A stretch of 64,000 nt of DNA from Polytrichum commune (Eukaryota; Streptophyta; Polytrichopsida; Polytrichales; Polytrichaceae), in the NCBI GenBank assembly GCA_950295325.1, contig OX485803.1, positions 37,525,554 to 37,589,553 of the forward strand. Direction: 5' to 3'. The notes beneath the pieces were generated by a model that saw nothing but the letters and a program-made list of their open reading frames with translations, was not told the origin of the DNA and searched no databases. The position numbers were made by a program, and so were the translations under genes. Shown here piece after piece: positions 1 through 64,000 of the stretch (position 1 is its first letter; each line of letters starts with the position of its first letter).

Positions 1-2228
1 TACAATGTGTGAAGTCATCATTACAATGAAGGTTGTACCATATGAACATCTAGTTGGTAGGGAGGAATAATCAAGGTGGGTCATTGCAATTGAGAAAATG
101 TTTATAGTGTCATCGTAATACTCATCAATCAACCTTCACCTATATGTAATTTAATCAAATCACATAATATGAAAAATGCTAATGATATGCATTATAAATA
201 ATATGATAATATGAAATGAATCCTATGTCTACGATGTATTTTATTCGCACTCTATAAAATTGCAATCCTAATCACTAATCCTACTCCTCACAAGTTGAAT
301 CATGTAAGTTGATGAAGGGCCATAATTTCAAATGTCAAGTGATATCAGTGTCCATGTCAAGATGGGTTGTCAAGATCTGACATTAATTGTAGAACCTCAT
401 CATGGGCTTCCCACATGCTAGTCCCTATAGACATTAAATCGAGGAGCATGGTGTGGATGATCTGCCAATTAGAGAGGACAATGCTCATCTCTTTGAGCTT
501 ATGGAGAATTTGGCCTATGAGATGGCTTGTAGTCCAAGTGCAAGGCAAAACCTCATTCTATACAAAGTATTTGTCATTGTTTATTGGATAAAGATAAACT
601 GAAATATAAGGTCTTTAACTCCTTTGGCTATAACATTGATCTCATTTTTCATATATACATAAATCACACGGATGTCCTCATAAGGGAAATCTTGTGCATG
701 GTACTCCAACAACTCATCGTAGTTCATGGGCAAGGGAGTGGCACATTTGCATGCATGTTGTCCTGCATTAAGTAGGTTAGTAAGTTATATGATTTTGTGG
801 CAAAACCAAATGGCAACCCAAAAACTGTGGAGTCTGATGTGTAGTGCAAATTAGAATTAAGCAAGTTTATTGCCAATCACAAGATTACAAAACACATGAT
901 GAGGACAATGCATGTAATGGAAGTACATGATAGTGGATGCAACCTTTTGATCTACACGAACATGCAATATGCATACAATAAAGATTAGGGAGACACAAAC
1001 ATGGACGGTGATGTGGGGATGTTGCATGACAAGATGAGTGGGCAAAGCAAGTTTCTTCTCGATCTAGTGTAATATTACTTGCAAATTTATGTAATACAAT
1101 AAGCATACATACACGATTGAAGTGACTTGCAATTAAGACATGTAAATACAATGGTGAGTAATGTGGCTTTATTTTTACATATGGTGGGGGAGGTAAACAA
1201 TTCAAGAACAATGAATCGTCATTTATAACTATAATGAGACCCAAGTCAATGAATTGGGTGGGGCATGTTCCTATCAACCCACATGATCCTTATTAATTAT
1301 TATACAAGATGAGGAAACACATAAATGTGTGAGCTTTGTAAAAGTGTTCCTTAGATCATCAATAACACAATGATGTAGGAAGCATGGGAAATTAAATAAA
1401 ATTATCTTTATTTACAAAAAATCAATGTAGAAGTGGAATTGTTTGTAAGTTGGGTTCAAGAAACCTGCTTGAAATCTAGAGTTGTGATATAAACGCACGA
1501 AAAGAGGATTGTTATATGTGCAAAAGAGCCTTTCAAACTAAAGGAAACATAGGATTGAGTTGTGCTCAAAATCTGTGGCAGCATGGTACTCGCATCTGCT
1601 AACACTCCCTCAAGTTTTAGACCAAACATCCAAATTGGGATTCACTCAACCCAAATGATGGACTAACACAAGTAGCCATAAAGGGTGCATAGACAAAGAG
1701 GATCGATGTGTTGAAAGGTATATGATATATTCCAACTTATCAGTGGCATCAATGGGTAGAATGGCTGGTGACAACATATATGTGTCTTGGACAACAATTT
1801 GTTGGAGAGTTGGAGGCAACACTGACACTACTATAGTGTCTACCCTGGGCGCATTTGTTCCATGAGACACAACATGTTCTTGCATTTGACCTTTGGGAGT
1901 ATTCAACACAATGAACCGTGGATCCGATATTTGCTACATATCTTGCCTACTTTGTTGGCGAGTCTTCCCCATAAGATTCTCAAAGAAACTGTCACCGGCA
2001 ACAAATTGGCCAAGTTATAGTAACAACGAAGCACACTTTGGCTAAGGTTGTGGTTGCAGTTGGACTTGAATCGTGGAGGAAACTACTTTATGAATTAAGT
2101 TGGAAATGCATAGTCTCTTCTTGTGGAGTGGCTTGAAGTCAAACACCACATGAATTTGTGTTGGGCGTTCATATCCTCCTTGATTCAACCCTGAAATCCA
2201 GTTTGTGCCCTCTAAGTGGAGAAGATAT
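1..2228. other. gene-free stretch
   Basis: No reading frame here has a recognisable domain; the longest minus-strand frame (885-1277, 130 codons) is low-complexity and has no family signature. Base composition is AT-rich like the rest of the intergenic DNA. I see no clear terminal repeats or RNA gene. Confidence 0.6.
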
Positions 2229-2547
2229 TTAAGGTAGAGGGGCCCTTTCCCGCTCGGGTCCTTAAACCGCTCACTAGACCTATCCAAACAAGAGGTACAT
2301 TATAGCTTCCAACCTCAAATTTCTATGTAATCATGGTGTACATTTTTGGGGTGAGTGGTTTTGGGTACCCCTATAAGTTATCCTTCCAAAATTCATAACT
2401 AATTCAACATTAATCCAAAATTAATTATTCCAATTGGTCTAATTTCCAATGTACTTTGCACATCTTCCAAGATTGATTCCCCCTTAATAACTCCCCAATG
2501 AACATGCCAATCTGAAATTCGAGCGGGAAAGGGCCCCTCTACCTTAA
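2229..2547. repeat. perfect 28-bp inverted repeat with 263-bp spacer
   Basis: The 28 bases at 2229-2256 recur exactly in reverse complement at 2520-2547. The core is GC-rich and contains the palindromic run GGGGCCC next to CCCGCTCG, unlike the AT-rich surroundings. Both arms lie inside short minus-strand frames (2042-2287 and 2399-2638). The second frame and the sequence upstream of it on the minus strand (to about 2900) encode acidic, Glu/Asp-rich peptide, which suggests a decayed transposon protein, but no family is recognisable. The arms could be TIRs of a small element or the product of an inverted duplication. Confidence 0.6.
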
Positions 2548-5500
2548 TTGTTGGCGGGAATTGAATCCCTTGGTGAGAGGCATCCCCATCATATTCGAAC
2601 ACTGTCCCGGGTTCAAAGTTGTCCTCTTCGGCATCCACATCTCCCTCAATGTTAATACCATTGTTCTCTTCATCCTCTTCTAGTCTTTGTCTTTGGCAAT
2701 TTCTTCTTCTTCCTTAAATTCTTTGTCATGCTCTAACCCCACATCCTCCTCCTCACCTTCACCATGTGGTGGCATAAGTTCCTGCCTCTCATGAAAGTCC
2801 ATAGTATTTTCAGCTCTGAGTGGTTCCTCTTCCATATCTTCACCCAATTCCTATACTACGCTAGTCGGATTCTTGATCAATTGTGGCATGTCATCGTTTT
2901 CACCTATTCCATGTGGACAAGCATGTGGGATTGAATGAGGTTCATGTAGATCAACATGAACATAAGCACCCAACTTTGAACCTCAAGCAAGAAATACCTA
3001 TTGTAGTGATGAGCAGAACCTCAATGTCTTCTTCAAATGCTTGGTCATCAACATCATGGAGCATGGCATGGTTGTTGTTGAAATTGCGAGGGTTGGGCCT
3101 TTTGGATTCCTCAACCATTTTTAGAATGTAGCGGAGTATTGTATGGTGACATAGTTGAGGATGTTGGCTTTGAGCATCTGGTGAATCGACAAGTTAATCA
3201 CAAATTATCAAATAGAAATGAGGAATTGATTGCAAATAAGTTCATGTAGATCTATTGGAACTTACCAAGGCAAAAATGGAAGGCTTGAGTCCTCCAAAGA
3301 AAACTGACAATGATGTTACCTCACACACATCCTTCTACAAGAAAAGAGACGTGTGCCTACATGCAAAGCTCTCCCTTGTATAGTTCTTATCCAAGCTTTG
3401 ATCACTCCCCTTTTTGGACAATGTATCGTGGCAAATCTAGAGGGAAGATGATAGACGGGAACTTCTTCTTAGCTTTGTTCTTGTTGACAAAGAAAATACC
3501 ATTCAAATAGGGGAGGTCTCTCACTTGCTCAATTATGGGTCCTCCATAATATCTTTAGCAACACAAGGCACATAGAAGCAAGGACGGGGATATATGTGTC
3601 CAAATATTTTTTCCACATAGCTAGTGCGTGAAACTCAAAATTGCCTCTATATACTGAGGATTGGCGACAAGCATCCACACGGGCACCATGGAAAGACCAC
3701 TATATTCGTTAATTTGAGACTTTCTCTTGTCTCAAATTAATATATGAACCACAACAACATGGTCTAATGTTTGGGTTGTCCTACCTAAACCATCTTAATA
3801 TGAGTTCTTAATTGGGTTCTTGATATGAACACCCGCTTCAAAGTATTTGCATCTTACAACATTCTCCAATATCTGTGTGATTTTATCCATGTTCTTATAT
3901 TTGTAACTGTCTCAAAATGCCGAAAAAGTCCCGAATTAACGAATAGAGTGATCAATCAGTGTTGTTGATGTAACAAACAAATTAATCTACGGTCAGAATC
4001 CTAACCTTACCCTTGGAAAAAAAACGGAAACTGACAAACCCTCTTGCGACAACAAAACTTCCCAATAATTTTATTTATTTATTTATTCGAATTGCCGTGT
4101 TGTGTTCAAAGACCCATTGTTGTTTCTCTTACCAAACAAATTGATGACATTTCCAGGTTGTGTTTGTGCATCCTTCTTCAACCACATGTCCAACATACAC
4201 CTCAAGCCCTGGTTTGCGGGCAAGGACTTGTTATTGGCCACCCTCTTTTTGTTGACCCATTCAAGATGGAATCCTCAAAAAATGATGTCCATTTGCCCTT
4301 CGTCACCTTTATCTATTCTTAAACTTCAACCACATGTTGCGGTGGAGCAATTGGTGGTTGTTTTCACTTGTCCAAAATTGATATCCTTGGTCCTCTATTG
4401 GAATTTTGTGATAAGGGTGTTTTTCCACTTCCATTTCATGATCCATGCGGACAAGTTGATGACCTTGTGATTCAAGCCATGGACTAGGAGATAAGGAGAA
4501 TTTCTTTTTGTAGAAGGCTATGGTCTGATAGGAATAATCACCACCATGCAATATTAGCACATGCCTTGTTGTTGCTATACATAAGCGGTGGATTTCTCCA
4601 AACAATCTAAGGCCATAATTTTATCTACATCAAACCTTTGATGGAATAGCAATTTACTTGTAAAAGAAAATTTTATTAAATAATATTATGATTAAAGATT
4701 GATCCTTTGTGAATGAAATGCACCATAGTTTGTGAAGGCTAGTAGTTTTGTTGGACAAAGAGTGATTCTCTAGTCCATTGAAAATTTGTTTTCTATATGA
4801 TTGAGTACCTTACTTAGGAGTAAATCTTGTTGAAATTATGTAATAGTTTCCGTGTGCAAGACAATGGTATGTTATCTATGTTGTGAGTTGGTTTAACTTC
4901 TATTTAAAGAGGTTGAGTCAATGGTCTTGTTTGTGTTGTGAGAGACTTACAAGTAATGTTGCGTATGAAGTCAATGGTATGTGGCACAAATGGATTCAAT
5001 AGATAATTGTCTAAAGTGAATTATTGATATTTGTGATTAAATTTGTTGGGAAAAAGCCATAGAGTGTACTTGGCGCGTAAGTGCATTCATGGTTTACTAG
5101 AGGAGAAATTTCTTTGAGTCGATTGACCTTTGATGTCTCCATAGTCTCATACATGAGAGGCAATTGGTTGTTTGTGTGATATAGTTATACATCATGTAGT
5201 AGGATAGATAGGGAGAGAGCATAGATAAATTCCTCCTTATAATGGGAATCCCTAATCATTATGGGGATCCATGAATATCTCATTGAGAACCATTGTTTGG
5301 TATGAGTGTTCTAAGTTGTTGAAAGAATTCGAATTATTTGGAGCAATCAATAATTAGTATTAATAAGAGAAATATTGAGTGAAAAATATAAGAATATGGA
5401 CTTGGTAAAGACTATGGTCTTTTAGAATTTGAGAGATGAGCAATTGTCTTTAAGAAGGATGTCGTCGTGACATGCAAGTGATGTAGTCTAAGTGCAAAAC

Positions 5501-8500
5501 CAATAAAAACAAGAGGAGATGATTTCTTTGGAGGTCAAGAGGCAATAGTCTAGTGCATGTTTCGTACCCTAGTTGTTTTTTATGACTATTGATAGGATAT
5601 CGAACTTGAACAAACAACAATTTGAGACCATTTGTTGTGAAGAGGCCGAGAAGGCAACATGATTTGATGGTTGGAATTCCAATAAGTATTGTGCCCTCAT
5701 TAGATGTTTTAAAGTAATTTCACTTTAAAATGCTACAGTGGTAACCATGATTTATTATAGTAATTGAACTGATTAGACATTTTTCTTAAAATATAAATGG
5801 GAGAAAATTTCCAATAAATTAATGAATCCAACCTTGACCCCTTAATTCACGTATGTAGTTTGGCCTATTGTCACAATTTATGAATAGTATGGCTACTTTG
5901 TGTGGAGTTGATTACCTTTATTAGAAATAAAATGAGAAAGAGGTAAAATAGAAATGTTTGTTCAATTAGTATGTGACATGTTAGGCCATAAGCTAGGATA
6001 TACTATTTTTTTTTTTGATAGGCCATAGTTTGATAGAAGTGGAAATGATCATTGATATCTATACATGTGGTGAAGAAGGTATATAAGACCATTAGTCTAA
6101 GTAGAGAGGGAGCCCAAAAATTCATTTTTGGATATCAAACCTCTATTGAATTGTATGGCCGTTGAGCTAATTTTAATTGAATTACCAAGCACAACTTGTG
6201 TCTTAGTACATTTATGTGGGATGCATGATTGCAAGTCAATTGTTTGGAGCTCACAATAATTTAAGTTGTCTAGGGTGTTTGTACTAGATTGCAAGTGGTG
6301 TATTTAACTCTTTAATCTATAATCAAATTGTGATAGAATACCTCAAGTATGCAAAGAGTGATTCCTTTGTCTACATGCTAAATTACACAAGCAATAGTCA
6401 TTGAGAGTTTGACTAATTGAGTTCTCATTGCTCACACTATTGTATGTGGTGAGAACAATTGAGAGATTTGTGATCTTGGGAAGCAAGCTAGAGTGATAGG
6501 GTTGGATTTGTAATGAGTGTGTCAACCAGGAGTGATTCATGTGAATTTGTGTATGAAACTTTATACTTCAATGAAGGATCTTTGAATCATTTGTGTGCAT
6601 TTCTTCTTGAGAGGCAAACGCAAAATTTGTATTTGAGTGAGTTATGAAAAACCTCCAAGGAGTTCATGCTGGGGAATCTACAGTCTTGCAGACACTATGA
6701 GTGATTCATATTAGTGGAGAGCCAACTTGTGAAATCGAGAGACTCTGTGAGGGAGTCCGATGATTTGAGGTTGGAATGAGCACATGTGAAGATTGCAATA
6801 AGATATATAGTCTTGTTAAAGATTAATTAACAACAATGTCTTTTAAATGCTCAATCCATTGACTGAGGGATACACTTGAATTTTTTATTGTCCCTTGGAG
6901 TATGTCAATGTGTGTGTGTGTGTGTGCACGCGCACTGATTCTATAATATGAAGCAAGAGGAGTGAGTCCTTGTCATAACCCATATAATTGATTTGCAAAT
7001 TTTGGGAATTTCACAACCAATGTATGTTGTGTTTCAATTTCATTCTACATTTTATGTGTCGTGATTTAGATGATATGGTTGAAGGTGGATTCGATACTTG
7101 ATACGGAAGAACCCCCGATGAAATTCAGTGATAATTCTCAAGAGATAAATATAAAAGCCTAGTAATAAGCAATTGTCTTGCTTCAAGAAATCTTAAACTT
7201 ACAATTGACTAAGTCTGTGAGAATTGAAATTCTCAAGTGTCCCAAAGAGGATTCAAAATGGCTATGGTCTCAAGCTTTCAAAACCATGCGTGCTCTATTT
7301 ACTAACCTTCAACATAAATGAAGCTAAAAGAGCACGTGCAAAATACCGTTGTATGTGAAGTGAATATACCCCAACTGAATTAGTATGGTTTGTATAGAGA
7401 TATCGACAAGGGTGAGAAGGTGAATAGTCTCAATGGCCTAGCTCTAGTAAGTATTACATAGCAATTTAACCTTGTGATGAATTAACCAACATATGCTAGA
7501 ATGGTAACCTTGAATCAATCCAAACCTGGTAATTAAATTCATTAAAAACAATGTTGAAATGTTATAGATGGAATAAGTGTTCAAACATGTAGTTGCTCAA
7601 GAAATGAAAGTATAAATCAAGCATTAAATTAAAACAAGATAAATAAAGAACCAAACCATGTTGATTTCATTATGTTGTGGTTTGGGCTATTGCTACAATC
7701 CATGGGCATAATGGTTACTTTGAACAAGACCATGTAAAAAACTATGGTCTGACCATATAACTAAAATAAATGTATTTAAGGAAAACTAAGAAACTTTGAC
7801 TACACTGCCATTTTCAAGTTACATCAAAAAAGGCTAATTAATTCAAGATTATTGACTACAACAAAGTGCCATTGGTTTTGGTAAAGAAACAAAATGAGAT
7901 ACTACATGCAAGGCTATTGACTATAGTTGTGCCTATGCTTGAGCACCGCACTTGGTCTAATCAAAATGAACTCATTGCTAGACCAATGTTTGAGTAAATA
8001 ATGTGAGATTGAATGGCTGCCACAATTGCATGTACTGACATTGAGAGATGTTGAAGTCTTTGATCCCAAACCCTAACCCACTAGTCAAAATACCGTCATT
8101 TTCACATTTGGACCCCGTGTGCCTCTTAGTCTAGATTAAATTTTGTGTTGCATTACCTAAACCCTAAACCCCTGGGTCAATAACTAGGTTTCGGATGAAA
8201 AATATCAACAACTCAATAAATGGAACATTGAGTCCCATTGTATGATATTCTACAAGGGAGGATATGTAGTCGGCAACTATATGGATCCACATAATTTAAA
8301 TTGAGAACATGACTCTATTTCCTATGGTTTTGGGATATAAGAGAAAGAGTGCCATTAACTTGGAAGTTGATATTACGAGCTTGGAGTGTACTACCGAGAG
8401 ATAACACTTAATATGGAGGGTAGATTGCATGTGGGACTCCTGCCCAACACCTTCAATGTGGACTTTACCATGGTGGATGGGTCTTAAATGGTTTTTTTAC

Positions 8501-10136
8501 TAGCCCACTTGTCCTAGGATATGAAACACACAATTAGTACAACATGGCTATCAATTCCAAATCAAAACCATAGCCGTCACTGACTTTCCTCAGAGTTTTT
8601 AGAGTTTGTGCAAATATCTTTTTCATTATCGAAATGAAGATTCATGTGCTTATTAAATGGTCATATAACCCCCTCTCCACCCCAATTATGTTGACTATTG
8701 AGCCTAGTCTGATGGTGATCATATCTTTATAACTCATCATTATTTTTTGGGTATATGTTCTCAGATTCCCACCAAAATCACATACCACTCAAATATAGGT
8801 TTCCCAATAAGAAAAATATTTGTAGCAAGGTGCACCCTATTGATGAGGTTGCCTCTTAGTCATTATGCTTTCCCAAACTTAGATGATGTAACCCGCTCTT
8901 GACCGGTGAATCCATAAGGTTGAATCAACTTTCTTCCTATTTAATCTAAATTCATTTGTTCTTAGAACCTTTATAAGTGTTTAGAACATATGTGGTAGGC
9001 ATATCACCACTTAAATCTTCTACATTGTTCATGGTATTTAGTGCCACATGCGTAATAGGTGTCACTTGCCCTATTTTGAAGCGTTATATCCTAGCAGGTT
9101 ACATTGATGATTAACAACTTCATCATAGGATTTCATTTTATGTCATTTACCAACATTCAAGTATGCTTACTATTAATATCTTGGCATGAGTATGTTCAAT
9201 ATTGTTATGAAGTGCATGCTTATGTCACACAATGGCTTGCAAGTTGACTAAAGTGTACACAAATGACAAGTCATGCCATAGTATAGTATGCTAAATAATA
9301 TCTTCTTCTTGCATACTAAAATGCAAATGCACAACACTTGTCATTAGTAAACTAAAAATTATTTTCCCCTTGCATACTAAAACACGAGACTATCATTAAC
9401 GTATCACATGGTGCTCCTCTAAATGTCATAATGAAGATGAATTTTCACTAAAAAAAAAATACTTAATAATGTCGATGAATGTAGTCCTATTGACAATTAA
9501 TGGGCATGACACTTTGAAACCTCTAGGCATCTAGTTTAGGCCATTCACAAATAGTTTACATGCCACTAAATACCATAAATGTTGAAGTTGTAAATGTATG
9601 GCCTCCTGAAGTGAAATTTAAAATTTTGATCGACTATGATTAGATGGGAGATTGAGCTCAACATGATTTCCTTTCCACCTCAAGATTTCCTATCATATGA
9701 TGGCTTTGGTCTTTCGATGAACGTCTTGTGACCTTCATGGGCATGCTTGAGGGGGTCGTAAATCCAAGTTTGCTTGAGTGCTCTAACCTCCAATTCTTGA
9801 CCTCACCTTAATAGGTCATGTATCTTACTTACTTGAGTATCTTCTTCCATAATACAATAAAGTGTTTGTCGAGCCATTAGTGATCCGAGCATTGAATTTA
9901 ATCTCCATTTATGTAGGACGAGTGATTAAGTTTCCAAGTGATCCGGATATTTGTATACTTAGGCATCCAAGTTGTGCGTTCTTGACTTCTGCATGTCCAA
10001 AGTATTTGAGTTGCTTAAATGATTTATTTCCAAATTGTCAACCTTCGAATTTCAAGTCCAAGTAACTTTCAAGTTTCTAAGTTAATTTGTGTTTCAAGTA
10101 ATCATCAAGTTATGGAAGAATAACTCAAGTAGTTGG
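2548..10136. other. long gene-free AT-rich stretch
   Basis: About 7.6 kb without a frame of recognisable coding content. The interval around 2600-2900 is Glu/Asp-rich on the minus strand and may be the tail of a decayed transposon protein. A short (TG)9 run lies at 6909-6926. Telomere-like CCCTAAA pieces occur near 8065 and 8158. I see no other feature I can support. Confidence 0.5.
6909..6926. repeat. (TG)9 microsatellite
   Basis: Nine uninterrupted TG units followed by CACGCGCAC, which gives an alternating purine-pyrimidine run of about 26 bases. Confidence 0.9.
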
Positions 10137-10157
10137 TTTTAGGGTTTAGGGTTTAGA
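10137..10157 (+). repeat. interstitial telomere-like TTTAGGG repeat
   Basis: Nearly three units of the plant telomere heptamer TTTAGGG in tandem. It may be an interstitial telomeric remnant or a telo-box-like motif; no gene is nearby. Confidence 0.7.
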
Positions 10158-10412
10158 GATTCCAAGCCCTTTGATGAGTCTCAAAATGTTTGGGCTCTTC
10201 ACGTTCTTCAATTTTCTTCAAACTTCCTAAGCGTTTTAACTCTTAAATGTTCAAGCCTTCATGATTCTTTTTGGACACCTCTAACACCAGAGCTGATTTT
10301 TTTTTGGTTATGTAGCAAAATAGGCTCTATTTTCTTCAAAAATTTGAAGGCGATCGGATAATATTTTATTGGTCAAGTTGATATATGAAATATGAACATG
10401 GCCTTCATCCGC

Positions 10413-10434
10413 GGGGGGGGGGGGGGGGGGGGGG
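10413..10434 (+). repeat. poly-G tract (22 G)
   Basis: Twenty-two consecutive G on the + strand, preceded by GC. It can form a G-quadruplex. Its length could be imprecise in an assembly. Confidence 0.85.
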
Positions 10435-13400
10435 AGTAGCTAGAGAAAAACTTTGAATTTATTTATTTTTGTTTCATGACCATTTTGGTCATGCCCCAAA
10501 TTTTAGAAAGTTGGCAACTTTGCCATAACATGTTATGTGGATGAGAAATGAGCTACTCCCAAGAAAGTGGATTTTTGAGTAAATTTAGATGAAGTCTGTC
10601 ACCCTCAAAGTCCGCTCACTAAGTTTCATCCAAATCCTTCCAGTCAAAGTTGTGCACAACTATCATCTTGTCCTACGGAAAGGAAAAGAAGAAGAACCAC
10701 CCAAATTGGGCATCATATGTAAAAGATATTGGACCCTAAATTTGGGTCGTGCATTTGAGCAACACGTGGAACCAACCCCAAAAACCAACAATGCCAACCT
10801 AATAAAAAATCCTACATTCTTGGAGTATGATGTTCTTATATGTTATTTTGACCCACACGGTAGTGGACACCACCCTACACGGGTACATACCTTCCCATCC
10901 ACATGGATTGCAACTTGATAGTTTGCAAACCCCGATAGAATATTCTATTGACGACTCATTTTGGGTTGCTTGAACATTAAAGGGTTAAGTACTTTTGAAA
11001 GTTTATTTAAGAGTCTCAAGTAACCAAAATCTTATAATTTCTTCAAAAAGTCTCAAGCAAAAGTTTCAAGTATCTCATCCAAGGTACAAAGGTAACATTT
11101 CAACTTTACATGTGATACATTGTTTATGAAATTTAGTACATGCCTTTGAAGTACGGAAGATATATTGTTCTTGCCCCAAGGTGGGATCGTAGTACTTTGT
11201 TCTTTTGGGTCCTTTTTCGTATCATGGCCCGTCCATAGGACTACCATGTGATAGTTACATGTAGGCTTGCCACAAATTCATGTGCACATTGTAAAAATTG
11301 TGGCATAGGTTATGTCATACATTGTCTCCTAGATTGGTATCCAATTGCAACATAAATGAGTTGCCTACACTTATTAGTATCTTAAGGAACAACATGGGCA
11401 TGAATAAACTCACGGTATGGAGATTGCAATATCTCAAGACCAATAATGTTATATGTTTTTACTGTACCATTTAACAGTTTTTTATGATCATCATGGATTC
11501 AAAAGAATATAATGATAAGATTGGTATAACTCAATAGGCGTCGGTGCATTCAGTTGGAGTATATTGAACTTGCCTATGCATCCAAATCATTGTTTACTTA
11601 ACATATCACTCATTATGACGTTCCATATGAATTTTTGATTAGAAATTTGTAACAACCACCTATGTTCGGCATGCACCAAATTATGTGTTTCGTGCATATG
11701 ACATGGCTAGATTTGGAATGTAATGTGAATTGTTTGAGTTTATATAATGAAGGGCATAAAGTAGATAACTAGAGGCCTCAAAGTGTCAAGTCCAATAATT
11801 GATAATATCATAATGATACCCATTCAAGGTCATAATAATTAAGCAATTGGTTGACATGAGAAACAACTTGCTTAATTTAGAATGATATTCAACATAGCAC
11901 AACGGAAGACTTGAGATAAAAGTTTTCAGGTGGTTTAGTTTGTAAGGGGATCAATATATTGTTGAGCATAGTATTGGCAACACTTGCTTTGTGTTTACAA
12001 TTTAGTATGCAAGAGGAAGATATTTTTAAGCACACTAATCTCAAGTGTCATTTGTATACACTGTAGTCAACTTGTAGACCAATGTGTACCATAGGCATAT
12101 AATTCATAACACTCTAAATGAATATTCTTGTGGCAAGATGTTAGTCAATGCAGTTGAACGTCAAGTGTTATGAGGGTGACACTAATGGTGAAGATGGTGG
12201 TCATTAGTATAACCCAACGTGCACCTCTGTGAGCCCAAAATTGATGCCCACATTGGTTGTTAACACTTGTAAAACATTACAAGTGGTGTTTTGGTGATTT
12301 ATGATTATTCATAAAAATATAAAAAGAATGAAGCTTGAAGAAAACTTAGTTTGAAGCATTAGGCTTTTGTGGAGTGGATTTAAGTAGGAGAAGGACAAAC
12401 CTTGGTAAAATGTGGTAGGTAGAAAACCAAGGTTAGTTAAATGTTTGAATTAGGATCATTGTTGATCATTTGAGGGAGGAAGGCTTAGGAGATAGGATAA
12501 GAGCCTACAAAGTAGGAGAAAATCTCGAGGGTTTATCGTGAGCCTTGAGGGTGCTCACCCCCTCAAACTCACTATATAATCTCTCATTCTTCCCTCATTC
12601 ATCCTCTCTTTTCTTCGTGCTCCTTGGCACTCCACGTGTTATAAATGTGGGTGCGTGGGAAGCAAGATAGGAGCACGTGTATGTGCATGGATGTAAGGTT
12701 AGGAGCCAAGGCTAGTTGGCCTTGAAGAGGGTTTGACATCTTGTTAGTAATAGTTGGGCGTGAATGATTTAAAGTTCAATTTATGGCTTTGTTTGAATAT
12801 TTGGATTTATATTGATTAGCCTTAAACTTATGCGGATGTGCAAAGTCTCTTATTGGAGCATTTAGTTTTGTTGGACTTCATATGAATTTTTGAGGGCCAA
12901 AAAACCGAGACTATGTCCAAACTTCCAAAAACTAGTGAAAAAGTGTAGGTTCAAAGGGAACAGCGTAGAATTGCGACCATATACTTTGTGGCAGTAGAAA
13001 TATTATTGCATATTCATGTAGAGGACTTCATTACCTATCCATGGATACCAAGAACTCATTTTTTGGACTTCATATGAATTTTTGAGAGCCAAAAAACCGA
13101 GACTATGTCCAAACTTCCAAACTTCCAAACTTCGAGATTAAGGAGTGTAAGAAGACATAGTATAGACTTGGCTAAGTTGCGTATATTCCCACGATAGATT
13201 GGAATCATACATTGTGTTACAAAGAGAGAAATCTCTACATGTCATTATAAACTTCTCCATTCGGGCTAGGACGAAATTGAAGGGTGGAGGCTTTTTGGTG
13301 ACAACCTCAAAATAGGGTACTAATTAAGTCAAATTGAATCCCACGATGGATATATAAATTCAAGGTGTGTGTGTGTGACTTATGTGGTCATTCTCAGTCG

Positions 13401-13639
13401 GATACAAAGCGTCAATCATGATTCAGCATTGAATGCCAACGGGCACAATATCAAGTTGGAATCGCTAAGCTTAGTTAATTCACATTGGGTTATTTAATAT
13501 CTTACTTTGTAAGCTATATTCAAGTGGCACATGACAATGGTCAGGCGGAGCTCCAAAAAGATGCAAACTAATATTACAACCCTTTAGAGTTATGATATCT
13601 ACTAGGCTTCAAAGTCCACATAATTGGGGACATGTATGA
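10435..13639. other. gene-free stretch
   Basis: No recognisable coding frame. A 45-bp segment beginning TTGGACTTCATATGAATTTT near 12872 recurs near 13065, so there is a local direct duplication about 190 bp apart. No terminal repeats were seen around it. Confidence 0.5.
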
Positions 13640-13810
13640 CCAATTACATTATGACCACAATAAATTATCATTTTGGCAATAAATAAGATATTCATATGAT
13701 ATGAGCTCTAGCAGCTACGGCCTCCACTTGGAACTTTTGCTAGCCATTTTGCAATGATCGTGTGTTTCATAACCTAGAAGTGGTCTAGTAATCTATGAAG
13801 TCCCATAAAA
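13640..13810 (+). repeat. dispersed repeat H, partial copy
   Basis: Shares the segment containing AAGATATTCATATGA, GAGCTC, GGCCTCCA and TTTCATAACCTAGAAGTGG with copies near 28262-28665, 33610-34010 and 49800-50650. Only the 3' part of the repeat is recognisable here. Class unknown; it may be a solo LTR or an old MITE. Confidence 0.5.
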
Positions 13811-13921
13811 TGCTTTGCAATGGAACACAAATTGGGAACCTTGTTGGCTTGTATGTGGTGGCATGTGGAGCTATGTAGGTGGGCCTTGGATATAAGCATG
13901 TGAGGTTGGCATGCAAAGTTA

Positions 13922-14422
13922 GGGGCAGTTTACACTATGGACCATGAAGTCGTCCCACGTAAGAGGCCTATTTTGCTTGGGACGACTTCCATGGTCTGAG
14001 TTACTAAAATATTAGTTTTCATGGTTCATGGGCCCTTCACTAGGTGTAAACCGAATGTGGACCAAGAGGAATGACCATACACCAAAAAGTGAAGGTGCTA
14101 ATTTTTTTAATACATGCCCAAAAAAAATCGGGAAAACAAAATATTAAAAAAAAATTCGGCCAATGGCTGATTTTCAGCCTTACGGCTCCCTTGATTTCCG
14201 TTGAGTCGAGCATTTTGCCTCGCCTCAACGGAAAACCCATTGGACCATGGCACATTATCCAAATGGCAGATTTTAGTAGTTTTCGGGGACCTCAAAGTTA
14301 GTGGTCATTCTCCTTTTTTCAAGGTAGTGTAAAGCCAAATGGGACCAAGAGCACTTTACTCTCCAATCACAGATTTTAGAATTTCATGGTCATGGCTCTT
14401 GGTCCATAGTGTAAACCGCCCC
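13922..14422. mobile_element. PIF/Harbinger-like non-autonomous TIR element
   Basis: A 501-bp element flanked by the 3-bp target duplication TTA (13919-13921 and 14423-14425). The left end reads GGGGCAGTTTACACTATGG and the right end is its imperfect inverse, GTCCATAGTGTAAACCGCCCC. A TWA target and GGG-starting TIRs are typical of Tourist/PIF-Harbinger MITEs. The subterminal region is itself a foldback: ACCATGAAGTCGTCCCA near 13941 pairs with TGGGACGACTTCCATGGT near 13978. An internal block (about 14040-14075) matches, inverted, the block at about 37180-37215 in another element of this group. No transposase is encoded. Confidence 0.75.
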
Positions 14423-14571
14423 TTAGCAAGGCCTCACGTATTGTATAATTAAGTTTTGCAGATCGGGGGTTTGGACCCTAGTACTTCTTGCTAATTGAGC
14501 CAAACTTGGGGTACATGGTCTTGGGTTTAGGGGTTTAGGTTTTGGCAAAACTTTAGAGCCTGGAACTCTAA

Positions 14572-15100
14572 GGGCCGCTTAACACCTAGAGGCCGGGCCA
14601 ATTCATTGTGTAAGAGGCTTGAAATCTTCACTTGTCCTTGGTCAAAAGGCTGAAAATGGCCCCAACCCTTTACACCTAGAAGCCGGGCTCATTTGGTGGT
14701 ATGAATTTTTTAATCTAAAAATGCATGGCCTGACACAATTTGAGCTCATTGAATTGGGTGCAACCAAAATGGAAGGCCAATTCTTGGTCTTGGGACCAAT
14801 GTCAGATTTCCAAAAAATACATATGTATATTTAAAATAAAATATGATTTTTTTAGTGAACCATATCCATTGGATTATGTGGAAATTTGAATGACTCTATG
14901 CTAAATCCGTTGGATTATGATAGATATATTGAATCGGTCTAGCTTCTTGGCCCTCAGGCCTTTACGTATGGGGAAATTGGCCCCCATTATAATATTATTA
15001 TAATGTGTAGTTGAGGCCGGCCTCCAACCCAAAAGGGGATGAAATTTCATGCAATTGGTCTCAAGGGGAATTGGCCTGGCCTCTAGGTGTAAAGCGGCCC
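14572..15100. mobile_element. PIF/Harbinger-like TIR element, second subfamily
   Basis: A 529-bp element with left end GGGCCGCTTAACACCTAGAG and right end CTCTAGGTGTAAAGCGGCCC, which are inverted repeats. The flanks are TAA on the left and TGA on the right, so the target duplication is probably TAA with one later change. A further copy of the subterminal block (TTACACCTAGAAGCCGGGC) sits inside at about 14676. It lies only 150 bp from the previous element. No coding capacity. Confidence 0.7.
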
Positions 15101-15784
15101 TGAGGAAAGTTTTAAGATTGGTCATGCTCTCATCATGCTCTTTGTCTCAAACCTCAAACAATTATCATGTGCTCAATATGCATTTCCTAATTATGAGCGC
15201 TTACTATTGGCTTTTAAATTCAAACATGAGCATGAATATTCAAGTTTGAAGAATACAATGTATTTTAGTCTTGCAAAAATAGCGAGGTGCAAATTTTGTT
15301 CTCTTAACATCACAACTTTCAAAAAGATCCCATGACAATCAAGTTTTCACTTGGCGGAGTTTGCATCTTTAGTACGTAATTTAGTTCGCCATTCACCCTA
15401 GAGTCGACTATTGGGACTTGTTTTTCAACAATTTTATGTTCCCAATACATCTAGCCAATGTAAACCCTTCATTTTGGAGTATTGACTCAAGAATTTCACA
15501 AAACAATTTGAAACCTTTGTTTGATTTTTGTGAGACTTAAATTTTTCACCACAAAAAGAAAGTGAAACAACATGACTTGGTTTGCAACCACATCCCCACA
15601 TTCCAAAAGCATTCTCATGAGCTTAGAGGGGTTGGAGGTCTACAAATCCTTCGATGGCATGCACATATTGATTTCATTAAAGCATGATCAAAAGTTATCC
15701 TTAGACCCGCTCACAACCAAATTTACCTAGGTTTGCCAATCAATGGCCTCCACTTGTTGGCCGTCACCGTTAAGGTTCTATTTG

Positions 15785-15808
15785 CCCCCCCCCCCCCCCC
15801 CCCCCCCC
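15785..15808 (-). repeat. poly-C tract (24 C)
   Basis: Twenty-four consecutive C on the + strand, hence a G24 run on the minus strand. With the G22 tract at 10413 this is the second unusually long G/C homopolymer in 5.4 kb. Confidence 0.85.
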
Positions 15809-18800
15809 AATAAGCTCATGGGTTGCAACCCTAAGGCCATTTTGTGGGGCTACAAAGATTTCCTTTAAGCATTGTCCAACCTTGAACAAGCTAGGGCCTC
15901 CACTACATGCCCTTGGATTTCGAGCCACTCCGTTAAAACAACCACCATCCACCTCTAGGTTTGATTAGCCGTGTTAGTGACCCTATTGCATGGCAACATA
16001 TGTGACACTTGGCCGCGATCTACGTGGTAACCTACTTGGCATGTTGACTTCCTTTGTGGGGTCCATTCACGATTGAGGTACTACTTTTGGGACAAAGGAC
16101 TTAAGGACTTCGCAATATTTGGGTACGTTTAGGGTATTTTTATTAATTACCAAAAAATCGGGGAGAACCAATGGCCGGGATCTTCTCGGATAAGCGTCAG
16201 CGGGAAGGTGACGGGATTTCCATAGCAGCATGAATCCAAAATAAAAATTGACGATTTGGCGACATCAATGGCTTTTTTTTGTTATTTAGGTGTGCATTGG
16301 TGGTCAATTATTTCTTGTTTTGCATCTTGGTACCTTGGCATAAGTGTCATGTGTCCATTCATATGATTTTTTTGTCTAATTCTTATACTAGACGTTCCTT
16401 TTACGTGTGGCCGTGTACATATGTATTTTTGGCCATGTTTGGTGCCACATGTAAAGTTGGGCAATTGGTATTGAATACATACTTGGTTCTATTGGTACAC
16501 ACTTGAACGATGATTGTGAGGAAAAAATTTGGGATCGTTTCGACTAATTCTTGTTGTCCTTTTCATTCCTTGATCTTAAGGTGAACAATTAAGACAACAC
16601 TCCTAAATGTTCTTTAAGGAATCAAAATGATATCTTAGATGACCCTATTCCATCTAAATTAACTTTGTCGGTGTACTCAATATGGAGTATGAATGGTAGG
16701 TATGATCCAAAATATGCTTCACAATACAAATCCAAGCATACCAAGCATGTGAAGTTATCCAAAAAAGTCCTTTTTCCGTTAGACACCCAAAAGTAGTACC
16801 CCAACCGTGAATGCCCCCTGTGGTTGTTTGAGGCTATGATGGTGGAGAGAGTTCCACCAACAACATCCATTATGACAATGGAAGGATTTTTTTTGTTTGT
16901 AAAGATAGCATAAAATAGTGGTTGCATAGGAGACAATACTATGTAAAATGTATGTAGCAATCTCATAAGACCCCGTCACTTAAACCGAACAAAAAAAATA
17001 TGCATTTTTGGTGAGAGTACAAGATGCTTGGAACATGAAGCAGTCTAGAACAATTGTGCAAAAAAAAATTGGCACGAAACTTGGAGAAAAAGTGGGGGAG
17101 CATCAAGCACAATCATGTTTCCAAAATTTCATGGGATTTATCTTAAAGTGAAGGCTCTCATTGAGAGTGGGAAGAGTGATGAGGATCTACTTTGTGAATC
17201 GCTTGAGTAGTGTACACTTAAGCATTCAAAGGGTTTGGATTTGGGTATGAACATTGTTTCCACATTATGAGAGAGGTGCCATGATGATTGAGCTTCGTGA
17301 TGACTCAGTGAAGACACTTGAATTGCTCAAGAAGAAGAGGTTTGTTGATGCATTGGGTGCACATGAGGAATTGGGCATGGTGAGCAAGGTTGCAAAACCG
17401 TCATCACACATAATTTCAAGATTACTTGATGGTTCACCAAATGGAGGGTGTCCAAGACCTCCATGTGTCAATGAAGCAAAAAAAAAAATTGTTGATTTGC
17501 AAGACACATGAGCAAGCGGCATGAGCTCAAGCCCTTGAGCATCTTTTGAGATGGCAACAACAACATGTCCAAAGGCTCAAGTTTTGCAAATATTGTGGTG
17601 CAACAACTATTTGGCATCAACACCTCCAAAATCAAGGTCCCCATAGCATCACGTTCATGTTTCTCCCTTGACATATATTGCTCCTTATATAATCATCAAT
17701 CCAATAGGTCTAGGTGAGGACTTAAATGTGGAAGAAAATGAAGAGGAAGAAGATGACTATCTTGATGGTTCATGATAATTTCAAGATGAGGTGAATGAGA
17801 CACCCTTTGGAGTGTGGCGAGGATTCATTTATTGAAGAGGCTTAAGACTGTAATTTTTGGGTACAAAAATATGAAATATGGCCACAACCATAGTCATAAC
17901 CAATGTTTCTATTTAAGTTTTGACATGAATTTTAATTTATTTTGAAATAGTCATTTATACAAGCATTATTGATGAGTAGTGCAACAATGTCCTTCAACAT
18001 GTACAAGAACTACCAAAAAAATTCCCAAATCATCAACATGTGATGCAAATTTTGCAATAAAACTTGATCTTTTGATTTTTTTATCATTGAATTTTTATTT
18101 TTATTTTGCTTCGTTTTTTTGTTGGTATGTGTTGAACTTGAAGTTTGAAAGCATGTTCAAGTGTAGTTAGGTTTTTTCTATCACTTAAACTAACCCAAAG
18201 GAAACAACCCATGGTACAAGGTCTTAAAGAAGATTGAGCTAGTGTTTATGAGGATTAATGTCACATTGGATTCAAGTATCTAGCAACAATCTATGTCTTC
18301 TACTCCATTGTTCCCTCTTATAAAAGCTTAATTCACACTCGTATGGTTCATTGGTGTTTTTCAATTATGTGTGGTTTGTCCTATGTGTGTGGATTTTTAT
18401 CACTTTGTCACTATGTCCACTCACTATGTCAATTATGAAGTTCAAAACTTCACAAGTAGTCAATGGCTCATAGTTAGGACAATGCCCAAGGTAATGTTTT
18501 TTGAGTAACCACATAGTCTTAATTGCTATGAATTGTGATTGCGATAATCTCAAAGTTAAGTTCTCTTAATCAACTTACAACCATCATGCAAGTCTTCACA
18601 ACTGTAATCACTACCTTTGTCTTCAATGGACATGACAACTTGTCTCAAGGATCAATCACACATGTGATTACAATAGCAAGACATAAACGAGATAAGTTGT
18701 AGTCTTTCTTCATATGTTTTAGCCTGATTTTAATTTATCGAATAATCTCCATTGTGTTATAAACCTATTGCAAGTGTGGTCAAGTCTTCCTTCTACCAGG

Positions 18801-21800
18801 GTGATTCCCTTGGTAGCCTATAGCATGCTCCAAAATATCTTTATGCCTCATCATCTCTGCATGTAGATTCATTGCATGCTATAACAAGATGAAGTGACTT
18901 ACTAGGCTATATTCTTCTCTTTGTACCTACCTAAGGTAAACCCTTTCACTCTTATACGGCTATCTTCCAATCTAGGACTTGGCTATGGCCTTTGAAATCC
19001 CAATGATAACATCCACGCCCATCTTAATTAGGGTCTATGTGTTTCTTCCCTTTAGTCATATTAATTTTCTTTATGTTTGTCCATGAGAGTTACCCTCTCT
19101 TTGTCTAAATCAAGGTTATTTGCCTTCTAACCCAATCTAGGTGTTAGCTTTCCCTTAACCTGGTCATGAGGTTATCATGCCATTACTTGTTCTTCATAAG
19201 GCCGTTGCCCTTCCCTCAATTCGTTGATTCTCTATCTTTAAATGGGCACTTCACTCTTATGCATTGTTTGAGGCTATTGCCCTTCATTTGAAAATTAATC
19301 TCCACTGTCTCTCACAAGTTATCACCTTCTCGCATACCATTAATCTTACAATTTTCTCCTCTACCTGAAAGATGTCTTCCTCATTGCTTGTCTCTTAAGC
19401 TTTATTCATCACTCATGCCTATGGCCCATAAACTCATTCACACTACTCCAAGTACTAGAGAATCTCTTATCTCATTCCTTTCCTTTGAGTCAATCGACTT
19501 GTTTGGACTTTGTCATCTCTTTTACCTTCTAACAACCAATTCTCTCACTCAATTCTCAATGGCCATTGCCTTTCACAAGCTAAGTGAACAAACATACCTG
19601 GCCATTGCCTAGAACTCCATCGTCCTTTCTCTTATTGCCCTTGTATCTCATTTTTACGAACAATATGCTTCTTAGACTATTACTTATATTTCCTTGATCA
19701 ATCTCAATATTGGCTCTTATACTCTTTAGCTTCTCAACTCCTCTCCTACAAGGGAGCATTTATCAAACCATAGCTCTCATATAATTCATCTTGATTATGG
19801 TATTAGCCATTAGTCTTCTTAATGACCAAGAGTAATCTCTCTCTCTCTCTCCGCGTATCGCCATGGTTTATCAACATCTATTCAATCTTGGCTGACACAA
19901 CCTCTCAATCACTTTACTTCCAACTTAACAAACCTCTTGCACAATCTACTGCTCATAGCCTCCTCTTCAACACATCTCACAGTTTTACTTACTTCGAACC
20001 ATAGAGTTCCATACCAACATTCCATTCACACATACAATTATAGAACATCCATATTTATTCACTCACGTGTCACAATTTAATAAGGAAATTTAGGAGTTTG
20101 AATCATTCAGCTCCATCAACCTACATCTATCCTCAAAACTTGCTTGGGATTGTCCTATCAACTACACCACCGATCTCCATCATTGAGTTTGGGGTTCAAA
20201 AACTATGATGAGACTATGTCAAATTCTACAGATGAAAATAACTCCCTCCTACCTTGGCCGACCTTCTCCTTATTGAATCAAAAGGAAGGAGAAGGTGGTT
20301 ACATGCAACAACCATCTTATCACGGCAGTGGCCTTCTAATCCTACTATCATGGATAATATTTTAATTACCAAACACTAGATGAAAGCCACCAAAATGTTA
20401 GATTTGCCTGCTTATGCCGGGCTATGGCCCAAAAAAAAAGGCTTACATTAAGCTTACATGTGTGTTGTGCTCAAAGGGTGCTCAAGAGTTTGAACCAATT
20501 TGATGTAAAAGGGTTGATTTCATTGCAAGTTTCAAGAGTTGGTGGTCAGAGCTCTCTTTGTGTTGTTTTTGGAGCTCTATTGTTGGTGAATTCTTAGCTC
20601 GCTTCATTGTCATGCAACCCAAAAATTATTATTTGGGCAGTTGGGTAGGCGGGCAATTGAAGATCTGTTTGACATCCAAATCTTGACATGTTTGGTTCCA
20701 TTGATAGCCAATGCGTGTTGGTTTTGGCCAAGCTAGTGGTTGGAACATGGCATACTACTATAACAAGGGCTATATAAGTTTTCTTTTGATGGGTTACATG
20801 TGGTCATGTTGGATGGGTTGCATGTGGTAAACCATATACTAGAACATGTAAGTTATGCACGTTTTCTTATGCTTTTTGCCTATTAATTACCAAATCATTT
20901 GTGATGTTGAATTCATTAAAGTATATTTTGTTGGTGGAAGGAGCAAGGAGATTGAATTTGTGATCACCATCCTGCCCATGTACACAACATGGCTTGGCAA
21001 CCGAGCTTCCTCATAGCATTATTCAATGATGCAACTTTGTTCAACCAAACAAGGATCTATTCATGTGCGATTCTATAATATTGGATATGTTTAGTTTGAA
21101 TTTCATGCATGTTACCTAGTGTGCTTTAAATATGCATTTCTCATATTTCAAGGCAAAAAATGGAAAGGTGCATGCAAAAAACATTTTTTTGGAAATTTGA
21201 GATATGGTTGACGATTTATAAGTGTAAAAAAACAACAACACAGTTGCTCTAAATAATATAATGCTAATAAATAAGCTATTCAAGCCCATGAAAGGCCCAA
21301 GACAACCATTGTGGACCTCAAAACATGGTACAAAGATGTTTAAGGTTTGGCAACTAGCCAATTAGTTGGTCATACGAATGATGATTGCAACTAAAATAAA
21401 TCAATTTATTAGTTGACATTCTTCAAATCGGACCGATTGGGGACCAATCTTCATATATGTTATAGATGATATAAGCAAGCCAAACTCAAATTTGTAACTT
21501 ATGTTCACATGCATGTTGAGTGGATTTGAGCACTTTTAAATGCTTGTTTGACACCCATATGAAATGTCATTTACACATAGCCCTTTTGAAGATTAAGCCT
21601 AGCATTTCTCAAGGAGCCGATTCACAAAATCCTCTGCTCCAAATGCCTTGTTGAAAAATACTAGGCCTTTACAGCCATTTTCCAATTACTACATGAATGT
21701 AACATGGAGCCGGGAATGTGCATGCTCATGGGGAATGGTGTATGTTGGATGTCATCTGGAGTTGGGAGTGATGGATGTGTCAAGAGAATGATGTAATTCG

Positions 21801-21893
21801 GTTGTAATTCATTGGACGGACTTTTAAAATAGCAAGACAATGATAGATTTTGTACGATAAAAATACGTGGAAGAAGGAATGAAGGTAAGACAT
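15809..21893. other. gene-poor stretch
   Basis: About 6 kb without a supported gene apart from the doubtful remnant at 17069-17775. The part from 18.8 to 20.0 kb has a skew toward C and T on the + strand, with many short Ser/Leu/Thr-rich frames that look compositional rather than coding. Confidence 0.5.
17069..17775 (+). pseudogene. possible transposase-like remnant
   Basis: Several short + strand segments look protein-like across stops: a Lys/Glu-rich piece at about 17105-17210, an 85-codon open frame at 17254-17511 (contains ELRDDSVKTLELLKKKRF and a Gly/Pro-rich SPNGGCPRPP), and an acidic tail ending EENEEEEDDYLDGS before a stop near 17775. A short charged coding stretch with an acidic C-terminus is seen in some decayed DNA-transposon proteins, but I recognise no catalytic motif. 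It may equally be chance reading. Confidence 0.2.
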
Positions 21894-22269
21894 AGTAGAT
21901 GTGCCTATTCTCAATCAAGACCCCATCGGCAATCTATAGGGTATCGGAATTATGACTAGCCTGCAACAAAAATTTGAGCAGGTCAGAACAAATAGTGTCA
22001 TGACTGATGTCCAGGTTTTGAGTGCTAAAGTGAGGAGAAACGAGTGGTTAAAATGAGCGGTTGTGGTAGACTCTAGACATTGGTAATATGTGCGGACCAA
22101 GTGTTGACTTCAAAAATGCACAATCATTTCCATTCAAAGAATAAAATTACTAAAAAAATTGCAATCCTCATGATTTCTATCTTCCTACATGGGAGAAAAT
22201 TACACCGCCTTATACTACTCAAGATTTGACACATAACCTCTTAAGTGATCGGTTATGGGCGCCTCTACT
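21894..22269 (+). mobile_element. MITE family D, copy 1
   Basis: About 375 bp, closely similar along its length to 46309-46684 (same strand) and 38387-38735 (inverted). Shared landmarks in order: ATCAAGACCCCATCGG, TATAGGGTATCGG, TTTTGAGTG-TAAAGTGAGGAG, CAATCCTC-TGATTTCTATC, CACCGCC, CTTAAGTGATCGGTTATGGG. The ends are roughly inverted (AGTAGAKGTGC at left, GGCGCCTCTACT at right), as in a TIR element. No coding capacity and no clear target duplication. Confidence 0.65.
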
Positions 22270-22576
22270 CCGAATGGATGATGACAATATCAACAAATAT
22301 TGATGGCCAAACAAACACCACCTTACTTATGTTTATCAAACATTCCATACCTCCATACATTTTGCATTGGACGTTGCGCCCCTTAATGGGGCCACTCAAA
22401 GCTTTTAATGTTATTCCTTGACGTATGGTAGTGGAGTCCCAGTTGGTTGGGGTGATCCAACCTGTACATTGGTTCCTTGAAGGCAAGGGTTTAGGCATCC
22501 AACAAGGAACGAGTGTATGGATTGGTTCGCCCAAATCAATCCTAGCTCTTATACTTGGCATGTTGGTTGGTGTCAA
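22265..22576 (-). CDS. unknown ORF, possibly retroelement fragment
   Basis: A 103-codon minus-strand open frame with balanced composition (Trp, Gly, Cys, Pro spread along it; for example GPIKGRNVQCKMYGGMECL near the C-terminal half). It reads more like genuine protein than most frames here. Its coding strand is rich in A and C, as are the three retroelement copies nearby, but it runs opposite to the copy at 22990-24354 and I cannot align it with those copies. I do not recognise the family. It may be part of an ORF of the same or a related element, inverted and truncated. Confidence 0.3.
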   Translation of the reverse strand: MTPTNMPSIRARIDLGEPIHTLVPCWMPKPLPSRNQCTGWITPTNWDSTTIRQGITLKALSGPIKGRNVQCKMYGGMECLINISKVVFVWPSIFVDIVIIHSE

Positions 22577-22989
22577 ACTTGAGAACGGTTTGTTCTTGCC
22601 TTCTCTTGTTGGCGTTCAATCCTAAATCGTGTTAATGTTGTATTCACAAGAGGATTTTGAATTAAGATGTGCGGATGTTATTCGGTTATTTCCTCCTCTT
22701 TTTGATTGGTGTGTAGTTTGGTGAGTATATAACAATAAACGACGTAAAGAAACATGTTTCTCAAAGATTGGACTATGTCTTCAGAGCAAGACAAATAGAA
22801 TTGGTGACACATAATACATTATCTAGTGTAGTCTCCCCAATTTCCTTAAAATACATTTTTACCCTTGAATGAGCTGAGGGGCTGATCACACCGGCCACTT
22901 TTGGCACCATCCGTCGGCATCTCCAGCTGTAATAATGTGAAAAGTGGTGGGCCAACACCTATTTCTCAACATAATCCCCAACAATTTCA

Positions 22990-24354
22990 CGGCTAGAATT
23001 GGACAGAAAGTTGGGTGTGATTAGAGCATGAGAGATGGTCTACAAATAAAGTGTGGCAACCCCATGATGGCAGAACTAAACGCCATACTCGTCGCCATCA
23101 AAACCATACAAAAAAACTCAAATTGACACACACATATTCACAGACAACCTTAACAACATATATTTGATCAATAACCACATACAACATCCAACTTCACAAC
23201 ACCACCACCCATATAAACTCCTTATAGCAGCCATAATACATCAAATATATTGGACCCCACATTTAATCCACATCCACAAAGTACGGGCCCATATGGGCAT
23301 CATGGGAAACGAAATAGCTAACACATTAGCCAATGAGGGAACGCTTAAGGAAAAACCATCAATCACACCCCACATACACCTAGCACATGCTTCACCCTAC
23401 TGGCTAGCAAGCTGCCCAACAGCCACACACGATGGAGCCAGTAGAAACGTACACAAATTCATAATAAAAGCACACGACAACTGCGAAGTAGAAAATGCCC
23501 AAAATAAATTTCCATACGTAGAAAAATGGCTAACCAAGAAACAAATAAATCAAAAACTCTCCAATCATTTATGGAAAAATAAAGAAGTAACGGATGCCCA
23601 AATCACCCAAACATTAAAATTTAGATATGCCCAATACATGGGCAACCATAGGAAAACATCTTTTGGCCCCTTAAATTCCAAAACCCCAACTGTACAATAT
23701 GCCACAAAAATGACAAAGATACATGGTCCCATTTACTATCAATGTGCGAGCACCCGTATCTAAAAGGCCTAAGAATAGCTCGCCACAATAAGGCGGTACA
23801 CCTCATCACTCAGACACTACAAGCCAACAAACACACCCGATACTACACCCTAACAAACCTCAATAACATGAACCAAAAACAAATTGTCCCATAATGGCTA
23901 ATAGAATGTACATGCCCACAAACAAACTGCCAATGCCAAGCCAGATTAAGACCAGATATCCTTTGCATACTAGGCGCCCCAAATCACACCCCAACTCCAT
24001 TACTACCTTCACACACACACACACACACACACAATACAATTCATTGAATTCACATACTGCCATGACAGATTCCCCGAACAAGCCCTCACACAAAAATACG
24101 CAAAATACGACCCACTGATTAATACTATACGAAACAAAGGCTGGAAAACGAACCCCCTTATCATTATTACAATAGGAGTAAGAGGAGCTATACACAAACA
24201 ATCCATTGAAAAACTAATGGACCTCAAAATCCCAAAGACTAACATCAAAACTCTCGTGAAAAACATACACCAAAATGCCATTAAATACCTTACCTATCTT
24301 GTACTCAACAAAAGGAAACTTGACAATAAACAAACTACTGTCGCACCACCCTAA
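22990..24354 (+). pseudogene. retroelement copy A: RNase H, zinc motif, restriction-like endonuclease
   Basis: A decayed, 5'-truncated copy of the element whose best copy is at 39923-42229. In order: the RNase H glutamate segment (MAELNAILVAIKT), HIFTDNLNN, VRAHMGIMGNEIANTLANEG (in this copy the last catalytic Asp is Asn), a C-x2-C..H..C cluster (CTICHKNDKDTWSHLLSMC), a CTCPQTNCQCQARLRPDIL block and FIEFTYCHDRF, ending with a basic helix-like tail (YLTYLVLNKRKLDNKQ) and a TAA at 24352-24354. Breaks: a TGA with frameshift near 23125, a frameshift near 23680, a TAA at 23892-23894 where copy B has TCA (Ser), and a shift at the CA microsatellite. This copy keeps the C-terminal tail that copy B has cut off by a stop, so it helps to define the full ORF end. 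Confidence 0.75.
24009..24033. repeat. (CA)n microsatellite inside retroelement copy A
   Basis: A CA run of about 24 bases that lies within the former coding sequence, between the RPDIL block and FIEFTY. Copy B has PTPELTVQFIEF at this point, so the run replaced or expanded a short coding stretch and changed the frame. Confidence 0.85.
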
Positions 24355-24580
24355 AATGGGACCAAACCTTTCAACTAATAGAGCCCACTTCCTAAAAGAG
24401 GCATAACTCCCCATGCTACAACCCGGTTTGCCGCGTTAAGCATTTGGATAACGGGCTCACATTCATGGTGGTACAATGTACGGGCGTAATTTTTTATTTT
24501 TCTTTTCTTTTCTGGCAGCCCCGTGAGTGGCAAGGTTGTAGAGGATTGCCGACCTATGTACCACAATTTTAGCGCCACAA

Positions 24581-24961
24581 ACTACACTAAATATGATACT
24601 GAGTGTCACCAATTTTGATTCTCATGCTCAATTCTAATTGTAAACTGCGGTATAGTGTTGCCAACACTAAACGTCAACACAACATTATTTGTCATTCCTT
24701 GTTAAAAACATTTGGGATTGAAGATTAACAGTGTTGCAATACCGTCACTTACTAAGTGGCTTTTCATCCAAATTTCAATCATCCGTGACAACATTTCATC
24801 ACAAATTATTGACAAGAGAAGGCATGGTTTTAGCCAATGGATGGACTCATCCATCATCCATGGCAATGTTTGTCGTTTACTTGTTCATAAGAAGTGTCAT
24901 CCAAAAGTTACCATAGTGACATACTATACCAAGTGATATTAAATACTATTTTTAGCGTAGT
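24581..24961 (+). mobile_element. MITE family A, copy 1 (complete)
   Basis: About 381 bp with imperfect TIRs: ACTACACTAAATATGATA at left and TATTTTTAGCGTAGT at right. It is the uninterrupted reference for related sequences at 58728-58968 (inverted), 63612-63801 (inverted, partial) and 61703-62640 (left part, with two nested insertions). No coding capacity; the superfamily is not clear from the ends. Confidence 0.7.
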
Positions 24962-25239
24962 ATGTTGATTGGCATGCAATATGACACCGGTAGTTGTTTG
25001 GCCTGCCCTTGGACGAGGGTGAGGGTTTGAAATTAGTGATATAATTAAACTCACGGCTTGCAACTTGGAAATTCCATTACAACGTTGTGCAAGTATCTAG
25101 GTTCAAGCTTGGTTTCAACTAGGGAATTTGTATGGGTATAAAATATCGAACCCCCATGGTAGTACCTCTCGTATTGACCTTTAGTACTAATGTAAACACT
25201 TGCTTGGTATTTGCACAACTGCCATTGCAAAATTTCATG

Positions 25240-25340
25240 CAATCTGACGTGAATTTGAGCATGTTGGCCCTACCCTACTCAAGTATCTCCTTGGTGCATG
25301 GTGGGGTTTACTGCCTACCTTGCGGTGGGTGGGCTCTTGT
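25240..25340 (+). repeat. dispersed repeat G, copy 1
   Basis: About 100 bp closely matching 59548-59645: GTGAATTTGAG, TGTTGGCCCTACCCTACTCA, CTTGGTGCA and CTACCTTGCGGTGGGTGGGC occur in the same order. It is followed by an A-rich stretch (ATAAAAATAAAATGAAG), which could be the tail of a short retroposon. No Pol III box could be assigned. Confidence 0.5.
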
Positions 25341-25391
25341 TGGTAAAAACATATAAAAATAAAATGAAGTAAAATAAATTCTTTTGATATT

Positions 25392-25985
25392 ATTTGTTAT
25401 GTGTGTGGGGGGGTATTGATTCTTGTTTATTGTCGATATTTCTCTTATTAAGTACTAAGTATGTGAGATATTTGATGGTTATTTGGTGGATGGTACTCAT
25501 TGTTTATTTTATTTTTATTAGTGATGTGGGATATGTAGGTTCTCAAGGAGCTTTATGCTTTTTGTGTGAATGGCTCCCCATACTCCTACGTGATAACTAT
25601 GAGGGGTCTAATATTCCACCCTCGTGGTCTTATTGAGTCTACTAACGGGTTGTATTTGTCTTCTTTTGTTTGCATGATTTGGTCAAGGAATCTACCATGC
25701 GTAAAGGTGAATTCAATGACGTGGATGGTTAGATCTGGTGTAGGTATTAGTGGACCATTATGTTCATATGCAACGCCTTGTGTGTAAACGATATCCGGTC
25801 TTAGTTTTGCGAGGCATTCACATTGTGTAGTGCTGCATGTGCAACTTAATATCCATGGTGTTGTCTTGGTGGTTGCTATGTTGGTTGCCGGCATTAATAA
25901 GTGTAAGGTGTCTAGTGTATACATTTGAGTTTTCTTCCACTACGTGGCTATAATAGTGTACTAACAAGGAGAATTTTTGATCCAC
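25392..25985 (-). pseudogene. retroelement copy C: C-terminal endonuclease part
   Basis: The minus strand carries a third copy of the same retroelement, limited to its 3' end. The frame 25586-25924 reads the double-Cys block (CTCSTTQCECLAKLRPDI), a TIHVIEFTFTHGRF segment, a KEDKYNPLVDSIRPRGW segment, and then breaks. After a frameshift the conserved tail resumes (GAIHTKSIKLLENLHIP, then YLTYLVLNKRNIDNKQ) down to about 25392. An upstream piece (TRHLTLINAG, near 25900-25930) is in another frame. Copies A and C thus agree on a C-terminal tail beyond the premature stop of copy B. Confidence 0.7.
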
Positions 25986-26340
25986 AACCCTGACAAGTCT
26001 CATAATCATCTAGAGGGAGAGAACCAAGGATAAGATCCCACATTTTCCTTAGTGCATGGTGTCACTTCTATATCCTTGGACATTTTACGAGTATTTTAAT
26101 ATCATGATTTGGCATGTATGATATTCTAAGTTCTCTTTCAATACACTTAACCATTGGTAAGGCAGACATGTTTTAAATAAGAAACCACCCTTATTCTAAC
26201 ACTTACTATTGGGTGCAAAATGGTTCAATATTTTCATAAAGCAATCATTTTTAATGGTTGGATCAATACAACAACTATTGGTTGTGATATCCAAATAGTC
26301 AATGCTTAACACCTTATCAACACAAATGACTTTGCACACA

Positions 26341-26409
26341 CTACACTAAATATGATACCACTTACTGTTTGGAATCACACAATGCTCTCTCTCTCTCTCT
26401 CTCTCTCTC
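26341..26409 (+). repeat. MITE family E end fragment running into (CT)12
   Basis: 26341-26384 matches one end of family E (CTACACTAAATATGATACCA, then TGGAATCACACAATG); the match stops where a CT run of 12 units begins at 26385. A microsatellite has grown at, or caused, the break of this copy. Confidence 0.55.
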
Positions 26410-27961
26410 AATACCATGATTTTAAGTTTTATAAATATGAACCTTCAAAATATTCACTTAGCAAAAGTCATCTTTACAAAAAGACGACTATAAGCACATG
26501 ATATCCTTAATATACATGTATGGAAAGTGATTATGCTTACCATACTAAAAAGGTAATAAGGTTATGGAGGAATAGGGTAATGTAACCACATTTATTGATG
26601 TAACTCACGTCTTTAACTCATGGTTAAAATAGGGTTTAGAAGAACTTACCGCAAGTAAGAACTCCAATATAAACCCTTAACCCTAAAATGAGCCTCTCTT
26701 TTACCATTCATACAAACGCAAGGTGAGGTAACTCTTGGAGTACTCACCAAAGGGGTAGACACCTGAGGAAGGTGAAGGAAACGGGCTAATCACCAAGAGG
26801 AGTATTCTACTTGGGGTGACTCAATCATGGCTAAGGAATAGGTTTGAACACCCATTTGTCATTTTGCAATGAGTGTTACATTTTGAATAACTACTATGCA
26901 TTTGATGAAACATAAAGGTGTGTGACATGGATAACAACTAGTTCCTGCTGTTATTTACGTCGTGTACGTAACTAATCCTCAAATGTTTGTTGGTTGGTTG
27001 CATGGGCACAGGTGAGGCATGCCCTTCACACTTACAATACGATGGTGTATTGGGATTATGACATTTTATGCATATATTGTGGTTGATGTTACTAGGAATG
27101 TTTCCTTTGTAATCACTCCATATATAGAGCAGATGAGGTATACATACCCTAGGCACGGGGAGGTCACTTCATTGTCAAGTTGACACCACGTGCGGACAAA
27201 GTTTGATACCCCTATATTACATGCCATACATAATTTTAAAATTTATGATATTTTTTCTACATATACATAACCATTGATAGTATCTTTTGTATACTTTTTT
27301 GAAATTTTTAGTCATCTTCATTTTTTAAAGTAATTGTTTTAGTTCAATTTTGTGTCATTCTAGTTAGAAATGGTATGTTTTATGAAAAAAACAAATCATC
27401 AAATTTAGTTACCAATTTTGACTATGTCATAGGTACTGTGTTTATCTACTCATGAAAAAAAATTGATAAAATTTTGACCCATTTTGGTGGTGCAACTTAC
27501 CAAAAGAAGATTTTTTTTGGTCGCACGTGGTGTTCAACTTGACAATGGAGTGATCTACCCGTGACCCTAGGGTAAAAGCATGAGGATAGTAGGTTAAACT
27601 TGCAAAGTATGGGGTAGTCAAGAACAATGGTTTGGTATAGGATACAATTAGATGATTAAAACCCTAAGTATGGCATATACTCTTGCAAAGCAAAATAAGT
27701 TGTGCTACAACAAGTCTATACTATACAACATATTGTGTTAGACTTGAGGACAAACAACTTCATCATGCAAAAATGATATTGTGTAAATCAGTAAGGAAAT
27801 GCATTAGTGGTAGAAAGAGTTATGTCAAAGTTGCCACCCACCCACCCTTGTATGGCAATAAGGAAGATTTTGAAGGATTTGGCCTCTGAAAAGAGGAAGT
27901 TCAAGCTTTGCAAAAAGTTTTGAAAAGTCAGCTCTATCTATCTATATATAATAATAATAAT
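26410..27961. other. gene-free stretch
   Basis: No recognisable coding frame, RNA gene or terminal repeats. Confidence 0.5.
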
Positions 27962-28108
27962 ATTTTACCAACAAATATCAAATTGATTGTTTAGACATTA
28001 TAGAATATTAACAGCTTGACTTCATAAAAACATCACATCAATAGGAAAAAGATACAACACCGTGTAACTCTAAACAATACGGGACACTAAATACCAAATT
28101 TAGTATAG
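27962..28108 (+). mobile_element. MITE family E, 3' part
   Basis: Matches the right-hand 135 bp of the full copy at 37694-37917: TTGTTTAGACATTATAGAA, the A-rich run with AAAAAGATA, GTGTAACTCT and the end ACACTAAATACCAAATTTAG. Confidence 0.6.
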
Positions 28109-28261
28109 TTTATACCCCAACTAAGAAGATCAGACATATGGTCTTTGAATTGGTCACAAATTATAGTTTGGACCCCTCCCTTTGATTCTTATGGCATTGG
28201 ATTCATACTAGATTAGGATATACTGACATTTCTTGCACGTCACAAGAGGCCAAACCTCATG

Positions 28262-28665
28262 GGAAGTAGGTAACCACATTAAGATTGTCTACCATTAGGT
28301 AAGCGGGCCTAATTTGGTTACTTATCTTAAATGAACACCTACATTTTAGTGGTGTTGGTTTATAAATGTAGATCTAAGAACAAGAATGGCCACGTGCTTC
28401 AAAAAATAAGTGGACTTCGGATTCAAAATTGATAAACCATTCTAGACTCAATAACCAATACAAAACGTGGAAAGTGGGAAGTGGCCACATGATCATTTGT
28501 TAAGATAGAGATCTTGCAGTTTAACAATGGATAAGATATTCATACCCGCTCCGTAAATTATGAGGAAAATGGCTATGGACACAATTTAGAATTTAGAATC
28601 ATCTCGCACTAATTCTGTGTTTCATTTCCTACAAGAAGTGGGTGTAGCACTAAAAGTGTCTGTTC
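28262..28665 (+). repeat. dispersed repeat H, copy upstream of the CASP-like gene
   Basis: About 400 bp that aligns from end to end with 33610-34010: GCCTAATTTGGTTACTTATC, CAAGAATGG, GTGGACTTCG, ACCATTCTAGACT, TTATGAGGA-A-GGCT, CTCGCACTAAT, GTTTCAT-TCCTA-AAGAAGTGGG in the same order and strand. The two copies flank the CASP-like gene. Confidence 0.65.
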
Positions 28666-28760
28666 AAGACCTACTTACTATATACGGGAAAAGAATTGGA
28701 TACCATTACACACCCAAGAACGAATGAAAACAGAACAGTGCTCCAGGGTGAGTCATTCCT

Positions 28761-28790
28761 CATCCATCCATCCATCCATCCATCCACCCA
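28761..28790 (+). repeat. (CATC)n microsatellite
   Basis: About seven CATC units upstream of the CASP-like gene, at the left edge of the GC-richer upstream region. Confidence 0.85.
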
Positions 28791-29002
28791 TCGACGAGAG
28801 CCAACCACGATGTGCCAACTGGAGGGCTGCGTCGAGCGCTGAAGGACTGCCACCTGTCCCCTTGTTTCTGCTCCGATTCACACGCGACTCAATGACACCC
28901 GTCGACAATCGCACCAGTAAAAAGCGTAGGAATCAGAGACATCGTTAAACTTAATCATCTCGTGGTACCTGAAGCAGCCAAGATCTACGCCATCATCTCT
29001 CT

Positions 29003-29285
29003 TACGTCGCATCATCCGAATCTCCATTCCTCCTTACACCGCCGTTGTGCAATCACTGGATTCTCTGATAGAGGCCCCCGGAGTCAGGCGACTACGTAGC
29101 TGCTCCGGCCGTTTACGATGATGCAGTTTAGGTACTGAGAAGTAAGAGTGAAAAAGCATTCGTTCCTTCCTCGTGCGGGGATTAGGCAGTCAACCCAACT
29201 TAATTAGTTTGTTAAACTACACCACGCTTGAAACATCGTCACATCGATCTCCTAGACTTACCTACGTCGCATCATCCGAATCTCC
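29003..29285 (+). promoter_or_regulatory. 23-bp direct repeats upstream of the CASP-like gene
   Basis: The same 23 bases (TACGTCGCATCATCCG followed by AATCTCC) occur at 29003-29025 and 29263-29285, 260 bp apart, both on the + strand, 0.7-1 kb before the start codon. Each has an ACGT core with a flanking CGC (TACGTCGC), a possible bZIP-type site. The surrounding 28.7-29.97 kb is richer in CG dinucleotides than the neighbouring DNA and is the likely promoter and 5' leader. A regulatory role is inference; it may simply be a local duplication. Confidence 0.4.
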
Positions 29286-29973
29286 GGTTCAATTAATGTT
29301 ACACCGTGGTACTGGACGGAGGTCCGAGAGATCAGTAAGAAACAAGTGATGATGATTCAAGGGTCTCATTCAACTTATTACCTTTGAAAAGTGAAAGAGC
29401 ATCCCTTCCTCGTCGTGAGAAGATTAGGTTTGTTTTGTTTGTTGGTTGGACTCCCATAGCTGCGGACACAACCTCCACTGCTTGAGCTTGTGCCCTGTGA
29501 GATTGAGAGGTTGAGGAAGACGAGGAGGAAGAGGGAAAGGATTGATTGGAGGGATGGAGTTTGGGATATGTGTGATGGAGGAGGAGGAGGAAGGTGCGGA
29601 CGGAGAAGCGACTTTACACCGGCCTGCTACCATCACTATTCAATAATTTAATTCAGTTAGCATGTCATGCTGATCCTTGAATCTCGGCAGTTCCTGTACG
29701 TGATCATTACTTCTTCGTCCAGGGTTGGAGTCATCATAGTTGTGGTTTTCCTGGAGATCGGAGGCACACAAAGAAAATAGTCGGACTGGGGTAGGGGTTC
29801 ACATATTCATCTTGCACTTGGGGGCCATATCACGAGTTATCACATTGTTCTTGGCAAGTTATCACCCACATGCCACGAACGATGAGATTTTATTGAACGT
29901 CATTTGATCTGACGGATACATTCAATCGCTACTTCATTTGGCGCAATAACAGGTGGACTAAATTCAGTCGAAG

Positions 29974-32900
29974 ATGACAACAATAGTAACGGACCCGACA
30001 GGCCCCACGGAGGAGCAAGACCAGTTTGACAGCACAATGGGCGCCGATGATGGCCATAGCCACGACACCATGGTCGATCACAAGCCAATAACGGACATCG
30101 CTCCTCCTGTCTCGAAATCCCCCTTGAGCAATCCTTCACCGGTGAGAAACGGAAGGTCGAAGAAGCTGGCGATCGATCGAGCAGGGTCAGCACCCAAGCC
30201 TATACCGAAGAATTACACAAGGCAGGCACTAGACCGAGCGGGATCTGCTCCACCGGGTGCATCTGGCCACATAGGCCATCGTCATCGCCATCTCCCTAGC
30301 TTCCAAAGCATCAAGTTACCGGTGACTCTGCTACCCGAGGAGGATGCAGGAGTGCAGCTCCATCTTACAGACACAAAAGAGATTCAAACCGTGGAAGTTG
30401 CTGACGGGGAGGATGAGCCCCCGAGAACTACATCCAGGTTCCGCAAAACCTTGACAGCCGTGGGAGCATCGAGCTTGGGGTTCCGGCTTGCGGAGATGGT
30501 GTTTTCCCTCATTGCCATCGTGGTTATGTGCTCCAACTCGCAGTCTGTGCCAACTCGTGGTGCTGTCTTTGGGTCCCTTAAGTTTAACCATTTCCAGGCT
30601 TACAGGTGTGTTGATGAATCTCTATCCCGTTCTTACCTTTGAATTTCAAATTTCAAAATTTCAAAATTTTTATTAAAAAAATCCAGTTCCACTTCTTGAT
30701 GAGTGTGTGCTGTTGCTGCTGCTGACGATTTTCCACTTATTTCTATTTGCTTCGGGGTGGGATGTGGTGGTCTGTTTTAGTGTTTGTTTCGAGGTTTTAG
30801 GTCTGGTCTTCTCGGTGCACTATAGCGACCAAATATAAGCGGCAGGATGAAACTTTTAAGGTTTTGGATATGTCGGTGAGAGTTTGGGGTTTAAGATGGA
30901 TGGTGCTAATCCCAACACCCTACCCAAAACCCTTAAATCTTGCAACATAAGTATATATTGATGATTCTGAGAAAGTCTGCCTTGACATTAGGCTCCGTGT
31001 TGCTACCAATAAAACTACAAACCCTTAACTTATATACCTTCTGCATGCTGAATTCAAATAAGACATACTTTGGTGTGCGTTGGAATCCGCTGTCAGCTGC
31101 TGTGAATTTTTTTGAAACCGTCTAAACAGCAGGGTGAAACTGTGCTAAACCCAAAACCCTGAAATCTTGCAACAAAAGGACATGTTGATGATTCTGAGAG
31201 AGTCCACCACCTTGACATCAGGCTATCATGTTGTTATTGGGTCATCTACCAATAAAGTTTTGGGCCCTTACATAGCTCTTGCATATGAAATTCAAATATG
31301 ACATAGTTCGGTGTGTGGGGATCCCCTGTTAAATGCTAATGAAAATCATTTGGAAACTGTTTAGATGTATTATTAAAACTCTACGCACAGAGCTTAAAAG
31401 TGACAGTTTTAGCGCCATCTACATTTAACATTTCAATGGTGATGTCGCAAATTGAAAATTCGGTGACATTGTGCGGAGAATTATTGCTGACTTAGCCATG
31501 GGTGTTTTGTGTGAGCCAGAAAGTATCTCACTTTGTGTTTGTGTGACTGCTTGCGGGGTGTTTGCAAATTTTGAAGCTGATGCAGATTGCAAATTGACAA
31601 TATGCAGGTACTTGGTGGCTGTTAATGTATGTGTCCTTGTGTACTCCACTCTGCAATTTGTGCAACTAGCTTACACTGTGATTTTGGGCATCTCCTTCAT
31701 CCCCTCTATCCTCATCAGCACTTGGCTAACATTTGGTTGTGATCAGGTTGGTTCCTTCTTTCTCTCATTTGCAAAGTTGGGTGAAGAAACTGGGTGTTCA
31801 TTCCGTCTGTTTTGGGTGTTCCGGAGTTGGTCAAAATGTGTCAACTCAGCAGAACTTGGTTCATCTTGAACAACATATTATTATATCATGGACAGATGTA
31901 ATAATATACAACATAATATATGTAATCTACATTTCTCCACATTATGGCGTCTTTATTTGTACCAGAATCACAATGGGTTGAGACCTGTACCTTTAACTAA
32001 GGGCAGTATGCACCTAACCAGAAAACAGACAATCAGACATGTTAGCTTTGATCATTGAAATGGATAGATCAACCTTGACATGGAATGATCCTCAAATTTC
32101 TCGTGCAATTTAAGCAACAACAACTAGGAAGGTGTGTGATGCGAAGAGCATCTTCTTTCATGGGCAATGATCACCGTCATGTCTAATTGTCTGTCTAAAG
32201 GTTCAACCATATGGATTCATTGAAGATACTTCACAAATTTTCAAATCCTTCGGCTTACACCTCTGACTTTCGAAAATCTGCAATCCTAAAAGTCTATAGT
32301 TAAATTCTGTGGAGTCTTGTGGTGTTTAGCACTCTTGTCCTGGAACTGCTTCTTTCAGGATTATGGTTTACATGGAATTGGTGTAGATCTGGGTTTAGTT
32401 GCCATGAATGTCAATTGTGTGCAATGTATGATCGATGTGGTGAACAAGTCAACAGTATCATAAAAGTTCCCCTGAGTGTTGGGGTAAGGTTCCAAACCAG
32501 TTCATTGTGCTAATTGCCATAGAGGGGTGTAATTATGGCGGGCCTTTTATTGCTTTATCAGATGATACAAGACTTTCTTGCCATGACATTCAAGCAAGGG
32601 AATTCTCTATCAAAAGGTCCAACACCTTGCTTCAGTCCTCTCAGAAATTGCTACCCTTCTGAGTGAGATGTTCTTACTTTTGGTATTAAAATTAATAGGC
32701 TCGTCCTTGTAGGAATCTCTTTTCTAGTATGTCCTTTGGGATCGGTTATTATAGGAAGGCCTCTTAGTGCCATACATGGTTGAAATGTCAGGAACTTTAT
32801 TTTATCGTATTCATTGATTTTTTTCAATTTTTTTTTGTTTTTGTGGAGATCATTGCCCAAAAATGAAAGAAATGTGTATCACAGGCAACATGTACATAAC

Positions 32901-33375
32901 TTTACAATCCTCCTTTCAGATGTAAGAAAACAACTTGTCTGCAGTCATCACTGCCTGTGGATAGTATGATTGTTATGGCTGGACGTAATTCTCTCTGAAT
33001 TTAGTTCAAGGCTGCGACGGCCTTTTTGTTTTGAGGTTTCAAATGTGATCTTCTCTGGATCACGAAGTCTTTCAATTTGTGTGCAAATTTAGCTGGTTTA
33101 ATAGTCTAACATCCAGTTTTTTGAATCATGATGTGGCCAACTGTGTGCAGATGTTTGCATATTTGTTGATGTCTGCAAGCACTTCAGCAGCCACGGCCGC
33201 AGTTATGTCACACAATGGTGAAATGGGGATTCATCTGTGTTCCAACTATGGCCTCCACTCCTTTTGTGCAAGGGCAGATGTTGCTGTGGCTATGAGCTTC
33301 TTTGCATTTTTTGCAATGCTTTCATCTACCATCCTCTCCATATACCGCATTGGTGTCTTGCTGAAGGACTGGTGA
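29974..33375 (+). CDS. CASP-like membrane protein (CASPL4 type), three exons
   Basis: Spliced gene. Exons 29974-30605, 31608-31746 and 33151-33375 join to 331 codons; both introns (1002 and 1404 bp) are GT..AG and the frame is preserved, with Arg211 split across the first. The protein has a hydrophilic N-terminus of about 160 residues holding two DRAGSAP motifs (68-74, 87-93) and a His-rich GHRHRH, then four hydrophobic segments: about 166-187, 212-232, 256-275 and 305-325. An Arg in the first (GFRLAE, R171) and an Asp before the third (D256) are the charged residues conserved in CASP/MARVEL-like proteins. SASTSAA and [12 protein letters not shown] match the CASPL4 subgroup, which also has long N-termini. 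Such proteins are plasma-membrane proteins thought to form scaffolds in membrane domains. The start is the first ATG of the open frame. The exact subgroup is less sure than the family. Confidence 0.88.
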
Positions 33376-33609
33376 TATTTGTACATTACTTTTCATAAAA
33401 AAAGATCATACATGTACTTTAGTGAAAGATGACTTAGCATGTTGCCCAAATAGTTACCTAGTCGAAGTGTCGTCTGTAGTTTTTTCAATTAATTGTTAGT
33501 GGCCCCTTCAAGTGGGTGAGTATCAATGTTATGGGCATGGTGCTGTGTAATCAACCTGCTGGCAATGCAGGTCCTTGTTGACCCGACTGACCTGAATGAG
33601 TGTGTGCAG

Positions 33610-34010
33610 GAAATCAAATTTGGGTGGGAAGTCTATAACATAAGGTAGACGTGCCTAATTTGGCTACTTATCTTACTCAGCCACCTATTATTCAGTGGTA
33701 TGTTTAAGTCTTGCTGCAAGAATGGATACTAAAAAGGCATCTTGTGTCTAAAAGTGATTGGACTTCGCGCTCAAAATATGATTACCATTCTAGACTTAAC
33801 ATTCAAGGTAATTGGGGAGGACCTATGTAACTATTTTATGAGCACAGAATTTGTTACTCTGATAATTAAAGAGGATTTTACATGAGCTCCGAGAGTTATG
33901 AGGAGAGCGGCTCCAACTTCGATTTGGATTTGCTAACCATCTCGTACTAATCACGTGTTTCATATCCTAGAAGAAGTGGGCTAGTCAGGAAAGCAACTGT
34001 TTAAGACCCA
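33610..34010 (+). repeat. dispersed repeat H, copy downstream of the CASP-like gene
   Basis: Same order of blocks as the upstream copy at 28262-28665. This uninterrupted copy also shows the empty-site form of the repeat (ATGAGCTCCGAGAGTTATGA) for the insertion found at 50076-50485. Confidence 0.65.
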
Positions 34011-34350
34011 TCCACCTTAGTGGTGGAGCCTCGAATGATGTGATGTATAAACACTAAACAGTTTTATTTTTCCCTTCCAACTCATGCATCACTTAATTTC
34101 ACAGCGTTTTCATCGTCTTTGGCTAGGAATGATGTCTTTCGAATCTGTACACTCCAATTTGCTGTGTCTCACCGATATGATTTCAGAAAGTTCATTATGC
34201 CAAACTCTCCGCTTCTAGTGCCCCCCATGAATGGACCCATGATCTCACACTGGGCTCACCTACCTCAAGAAGTCCACCAAGAAACCCAACACCTACTTGA
34301 CATACTTATGAGCAGTCAGCATAATCGATGAATGGGGGAAAGGTTTGCCA

Positions 34351-35135
34351 TCATGTCATTCCATGCTGTGGCATGCAATGCAATGAAATGAAATTGATTC
34401 TAAAGTCCGGGAAGATGAAAAGGCTAGTGGGTTTGAAAGTACAGCAGGATGGTTTCAAACCAGCTAATTCTCTAGAGTGGCGGAGTGCAGTAGCCTCCGT
34501 GAGGTACAAGCGAATGTTGACTTGTTGGTCTAATTGAAAGAAAGACTTGAGGCTCCTTGGAATCACATTCTCAAATATTGATGGAAACTTATCTCCATAG
34601 GGGTTGTATAGGGGACTTTCCAACACGAAATGTGCCTCATTTTCAACTGCATCATAGGAGCAAAAGTGGCATAGTCTAGTATCTCTAGAGATAGGGATAA
34701 TTGTCCAGTGTCCAATTTCAATGGCAAGTCTATGGTTCGAGGTGCAGTAGGCAGCAATGATCTTCAAGTACAATTCATATTCGTATTTATGAAAATCCTT
34801 GGAGGCAATATAGTTTTCTTCTTTGAGAGATGGATAGAGTTCCACTCTTTAGCAAGAAAAGCCTACTTGGTATCGTTATATGTTGTTTTTGATGTGGTTG
34901 GGTTGTCATGGGTTTCCCAATGAGATGAACTCCATGATGTCTTCCACATGATTGTCAATTTGTGCCAAGTGTTAAATGCTTGTTCGGCTAGGTGTTGGGA
35001 AAGTGAGGTTGGTAACTTGACTAGCCAAGAGGGAGATAGGTGGACGAGTTGTTGAAAGCCCATAGTAAGCTTGAAAGTGTATAATTCTATGGGAAGTTCT
35101 CCGAATTCAACCAATAAAATATGATAGTTAGTCAA
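34351..35135 (-). pseudogene. LINE-type reverse transcriptase C-terminal remnant
   Basis: Two minus-strand frames, 34863-35135 and then 34351-34845, read as the end of a non-LTR retrotransposon ORF2. The first has an EFGELPIELYTFKLTMGF segment similar to the thumb/linker region after the RT. The second has the common C-terminal zinc-binding region: NHRLAIEIGHW, then CHFCSYDAVENEAHFVLES, a C-x2-C-x9-H pattern where the final Cys of the usual motif is replaced. The RT catalytic core is not visible upstream. This is a different family from the A/C-rich retroelement; here the usual HRL-IE-G-W signature is present. A frameshift separates the two parts. Confidence 0.6.
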
Positions 35136-35574
35136 TGGATGTGTGTAAAAGACACAAAAAGTGAAAAATCCTTCTATGTACTGTTATGTTTTTGTTGAGG
35201 AAGATGTGTTTCCAATATTTTAGCGGAGGTCATTTGAATTGACTATAACATATGTGGAATGTTTTGTCAAGGACTGGATTTACGTTATGAAGGCAGAACC
35301 AAATATTTTGAATCAGCGAAATCAACGAACAATAGTGCTGGATGGTTGGTGGACTTCATTGTATAGTACTTGTGAGGGAGTAGGGAAAGAAGTCCTTGAA
35401 AATTAATACAGAAGTGACATCTGTTGTATGTATTTTGACTCACTGGACAGGTTTAGGAGATGCAATGACCAAGGTTCCCTTTGCTGCTAGGTAGTAGGTA
35501 CTAAGGACAAATCTGAAGGTAATTCGATGAACAAGTTACAGGATGCGCAAAGGTACCAACTAGTGCCCAGGAAG

Positions 35575-35790
35575 TTTTTGGGCATAGTTGGAAAAGATCC
35601 TAGTATTTCTAAAACCAACCGGTTACATGTTAACATCTTCCGGTTTTGTTTTATTCATTTGAGGTATATTCTATAGATTCTTTTAAAATGATCTGTAATT
35701 CTCTTAAAGTCTCAAACTTCAACCAGTTATTTCTCAAACTCAACCGGTTCATCTGTAACTAACCGCCAGTTCTCTCTGAGCAGTGGTACC
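35575..35790 (+). repeat. AACCGGTT-bearing repeat family C, copy 1
   Basis: About 210 bp that matches the reverse complement of 45080-45300: AACCGGTTACATGTTAACATC, TATTCTATAGATT, AACTTCAACCAGTTA, then CTGTAACTAACCGCCAGTTC in order. Relative to copy 2 it has an extra 20 bp with an additional CAACCGGTTC. No TIRs or coding capacity. Confidence 0.6.
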
Positions 35791-36369
35791 AACCAATGTT
35801 GGAATGGCATTGTCTTATTTTAGTACCATTTGGGTGTCTATAATGAGTGTTTCACATTTATTTTTATACCAATATGGTATGGGTATCTGAAGGCATTTTT
35901 GTTTCTCTTTTATAACATTCGGGTCTTATATCATGCATGAATCTTCATACTAGTAAAAAATTACCCTAGTATCAGTATGGTTTAGAATAATATCGATCCA
36001 AATAATGATTAAGGCACACAAAGATACTAGACTCACATTGACATACCTATCAAATATCAGTGTTTGAATGGTATTACAATTTTGATACCCATGGGTAAGT
36101 TCATTGTTACCATTGTTGATGCTAATTATTGATACCATGTAATCACGTATATACCAAACCAACACAGACATCAATGTTTCTTCTAGAGATCTTACAAAAT
36201 GTTTCTACTTCTTTTGAGTTAATATGACGTTCATCATCCGGGCCCATACTCTTCCCTTGAGCCATTGTTTGGAGGAGTGTATTTGGTTAATTGGGGCACC
36301 TTGAATCTCTTGAGCAACTGCAAAGGACTTTGCATGAACTTGCCTCAAGAAAAATACCATGAACTTGAG

Positions 36370-36482
36370 GAACATTTATGTCTAACACTAATTGTCAAGG
36401 AATTGAAAATTAGTGTTGAGCAGGGTAGGGTGGTAACAACATTAAATATAATCAAACACTAAATATCATTTTTAGTGTAGTG
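36370..36482 (+). repeat. repeat family F, copy 1
   Basis: About 110 bp (TATGTCTAACACTAATTGTC, GAAAATTAGTGTTGAGCA, GGGTGGTAA, then CAAACACTAAATATC) found inverted at 62672-62785. It ends in the ATTTAGTGTAG motif shared with MITE families A and E. Confidence 0.55.
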
Positions 36483-36771
36483 TGTTACACCAATGGGTTC
36501 ACAATGTCACCAACCCTGCATAGTCCAACTTGGTCATGCAAGAGTTAGCCCTTGGTTCTTCCTTATGTGTTGGGGTTATTATGATGTATGGCATACATTC
36601 CGCTTAGGCCTCCATGATACCTCTTTAGCGACGGGGTTGATGGTCGGGAGTGCACATCTTTCACCCAACGCATGGTCATAGGGACACACCCCACAAGCGT
36701 TACCACTTTGAGGTACACCTCAAATGGGACTCTTGGGAGATGCCATGTGCCTTATGTGCAAATGAAGGTTA

Positions 36772-37364
36772 GGGGTTGTTTACACCATGGACCATGAAGT
36801 CGTTCCAAGGCCTTGTAAAAGCTGTGATTGGATGTTGAACTCGTCTCGGGACCACTTCGGTGTATAGCAAGGGAAAAATGTCAGAGTGACCATGAAGTTT
36901 CAGGTCCCCAAAAGACATATTGTAAGGCCGGCATTATTCATGGACATGGTCCAAAGGGTTTTGAGGTGGGAGAGTCAAAAGAGGTGCTCTAGTAGAAAAA
37001 GGCAAAGGCTCATGATAGAGAAACGATGTTGTAGTAAAATTTTTAACGAAATTTTTATTGAGAAAGAGAAGATGAAAACAAAAGAAGACAAGAGAATGGT
37101 CAAACTTGATTTTTTTCTTCAGTTCGAAACTGCACTTTTTGGACATATTTCCAAAAATATCGGCACATTCACTATTTGATGCATGGTCATTCCTCTTGGT
37201 CCACATTCGATTTACACCTAGTGAGGGACCCAAAGGCTTTGTAGATTGATTTCTTTAGAAAATCAGATCATGGAAAAAGGCCATCTTCCATGGTCCGATG
37301 TCATGGTCCATGGTCCATGGTCTGATGTCATGGTCCATGGTCCATGGTCTGATGTCATGGTCCC
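36772..37364. mobile_element. PIF/Harbinger-like TIR element with 27-bp tandem repeats
   Basis: A 593-bp element between TTA target duplications (36769-36771 and 37365-37367). The left end is GGGGTTGTTTACACCATGG with GACCATGAAGTCG, as in the element at 13922; the right end is degenerate and made of three 27-bp tandem units starting at 37297, 37324 and 37351 (built of GGTCCATGG and GATGTCA). The block near 37180-37215 matches, in inverse orientation, one within the 13922-14422 element. The small frames inside it (36886-37179 and reverse) are not genes. Confidence 0.65.
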
Positions 37365-37693
37365 TTAGTCCTGCAAAGCCCTGGTAGTGGGAGTTAGTAC
37401 CCTGTAACTTAACCATCTGCCTCTCCACCATCAAAGAAGTTATCTTCCCTCTAGCAGATTTGGGCCAGCTACTATTTTTGAATATGACAACTTCAACGGG
37501 CTCTTTACTTGTGAAAATGACTTTGGGTCAAACTCAGATTACAAAAACTTATAAATTTGCTAATTCATCCACATAGTAGAATTCCAATTTATGTATTTTG
37601 TTATTGTAGCAATAAGTATTCAAAATAGTGTGGGGTGTTGATGTTTTGTTGTGGGGCAATGTAATTGCACATGTTAATGTACATGTTGCATAT

Positions 37694-37917
37694 CTACGCT
37701 AAATATGACATTTAGAGTCACTTGCTACTTGGAATTAGTCAATGCTATAACTGTTTATTGTACATCTAATTTTTTTGTCAACAAAGGTTGACCTAGTTGT
37801 TTGGACATTATAGAACATTAACATCTTTCCTTGGTAAAAAAGTACACTACTAGTAAAAAGATATAGGAATGTGTAACTATGAATAGTAAGTGACACTACA
37901 TACCACATTTAGTGTAG
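37694..37917 (+). mobile_element. MITE family E, complete copy
   Basis: 224 bp with inverted ends about 34 bp long: CTACGCTAAATATGACATTT at left and ACCACATTTAGTGTAG at right, with TCACTTGCTA/TAGTAAGTGA just inside. Partial copies are at 26341, 27962-28108 and 39200-39342. No coding capacity. Confidence 0.65.
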
Positions 37918-38386
37918 TTTATTGGCAAATTTTCTACAGAATGGTGGAGAGTCCTTCAAAGTTTGGAAAGCCCTAATTTCTTTCCAACTGTAACTTAAAT
38001 TAATCCATCAGATAAGAACAAAGGTAGAGGTTTCTGAAACCAATATCCCACCAAAACCAAAACCAAAGCCCTAACATTATGCACAATAAGTGATTATGAG
38101 AATGCTCACCACCTTAAGAATTGGCTACCCTAATGGTTTTGGATAATTTATCACTAGAAACTATCATGAACCCTTATAATTTTGCATACATAATCCAAAG
38201 AAGGCATACTTTGGTGCGCTCAAATCCTTTACTGCAATTAGTAATGAGAAATCTTTGATACTTTATCAATATACAAATATCATCTATGCTATGGGCTCAG
38301 AATGGCAATGCCGTCTTCTAACACCCTCTACGTTAGGAAAGATATTGTCACATGATTGTTGGCAGCCTATACTTGGCTGTGTGTAT

Positions 38387-38735
38387 AGTAGAGGCACCCA
38401 TAACCAATCACTTGAGAGATTTTGCACCAGATCAAGAAAAGTAAAAGGCGGTGCAAAGTTTCCCGTGTAGGAAGATAGAAATCAAGAGGACTGCAATTTT
38501 TTTGGTAATTTTATTCCTTAAATTGGTATTACTATGAGTTCTTGAAGCCAAAAGTTGGCTCAAACAAATTTTCAATGTCTAGAGTCTACAATAAATGCTC
38601 ATTTTGAGATGAATACCTCCTCACTTTAGCACTAAAAAACCAGGGACATGTGTCATGGCACTATCGATTTCGCCCTAATCGAAATTATGGTGCCCTATTG
38701 ATTCACGATGGCGTTCTGATCAAGAATAGCTCTAC
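38387..38735 (-). mobile_element. MITE family D, copy 3 (inverted)
   Basis: The reverse complement aligns along its length with 21894-22269 and 46309-46684, including TGCCATGACACATG, TCCTCTTGATTTCTATCTTC, GCACCGCC and AAGTGATTGGTTATGGGTGC. The landmarks identify a fairly well-kept copy of about 350 bp. Confidence 0.65.
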
Positions 38736-39199
38736 ACTTGTTTCCCATGTGCCTTCTTGGCACAAACCCTTCTTGTTTCCTTGTCCCACAACCAAACCAC
38801 CCTCTTGGTGACCATCTTCTACTTGCATTCTTCTCCCTTTTTGAGGTAGCCAACCATTCTTGATCACCGCCCCATTTTCGTAGCTTAGGCCAACCTACTT
38901 TTGTGCAACACAATATCAATATCTGATCAAGGTTGACATGCCAAAGGTCAGTGGCTAAGTTGATAACTAGATTTGGACTGTAAGCACATTTGGGTGCAAC
39001 AATTATCGATTACAGGAATCAAGCATTCTCGGTTTCTAATAGATCAACGATTTAAAAAAGAAGATGGCCTATATCGTGAGTATAGGTTGAAGAGAATACA
39101 CACTTGAAAAATTTATAGTAAATTTGGTTATTGCAGAAATATCAAAAAAATGAACATCTTCTAACTTTTGTTTCTCCACAATTAAAGTAATTTTTCCAT

Positions 39200-39342
39200 C
39201 AAGTAAAGACGTTAATGTATTCCTAAACAACCAATGCGACCTTTGTTGGTTAAAAATGAGATGTACAATAAACAGTTATAGTGTTGTGTGATTCCAAATA
39301 GTAAGTGACACTAAATGTCATATTTAGTGCACTTCAAGCTAT
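39200..39342 (-). mobile_element. MITE family E, inverted partial copy
   Basis: The reverse complement matches the left part of the copy at 37694: GCACTAAATATGACATTTAG, CACTTACTATTTGGAAT, AACTGTTTATTGTACATCT, and ACAAAGGTCG. The other end is lost. Confidence 0.6.
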
Positions 39343-39540
39343 CTGTGGTTAACATGCCTTGCATCTCGTCAGAAATTTTCTATTTTAAGGGGCAGTAGTT
39401 ATGCCAAGCCCAACTCTCAAGTTTACATGCTGGTCCAGAGGATAAGGATGAGATAGATATACGGTGTCTAATAAGGCCAATAATATACGCACATTAAACA
39501 GGAATATTACTAATACCTTTCAAGAACTAGAATCACATAT

Positions 39541-39994
39541 GGTTGTGCATTCTCTCTCTCTCTAGAGCTGCGCGCCGGTCCGCCCCACCAGCCGCCTGGC
39601 GGAGGTCCACGTGGCCCCCCGCAGTTGGCCGGATGGGAGTGTGTGCAGACCTATGCATGAAGCTCACACGTCAGGCGGGCAGAGAACGTCTTGCTGCCCC
39701 AATCTCTGCTTCTGCCCACTTCCCGCATTCATCTTCATGGACCTTTGTACCTCAATATGTGTCTGTGAGTGTGAGAGAGGAAGGAGAGAGGGAGTTTGAA
39801 ATTGTTCCGCAATAAGATACTTGCAAAGATATTATCAGGCGGAGGGCGGTGAACCCGTGGCTTCCAGGCTAGGGTGGATGGTCCGCTTCGCTACCCTCGT
39901 TGGCGGAGCTGGATGAGATTCATTGTCTCCGCCAGGGGGAGTGGCTAATGGTTGCTCATGTGCGCGGCACCTCTCTCTCATTCACGTGCGCCCT
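39541..39994 (+). other. GC-rich island next to retroelement copy B
   Basis: About 450 bp much richer in G and C than anything nearby, with CpG-rich blocks (GCGCGCCGG, GGCGGAGGGCGGTGAACC, CTCCGCCAGG). The frames across it differ in every phase and show no domain, so I do not call a gene. It ends in a GT/CT/CA microsatellite and then the retroelement. It may be a 5' region of the element, a separate captured fragment or a SINE-like insertion. Confidence 0.4.
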
Positions 39995-40008
39995 CTGTGT
40001 GTGTGTGT

Positions 40009-40073
<65 letters not shown>

Positions 40074-42076
40074 ACACACACACACACACACACACACTTG
40101 ATGAGATAGTATGTGGGCATTATACCTACTTTTCGTCACTAGTGACATGCCCTACCACGCTAAGACAATTCTCCTCCCCATTTACCCGAGACAAAGTATT
40201 CGGATCAATAGGAACATCATTCCAACATAAATGGATAGGGAACGGGTATGCCCACCCACATACAGAAGAGGACATACAACAAGCCCTACACTGGGCAAGA
40301 CTTGCAGCCCAAAATAACCCAGATACAATTACAATACTCATAACAACCGACCCAAATTGGTACCACAACCTCCAACCCCATGTAGGCCATTTTCCAGATT
40401 CCCACGTCATCACACACTTTAAAGCGGACACCATTATATACGATGAACCCACAATACCACCAGAACTACGTATTGAACCCCACACAAAAAGCCGTGACAT
40501 CCACATACTATGCATACACCACAAAACCACGTCACTCGGCCCAAGAAATTATGCACACCAAATGGGCATTATTGGTAATACCTTACAAATACCCATTATA
40601 TTTAACACAACGGCACCACCCACACCAATAAACACCCTAGTAAACCGTAGCAAGAAATGGTCCCAACTCACATACCCTCCCCCGCCTACGACCCAAGTTA
40701 CTAATGTCCCCATAAACACAAACCAAGACATATGCCTCCCCCTCAAATATCAACCACAGTTCTGCTACTACACAGACGGATCATTCATCCCACCCAAAGA
40801 AATAACCCAAGGACATTGGAAACGAGAAAAAGCAGGATATGACATATATAATCCTTTTAAAAACCTCCAAATCGCAGAAAGACTACCCGAACTCCAAAAT
40901 ATACTAAGAGCTGAACTAATGGCTATTCACCATACCCTCCGCCTCCTCACTACTACATATCAAAACGAACCGGCACACATCTTCACAGATTGTCTTAATG
41001 TGCTATACCTACTAAACACACAAACAAAACACCCAACCCTACATAATAGCCACCCAGACAAAAAGATACTCGAATCTATCATAGAGATGTTGCAATCCCG
41101 CACACAAACCACCACACTCCATAAAGTCAAACCACACACAAACATTAGTGGTAACGAACAAGCGGACAAATTAGCCAAAATGGGATGTGAACTCGAACAT
41201 AGAAATGCCATAATCACATATGAACATGCACACCCCACGCCATACTATCTACATAAAGACTGGTGGCACTCAATGCAAGAAACACCAGATAAAGGCCCCA
41301 TCCGACACCTTGGTAAATACATTGCTAAACATGACAAAAAACATGACCTATCCATTATAGCAACCCAAACACATCAACTACACAAGTGGCTCGACAACAA
41401 AGATATTGACAAAACACTATCAAACGATTTTTGGAACAACCCGATCATCACAGATAAACAAAAAACATGCCTAGTAAAATTCAGAACCGGACAATACATG
41501 GGACATGCTAGAAAACAACTCTTCTTCGGAAGAAATGCATACCCCTCACATACGTACCCCCTATGCAACTCACAAGAAGCAGACACATGGTTACATGTAC
41601 TCCTCAAATGTAAACAACAACACATACATGCACTAATAACAAAAAGACATAACAAAGCCGTATGGGAAATACGCAAACTTCTCATCTCAAATAAAATAAC
41701 AAGGTACTACACACTTATGAATGCAGGTACATATAATGAGCTCCCCCAAGAAAACACAGTACCATCATGGTTACTTCCATGCACATGTAACACCCAAAGG
41801 TGTCACTGCAACGCTAGGCTCAAACCCGACATATTATGTATACTGGGACACCCATATAAATCCCCACCACCAGACGCACCCACACCGGAACTTACCGTCC
41901 AATTTATAGAATTCATGTACTATAATGATAGGTTCTCCACAAAATCACTAGAAAGAAAAATCACCAAATATCAACCGCTCATCAACAACATCAAAGAAAA
42001 AGGATGGAACGTAGCCCCGCTTATAGTACTAGCTGCAGGTGCCAGAGCCACAACATATATTCCTTCAATGGCATAA
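39923..42076 (+). CDS. retroelement ORF copy B: RNase H + zinc motif + PD-(D/E)XK-like endonuclease
   Basis: A 717-codon open frame; the first 60 codons are microsatellite read-through, so real coding starts near 40100. Residues about 85-230 are an N-terminal region (FSSPF, FGSIG, then ITTDPNWY and HVITHF) whose layout recalls PCIF1-type adenine methyltransferases with the NPPF motif lost; this is speculative. RNase H follows with a complete set: D285 (YTDGS), E331 (RAELMAI), D356 (FTDCLN), H405 and D415 (GNEQADKLAK). Next is a zinc-like C..H..C region whose first Cys is Tyr here but Cys in copy A, a CTCNTQRCHC cluster, and a KPDIL (D636)..FIEF (E663)..KITKY block as in restriction-like endonucleases of early-branching non-LTR elements. 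A TAA at 42074 is probably premature: the frame continues to 42229 and that tail is conserved in copies A and C. No reverse transcriptase is seen upstream, so the copy is 5'-truncated or the element keeps RT elsewhere. Confidence 0.7.
39995..40097. repeat. compound (GT)n(CT)n(CA)n microsatellite
   Basis: About 9 GT units, about 28 CT units and about 12 CA units in succession. It is read through in frame by the downstream retroelement ORF, which gives a Ser-Leu and Thr-His repeat that is not part of the real protein. Confidence 0.9.
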
Positions 42077-42229
42077 TTAGAGACAAAACTTAAACTCCCT
42101 ACATCACAAATTTGGAACACATTTAGACAAATTAACATGATCGCCACACAATATGCACATTCAATACTAGTCCATAAAAGGATGATAGAAAACAAACAAT
42201 CCATCGCCGACCTTCAACACAATATATAA
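42077..42229 (+). pseudogene. C-terminal extension of retroelement copy B after premature stop
   Basis: Fifty codons in the same frame after the TAA at 42074-42076, ending at TAA 42227-42229. They align with the tails of copies A and C (for example HKRMIENKQ against NKRKLDNKQ). The stop therefore interrupts an originally longer protein. Beyond it comes a C12 run at 42256-42267 and no poly-A tail. Confidence 0.6.
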
Positions 42230-42267
42230 AATACATCCTACACCCAACACACTCACCCCCCCCCCCC

Positions 42268-44346
42268 TCCCCCTAGTCCATGATTACCGGCTAACCGGTA
42301 AAGAACCACTAGTTACTCAAATAGTGTCTACTCCCTGCAAAGGGTGAAGTAGTATTACATCCTAAACCACTACCCTGGGGTATGGTCAAGGATGTCCTAC
42401 GAACAGACACTCTATTCACTCCGGCCTCCCTAGAGAGACCGGAGTTCTTCTTCTTGGGCATTATAGAGTCCCCCTTCCTTATCCTCAATTGGACACTTTT
42501 CATATTTGAGTGGTATATGGCATGGCTTTTAGTTATCTTTTATGCAATTGAGGATGGGTGGATGATGAAGCAAACATTGTTTCAAAGCTACTACAAAATG
42601 GTCGATTGTCAATGGTGACAATGTGTCATGTGTGAGCGGGCAATGCATAGATGATATGGCCATCAATTCATATGCACATGTGCAATAGGCTGGTCCAACA
42701 CATGCCCAAACTACAATATGTACATCAATCCTTAACTTCCCAAAGCCCATGCAAGGGTTATTTTGAGTGCATTTCACTCAATGTCAGTTGTGGAATTTTC
42801 ATGGACAAGTTTTGAGGTTAAAATGGGGATTTGTCAGTAGGATCTTGAAACATGGGAGATGAGCTATAACGAGGGACAAAACGGGCATGAATAACCCTTG
42901 CGAAATTTAGATTATAACAATTGAATGAAGTGATGCACAAGAAAATGCATGCCATATTCAATCTCCCCAAAAAGACCTTTGATCAATCAAATTCACCAAG
43001 AAAGGGAGTGGAAGGATTGTGTTCCACTAGATGGGAACAACCTCGGGGGGTTCACTCGCGAAAAATCGTAGAACAATGTGCGATAAAAAATAGGGTCTAA
43101 TATATTCATTGTAGATAAATTTTGTAAAAAACTTACATATAATATAGGGGGTTTTTAAATAGTGAAAAAGGATTACATGTAAAATACAATCACACCTTTA
43201 TTTTGAAAAATACCATGCCTTATAATCTTTTCTGCAAGGTAAATAGCCCCCCAATAAATAGGTCCCGAACGCACGTGTATGCAGAATATAAGAGGGAGTA
43301 AACCCCCGGAGGGAACAACTCAATAATTGACCATCTCCATAAATTCCCATGCCAATATGTGCAAATCACAATAAGCTAGCCACCTTGCCTTTGGAGTATG
43401 TAAAGTGTCCCATATTTCTAACCAATGTATGCGAAGAATCCCTTAAAAATTTGAGAATATCCAAATGTTAAATCGAACAGTTGATGTGAGCACAAATGCC
43501 ATTTCTACATGAACATCCAAAAACATCTCACATTTGTCAAAATAAACATCTTTGATGTTCATGCAGAGTTTGCATTAAAGTGACAACTATTGATTGGAGT
43601 CAACACCCTCACATGAACTCCCAACATAACAAAAAATATGACCACTTCCCACTTTGACACATTTTAACATATTCTAATCATCTATGAATTGCCCAACTCA
43701 TGTGTCTATTTATATATACGGTAGCCATCTTGATTTGATGCATATAGCCATTTTGATTGTGCATGAATGCGTTTGGTGGGGTTAATGTTGGGAAGTGATC
43801 ATCCATTCACTAGAAATTGATTGCTTGGAAAGTTAGGGTTTAAAGATCAATATCACTAATACATTCCAAGAAACTTCTCTCTCTCTCTCGCGCTCGCACG
43901 CTTGTGGTAAGTGAGCCTATGTGGGGCTAATGCGGTCACCCTTCTTAGTGATATGACAATGCTTCTTAGTTAAGAGTAGACACATGTTATGATGAGATCG
44001 AACTTTGTGCTCCAAATTCTTATAGACACCATCCTAGATTCAATAATTAACACAATGGGGACTGTAGCCTATGTGAGATCACTTAATGAGAGAAAGAAAC
44101 CTCATCTTCACTTTGACCTCTTATAATTTCTTGTGTCTTGTGAAACTTGAAATGACGAGACGCATGAGGTTGAACTGCTAACTGGATAAACAAATCCCGT
44201 GATTTGATCCGAAGGCCATGATCACCTGTGGAGTTGGAAGTGCCTACATGGCCACACACCTTATTATCAGGTGTGGGAGCTAGCTAGTTAGCTCAGAGGC
44301 CTGAATTCAGGCAGCTGCCATTGATCAGCAGACTGGCTCTGGAAGC
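42268..44346. other. gene-free stretch
   Basis: No recognisable coding frame. The first 200 bp include ACTCCGGCCTCCCTAGAGAG and its inverse AGACCGGAGTTC, a small palindrome that may be part of the 3' region of retroelement copy B. A short CT run is present near 43877. Confidence 0.45.
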
Positions 44347-44399
44347 AGCAGCAGCAGCAGCAGCGGAAAGGCCCAAAGCACGAGGAAGCTCCGACTTGG

Positions 44400-45049
44400 T
44401 ATATCGTAGACATGCTACTAACCGTGCAACACCACTTACCGTGCACGTCACGATACTCCACCATGCCACTTACCGTGTACTTATAATCTCGGCCGTCAAA
44501 TTATATCACATGCAATCTCAACCGTCCGATGTCTCTCAAACTCAATCATGACCGCGCCAATGACCTAAAACATCACTGTCAACTCACACTCATCATGGAG
44601 TTTCCTTCAGTCGAATCACATAGCAAGGTGTAGATGTAGCAATTTGATGAAGATGAAAAGAGCAGACCTTGCCATGGCCAAAAAAGAAGCAAAAATTTCA
44701 ACAACAACTTGAGAAGAAAATGGCTACACAAGTCAAAAGGACAATATCAAAACCTCATCAATTTCCTATGCCTACAAAGAAGAGGGCAACATTTGTAGCT
44801 CCTTTAGTGAAACCTAGCATGCACGGTTAGTGAATGGCACATTGATCACACATTGATGCATATAGTTGTGAACTTGATTGTAGAAAGGTTATAACTTTTC
44901 AAATACAATTGTCATTTCATTTTACCACAATACTCTCATCTCATTTACTAATTACAAATTTAAAAAATAAAAATAAAAAGGTTTAACCCACCTTGTGGAG
45001 AACCATTTGAAACCCAAATATGCACGGTTAGTAGCATGTCTACGATATA
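44400..45049. mobile_element. 650-bp element with perfect 29-bp terminal inverted repeats
   Basis: 29 bases at 44400-44428 recur exactly in inverse form at 45021-45049 (inner core GCATGTCTACGATATA at the right end). Each arm begins or ends with TATA, so a TA target duplication as in Tc1/mariner (Stowaway) elements is possible but cannot be told apart from the TIR itself. A third partial copy of the arm (TGCACGGTTAGT) lies at 44822. Several CTTACCGTG motifs occur inside the left half. No transposase. The perfect arms suggest recent activity. Confidence 0.6.
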
Positions 45050-45079
45050 TCATGTTGCCTTCCCCGTTTCCCCAGCAAC

Positions 45080-45300
45080 AAGGGGGTCGGAAGCTATGAT
45101 CGGGGAGAACTGGCGGTTAGTTAGTTACAGATTAACCGGTTGAAGTTCAAGACTCCAGGAAAATTACCGATCGTTTTAGAGGAATTTATAGAATATGTCC
45201 CAGTTTAATAAAGGACAACCGAAGGATGTCAACATGTAACCGGTTGGACTAGCAAACATTAGGATTTCAATCGATTATGTCCAAAAATCTCCCCGATCAT
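45080..45300 (-). repeat. AACCGGTT-bearing repeat family C, copy 2
   Basis: Reverse complement of 35575-35790: starts at the CTGGCGGTTAGTTAGTTACAG end and runs to CATGTAACCGGTTGGA and on to the CCAAAAATCT end. The TCCCCGATCAT flank repeats at both sides (GATCGGGGAGA near 45097 and TCCCCGATCATTGG near 45290), which may be an inverted end. Confidence 0.6.
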
Positions 45301-45321
45301 TGGTCGGAAGGTCAGAATTTA

Positions 45322-45912
45322 GGGTTGCTTCGCACACTATGGCCGTCCAAGTCGAGAGGCCGTGGGATTGAGTGGCCAACCTTTGTTGAGAGTCCAAAGA
45401 AATGGGCTGAAAATAGCCAACCAATAAACTATAGGAATTGGAGCTTCTGGCCGGGCAGAGTGTGAAGCCTCCAAAGGCCAAGGCCAAAGTCCAAACCTTT
45501 GGCCATGAACTCCCACGGCCTCTCGACTTGGACGGCCATAGTGTGAAGCCCTTCCAAGGCCAAGCTCAAAGTCCAAACCCGAACGAGCATCCCATTTTAT
45601 TCCTTGCCCGAAACAACCCCTCCAATCTAATGGTCAAGATCTTGTCAATGATTGATTTTTTTCACCAAAAAAAGAAAAGAAAAGAAAGTGACGGCCTCTC
45701 GACTAGGGTTCGGGTTTCCATTCCCATCCGATCCAAACTTCCTTCGATAGTCCATTGCCTTTGTCAAAAAGTAAGCATTCTAAATCACGACAACCTTCGG
45801 ACTTCGGCCCGAGTGTGAAGGGTCGAGAAGCTGGACTCTTGGTTTCTTGCAATCGGATTGGTGGAAATCGACGGCCTCTCGACCTTCGGCCATAGATAGT
45901 GTGAAGTGGCCC
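45322..45912. mobile_element. PIF/Harbinger-like TIR element with CGAGAGGCCG modules
   Basis: A 591-bp element between TTA duplications (45319-45321 and 45913-45915). Left end GGGTTGCTTCGCACACTATGG, right end ATAGTGTGAAGTGGCCC. The interior is collinear with the element at 62136-62594 but has an extra segment of about 100 bp (about 45470-45560) that repeats the left subterminal region in inverse orientation. The frames inside (45275-45818 and reverse) arise from these repeats and are not genes. Confidence 0.75.
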
Positions 45913-46308
45913 TTAAATCCAACATGGCTGCCACCCGGCTGCACCTTGAGGCCGGAGAAACAAACAGTCAAAAACAAACAAGCGCCGGTCGTCGCTGACC
46001 CTAATACCTTCCTTAAGATCTGGAGCTGTTGGAGTACATTTTCCTTAAAATGTTGGTGACTGCAGCAACGACACCGAGCCTGAAGGACACACTGGAGATG
46101 ATGCGACCTTTATTATATAATTTAGTGCTATTTTAATTCATGCAACCAACTTGGAGCAAGTGAGATTTTCCCTGAAACTGGGCTGCAAGAAAGGAAGCCA
46201 GGAGCACCAGCCTGGTGATCACAAGCGGTTATAATGTATGGAGGTCGGTTTGTCGTCAACGAGCAGTAGGTTAGCACTATGTGTATGTGATATGAATGCA
46301 ACAATTCT

Positions 46309-46684
46309 AGTAGAGGTGCTACTCCCGATCAAGACCCCGTCGGTAATTTATAGGGTATCGGAATTTCGATCAAGCTAGGGTTGAATTTCGATTAGGTCGG
46401 AGGCAATAGTGCCATGACACATGCCTTGGTTTTGAGTGGTAAAGTGAGGAGGAATGAGTGGTTGAAAAGAGTGGCTATGACGGACTGTGGACATTGAGAA
46501 TATGTTCGGATCAACTTTTGGTTTCAAAACTTTACAGTAGTTTCAATGGAAGGAACCAAATCACTAAAAAATTTACAATCCTCCTGATTTCTATCTTCGT
46601 ACATGGGATGAAATGTGCACCGCCTAGCTAATACGTCTCACGATTTGGCGCAGAGGCTCTTAAGTGATCGGTTTCACTCCACCT
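46309..46684 (+). mobile_element. MITE family D, copy 2
   Basis: Collinear with 21894-22269 over its length (GATCAAGACCCCGTCGG, TATAGGGTATCGGAATT, AAAGTGAGGAGGAATGAGTGG, CTGATTTCTATCTTCGTACA, CTTAAGTGATCGGTTTCACT). Left end CTAGTAGAGGTGC. No coding capacity. Confidence 0.65.
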
Positions 46685-46899
46685 GCGAGTGTCATTTCGC
46701 GTTGCCAGATTAACACCCTGTGGAATCACCTCAGTGAGAAGGGCTTGGCAGCCGCATGAAATCTCAAAGATATGGACCCTTCGCTAATGCAGGGGGGCAG
46801 CCTTGTCACTGTTCATGTATATTGTCTAAGGATGTCAAAGGAAGCTTTAATGGAGTTTAAAGTAGTCAAACCCAGACTTGGTTGTGAAAATCAAACATT

Positions 46900-46921
46900 T
46901 ATATATATATATATATATATA
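46900..46921. repeat. (TA)n microsatellite
   Basis: About 11 TA units. Confidence 0.85.
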
Positions 46922-49799
46922 CGGACACTTGAAGTACCACTTTGACCTCTATTTGAGCCACTAAATTCGGCACTCTGCAGCGAAATAATTGTTGCCATGT
47001 GGGGCCTGAGTGGCAGTTGATATTCCAGTCACTGCCCGTCACGCCTTCCATGCTGCCTTTCTCCGCTGAATTCAATCCATGAGCGATTCCTTGGATTTAG
47101 AGTTAATTTCCCACACATGAAGAATGGTGTCGATAGGAGATGCAGTGCTGGAAATCCTAAATTTTATTATTGGAACTGAAAAAGTGAAATCTGATATGGG
47201 GTCATGAGGTTGAACATGGCCAAAAAGTTCAGTTGTTGTCTGGGATGTGAGTTTAAGCCTCACTTTCTCAAGGAATATTCTATTTCTGTCGAGGAACTGA
47301 ATATATGGACACAATGATGGGGCATGCATGTTCATGCATGTATATTATCTTGTATTGTAAGTGGAGAAACACGTTGAGACTCACTCCACAGCAGTAAACA
47401 GTATAAATCCACTTTGTTGGTAACAAAGTGTGGATTATGACAAGTGTCCCTTAGATTCACATAATACGTAGTTACGGTGTAAATAGTGTAAACAATTGCA
47501 TAATGCAATGACAACATAATATTACTCAGCAACATGGGCCTTCAAAATATGACAGGAAGAATGTTGGGAGTTCGGTTTGAATCTAAGTCTCCTTGTGTAA
47601 CTTTTTGAGCATCCCTTTGTTATATTTTGAGGGCCCACGGAACAAGAGTTGCACGTTGAGTAATGTTATGAAACGTTTCGCCTCTATACATATATATACA
47701 ATATCCTAGGCACACCAACCATACATATCACATACCTACATTGACATGATTCATATACTACACTGAATATGGTGAATATTGTCGGCCACACTAATAATGA
47801 TGAATCAACAGTAAAAACATTGAGGATGATATTGTGGAAGCACACAATTCACCAACCCACATTATAAAACATTAGAGGTTTAAGCAACAAATGATGACAT
47901 CTTGTTCAAAATTTTGTTGTTTTTCATAAACTTAGATCTTTCCGTGCACTGAGTTCTAAAGACACAATATAAACTAGTAATTCTTAGCCATTTGGCTACA
48001 ATGACCATTCAAAGATATTCAATTATATACATAAATAAAACCTTTTAGAAACACCTTCATAACATATTAATTCATAATATTGTTATGTTCATGTCAAATG
48101 GTTTGATGTTTTCTCCGTCAATTCTTGGAGTGAGGAAGTGAGAAGTTGTGCTCTTTGGATTTGCATTCTCAATTGATTTCAATTGATACCTAACCCACAA
48201 GTAGAAGTGAAAGAATGAGAACACAATGAGTGTTGCATATTCAAGTGTAAGTAGTGTTGCATGTTATTTTCATGTGCTATGTTCTACATTGTAGGTCACA
48301 CTATACGATGCGAAAGGCCAGTCATATTGAGTCAAACCATGATAAAGTGTACCACTAAGGACTAAAAATAAAGAAGTCCTTGCATTTCAGAAGGACTCAT
48401 GTTTGAGGCAATATTATTGATTAAATCTACAAACCATGAATCAATTATGATGATTTTTTTAATAATTATGCTAAGTCTTGACTATAAACCTATGTAAAGT
48501 TTTTTTTTAAAAAGATGTTAATTGTTCAAGAAGTGTCAAGGATTGTGGGATAATGTTGATGCATGACACAATTTTGGTACACCTCAATGTGGTTGGACCC
48601 TATTATACATATTTCCATAGTATTATCCATAATAAGTGTAGTGATTGAGGTGTGTGTGTTTATGGTGGCCAAGCTTCCAAATCCACATACCAATCTAAAC
48701 TTCAGATCATGGAGTTGTAGAACTCCTTATGAGGTTATGCATCTATGCTTAAAATGACACTATCACTTCTAGTATATGCAAAATCATAACATGAGAAATA
48801 TATGCATGTCCAAGTATAACTAGACCAATGAAAACCCAACACTAGCTACCTAGCCACATATGACAAGTGACCACATCAAACATACATCACCGTAGGGTAT
48901 TAGGCATGGTTACTAACATGGTCATTGACAAGGTACTAACATGTTGCTAACATGATGTTGACATTTTCATGCTGATTCATCATGAGCATAGCATATTCCT
49001 AGTACTATTCTAGCCTCCTCTAATTTCATCATGCTAATTCTGAATTTCTCAATAAATTTTCACCATGTATGAAACTAGTAGAATGGACGAGTTTCAATAA
49101 ATTGGATATATTAGTCTTATGATCAAATATAAAGGAGTTTGTCAATACTAATATATTGAGGTTTTCCAATATTTTGGATGTTTTGAAATTGACGTCAAAT
49201 TAGGGAATTTATTGTAACATAGGAACTTAGGGTACTTCATTTTCAATTTGTTGTCATCCTTTACACGAGGTGCAAACACGAACTAACTTAATGGTGACTA
49301 AAATACGCATGAAAATTGAGCTTCTCAACAACAACTGACTAGAGCAAACATTAAATGGGTTCCATGACTCGCCCCAACGACTAGATCATAAGTATGGTTG
49401 CTTAGGAGGCACATAATACATGCAACGAACCATATTGAGAACTAGAAAGCCCCATGTTATCCAAAATTTTGTCAGGTGATGAAATTAAGTGGACGACATG
49501 CCCATGTTGTGATGCAAATTCTCACCTCCCACACAAGCAATTTTCCTAAGTCCCTTTTCTAAGCTCACTACTATAAACTCGTCTTCTCATTGCTGCAATA
49601 TCTTTGTTTCAAAATGAAATGTGTATTAACCCCATGATTTCATATGCCATAGCTTTCAAAAATGGGGAGTGATTGATGAGAGCCAACATGTCCACATAAG
49701 CAAATAATGCATTTCCCTCTTCTCGCGTGGGTTTGCCTGATTGTGAAGCCTCTGTGTTTGTGGACACATGCTGGATCTGTGAAGGGAGGAGATTTGATG
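46922..49799. other. gene-free stretch
   Basis: No recognisable coding frame or RNA gene. A short ACTACACTGAATATGGTG motif at 47757 resembles the ends of MITE families A and E, but no partner end was found. Confidence 0.5.
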
Positions 49800-50075
49800 A
49801 TGGGTCTTCACGTCATTAAAGATCCTAACTTGAATGCAAATTATGTTAATCAAGTCTTAATCGGACGCATATATTTACGTGGTATGTGGTTAAAGGTCGC
49901 TCCAAGAATGGATACCGTAAAGGCATGTATTTAAAAGATATTGGATTACATGTTCAAAATTATGATAATCGTTTCAAATTCAATAGTCAACATAATTTGG
50001 GGAACTCATATCACCGTTTAATGAGCATGAAAATCTTCACCTTGATAATGTATAAGATATTCATATGAGCTCCAA

Positions 50076-50195
50076 GGGTGGCTTGATTCCAAGGCGTTAA
50101 CCTAGATCCCATGTGAATTCCAAGGTTAAGCCGCTCAAGGGTGGAGTAGCACTTAGATAGGTGACCTTCAAAGCACTTGGTTTGTGGTGCATCCT
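50076..50195 (+). pseudogene. 5S rRNA-like sequence
   Basis: Aligns along the usual length of 5S rRNA: GGGTG at the 5' end, GATCCCAT at position 30, AATTCC, GGTTAAGC, TCAAGGGTGGAGTAGCACT (5S: TTGGGCGAGAGTAGTACT), GATAGGTGACCT, and GTGGTGCATCCT at the 3' end. It is too diverged for a functional rRNA, but the internal control region (GTTAAGC, GGGTGACC-like) is recognisable. It forms the head of the insertion above. Confidence 0.65.
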
Positions 50196-50485
50196 ACCAC
50201 CTATGGTCCACCCAATCATAGTAGGGGTATGCGGATTCACTGAACATTTTTCAACCAACCATGTGGGAACCTAGAGTCTTGACCTTGGGGGAGATAGGTG
50301 CCAACCGGCTTCTCTGCGCCCGTTCAAGGTGTTTACCTTCTAAAGGAGACAACAATCTTTTGGGCCCCTCTCATTCTCATAATGCATGTCCCGGGATTAC
50401 AATAAACTTGGACCAACTTGAAAATGAAGCAAAACTATTTTAACTCACGCTGGTGGAAACATTGGGGTCGTCTTTCTTTGCCAAA
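50076..50485 (+). mobile_element. candidate SINE with 5S rRNA-derived head
   Basis: A 410-bp insertion in a dispersed repeat. CTCCAA stands immediately before it (50070-50075) and after it (50486-50491), a 6-bp target-site duplication, and uninterrupted paralogues of the host repeat lack it. The insertion begins exactly at a 120-nt sequence alignable to plant 5S rRNA, which would supply an internal Pol III promoter. The remaining 290 bp is unique in this window and ends GTCTTTCTTTGCCAAA, without a poly-A tail. This layout fits SINE3-type elements. A Cassandra TRIM LTR also carries 5S sequence, but there it lies inside the LTR, not at the element edge. Confidence 0.6.
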
Positions 50486-50650
50486 CTCCAAAAATCATGA
50501 GGAAAGTGGCTATGGCCTCCATTTGGATTCCTAAGGTTCCAGCCTGTTATATTATCAAAAATCACGAGGAAAGTGGCTATGGCCTCCATTTGGATTTGCT
50601 AAGGTTCTATCCTGTTATATTGATAGCGTATTTCATAACCTCAGAGAAGT

Positions 50651-51927
50651 GGCAACCTGCTACTACATAAGTAAGGATGAACTGATTCTTCATGATGTGA
50701 ATATTCGACTGGTGTATTTCACATGAAAGTCTTGCGTATTCCATAGCAGGAGCAATTACCACAACTGGAATTGGGTGGAGAGATGAAGCCATTGATAGAG
50801 GCAAGGTGAACTGATTTCAGAAGTGCATTTGTGTAGCTTACTACCTGAAATTTCAGGTCCATATAAAAATGAGATAGCCACAGCAACATAGTAGTATGAA
50901 ACATACAAGACTAACAGCAATTCTTACCAGGCGGCCGCCACGAGGTGCATCTGAGGAGTTAAGAGCTGGGATCCATGGTGTCGAGAACATCACTATCTGA
51001 TGGCTCTCTCTTTCTTGGATCCCTCCTGTTCATCTTTTCCTGTGGGTGGCTTCAAACCCAACCTACACAATGACAACATGTCCAGTCAGAGAAGAGGATA
51101 CAACCAGACTGTCACCACTTCTCTCAGGATGTTTCACATGCGATCAGCACGAGATGATTTTCAAAATCCAGCTCATTGAGCGCATAAGCTGTAACTTGTC
51201 AGCTGGGTTTCAACTAAGACACCCTCGAGGCTGGACCACATTGCATCAAATGATTCGGATGCATCGGGTTTGAGGAATTGTAACCCTGCGAGCTGGTTGC
51301 ACATATGTGGACCTGAGTGCATTTTGTGGTTCTCATTTGCACTAGTGCAGCAAGCTATGCTAATGATGCAAGTTTTAGGGAAGCATGCCGGAATCGGCTT
51401 CTCGTTCTTCTTCTGGTTCTTATAGGATTTCCGTGTACAAAGTGAGGGATTCCGGGTGGGAATATTCAGAGAGGATTAGAACATCCTCTCGTCTTGTGAT
51501 TCTTGTCAGCAATTATCATTTGGTAGGTCCGTCGTCCCAAGCTACTCTTGTCTTGTTGCAAATCTTGTTGTAGTACCATAGATAGAAAGATATATACTTA
51601 ATGTCCTTGACCTTGAAAAGGCTATAGTTCTTGGCCTCCACAATTTCCTCCTTCAAGGTTTGAACTTTTCAGGTTGATTCATCACTATCAAACTCCCACC
51701 ACATTGACAGCCCGATTGCTACATTGTGATCAATCCGGAAGATTAGCTAGTTGTAGATGTAAAGGTGTAGGAGGATCTCGGGTACACGACTGGCGGAGGT
51801 TATTATCGATGTACTTACATCTTCGACAACATCATGTGATAGGAGACAAAAACTTGGGGGAGGGGGGAGTGGGCGATTGAATCATCAGACATCAGCTACG
51901 TGAAGATTCATCAGGACTCTGATCAAA
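50651..51927. other. region upstream of YUCCA
   Basis: No gene recognised. A NotI-like GCGGCCGC occurs at 50932. The sequence AGATATATACTTA near 51590 is a possible TATA box about 330 bp before the YUCCA start codon. Otherwise I see nothing to assign. Confidence 0.35.
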
Positions 51928-54583
51928 ATGGCGCCCCGTGTGATGGACACCGAGGATGTCTCATGGGCAAAGTTGGGGTCCCGAGACCTTCGAATCCTGC
52001 AAAACCAGATGCAAAAAGCTGATGTTATTGCTTCTAATTCCCAGGCGGCTACATACTTCAATGGGGTGATCATAGTTGGAGCCGGACCATCTGGGCTTGC
52101 AACCGCAGCATCCTTGAAGGAGGCAGGAGTGGGCAGCCTCATCATTGAGAAGTCGGAGTGTTTGGCTTCTCTTTGGCAGCAGAACACTTACGACAGATTG
52201 CACTTGCACTTGCCTAAGAAATTCTGCGAGCTTCCTCTCTACCCTTTCCCCGCACATCTGCCAACTTACCCCACTCGCCTGCAGTTCGTGGACTACCTCC
52301 AGGATTACGCCAAGCGGTTTGAGCTTAACCCCATGTTCAACCGCAATGTGGATTCGGCCGAGTTTGATCATCGCTCAGGGCTATGGCAGGTGAAAACAAC
52401 CTCTTCCTCAACCAAGTTGGTAGATTCATCTGGTGGTAGTGATGACATGCATCATCGAGAGTTTCGAGCTAAGTGGCTGGTGGTTGCATCGGGTGAGAAC
52501 GCAGAACCCATCCTCCCTGCCTTCCCAGGGATGAAGAATTTCACCGCCGGCCGTGTGTTCCACTCCAGCCAGTACAAGAGCGGTGCAGAGTTCCAAGGCA
52601 AAAAAATCCTCGTCGTCGGCTGCGGTAACTCGGGGATGGAGATTTCTCTCGACCTCGTCAATTTCGGTGCGAAACCGACGCTCGTGGTCCGTAGTCCGGT
52701 AATTAATCATCGATTCATTCCACCATCTCAAAAATATCGCAATCACCGTAACATATGCAGATTGCCAATCTTTGAAGAAGATTATCGATCAACCTCCAGT
52801 CTGAATCTTCTTCTGTAATGCTTCTTCAACTAAGCTCGGAATGCTCAGAATGGATAAATATCATTTGATTGAAGTAAGTGAAGATCTGACGTTGATGGAT
52901 ATGGTACTTACTTGGCATTGAAAATATATGCAGGCTCACATCCTGCCAAGAGAAATGCTTGGAAGATCAACCTACGAAGTTGCACAGAGACTGATGACCG
53001 TATTTCCCTGCTGGCTCACCGACATGTTACTTGTCTCGTACACATACTTGGCACTCGGTGACACTGCGAGGTATGGCATCAGGAGGCCGGCTTCTGAAGG
53101 TCCTCTTGCGTTGAAACACAAGTACGGGAAGACACCCATTCTGGACGTCGGCACCTTTGCCAAAATCAAGACTGGCCATATCAAGGTATGAATTATGATT
53201 TCATCGATTCCCTACCAGACTTGTCCAGACGTACTGGTCGTGAGTGTCCCCTCTAAAACTCCATCAAAGATAGGCTCCCTTCCCTCTATTTTAGTATGTA
53301 GTATTTCAGTATGTAGTATTAGGGAGTCTCAAGTCTTTCTTTCAATTGGACCATCGAGTTGATGTTGGCCCAAATCTAGTAAGGTTTACTCTACTGAACT
53401 CCGTAACTGCGAGGACTTAGCCTATTTGACACCATCTTGATGTGCTTCTTGTCCCATTGGCATTTTGGATTCCTGGACCTTAAAATCAACTTCGTTACAT
53501 TTCACTTGGGGAGATTATATGTTTCCACCGGTTGAGCATTTTGGGGAGGATCATAATGAGCGATTTGAACCGATTGAGATTTCTCACCTGATGCTATGTA
53601 TGTGCACTGGCATGGCGTTCAGGTGGTTCCAGGAATTCAATGCATGACTGCAAGCGGCGCCCAGTTTGAAGACGGCCAAACAGATGACTTCGATGTAGTG
53701 ATCTTGGCTACTGGGTACAGGAGCAACGTACCGAAGTGGCTCAAAGTAAGTATATATGATACCTCACCATTGTTTTCCAAATATTCTTTCTTCACTGATA
53801 TTCACTTGGTTAGTTACCTAGATGTGGTCACTAGAGGCAGGAGCAAGAGCAAGAGCAAAGTGTGAATGAGACTAAACGGCACAAACTAGAGTGAGGAATA
53901 TGGGGAAAGCCATAGAATTTGAGAGGCAGGAGTTAAGGGTCGACATTGTTTCTCTCCAAGTTGGCTGGATTAATTGCTCATCATCGCTCATTTAGCCCAT
54001 GGTTGGGAGGTCAACACATTGAGAGGCCGGTAGAGTCGATCTTTGCAAGTGTTGTATGTCCATAGGTTCATTCGGTTTTTACCTAGATGTAATCAATGGA
54101 CTAAAGAATGTGCACTAGACTGAGGAGTATGAGCACCTACACTTTTTGAAAGGAATTGAACAATGGGGCACTATCAATTTGTTTCTCTCCAACGTAATTA
54201 GTTACCAGTTGCTCATATTTTAGTAGGTAAACTTGCTTGAGAGCTAAACTCATCTCATCTTACATCTCAAACTATCTTTTATCTCTCAATGACTCATCTT
54301 TCATATTAATTTGCACTGCGTGTTGCAGGATGATGGCAAGTTTTTTTCCACCGAAGGTATGCCGAGGAAGCCCGCCCCACACGGATGGAAAGCAGATGAA
54401 TCACTGTATGTTGCGGGGCTAGGGCGTCGAGGATTGTCAGGAGCTGCCTTTGATGCCAAACAGATTGCGAGCGACATCTCCGCTACTTACAACAAATACT
54501 CTTCCTCCGACAACATTAAGATTCCCATCTTCAGTATTAGTCATCCGGTGCCAGCTCCATCCAGCGAGTACCTGAGGGATTAA
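51928..54583 (+). CDS. YUCCA-type flavin monooxygenase, four exons
   Basis: Spliced gene: exons 51928-52698, 52934-53185, 53623-53745 and 54329-54583 give 466 codons; all three introns (235, 437 and 583 bp) are GT..AG and fall between codons, and the four-exon plan is that common in YUCCA genes. The enzyme converts indole-3-pyruvate to indole-3-acetic acid with FAD and NADPH. Motifs: FAD-binding GAGPSG (51-56), the FMO-type [12 protein letters not shown] (205-216), NADPH-binding GCGNSG (231-236), HILPREMLG after the first junction and ATGYRSN (370-376). No signal peptide or membrane segment is evident. The start has a good context (AAAATGG); a second ATG is codon 6. The roughly 45 residues before the FAD fold are somewhat longer than in many family members. 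No break is seen, so the gene looks intact. Confidence 0.92.
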
Positions 54584-54837
54584 GTATTTAATGCCAGAAG
54601 AATTAGGACCGCCCTTCATTTAGGTTCAGTTTTGCAATTTTTGAGGATGTTGCATGGAGGAATTTATATGATCAAATAGCTTCCATGTTGTAAATCATCA
54701 CAAGGACACACTTATACTCTCACCAGGCCTACAATTTTTTACGAAGATTCAATTATAGAGACCTCCAATAGAGAACAATTTGAGTGGGCATTCTCACAAT
54801 TGAAGCTCTGCCCTTTTGTACCATAAATCACAAGAAA

Positions 54838-54843
54838 AATAAA
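54838..54843 (+). terminator. possible polyadenylation signal of YUCCA
   Basis: AATAAA 255 bp after the YUCCA stop codon, in AT-rich DNA. Plausible by position only. Confidence 0.35.
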
Positions 54844-57800
54844 GTTGGATAAACATACAAAGGTTCCTCCTCACCTCACCACCTTTATTCTCTGTTGCAT
54901 GTATACCTACCACAACTTAATACCGCATTCCTTCAGGTTTTGGAAGCTCCGCAACATTACTTAGTGTTCAACTCTGGTTCTGTGAGCCCTCAGTATATGA
55001 CAGTGGGATGTTTGAAAGGATGTTTGAAAAGCTCCGCAGGGGACTCAAATTCAGACTGAGCTCTCGGCATTCCACTGTTATATTATGAGGGTCCACATCG
55101 CTGAGTAATGTTTTGTCCACTCCAATCTCACATTTGTAACACAAAAAATTACACACCTAAGATTCTTACCCATTCAACTCTCTCACTGCAATCAATATCA
55201 GTCATCCTTGATTGATAATATCCGAAAATATTGGACAATATTCCACTACACTAAATATCTAATTCAGTGTGGCAATAAAATTGGAATCGTGTGGTCGCCC
55301 TCCATAGTTGCCACCCTATTGATTGCAAGATAATGAGTTTGGGTCGATGATGAATAGTGTGGGCCAAACTAAGTAAGATGTATAGTCTAGTTTACTGAAT
55401 TCTCAACAGAGTTTAGTTTTGCAGTTAAAAAATGCGATCATGTTTCGTGATGTCTCATGTTTAGAATCGCATGTTCTGCTGCACATTTGTGCGCTCAAAA
55501 GGATGAAAGATTTAAGTAGCCTTTACACTATGCCTTGGAGCGCAGTTATGGATAGCTAATTTGAACCATGGTATGTTTTAATTCTCTTGGTATTGTGGTA
55601 CATTAGAACTAGAAATTTTGGTTGCACTTGTGTGCATTTGAACTGTACGTATAATGTAATTTTATTAATGATCTACATGATATGCAAGGATACAATCAAA
55701 TGAAGTGAATGTTATACAGCATGGTCAGGAGGCATTATACTGCTCAAGTGGCTTTGTCCATGCATCTTTCAGTGCTATGGTAGTGAAGTTTATAAGCATT
55801 CACCACAACTCCAACATTCCAAGACCAAGGTGCAAGTTGTCATCCACCTGATTTGTGGTGCAAGGTAACATGACATGGGGATTTTTAATCCTAGTATATC
55901 CCATAACCACTCTCGCACCAACATCTAGGAATATAGTGTAATATGGCATTTACATGACTCCATGATCAGTACGGTTCCTAGTACTTGGAACCATAGTATG
56001 TCATGTCTTTGTAAATGTGTTGCATTACTTTGAACTATGACCGTTTTGGATTAATTATGACGCACTCTGTTTTTGAGCTTTGTGACAAAGCAATGATGCA
56101 ATTCAACTTGACGAATATTATAAGTAAATGTTGTATAAGTCAAATGACTAGCTTTTCCATGCACTTTTGGGTACCATAATCAGCTCTAACCACAACTGCA
56201 ACATTCCAAATCCAAAGCTCATACAGCCATCCACTCATACTTTGGTACAAATGCCCCAAGACATGGGAATTTTGGATTATACCTAGTGTACCAGAGACCA
56301 CTAATATAGTCTTACCATCATCCAAGCATACTTAGCATTTTAGTGTAAGCGCTTCATGGGTTTGTGTCCAAACAACGTATGGCTCATGTACCGAATTGAT
56401 TCTCTTGGAATAAAATGGCAGCTCTGCGGACACGAATCGTTGCACCAGGAAGAAACTGTTGCAGATCTCTTTAAACTGGACATCCACCACCTGAAGTGGG
56501 ATATGTCGCAAATTTGCGACTAGTGCTGAAAAGGTTTACATTGGCCCATACCATATTTGTGGTACTAAGTTGGACTACGTGCTTTTGACAGGCATAGCCC
56601 ATGTGAAAGTGCTCGCCATCATGTCTGGTGGCCGAACAAACTCTCATTATTTCTAAGCCCTTGAGTCACATATGGCAGAACACTTGAAACCAACACGAGC
56701 CTTAAAAAGTGAAATAATGTCTCACACTACTTTAATAATCCGAGTAAGATAGGGAGAGATCAGCAAGACTCAGGTTAGAATCCTGCAAACACTCTAAGTA
56801 CATGAGTCCTAAGCAATTGACGTGCATCACTGAAAACTTGTCGTACGTCATTGGAGAATTTGTAAATCTATATTAGTGGTAGATTTGCATTATTCATTCC
56901 CCAACATAGGATGATTGTCCAAGACTCATATTCCTTTGGTAAGATGAATTCATAGAAATACAAACTCAATTTCATGACTTTACAAACCAATTTAGTAATA
57001 GGTTCTACCAATTGCGTTATATCATGAACCAAGTTCACTATATAGACAACTGATTTAACTTGAATTTTCACCCAATTTGACTACATGTTGTGAAAAATTT
57101 CATGATTTGGTACCCATATTCACAACTTCACAAAATCAATTTCATGAATTGTATAACTTTATTTCACAAAGAAGACACATCATGTATAAGATTCTCCCCA
57201 TGACTAGTTCTACCAAAATTTCAATTGACCTCTCTTACCCAACCTTGGACCATGTTTGCAGTGATTGCTTGTACATCATCATTAATGTGACCAAAGAAAA
57301 ATCGACGTCAGGGCTAGAGGCTTCTAGGTAAACACAAAACAAAGAGGAATCATTGAACAATGAGAAGGCAAAGAATGCGAAACCAGGAGGCAAGAAAGTT
57401 GAGAATATGAAAACCAAGGAGTGCAAAAAGATGTACGAAATTGGTTTGGAAGGATGTATGAAGTTGCTAGGGGTAAAGGTCCACTATCATAAAATTAAGG
57501 TGTGTCACATGTCAAGTCGGTTTAGAAAAATCATAAACTACTTTAGAAGGTTTAAGAAATTGATAGAACACTCTGTTAACATCGGTTGGAAGGTTTATGA
57601 ACTAGCTTGGAACCTTCATGAAATTGAGTATGCATGTCTATGGAGTCATCTTACCAAAGGAACATGTTGCAATATTATAGGTGGGGCATGACCTAGTAAA
57701 TGGGTAGCATAAGTGAATGGCCTTACATGACCTTCTGTAATGAGTTTCCGAATACTCTTCGAATTCTTTTGAGTAGCATGGTTTTCAAGTCCACTTTGAA

Positions 57801-58727
57801 AGGCTTCAACAAAATGATCGACATTCGATTGGATCACTTTAACTAGAGAAACTTGTCATAAGGTCAGGACTTAATGCGACTACCTTGATTCACTCAGAGT
57901 GAGGATATAACCAAACCTCGGAGAAAATGTTGGTTCATGTTTAAAATATATGAATAACTCTACATGATAAGCTAGGTTCTTATCATGGACAATGACAATT
58001 CTTTTTGTCATGCTTTTGCATCGACATTGTTTAGTTGTATGTTCTATGGATGCATCATGCAGTAGGTCAAGGACTTCCCACCATGTTATATGTATGTATA
58101 TGTGTACACATTGTCATCCACATAAACAATTCATACTCTCCTCTACACAGTCAGAAATGAAATTAAAACCTGGAACAAGCTATGGCACATGAAAGTGTGG
58201 GGTTCATGTACGTTCATATATACCATGTACAAATTGTTCCACAACGTTGGGATTGTGGCTTGTCTGATGGTGCCCTTGTTCTGTGACAGATCTCTCTGGA
58301 GAGGTGTTGTTCCCTCTGCAAGTAACAGGTTCTCTCACACAAGTACATTGGTTGAATACAATATATAGTATTTGTTGCACGGAAACTTGCGCTCCTGTCA
58401 TCTTGGTGAAATTTGTTTCTGGCTGCTTTCTCGATTGGATTTCCATTAAAGAACTGCTGCCGCCTGCTCATGTAATTTGGAGCTTTAGCTTTAGACCTCA
58501 TATTGGGGACTCCAATGCATGGACATGCGCATGTCCATGTGTTTTATCACCAAACCCTGTACCTCGAGAAGCCATAAGGCTGCGGTCCAAAGTGATCTCT
58601 CACTCGGCGACCTGAAGTGTCATTTTATTTACTACCTGGGGATTCACATACTCCATGGCTCAAAACTGTTTAGTTGTGAAAATGTGAGCTGAACCAAATC
58701 AGAATCAAGAGACAGTGCTACACTAAA
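54844..58727. other. gene-free stretch
   Basis: No gene recognised. An ACTACACTAAATAT motif at 55243 resembles the ends of MITE families A and E and is followed by a TGTGGC; no second end found. The + strand frame 57353-57691 (112 codons) is Lys-rich but matches no family I know. Confidence 0.45.
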
Positions 58728-58968
58728 TAGGATGTTTGGTGTCATATGGTATTTTATGTCACTAGGGTAACTCGTCGGCTGACACTTCTTTTGAATAAGT
58801 GAACAAATGTTGTCATGGATGGTGGATGAGTTCGTCCATCAGCCAAGACCCTACCTTCTTTTGTCAACAACTTGTGCTGAAATATTGTCATGGATGATTG
58901 AAATTTGGATGGAAAATCACTTGGTAAGTGACAGTAATCGCAACACTGTAAATTTATAATCCCCCAAA
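58728..58968 (-). mobile_element. MITE family A, copy 2 (truncated, inverted)
   Basis: The reverse complement matches about 24715-24961 (CAGTGTTGC, TCACTTACCAAGTG, CATCCAAATTTCAATCATCC, GACAACTT, CATCCACCATCCATG, TTATTCAAAAGAAGTGTCA). Its outer end is GCTACACTAAAT. The part equivalent to 24581-24714 is missing. Confidence 0.65.
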
Positions 58969-59512
58969 AAATGGACACTTCCACCTCCAAAGACAAATTT
59001 GACTCTTGGATTGGATCATGAGTTGTTACATTTGGTTAGTAATGGGCAAATCATGCAGATTGTCATTCAAAACTTTTGGAATCAGATTTGAGATGCACAA
59101 GTTATAGGAGGGCATCAAAGTGAAGATTCTCTTTTTTGACCCTCCCATTTCTGTGAACAATTGAACCTAAAGTGGTAAAAATATTTTAGCACATGGTTTC
59201 ATCTCATCGCGCACACATCATAATTTTTTTATGTCCATTCTTAACTACAATTAACCTTGCCATGTGTACCACTGAAACATAGATGTACGATTAAGAAGAG
59301 TGACTGCAAAAGGCCCACCCACCTTATGTAATGCCTCCGAGCACTATAATGGTGCATCGTGATATGAATGAGCCTTGACATAAGAATGAACCTAAATCCA
59401 AGAAAATGGAGATTAGGTAGATCCCAATTCTCACCTCTAGAGGTCAAATGCCTCTCCACTGCGCCTTGTTAATAGCTTTTTGCTTGAATCCAAAGAAGGT
59501 TGTGGAGATGCA

Positions 59513-59645
59513 TAAATAAATAAATAAATAATAACCAAGGTCAGGCAATCTGATGTGAATTTGAGTCTGTTGACCCTACCCTGCTCAAGAATCCTCTTGG
59601 TGCAAGGTGGAGTTTATTGCCTACCTTGCGGTGGGTGGGCTCTTG
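59513..59645 (+). repeat. dispersed repeat G, copy 2, with (TAAA)n
   Basis: Starts after an ATAAATAAATAAATAAATAA run and matches 25240-25340 through TGTTGACCCTACCCTGCTCA and CTACCTTGCGGTGGGTGGGC. The link of an A-rich simple repeat to this unit in both places suggests a short retroposon. Confidence 0.5.
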
Positions 59646-60023
59646 ACCTCCTACCTACCCACCCAGCTAGTTTTTACCGTCAATTACGGAGATGCACATC
59701 ACATGGAGTGAAGAATCTTGGTTCTTAACGCATTTTGGCATCGGCTTTTTGGTCTTCTGCCTTAAAGAAAAAAGACAAAAGAGACATGGATTGAAGTATA
59801 TGCTGAGGTAGTTTTAGAGCTTTTGTTGCATGGACGCCTAGCAGTACGATCCCGGGCTCCAATGTTGGATGAATTGATAAAGTAAGCACCCGGTATCACA
59901 AATTATAGCATGTCCGATGCTTGCGACGGTCCAATTATCAATACATATGACAACAATTACACTGGCAAATTGAAGGCATCTTCCAACAAACTCGCGAGCA
60001 TTCTGATTATGTAAATGGGCTGC

Positions 60024-60735
60024 ACTGCCAACAGGTTTTTGCTTAGTTAACAACCATTCAAGCTATGCATAGTCCCCGATTGGTGTCCTAGTTACCGAAT
60101 CTAGCCACTTAGTGGTAAGGTAGGGATTCTAGTAAACGTGTGGGAAATCCCAACTGCCACAGTCTGATAATGGCGATACAGATGACTACAATGACACTGG
60201 AGACTTGAAGGACTTCTAATTATTCGAATCTGGGCTAAATCACATCTGTGTTCGGCTGGGCCCTGTCCCTCCCATGTCTTCTTTGATGTCCAGTCTTCTT
60301 GTCCGCATTTGCTTGGGAGCTCTTTCTCGTTGAGAACCAATGTGACAATACCCGGTCGAAATTACAAATATTCAAGTTGACATCACTTTCATTGTTCCCA
60401 AGGTAATTGATGGAGTTCCTTCACATGCCAAAGGACTTTAGTGGCTTAAGTGACCGGATGCTTAATGACTTAAGTGACCAGGTATTGTCACATTGGTTCC
60501 CAACGGGAAAGAGTTCCCATGCAAGTGTGGACAGGAAAACAGGGCAGTGAAAGAGGCGTGGGAGGGGCGGGGCCCAGCCAAACACAGATGTGATTCAGCC
60601 CGGGGCATTGCCAACTGGTTTTAGTTAGGCAACTACCAATTAAGCCAATTATAGGCTCAAAAATGGCGTTCCGGTTACAGAATCAGCCGATTATATAGTA
60701 GAAAGTTAGGTAGAATTGCGGCAAATCAGGATGGG
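60024..60735. repeat. compound repeat: inverted arms bracketed by direct repeats
   Basis: Arms 60230-60356 and 60475-60603 are inverted repeats of about 125 bp (GAATCTGGGCTAAATCACAT and ATGTGATTCAGCCC; ACCAATGTGACAATACC and GGTATTGTCACATTGG) around a 118-bp spacer. Outside them, 60024-60150 and 60605-60735 are diverged direct repeats (TGCCAACAGGTTTTT and TGCCAACTGGTTTT; CTAGTTACCGAATC and CCGGTTACAGAATC). The spacer also holds a doubled CTTAAGTGACC. Transcribed, the arms would form a long hairpin. Class unknown. Confidence 0.55.
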
Positions 60736-61737
60736 CCGGAGTGGCTAATTATTTGCAGGAATGTGCAGCTAGGGGCACCTTGAAAAACAAAACAGTAGCC
60801 GTTCTCATAAACTACTACTTATTGAACTAGAGTTTATGTATCAGGAACCTGGCACATAATTAAGGACTGTTGTGCTTCGATCCTGCTTGACCTTTATTTG
60901 GTCATGGCTTGGGCTCTCTGTTCACGAGTTGATTCAGAAACTCCTGCCACTTTAATGGGTGCACCTTCGCCTATTTAAGGAATTTCGACGTATTTGGGTT
61001 CGGATATTCTACTTCCTCATAAATAGTGTTTGTGACATGCAGTAACAGTGAGGCTTGCGTTCCCTCCAAATAAATCAAACACGTCCGCGTAATAGCATTC
61101 CTGCATGCTTTGCTTCTCGCCCTCTCGAGTCTCAACAGTCTGCTTTCAGGCACTTCATACTTCTTATTACTATTGTGCGCCTTTTATTAGAGTGTTTGTG
61201 AAAAGCGGAGTCACAGTGACAAACTACTACACCCTAAACTCCATAATGTCACACACTCTCTAATGTCCTGAAACCCTTGCGAACGGATGTGCATAGTATC
61301 TCACTCCTTATTGTCACATTTCTCTCCCTTATATCATAAAATTTGTCATCAATGCAAATCCCCCAAGAAGAAATTCACACCCTTGCATTGTGCCATGTGT
61401 CAACATGTGGAGTGTCACCTTCTTATTCTTATTCTTATTCTTCTTCTTATGCCACTTGTTGAATGTTGGTGCATGCATCCGCCACATCGCCCGGTAAGGC
61501 CAAGTGGAGTGGACCACACTAACGTAGGTGACGGGATAACAAATTCAAATTGTTTCTCACATCTCCTTTGTGTTATTTCATAATGTCACGTGCTACACTA
61601 ATTCTATAGTATCATGCATCCATGTTAACCCTACAAAACTCCGTAATATCACATGCACTTTGGTTGCCATAGGTGTGATACTATGGAGTTTAGAGTGGAC
61701 TACTAAATATGATGTCACCAATTATGCACAATACTAA

Positions 61738-62099
61738 GGGCCAGTTCACACTATGGCCAAACTTCGAGAGGAGAAGTGTTTCGACCAATGAAAATGCAAA
61801 AATGTCCAAAGTCCGTCCTCTCGGCCTTCACACTAGAGGCCGAAGTCCAAAGGACGTCGCCTCCAAAAGAGCCTAGGTGGCGGCACTTTTAGGAAGTTAT
61901 GGCGCCAAGAGTTCGGCCTCTCGAGCCAAGTTTGGGTTGAGCAAAATGCTCGACCCAAACTTCCGTCGAGAGGCCGAACATTTTTAGCCGTGGATTATTT
62001 TAATATACTTTTTCAACCCAAAGGCTTCTCCTCTCGACATAGTTTGGTCTAGAAAAGTGACGCTTCTCCTCTCGACTTGGGCATAGTATGAACCGGCCC
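61738..62099. mobile_element. nested PIF/Harbinger-like element N1
   Basis: 362 bp between TAA duplications (61735-61737, 62100-62102) inside MITE A copy 4. Ends GGGCCAGTTCACACTATGG and CATAGTATGAACCGGCCC are inverted repeats, with CGAGAGG modules just inside. The empty site is seen in MITE A copy 1 as ATTCTAATTGTAAACTG. Confidence 0.8.
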
Positions 62100-62135
62100 T
62101 AATTGTGAACTGCAATATAGTGTCACCAACACTAA

Positions 62136-62594
62136 GGACCGCTTCACACTATGGCCATCCAAATCGAGAGGCCGTGGAATTGAGTGGCCAAACTTTGTTG
62201 ACAGTCCAAAGAAACGGGCTGAAAATAGCCAATGAAATATAATCAGTGGAGCCTTCGGCCGGGCATAGTGTGAAGCCTCCAAAGTCCAAACCCAATCGAG
62301 CATCCCACTTTATTCCTTGCCCAAAACAACCCCTCCAATCTAACATCCAAGATCTTGCCAATGATCCAAAAAAACGATGGCCTCTCGACCATAGTTTGGG
62401 TTTCCATTCCCGTTCGAACCAAACTTCCTTTGAGAGTCCGTCGCCTTCATAAAAAAGTGAGCATTTTAAATTGCGACAACCTTTGGACTTTGACCTTAGT
62501 GTGAAGGGTCGAGAGGCTGAACTCTTGGTTTCTTGCAATCTGATTGGTGGAAATCGACGGCCTCTCAACCTTTGGCCATAGTGTGAAGCACCCC
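62136..62594. mobile_element. nested PIF/Harbinger-like element N2
   Basis: 459 bp between TAA duplications (62133-62135, 62595-62597), also in MITE A copy 4. Ends GGACCGCTTCACACTATGG and CCATAGTGTGAAGCACCCC. The empty site in copy 1 reads GCCAACACTAAACGTCAACA. The interior is collinear with 45322-45912 minus that copy's extra inverted segment. Confidence 0.8.
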
Positions 62595-62669
62595 TAAATG
62601 TTAACCCAACATCATTTGTCATTTCCTTGTAAAAAAATATGGCATATCATATTCTTCATTGTTCATATA

Positions 62670-62985
62670 TACTAACACTAAATATGATATTTAGTGTTTG
62701 ATTAGATTTAGTGTTTTACCACCCTACTATGCTCAACACTAATTTTCAATTCTTTGATAATTAGTGTTAGACATAAATGCGCCGCCGCCGCCTTCCTTGT
62801 TGCCACCTCTTTCCTACTAAACACTAAATTCGTGCATGTAACTTTCACATATTACCATAGATGATATTTAGTGTTTGAGTTTACATTTAATGTTACTTAC
62901 TTTCATAGGGTTAGTGATATTTAGTGTAGTGTTCGTATTTAGTGTATCTAACACTAAATATCATATTTAGTGTACTTGTGTTAGT
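62670..62985. repeat. cluster of ACACTAAA/TTTAGTGT motifs, includes repeat F copy 2
   Basis: Nine copies of ACACTAAA or its inverse TTTAGTGT in about 315 bp, several arranged as the palindrome ACACTAAATATGATATTTAG. 62672-62785 is the inverse of repeat F at 36370-36482. A (GCC)4 run lies at 62780-62792. The cluster looks like repeated insertion or tandem joining of MITE ends. Confidence 0.6.
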
Positions 62986-63611
62986 TGGGTAAAAGATGAT
63001 GTGGGTGTCATACATACATACTTTGGCATTGCTCGGTGTCAAAAGGGGGGCTGGGGGGAGCCCTAGTCAACGCAATGGTGAGGAGAATGACACCTTCCGC
63101 ATCGGAGGGTTTGTACTTAGTTAGCATGTGTGTTTTGTTACAAGCTACACTCATCCTCCGAGATATTGGGTCTAGTACAAAAAGGGCACCTTCTATATAT
63201 CTAGGGAGCTCAAACTTGCAAAGTTATGGAGGTTGAATATTGGTACATGGGTTTGACATTCGTGCAAAGTCAATAAAATATTGAGAGTTAGACCAATCTT
63301 CAAGTTCTCAATAGTTTGAGCAAGCATAATATTACCCTAGCAGTGTTGGGGAGTCGGGTGGGTCATGAGCCTTGTCGCAAAGATGTCACGGATATTAGTA
63401 AGTATAGTGAAAAGTTAAAAATGTTAGGTTTAGACCAGTGTCGAGCGGAGGGTAAAGTGTTCACAAGAAAAATTTAGTATCAAATTAAATCCTGAAAATA
63501 GACTTTGGGATGTTTTTAGGCTAGAAATCTGCACCTCCTCTGAGCAATGTGATGAGCGTAAGTGGCCATGCTCAAAGTGAGATATCAAGAGGGCAATGGT
63601 ATGAAATCCTA

Positions 63612-63801
63612 GAATTTCATTAGTCCACTAAATATGATATGTACTGTCATAATATGGTATTTTAAGTCCCTATGGTAATTTTTTGGATGACACTTCTTAT
63701 GAATAAGTGAACGAATATTGTCATGGATAATGGATGAGTTCATCCATTGGCCACAACCCTACCTTCTCTTGTCAACAACTTGTGATGAAATATTGCAGGC
63801 C
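63612..63801 (-). mobile_element. MITE family A, copy 3 (partial)
   Basis: The same segment as 58728-58900 and in the same orientation: CCACTAAATATGATATG, TATGGTATTTTAAGT, GACACTTCTTATGAATAAGTG, GTCATGGATAATGGATGAG, CCCTACCTTCTCTTGTC, GTGATGAAATATTG, then it stops. Confidence 0.6.
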
Positions 63802-63849
63802 TTGTACAGTTGCAAGCCCACGGACTTTTTGGACTAGCAGCTAACCCAA

Positions 63850-64000
63850 TAGCTAAGAGTTATGGCTAAAAACAATACCCGGAAAAAATGGCTAGCCCAG
63901 CTATGACTAGATCGAGGCTTATAAAAAATGGGCTAGGCCATCTATAGCTAGATCAAGACTTAAAAAATACAAGCTAGCCTAGCTATAGCTAGATCAAGGC
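63850..64000 (+). repeat. 41-bp tandem array at the window edge
   Basis: Units start at 63850 (degenerate), 63891, 63932 and 63973; the last is cut by the window end. The core is GCTAG-CCA-CTAT-GCTAGATC followed by an A-rich run. It may continue beyond the window. Confidence 0.7.

Follow-up and report, generated by a model that had tools for sequence, protein, structure and literature searches.

What is a stretch of about 400 bp that opens like a 5S rRNA gene doing in the middle of a repeat in a moss genome? The locus lies in a 64,000-nucleotide stretch of Polytrichum commune (GCA_950295325.1, contig OX485803.1, positions 37,525,554 to 37,589,553 of the forward strand), which we call the window and whose positions are used below. 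A first-pass annotation, made from the letters alone, had read the insert as a SINE with a 5S rRNA-derived head and noted that such a family would be unusual in a plant. Here we describe the insertion itself, its relatives in the genome, and the other known or conceivable elements for which it could be mistaken. The gene content seen is of land-plant type (FMO-like and Casparian-strip-type domains, a Plant_tran transposase, DUF3531, and zinc-finger genes flanked by 5S-like units, described below); the FMO-like domain is YUCCA-like.

The insertion and its 5S-like head

The insert divides a target repeat whose left half occupies 49855-50075 and whose right part occupies 50486-50553 (both on the plus strand). 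The left half was delimited by blastn and nhmmer searches within the window, and the right part matches 28549-28590 as well as the copies at 33.9 kb and 8.6 kb. Immediately before the insert, at 50070-50075 and abutting 50076, stands CTCCAA, and the same motif recurs at 50486-50491; these are the exact cores of the left and right target-site duplications (plus strand). Three other copies of the repeat (28325-28591, 33671-33931, and 8812-8554 on the minus strand) span both halves and cross the insertion point uninterrupted, and so provide empty sites. The 6-bp duplication and the uninterrupted copies at 28.3 and 33.6 kb that had been reported earlier are thus both borne out, and the 8.6-kb copy likewise lacks the insert. 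The target repeat is itself old and dispersed; the window holds about six copies, not all of them complete (8467-8818 on the minus strand, 13498-13791, 28288-28679, 33621-34040, 49854-50653 [interrupted], and 59141-59333 on the minus strand). A tandem duplication (50489-50553 and 50556-50621) is also present in the right flank, the units lying about 67 bp apart and being 92% identical.

The right junction requires some care. The insertion had been described as 410 bp long (50076-50485); its start stands, but its end has to be moved inward, because the family's own 3' end (TCTTTCTTT) falls at about 50479, which gives an element of about 404 bp. The hexamer GCCAAA at 50480-50485 (plus strand) lies beyond the family unit, the alignment of which stops at 50479-50480; it resembles the 8.6-kb empty copy and is probably target sequence rather than element. 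Exact duplication in the window copy is just 6 bp, and its duplication score of 6 is a level reached by 9.6% of mismatched pairs (the test is described below). Past the exact duplication, the right junction and the 8.6-kb empty copy are alike (TTTGC-CAAACTC / TTTGCACAAACTC; P about 0.005, the sole positive among four comparisons), but the score against the left flank itself is 0, so a longer, decayed target duplication in this copy would be a guess.

The head occupies 50076-50195 on the plus strand and corresponds to 5S base 1 to about 120, as judged by the Rfam match and by comparison of a 40-copy consensus with a 5S gene of the host (see below). The earlier statement that the insert begins at a 5S-like 120-mer agrees with the Rfam 5S model (RF00001), which matches 50076-50193 over its full length (1-120) at 21.3 bits (E 0.094 over all families; curated cut-off 38). 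No family reached its cut-off in the Rfam scan of the window. Local alignment of the insert to a plant 5S reference sequence scored 27; the maximum was 15 both among 1000 dinucleotide-shuffled inserts and elsewhere in the window. Because the Rfam match is full length yet below the cut-off, and the alignment score lies above all shuffles, the head is, on its sequence, 5S-derived but not a working 5S gene. The best of 20 other copies, at 27.7 bits, likewise failed the Rfam threshold of 38 for a functional 5S rRNA gene; the 12 best host 5S loci (among the best 47 of 15430 candidates) score 98.0-109.6 bits.

Alignment to 5S places the parts of a 5S-type internal Pol III promoter on the plus strand of the head. 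The box A region (GGTTAAGCCGCT) is at 50124-50135 and agrees with the published pattern at 9/12 positions, and the box C region (TAGATAGGTGACC) is at 50154-50166 and agrees at 12/13. The region between them at 50144-50152 (GAGTAGCAC) corresponds to the intermediate element. Taken by itself, the box A pattern occurs in the window about as often as chance predicts (792 places at 3 mismatches vs 802 expected), and there are eight places that match box C at 12/13, compared with 4.5 expected. Folding adds weak evidence, both for the window-copy head (z-score -0.34; 63 of 200 shuffles at least as stable) and for the consensus head (z-score -1.68; 13/200).

A dispersed family with fixed ends

The check proposed in the first-pass annotation was a search of the host genome with the insert. 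We searched the 408-Mb assembly (64 sequences, of which seven hold 406.1 Mb), and the best 40 of 1701 candidates comprised the window copy and 39 others, most of which span base 1 to about 404 of the 410-base query. The 39 were fetched and aligned; as the best matches to the window copy, they are biased toward full-length, well-kept elements. The majority consensus of the 40 copies is about 398 bp long up to the tail start, and a second genome search using it (best 40 of 2706 candidates) returned largely the same places, with a top identity of 90%. The window insertion is one decayed member of a family of short copy-and-paste elements.

Family size was approached in two further ways. Allowing up to 2 mismatches, a 28-base pattern from the 3' end was found at 225 places and its reversed control at 0. 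In a sample free of the best-match bias, twenty evenly placed 10-kb stretches at round coordinates, four contained one match each (three strong, one weak), and scaling gives about 6,100 copies from three matches (interval 1,300-17,900) or 8,200 from four (2,200-20,900). The family probably comprises thousands of copies. In the portions still present, the four copies from the sampled stretches share 70-83% identity with the consensus, and so are more decayed than the best matches. The family looks old, because identity above 90% to the consensus is absent among the best 40 of 2706 candidates, and it looks inactive at present.

Downstream from the head, 50196-50470 (plus strand) is a family-specific body, common to the aligned copies and with no Rfam family above cut-off (cmscan). 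No tRNA gene was found in the window, and a scan of 20 copies matched no tRNA family at E up to 1. The body bears directly on the idea that a one-off retroposed 5S pseudogene, or a read-through 5S transcript, landed here by chance. With its 5S-like head, the window copy considered in isolation would be compatible with such an event, but the same body of about 280 bp is present in many dispersed copies. At ten host 5S loci, the match to the SINE profile is confined to profile positions 10-127, which is the gene itself, and the spacer after the gene is unmatched. We consider a chance origin of this kind to be extremely improbable.

Both ends of the element are well defined. In 38 of the 40 copies, the alignment begins no more than 4 bases from 5S base 1, and the common 3' end is reached in 37. 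At this 3' end there are at least two TTTC units in 29/40 copies and at least three in 14/40 (11/40 are without two). Comparison with the tails of other copies identifies TCTTTCTTT at 50471-50479 (plus strand) as the remnant of a TTTC-type tail in the window copy. Since the search query had the head as its start, the flanks were also compared. The left and right flanks of the 40 copies are mutually unrelated, except in one pair of loci (L020 and L033) that is alike in both flanks and is a duplicated segment.

Target duplications were evaluated by pairing the left flank of each copy with the sequence after its 3' end, with 1560 mismatched pairs as the control. Scores of at least 8 were obtained for 12/40 copies (1.1% of mismatched pairs), at least 7 for 19/40 (3.0%), and at least 6 for 26/40 (9.6%). 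The other 14 copies fall below 6, which is unsurprising if the copies are old. The clearest duplications are those of L024 (13 bp, exact), L036 (12 bp), and L011 (10 bp), and resolved lengths range from about 8 to 15 bp.

Capture of a 5S gene by a non-autonomous DNA transposon could likewise produce a short dispersed repeat with target duplications. However, the ends of this element are not inverted repeats (GGGTGGCTTA at the start, and CGTCTTTC plus the tail at the end), the duplications vary in length, and most tails are a variable simple repeat, all of which makes a DNA transposon very unlikely.

The more familiar way for a plant retroelement to carry 5S sequence is that of Cassandra, a TRIM with 5S inside its LTR, and the insert could be conceived as a solo LTR or fragment of such an element. 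Cassandra has been reported from many land plants in the cited parts of PMC10853983 and PMC7215508, and a 5S-like promoter core is likewise present here, with box C one mismatch away from the published pattern. However, the unit opens with GGGTGG at 5S base 1, not with TG, and closes with a TTTC-type tail. For the Cassandra primer site (TGGTATCAGAGC), the best place differs at 4 positions in the consensus and at 5 in the window copy, and the insert has none with 3 or fewer mismatches. Paired TG..CA LTRs are absent, and both the unrelated flanks and the varied duplication lengths argue against an LTR origin. The first-pass annotation had named copies extending upstream as TG..CA LTRs as a finding that would count against a SINE; the flanks of the 40 copies share no LTR. 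We regard a Cassandra-type origin of the insert as highly improbable.

The preferred reading is thus a SINE. The dispersed copies, the fixed 5' end at 5S base 1, the common body, the TTTC-type tail in most copies, the duplications, and the conservation of the promoter core (see below) together leave us with little doubt that the insert is one copy of a 5S-headed SINE family (SINE3 type) in a land plant. The genome search accordingly supports the reading of the first-pass annotation, for which a lone copy would have pointed to a chance pseudogene: many full-length copies begin at the 5S end and share a 3' end, with unrelated flanks and, where resolved, duplications of about 8-15 bp.

Promoter conservation and proposed mode of spread

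For a 5S reference from the host itself, ten loci were read (the rows for L073 and L074 show the same gene), and the first locus was used for comparison. The 12 strongest 5S matches (among the best 47 of 15430 candidates) are distributed over five sequences of chromosome size (C1, C2, C3, C5, and C6), rather than forming one array. One pair of host 5S genes, at L073/L074 (C2:45902799-45904116), is oppositely oriented and separated by 1.2 kb.

The consensus of the 40 copies and the first host 5S gene share 84 identities in 117 aligned positions. These are unevenly distributed, with 55/67 identities at positions 31-97 and 29/53 outside (Fisher P 0.0014, for a boundary that was picked after viewing the alignment). 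Positions 31-97 are the location of boxes A, IE, and C. The consensus also shares with the host 5S the stretch GGCCGGAATAGTAC, which the plant 5S reference sequence lacks, and because of this shared stretch the head probably derives from the 5S of this lineage itself.

Individual copies present a different pattern. Their differences from the consensus at non-CpG sites amount to 10.4% in the promoter, 10.8% in the rest of the head, and 9.7% in the body, and at CpG sites to 36-38%. In an Rfam scan of 20 copies, 5S was matched in 4 with E no higher than 1, and in none above the cut-off. The most economical interpretation is that source elements remained transcribable, and that inserted copies drifted and lost CpGs. 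The promoter core is the best-kept part of the consensus, whereas single copies diverge about equally throughout at non-CpG sites, a pattern to be expected if source elements, rather than their inserted progeny, were under selection.

By analogy with established SINE biology, the 5S-derived internal promoter would allow RNA polymerase III to start at the first base of the unit and transcribe all of it. By target-primed reverse transcription, the enzyme of a LINE would then copy the RNA at a nick in the chromosome, beginning at the tail of the RNA, and this process would leave the target duplications. After insertion, copies would decay neutrally, and fastest at CpG sites. It should be noted that the consensus carries TTTT at 172-175, which could be an early Pol III stop and would speak against efficient full-length transcription.

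We looked for the LINE that might have supplied the enzyme, and no partner emerged from the candidates compared. The window contains a LINE at 39917-42076, with an RNase H domain and at least 63 genome matches (best 62 of 6938 candidates), many of them at 80-90% protein identity and with long open frames, and for this reason its family may have been active recently. When the stretch after the reading frame was compared with the SINE body and tail for two copies of this LINE, scores were 33 and 37, with shuffle maxima of 41 and 50, although these stretches may fall short of the true 3' end. Another LINE piece, near 24.4 kb in the window, looks like the SINE by eye and scores at background. Among TTTC-like runs in 322 kb of partly overlapping sequence, no non-SINE relative of the tail was convincing, the nearest being a 21-base match (E 0.026).

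Paired 5S-like matches on C2 and C7 were considered as Cassandra and dropped, since they adjoin C2H2 zinc fingers. The two loci (C2:59433450-59434050, L078 with L084; and C7:14287950-14288550 on the minus strand, L079 with L083) are similar to one another, with 449/470 positions identical, and each has two tandem 5S-like units 182-183 bp apart that score 42.8-51.9 bits. Three zinc fingers (Pfam zf-C2H2) were found in the C2 copy and one was seen in the C7 copy, and TFIIIA chains are among their best solved-structure matches. These units would fit the plant 5S rRNA mimic of TFIIIA genes (P5SM), here doubled.

Relation to SINE3, Cassandra, and other plant SINEs

The family is a SINE3-kind member from an unexpected kingdom. 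Like zebrafish SINE3, SINE3-1_TC, and HaSE3, it has a 5S head at its 5' end, an unrelated body, a tail, target duplications, and dispersed copies. In HaSE3, too, the stretch that holds boxes A, IE, and C is described as the best kept (in the cited part of PMC3272025). The family differs from these elements in its land-plant host, in the host-5S stretch GGCCGGAATAGTAC within its head, and in its TTTC-type tail. The hosts of SINE3 given in the portion of PMC7245038 relied on here are vertebrates and some insects, and an excerpt of PMC5063351 adds a fungus. Other plant SINEs (Au, p-SINE, ZmSINE, and TS) are likewise short non-coding retroposons of plants, but the land-plant entries in the cited section of PMC3747384 have tRNA heads where this is stated, and (A)n or (T)n tails. 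The same section gives a (CTTT)n tail for SINEX-2_CR of the green alga Chlamydomonas, which is paired with RandI LINEs (PMC3747384). Among the open-licence PubMed Central papers listed, judged by title and abstract start, we found no plant 5S-headed SINE; a prior record may exist.

Cassandra is similar in that it is a plant retroelement that borrowed a 5S promoter, and it differs in its two LTRs, its primer site, and the position of 5S within the LTR (as described in the cited parts of PMC7215508 and PMC10886601), all of which are absent here. One published speculation is that insertion of a SINE3 into an LTR gave rise to Cassandra (PMC10886601, in the passage cited). The bolder proposal, that elements such as the one described here are old in land plants and that one of them gave Cassandra its 5S promoter by inserting into an LTR, we think unlikely; what has been shown is one such SINE family in one plant genome. 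The family supplies the missing kind of donor for the Cassandra-from-SINE3 proposal, which can now be tested by comparison. There is also a caution for annotation, in that many 5S-like matches in a genome such as this are SINE heads. More broadly, the presence of so large a family in a land plant implies one of two histories for this rare head: an independent acquisition in plants, or an origin far earlier than has been thought.
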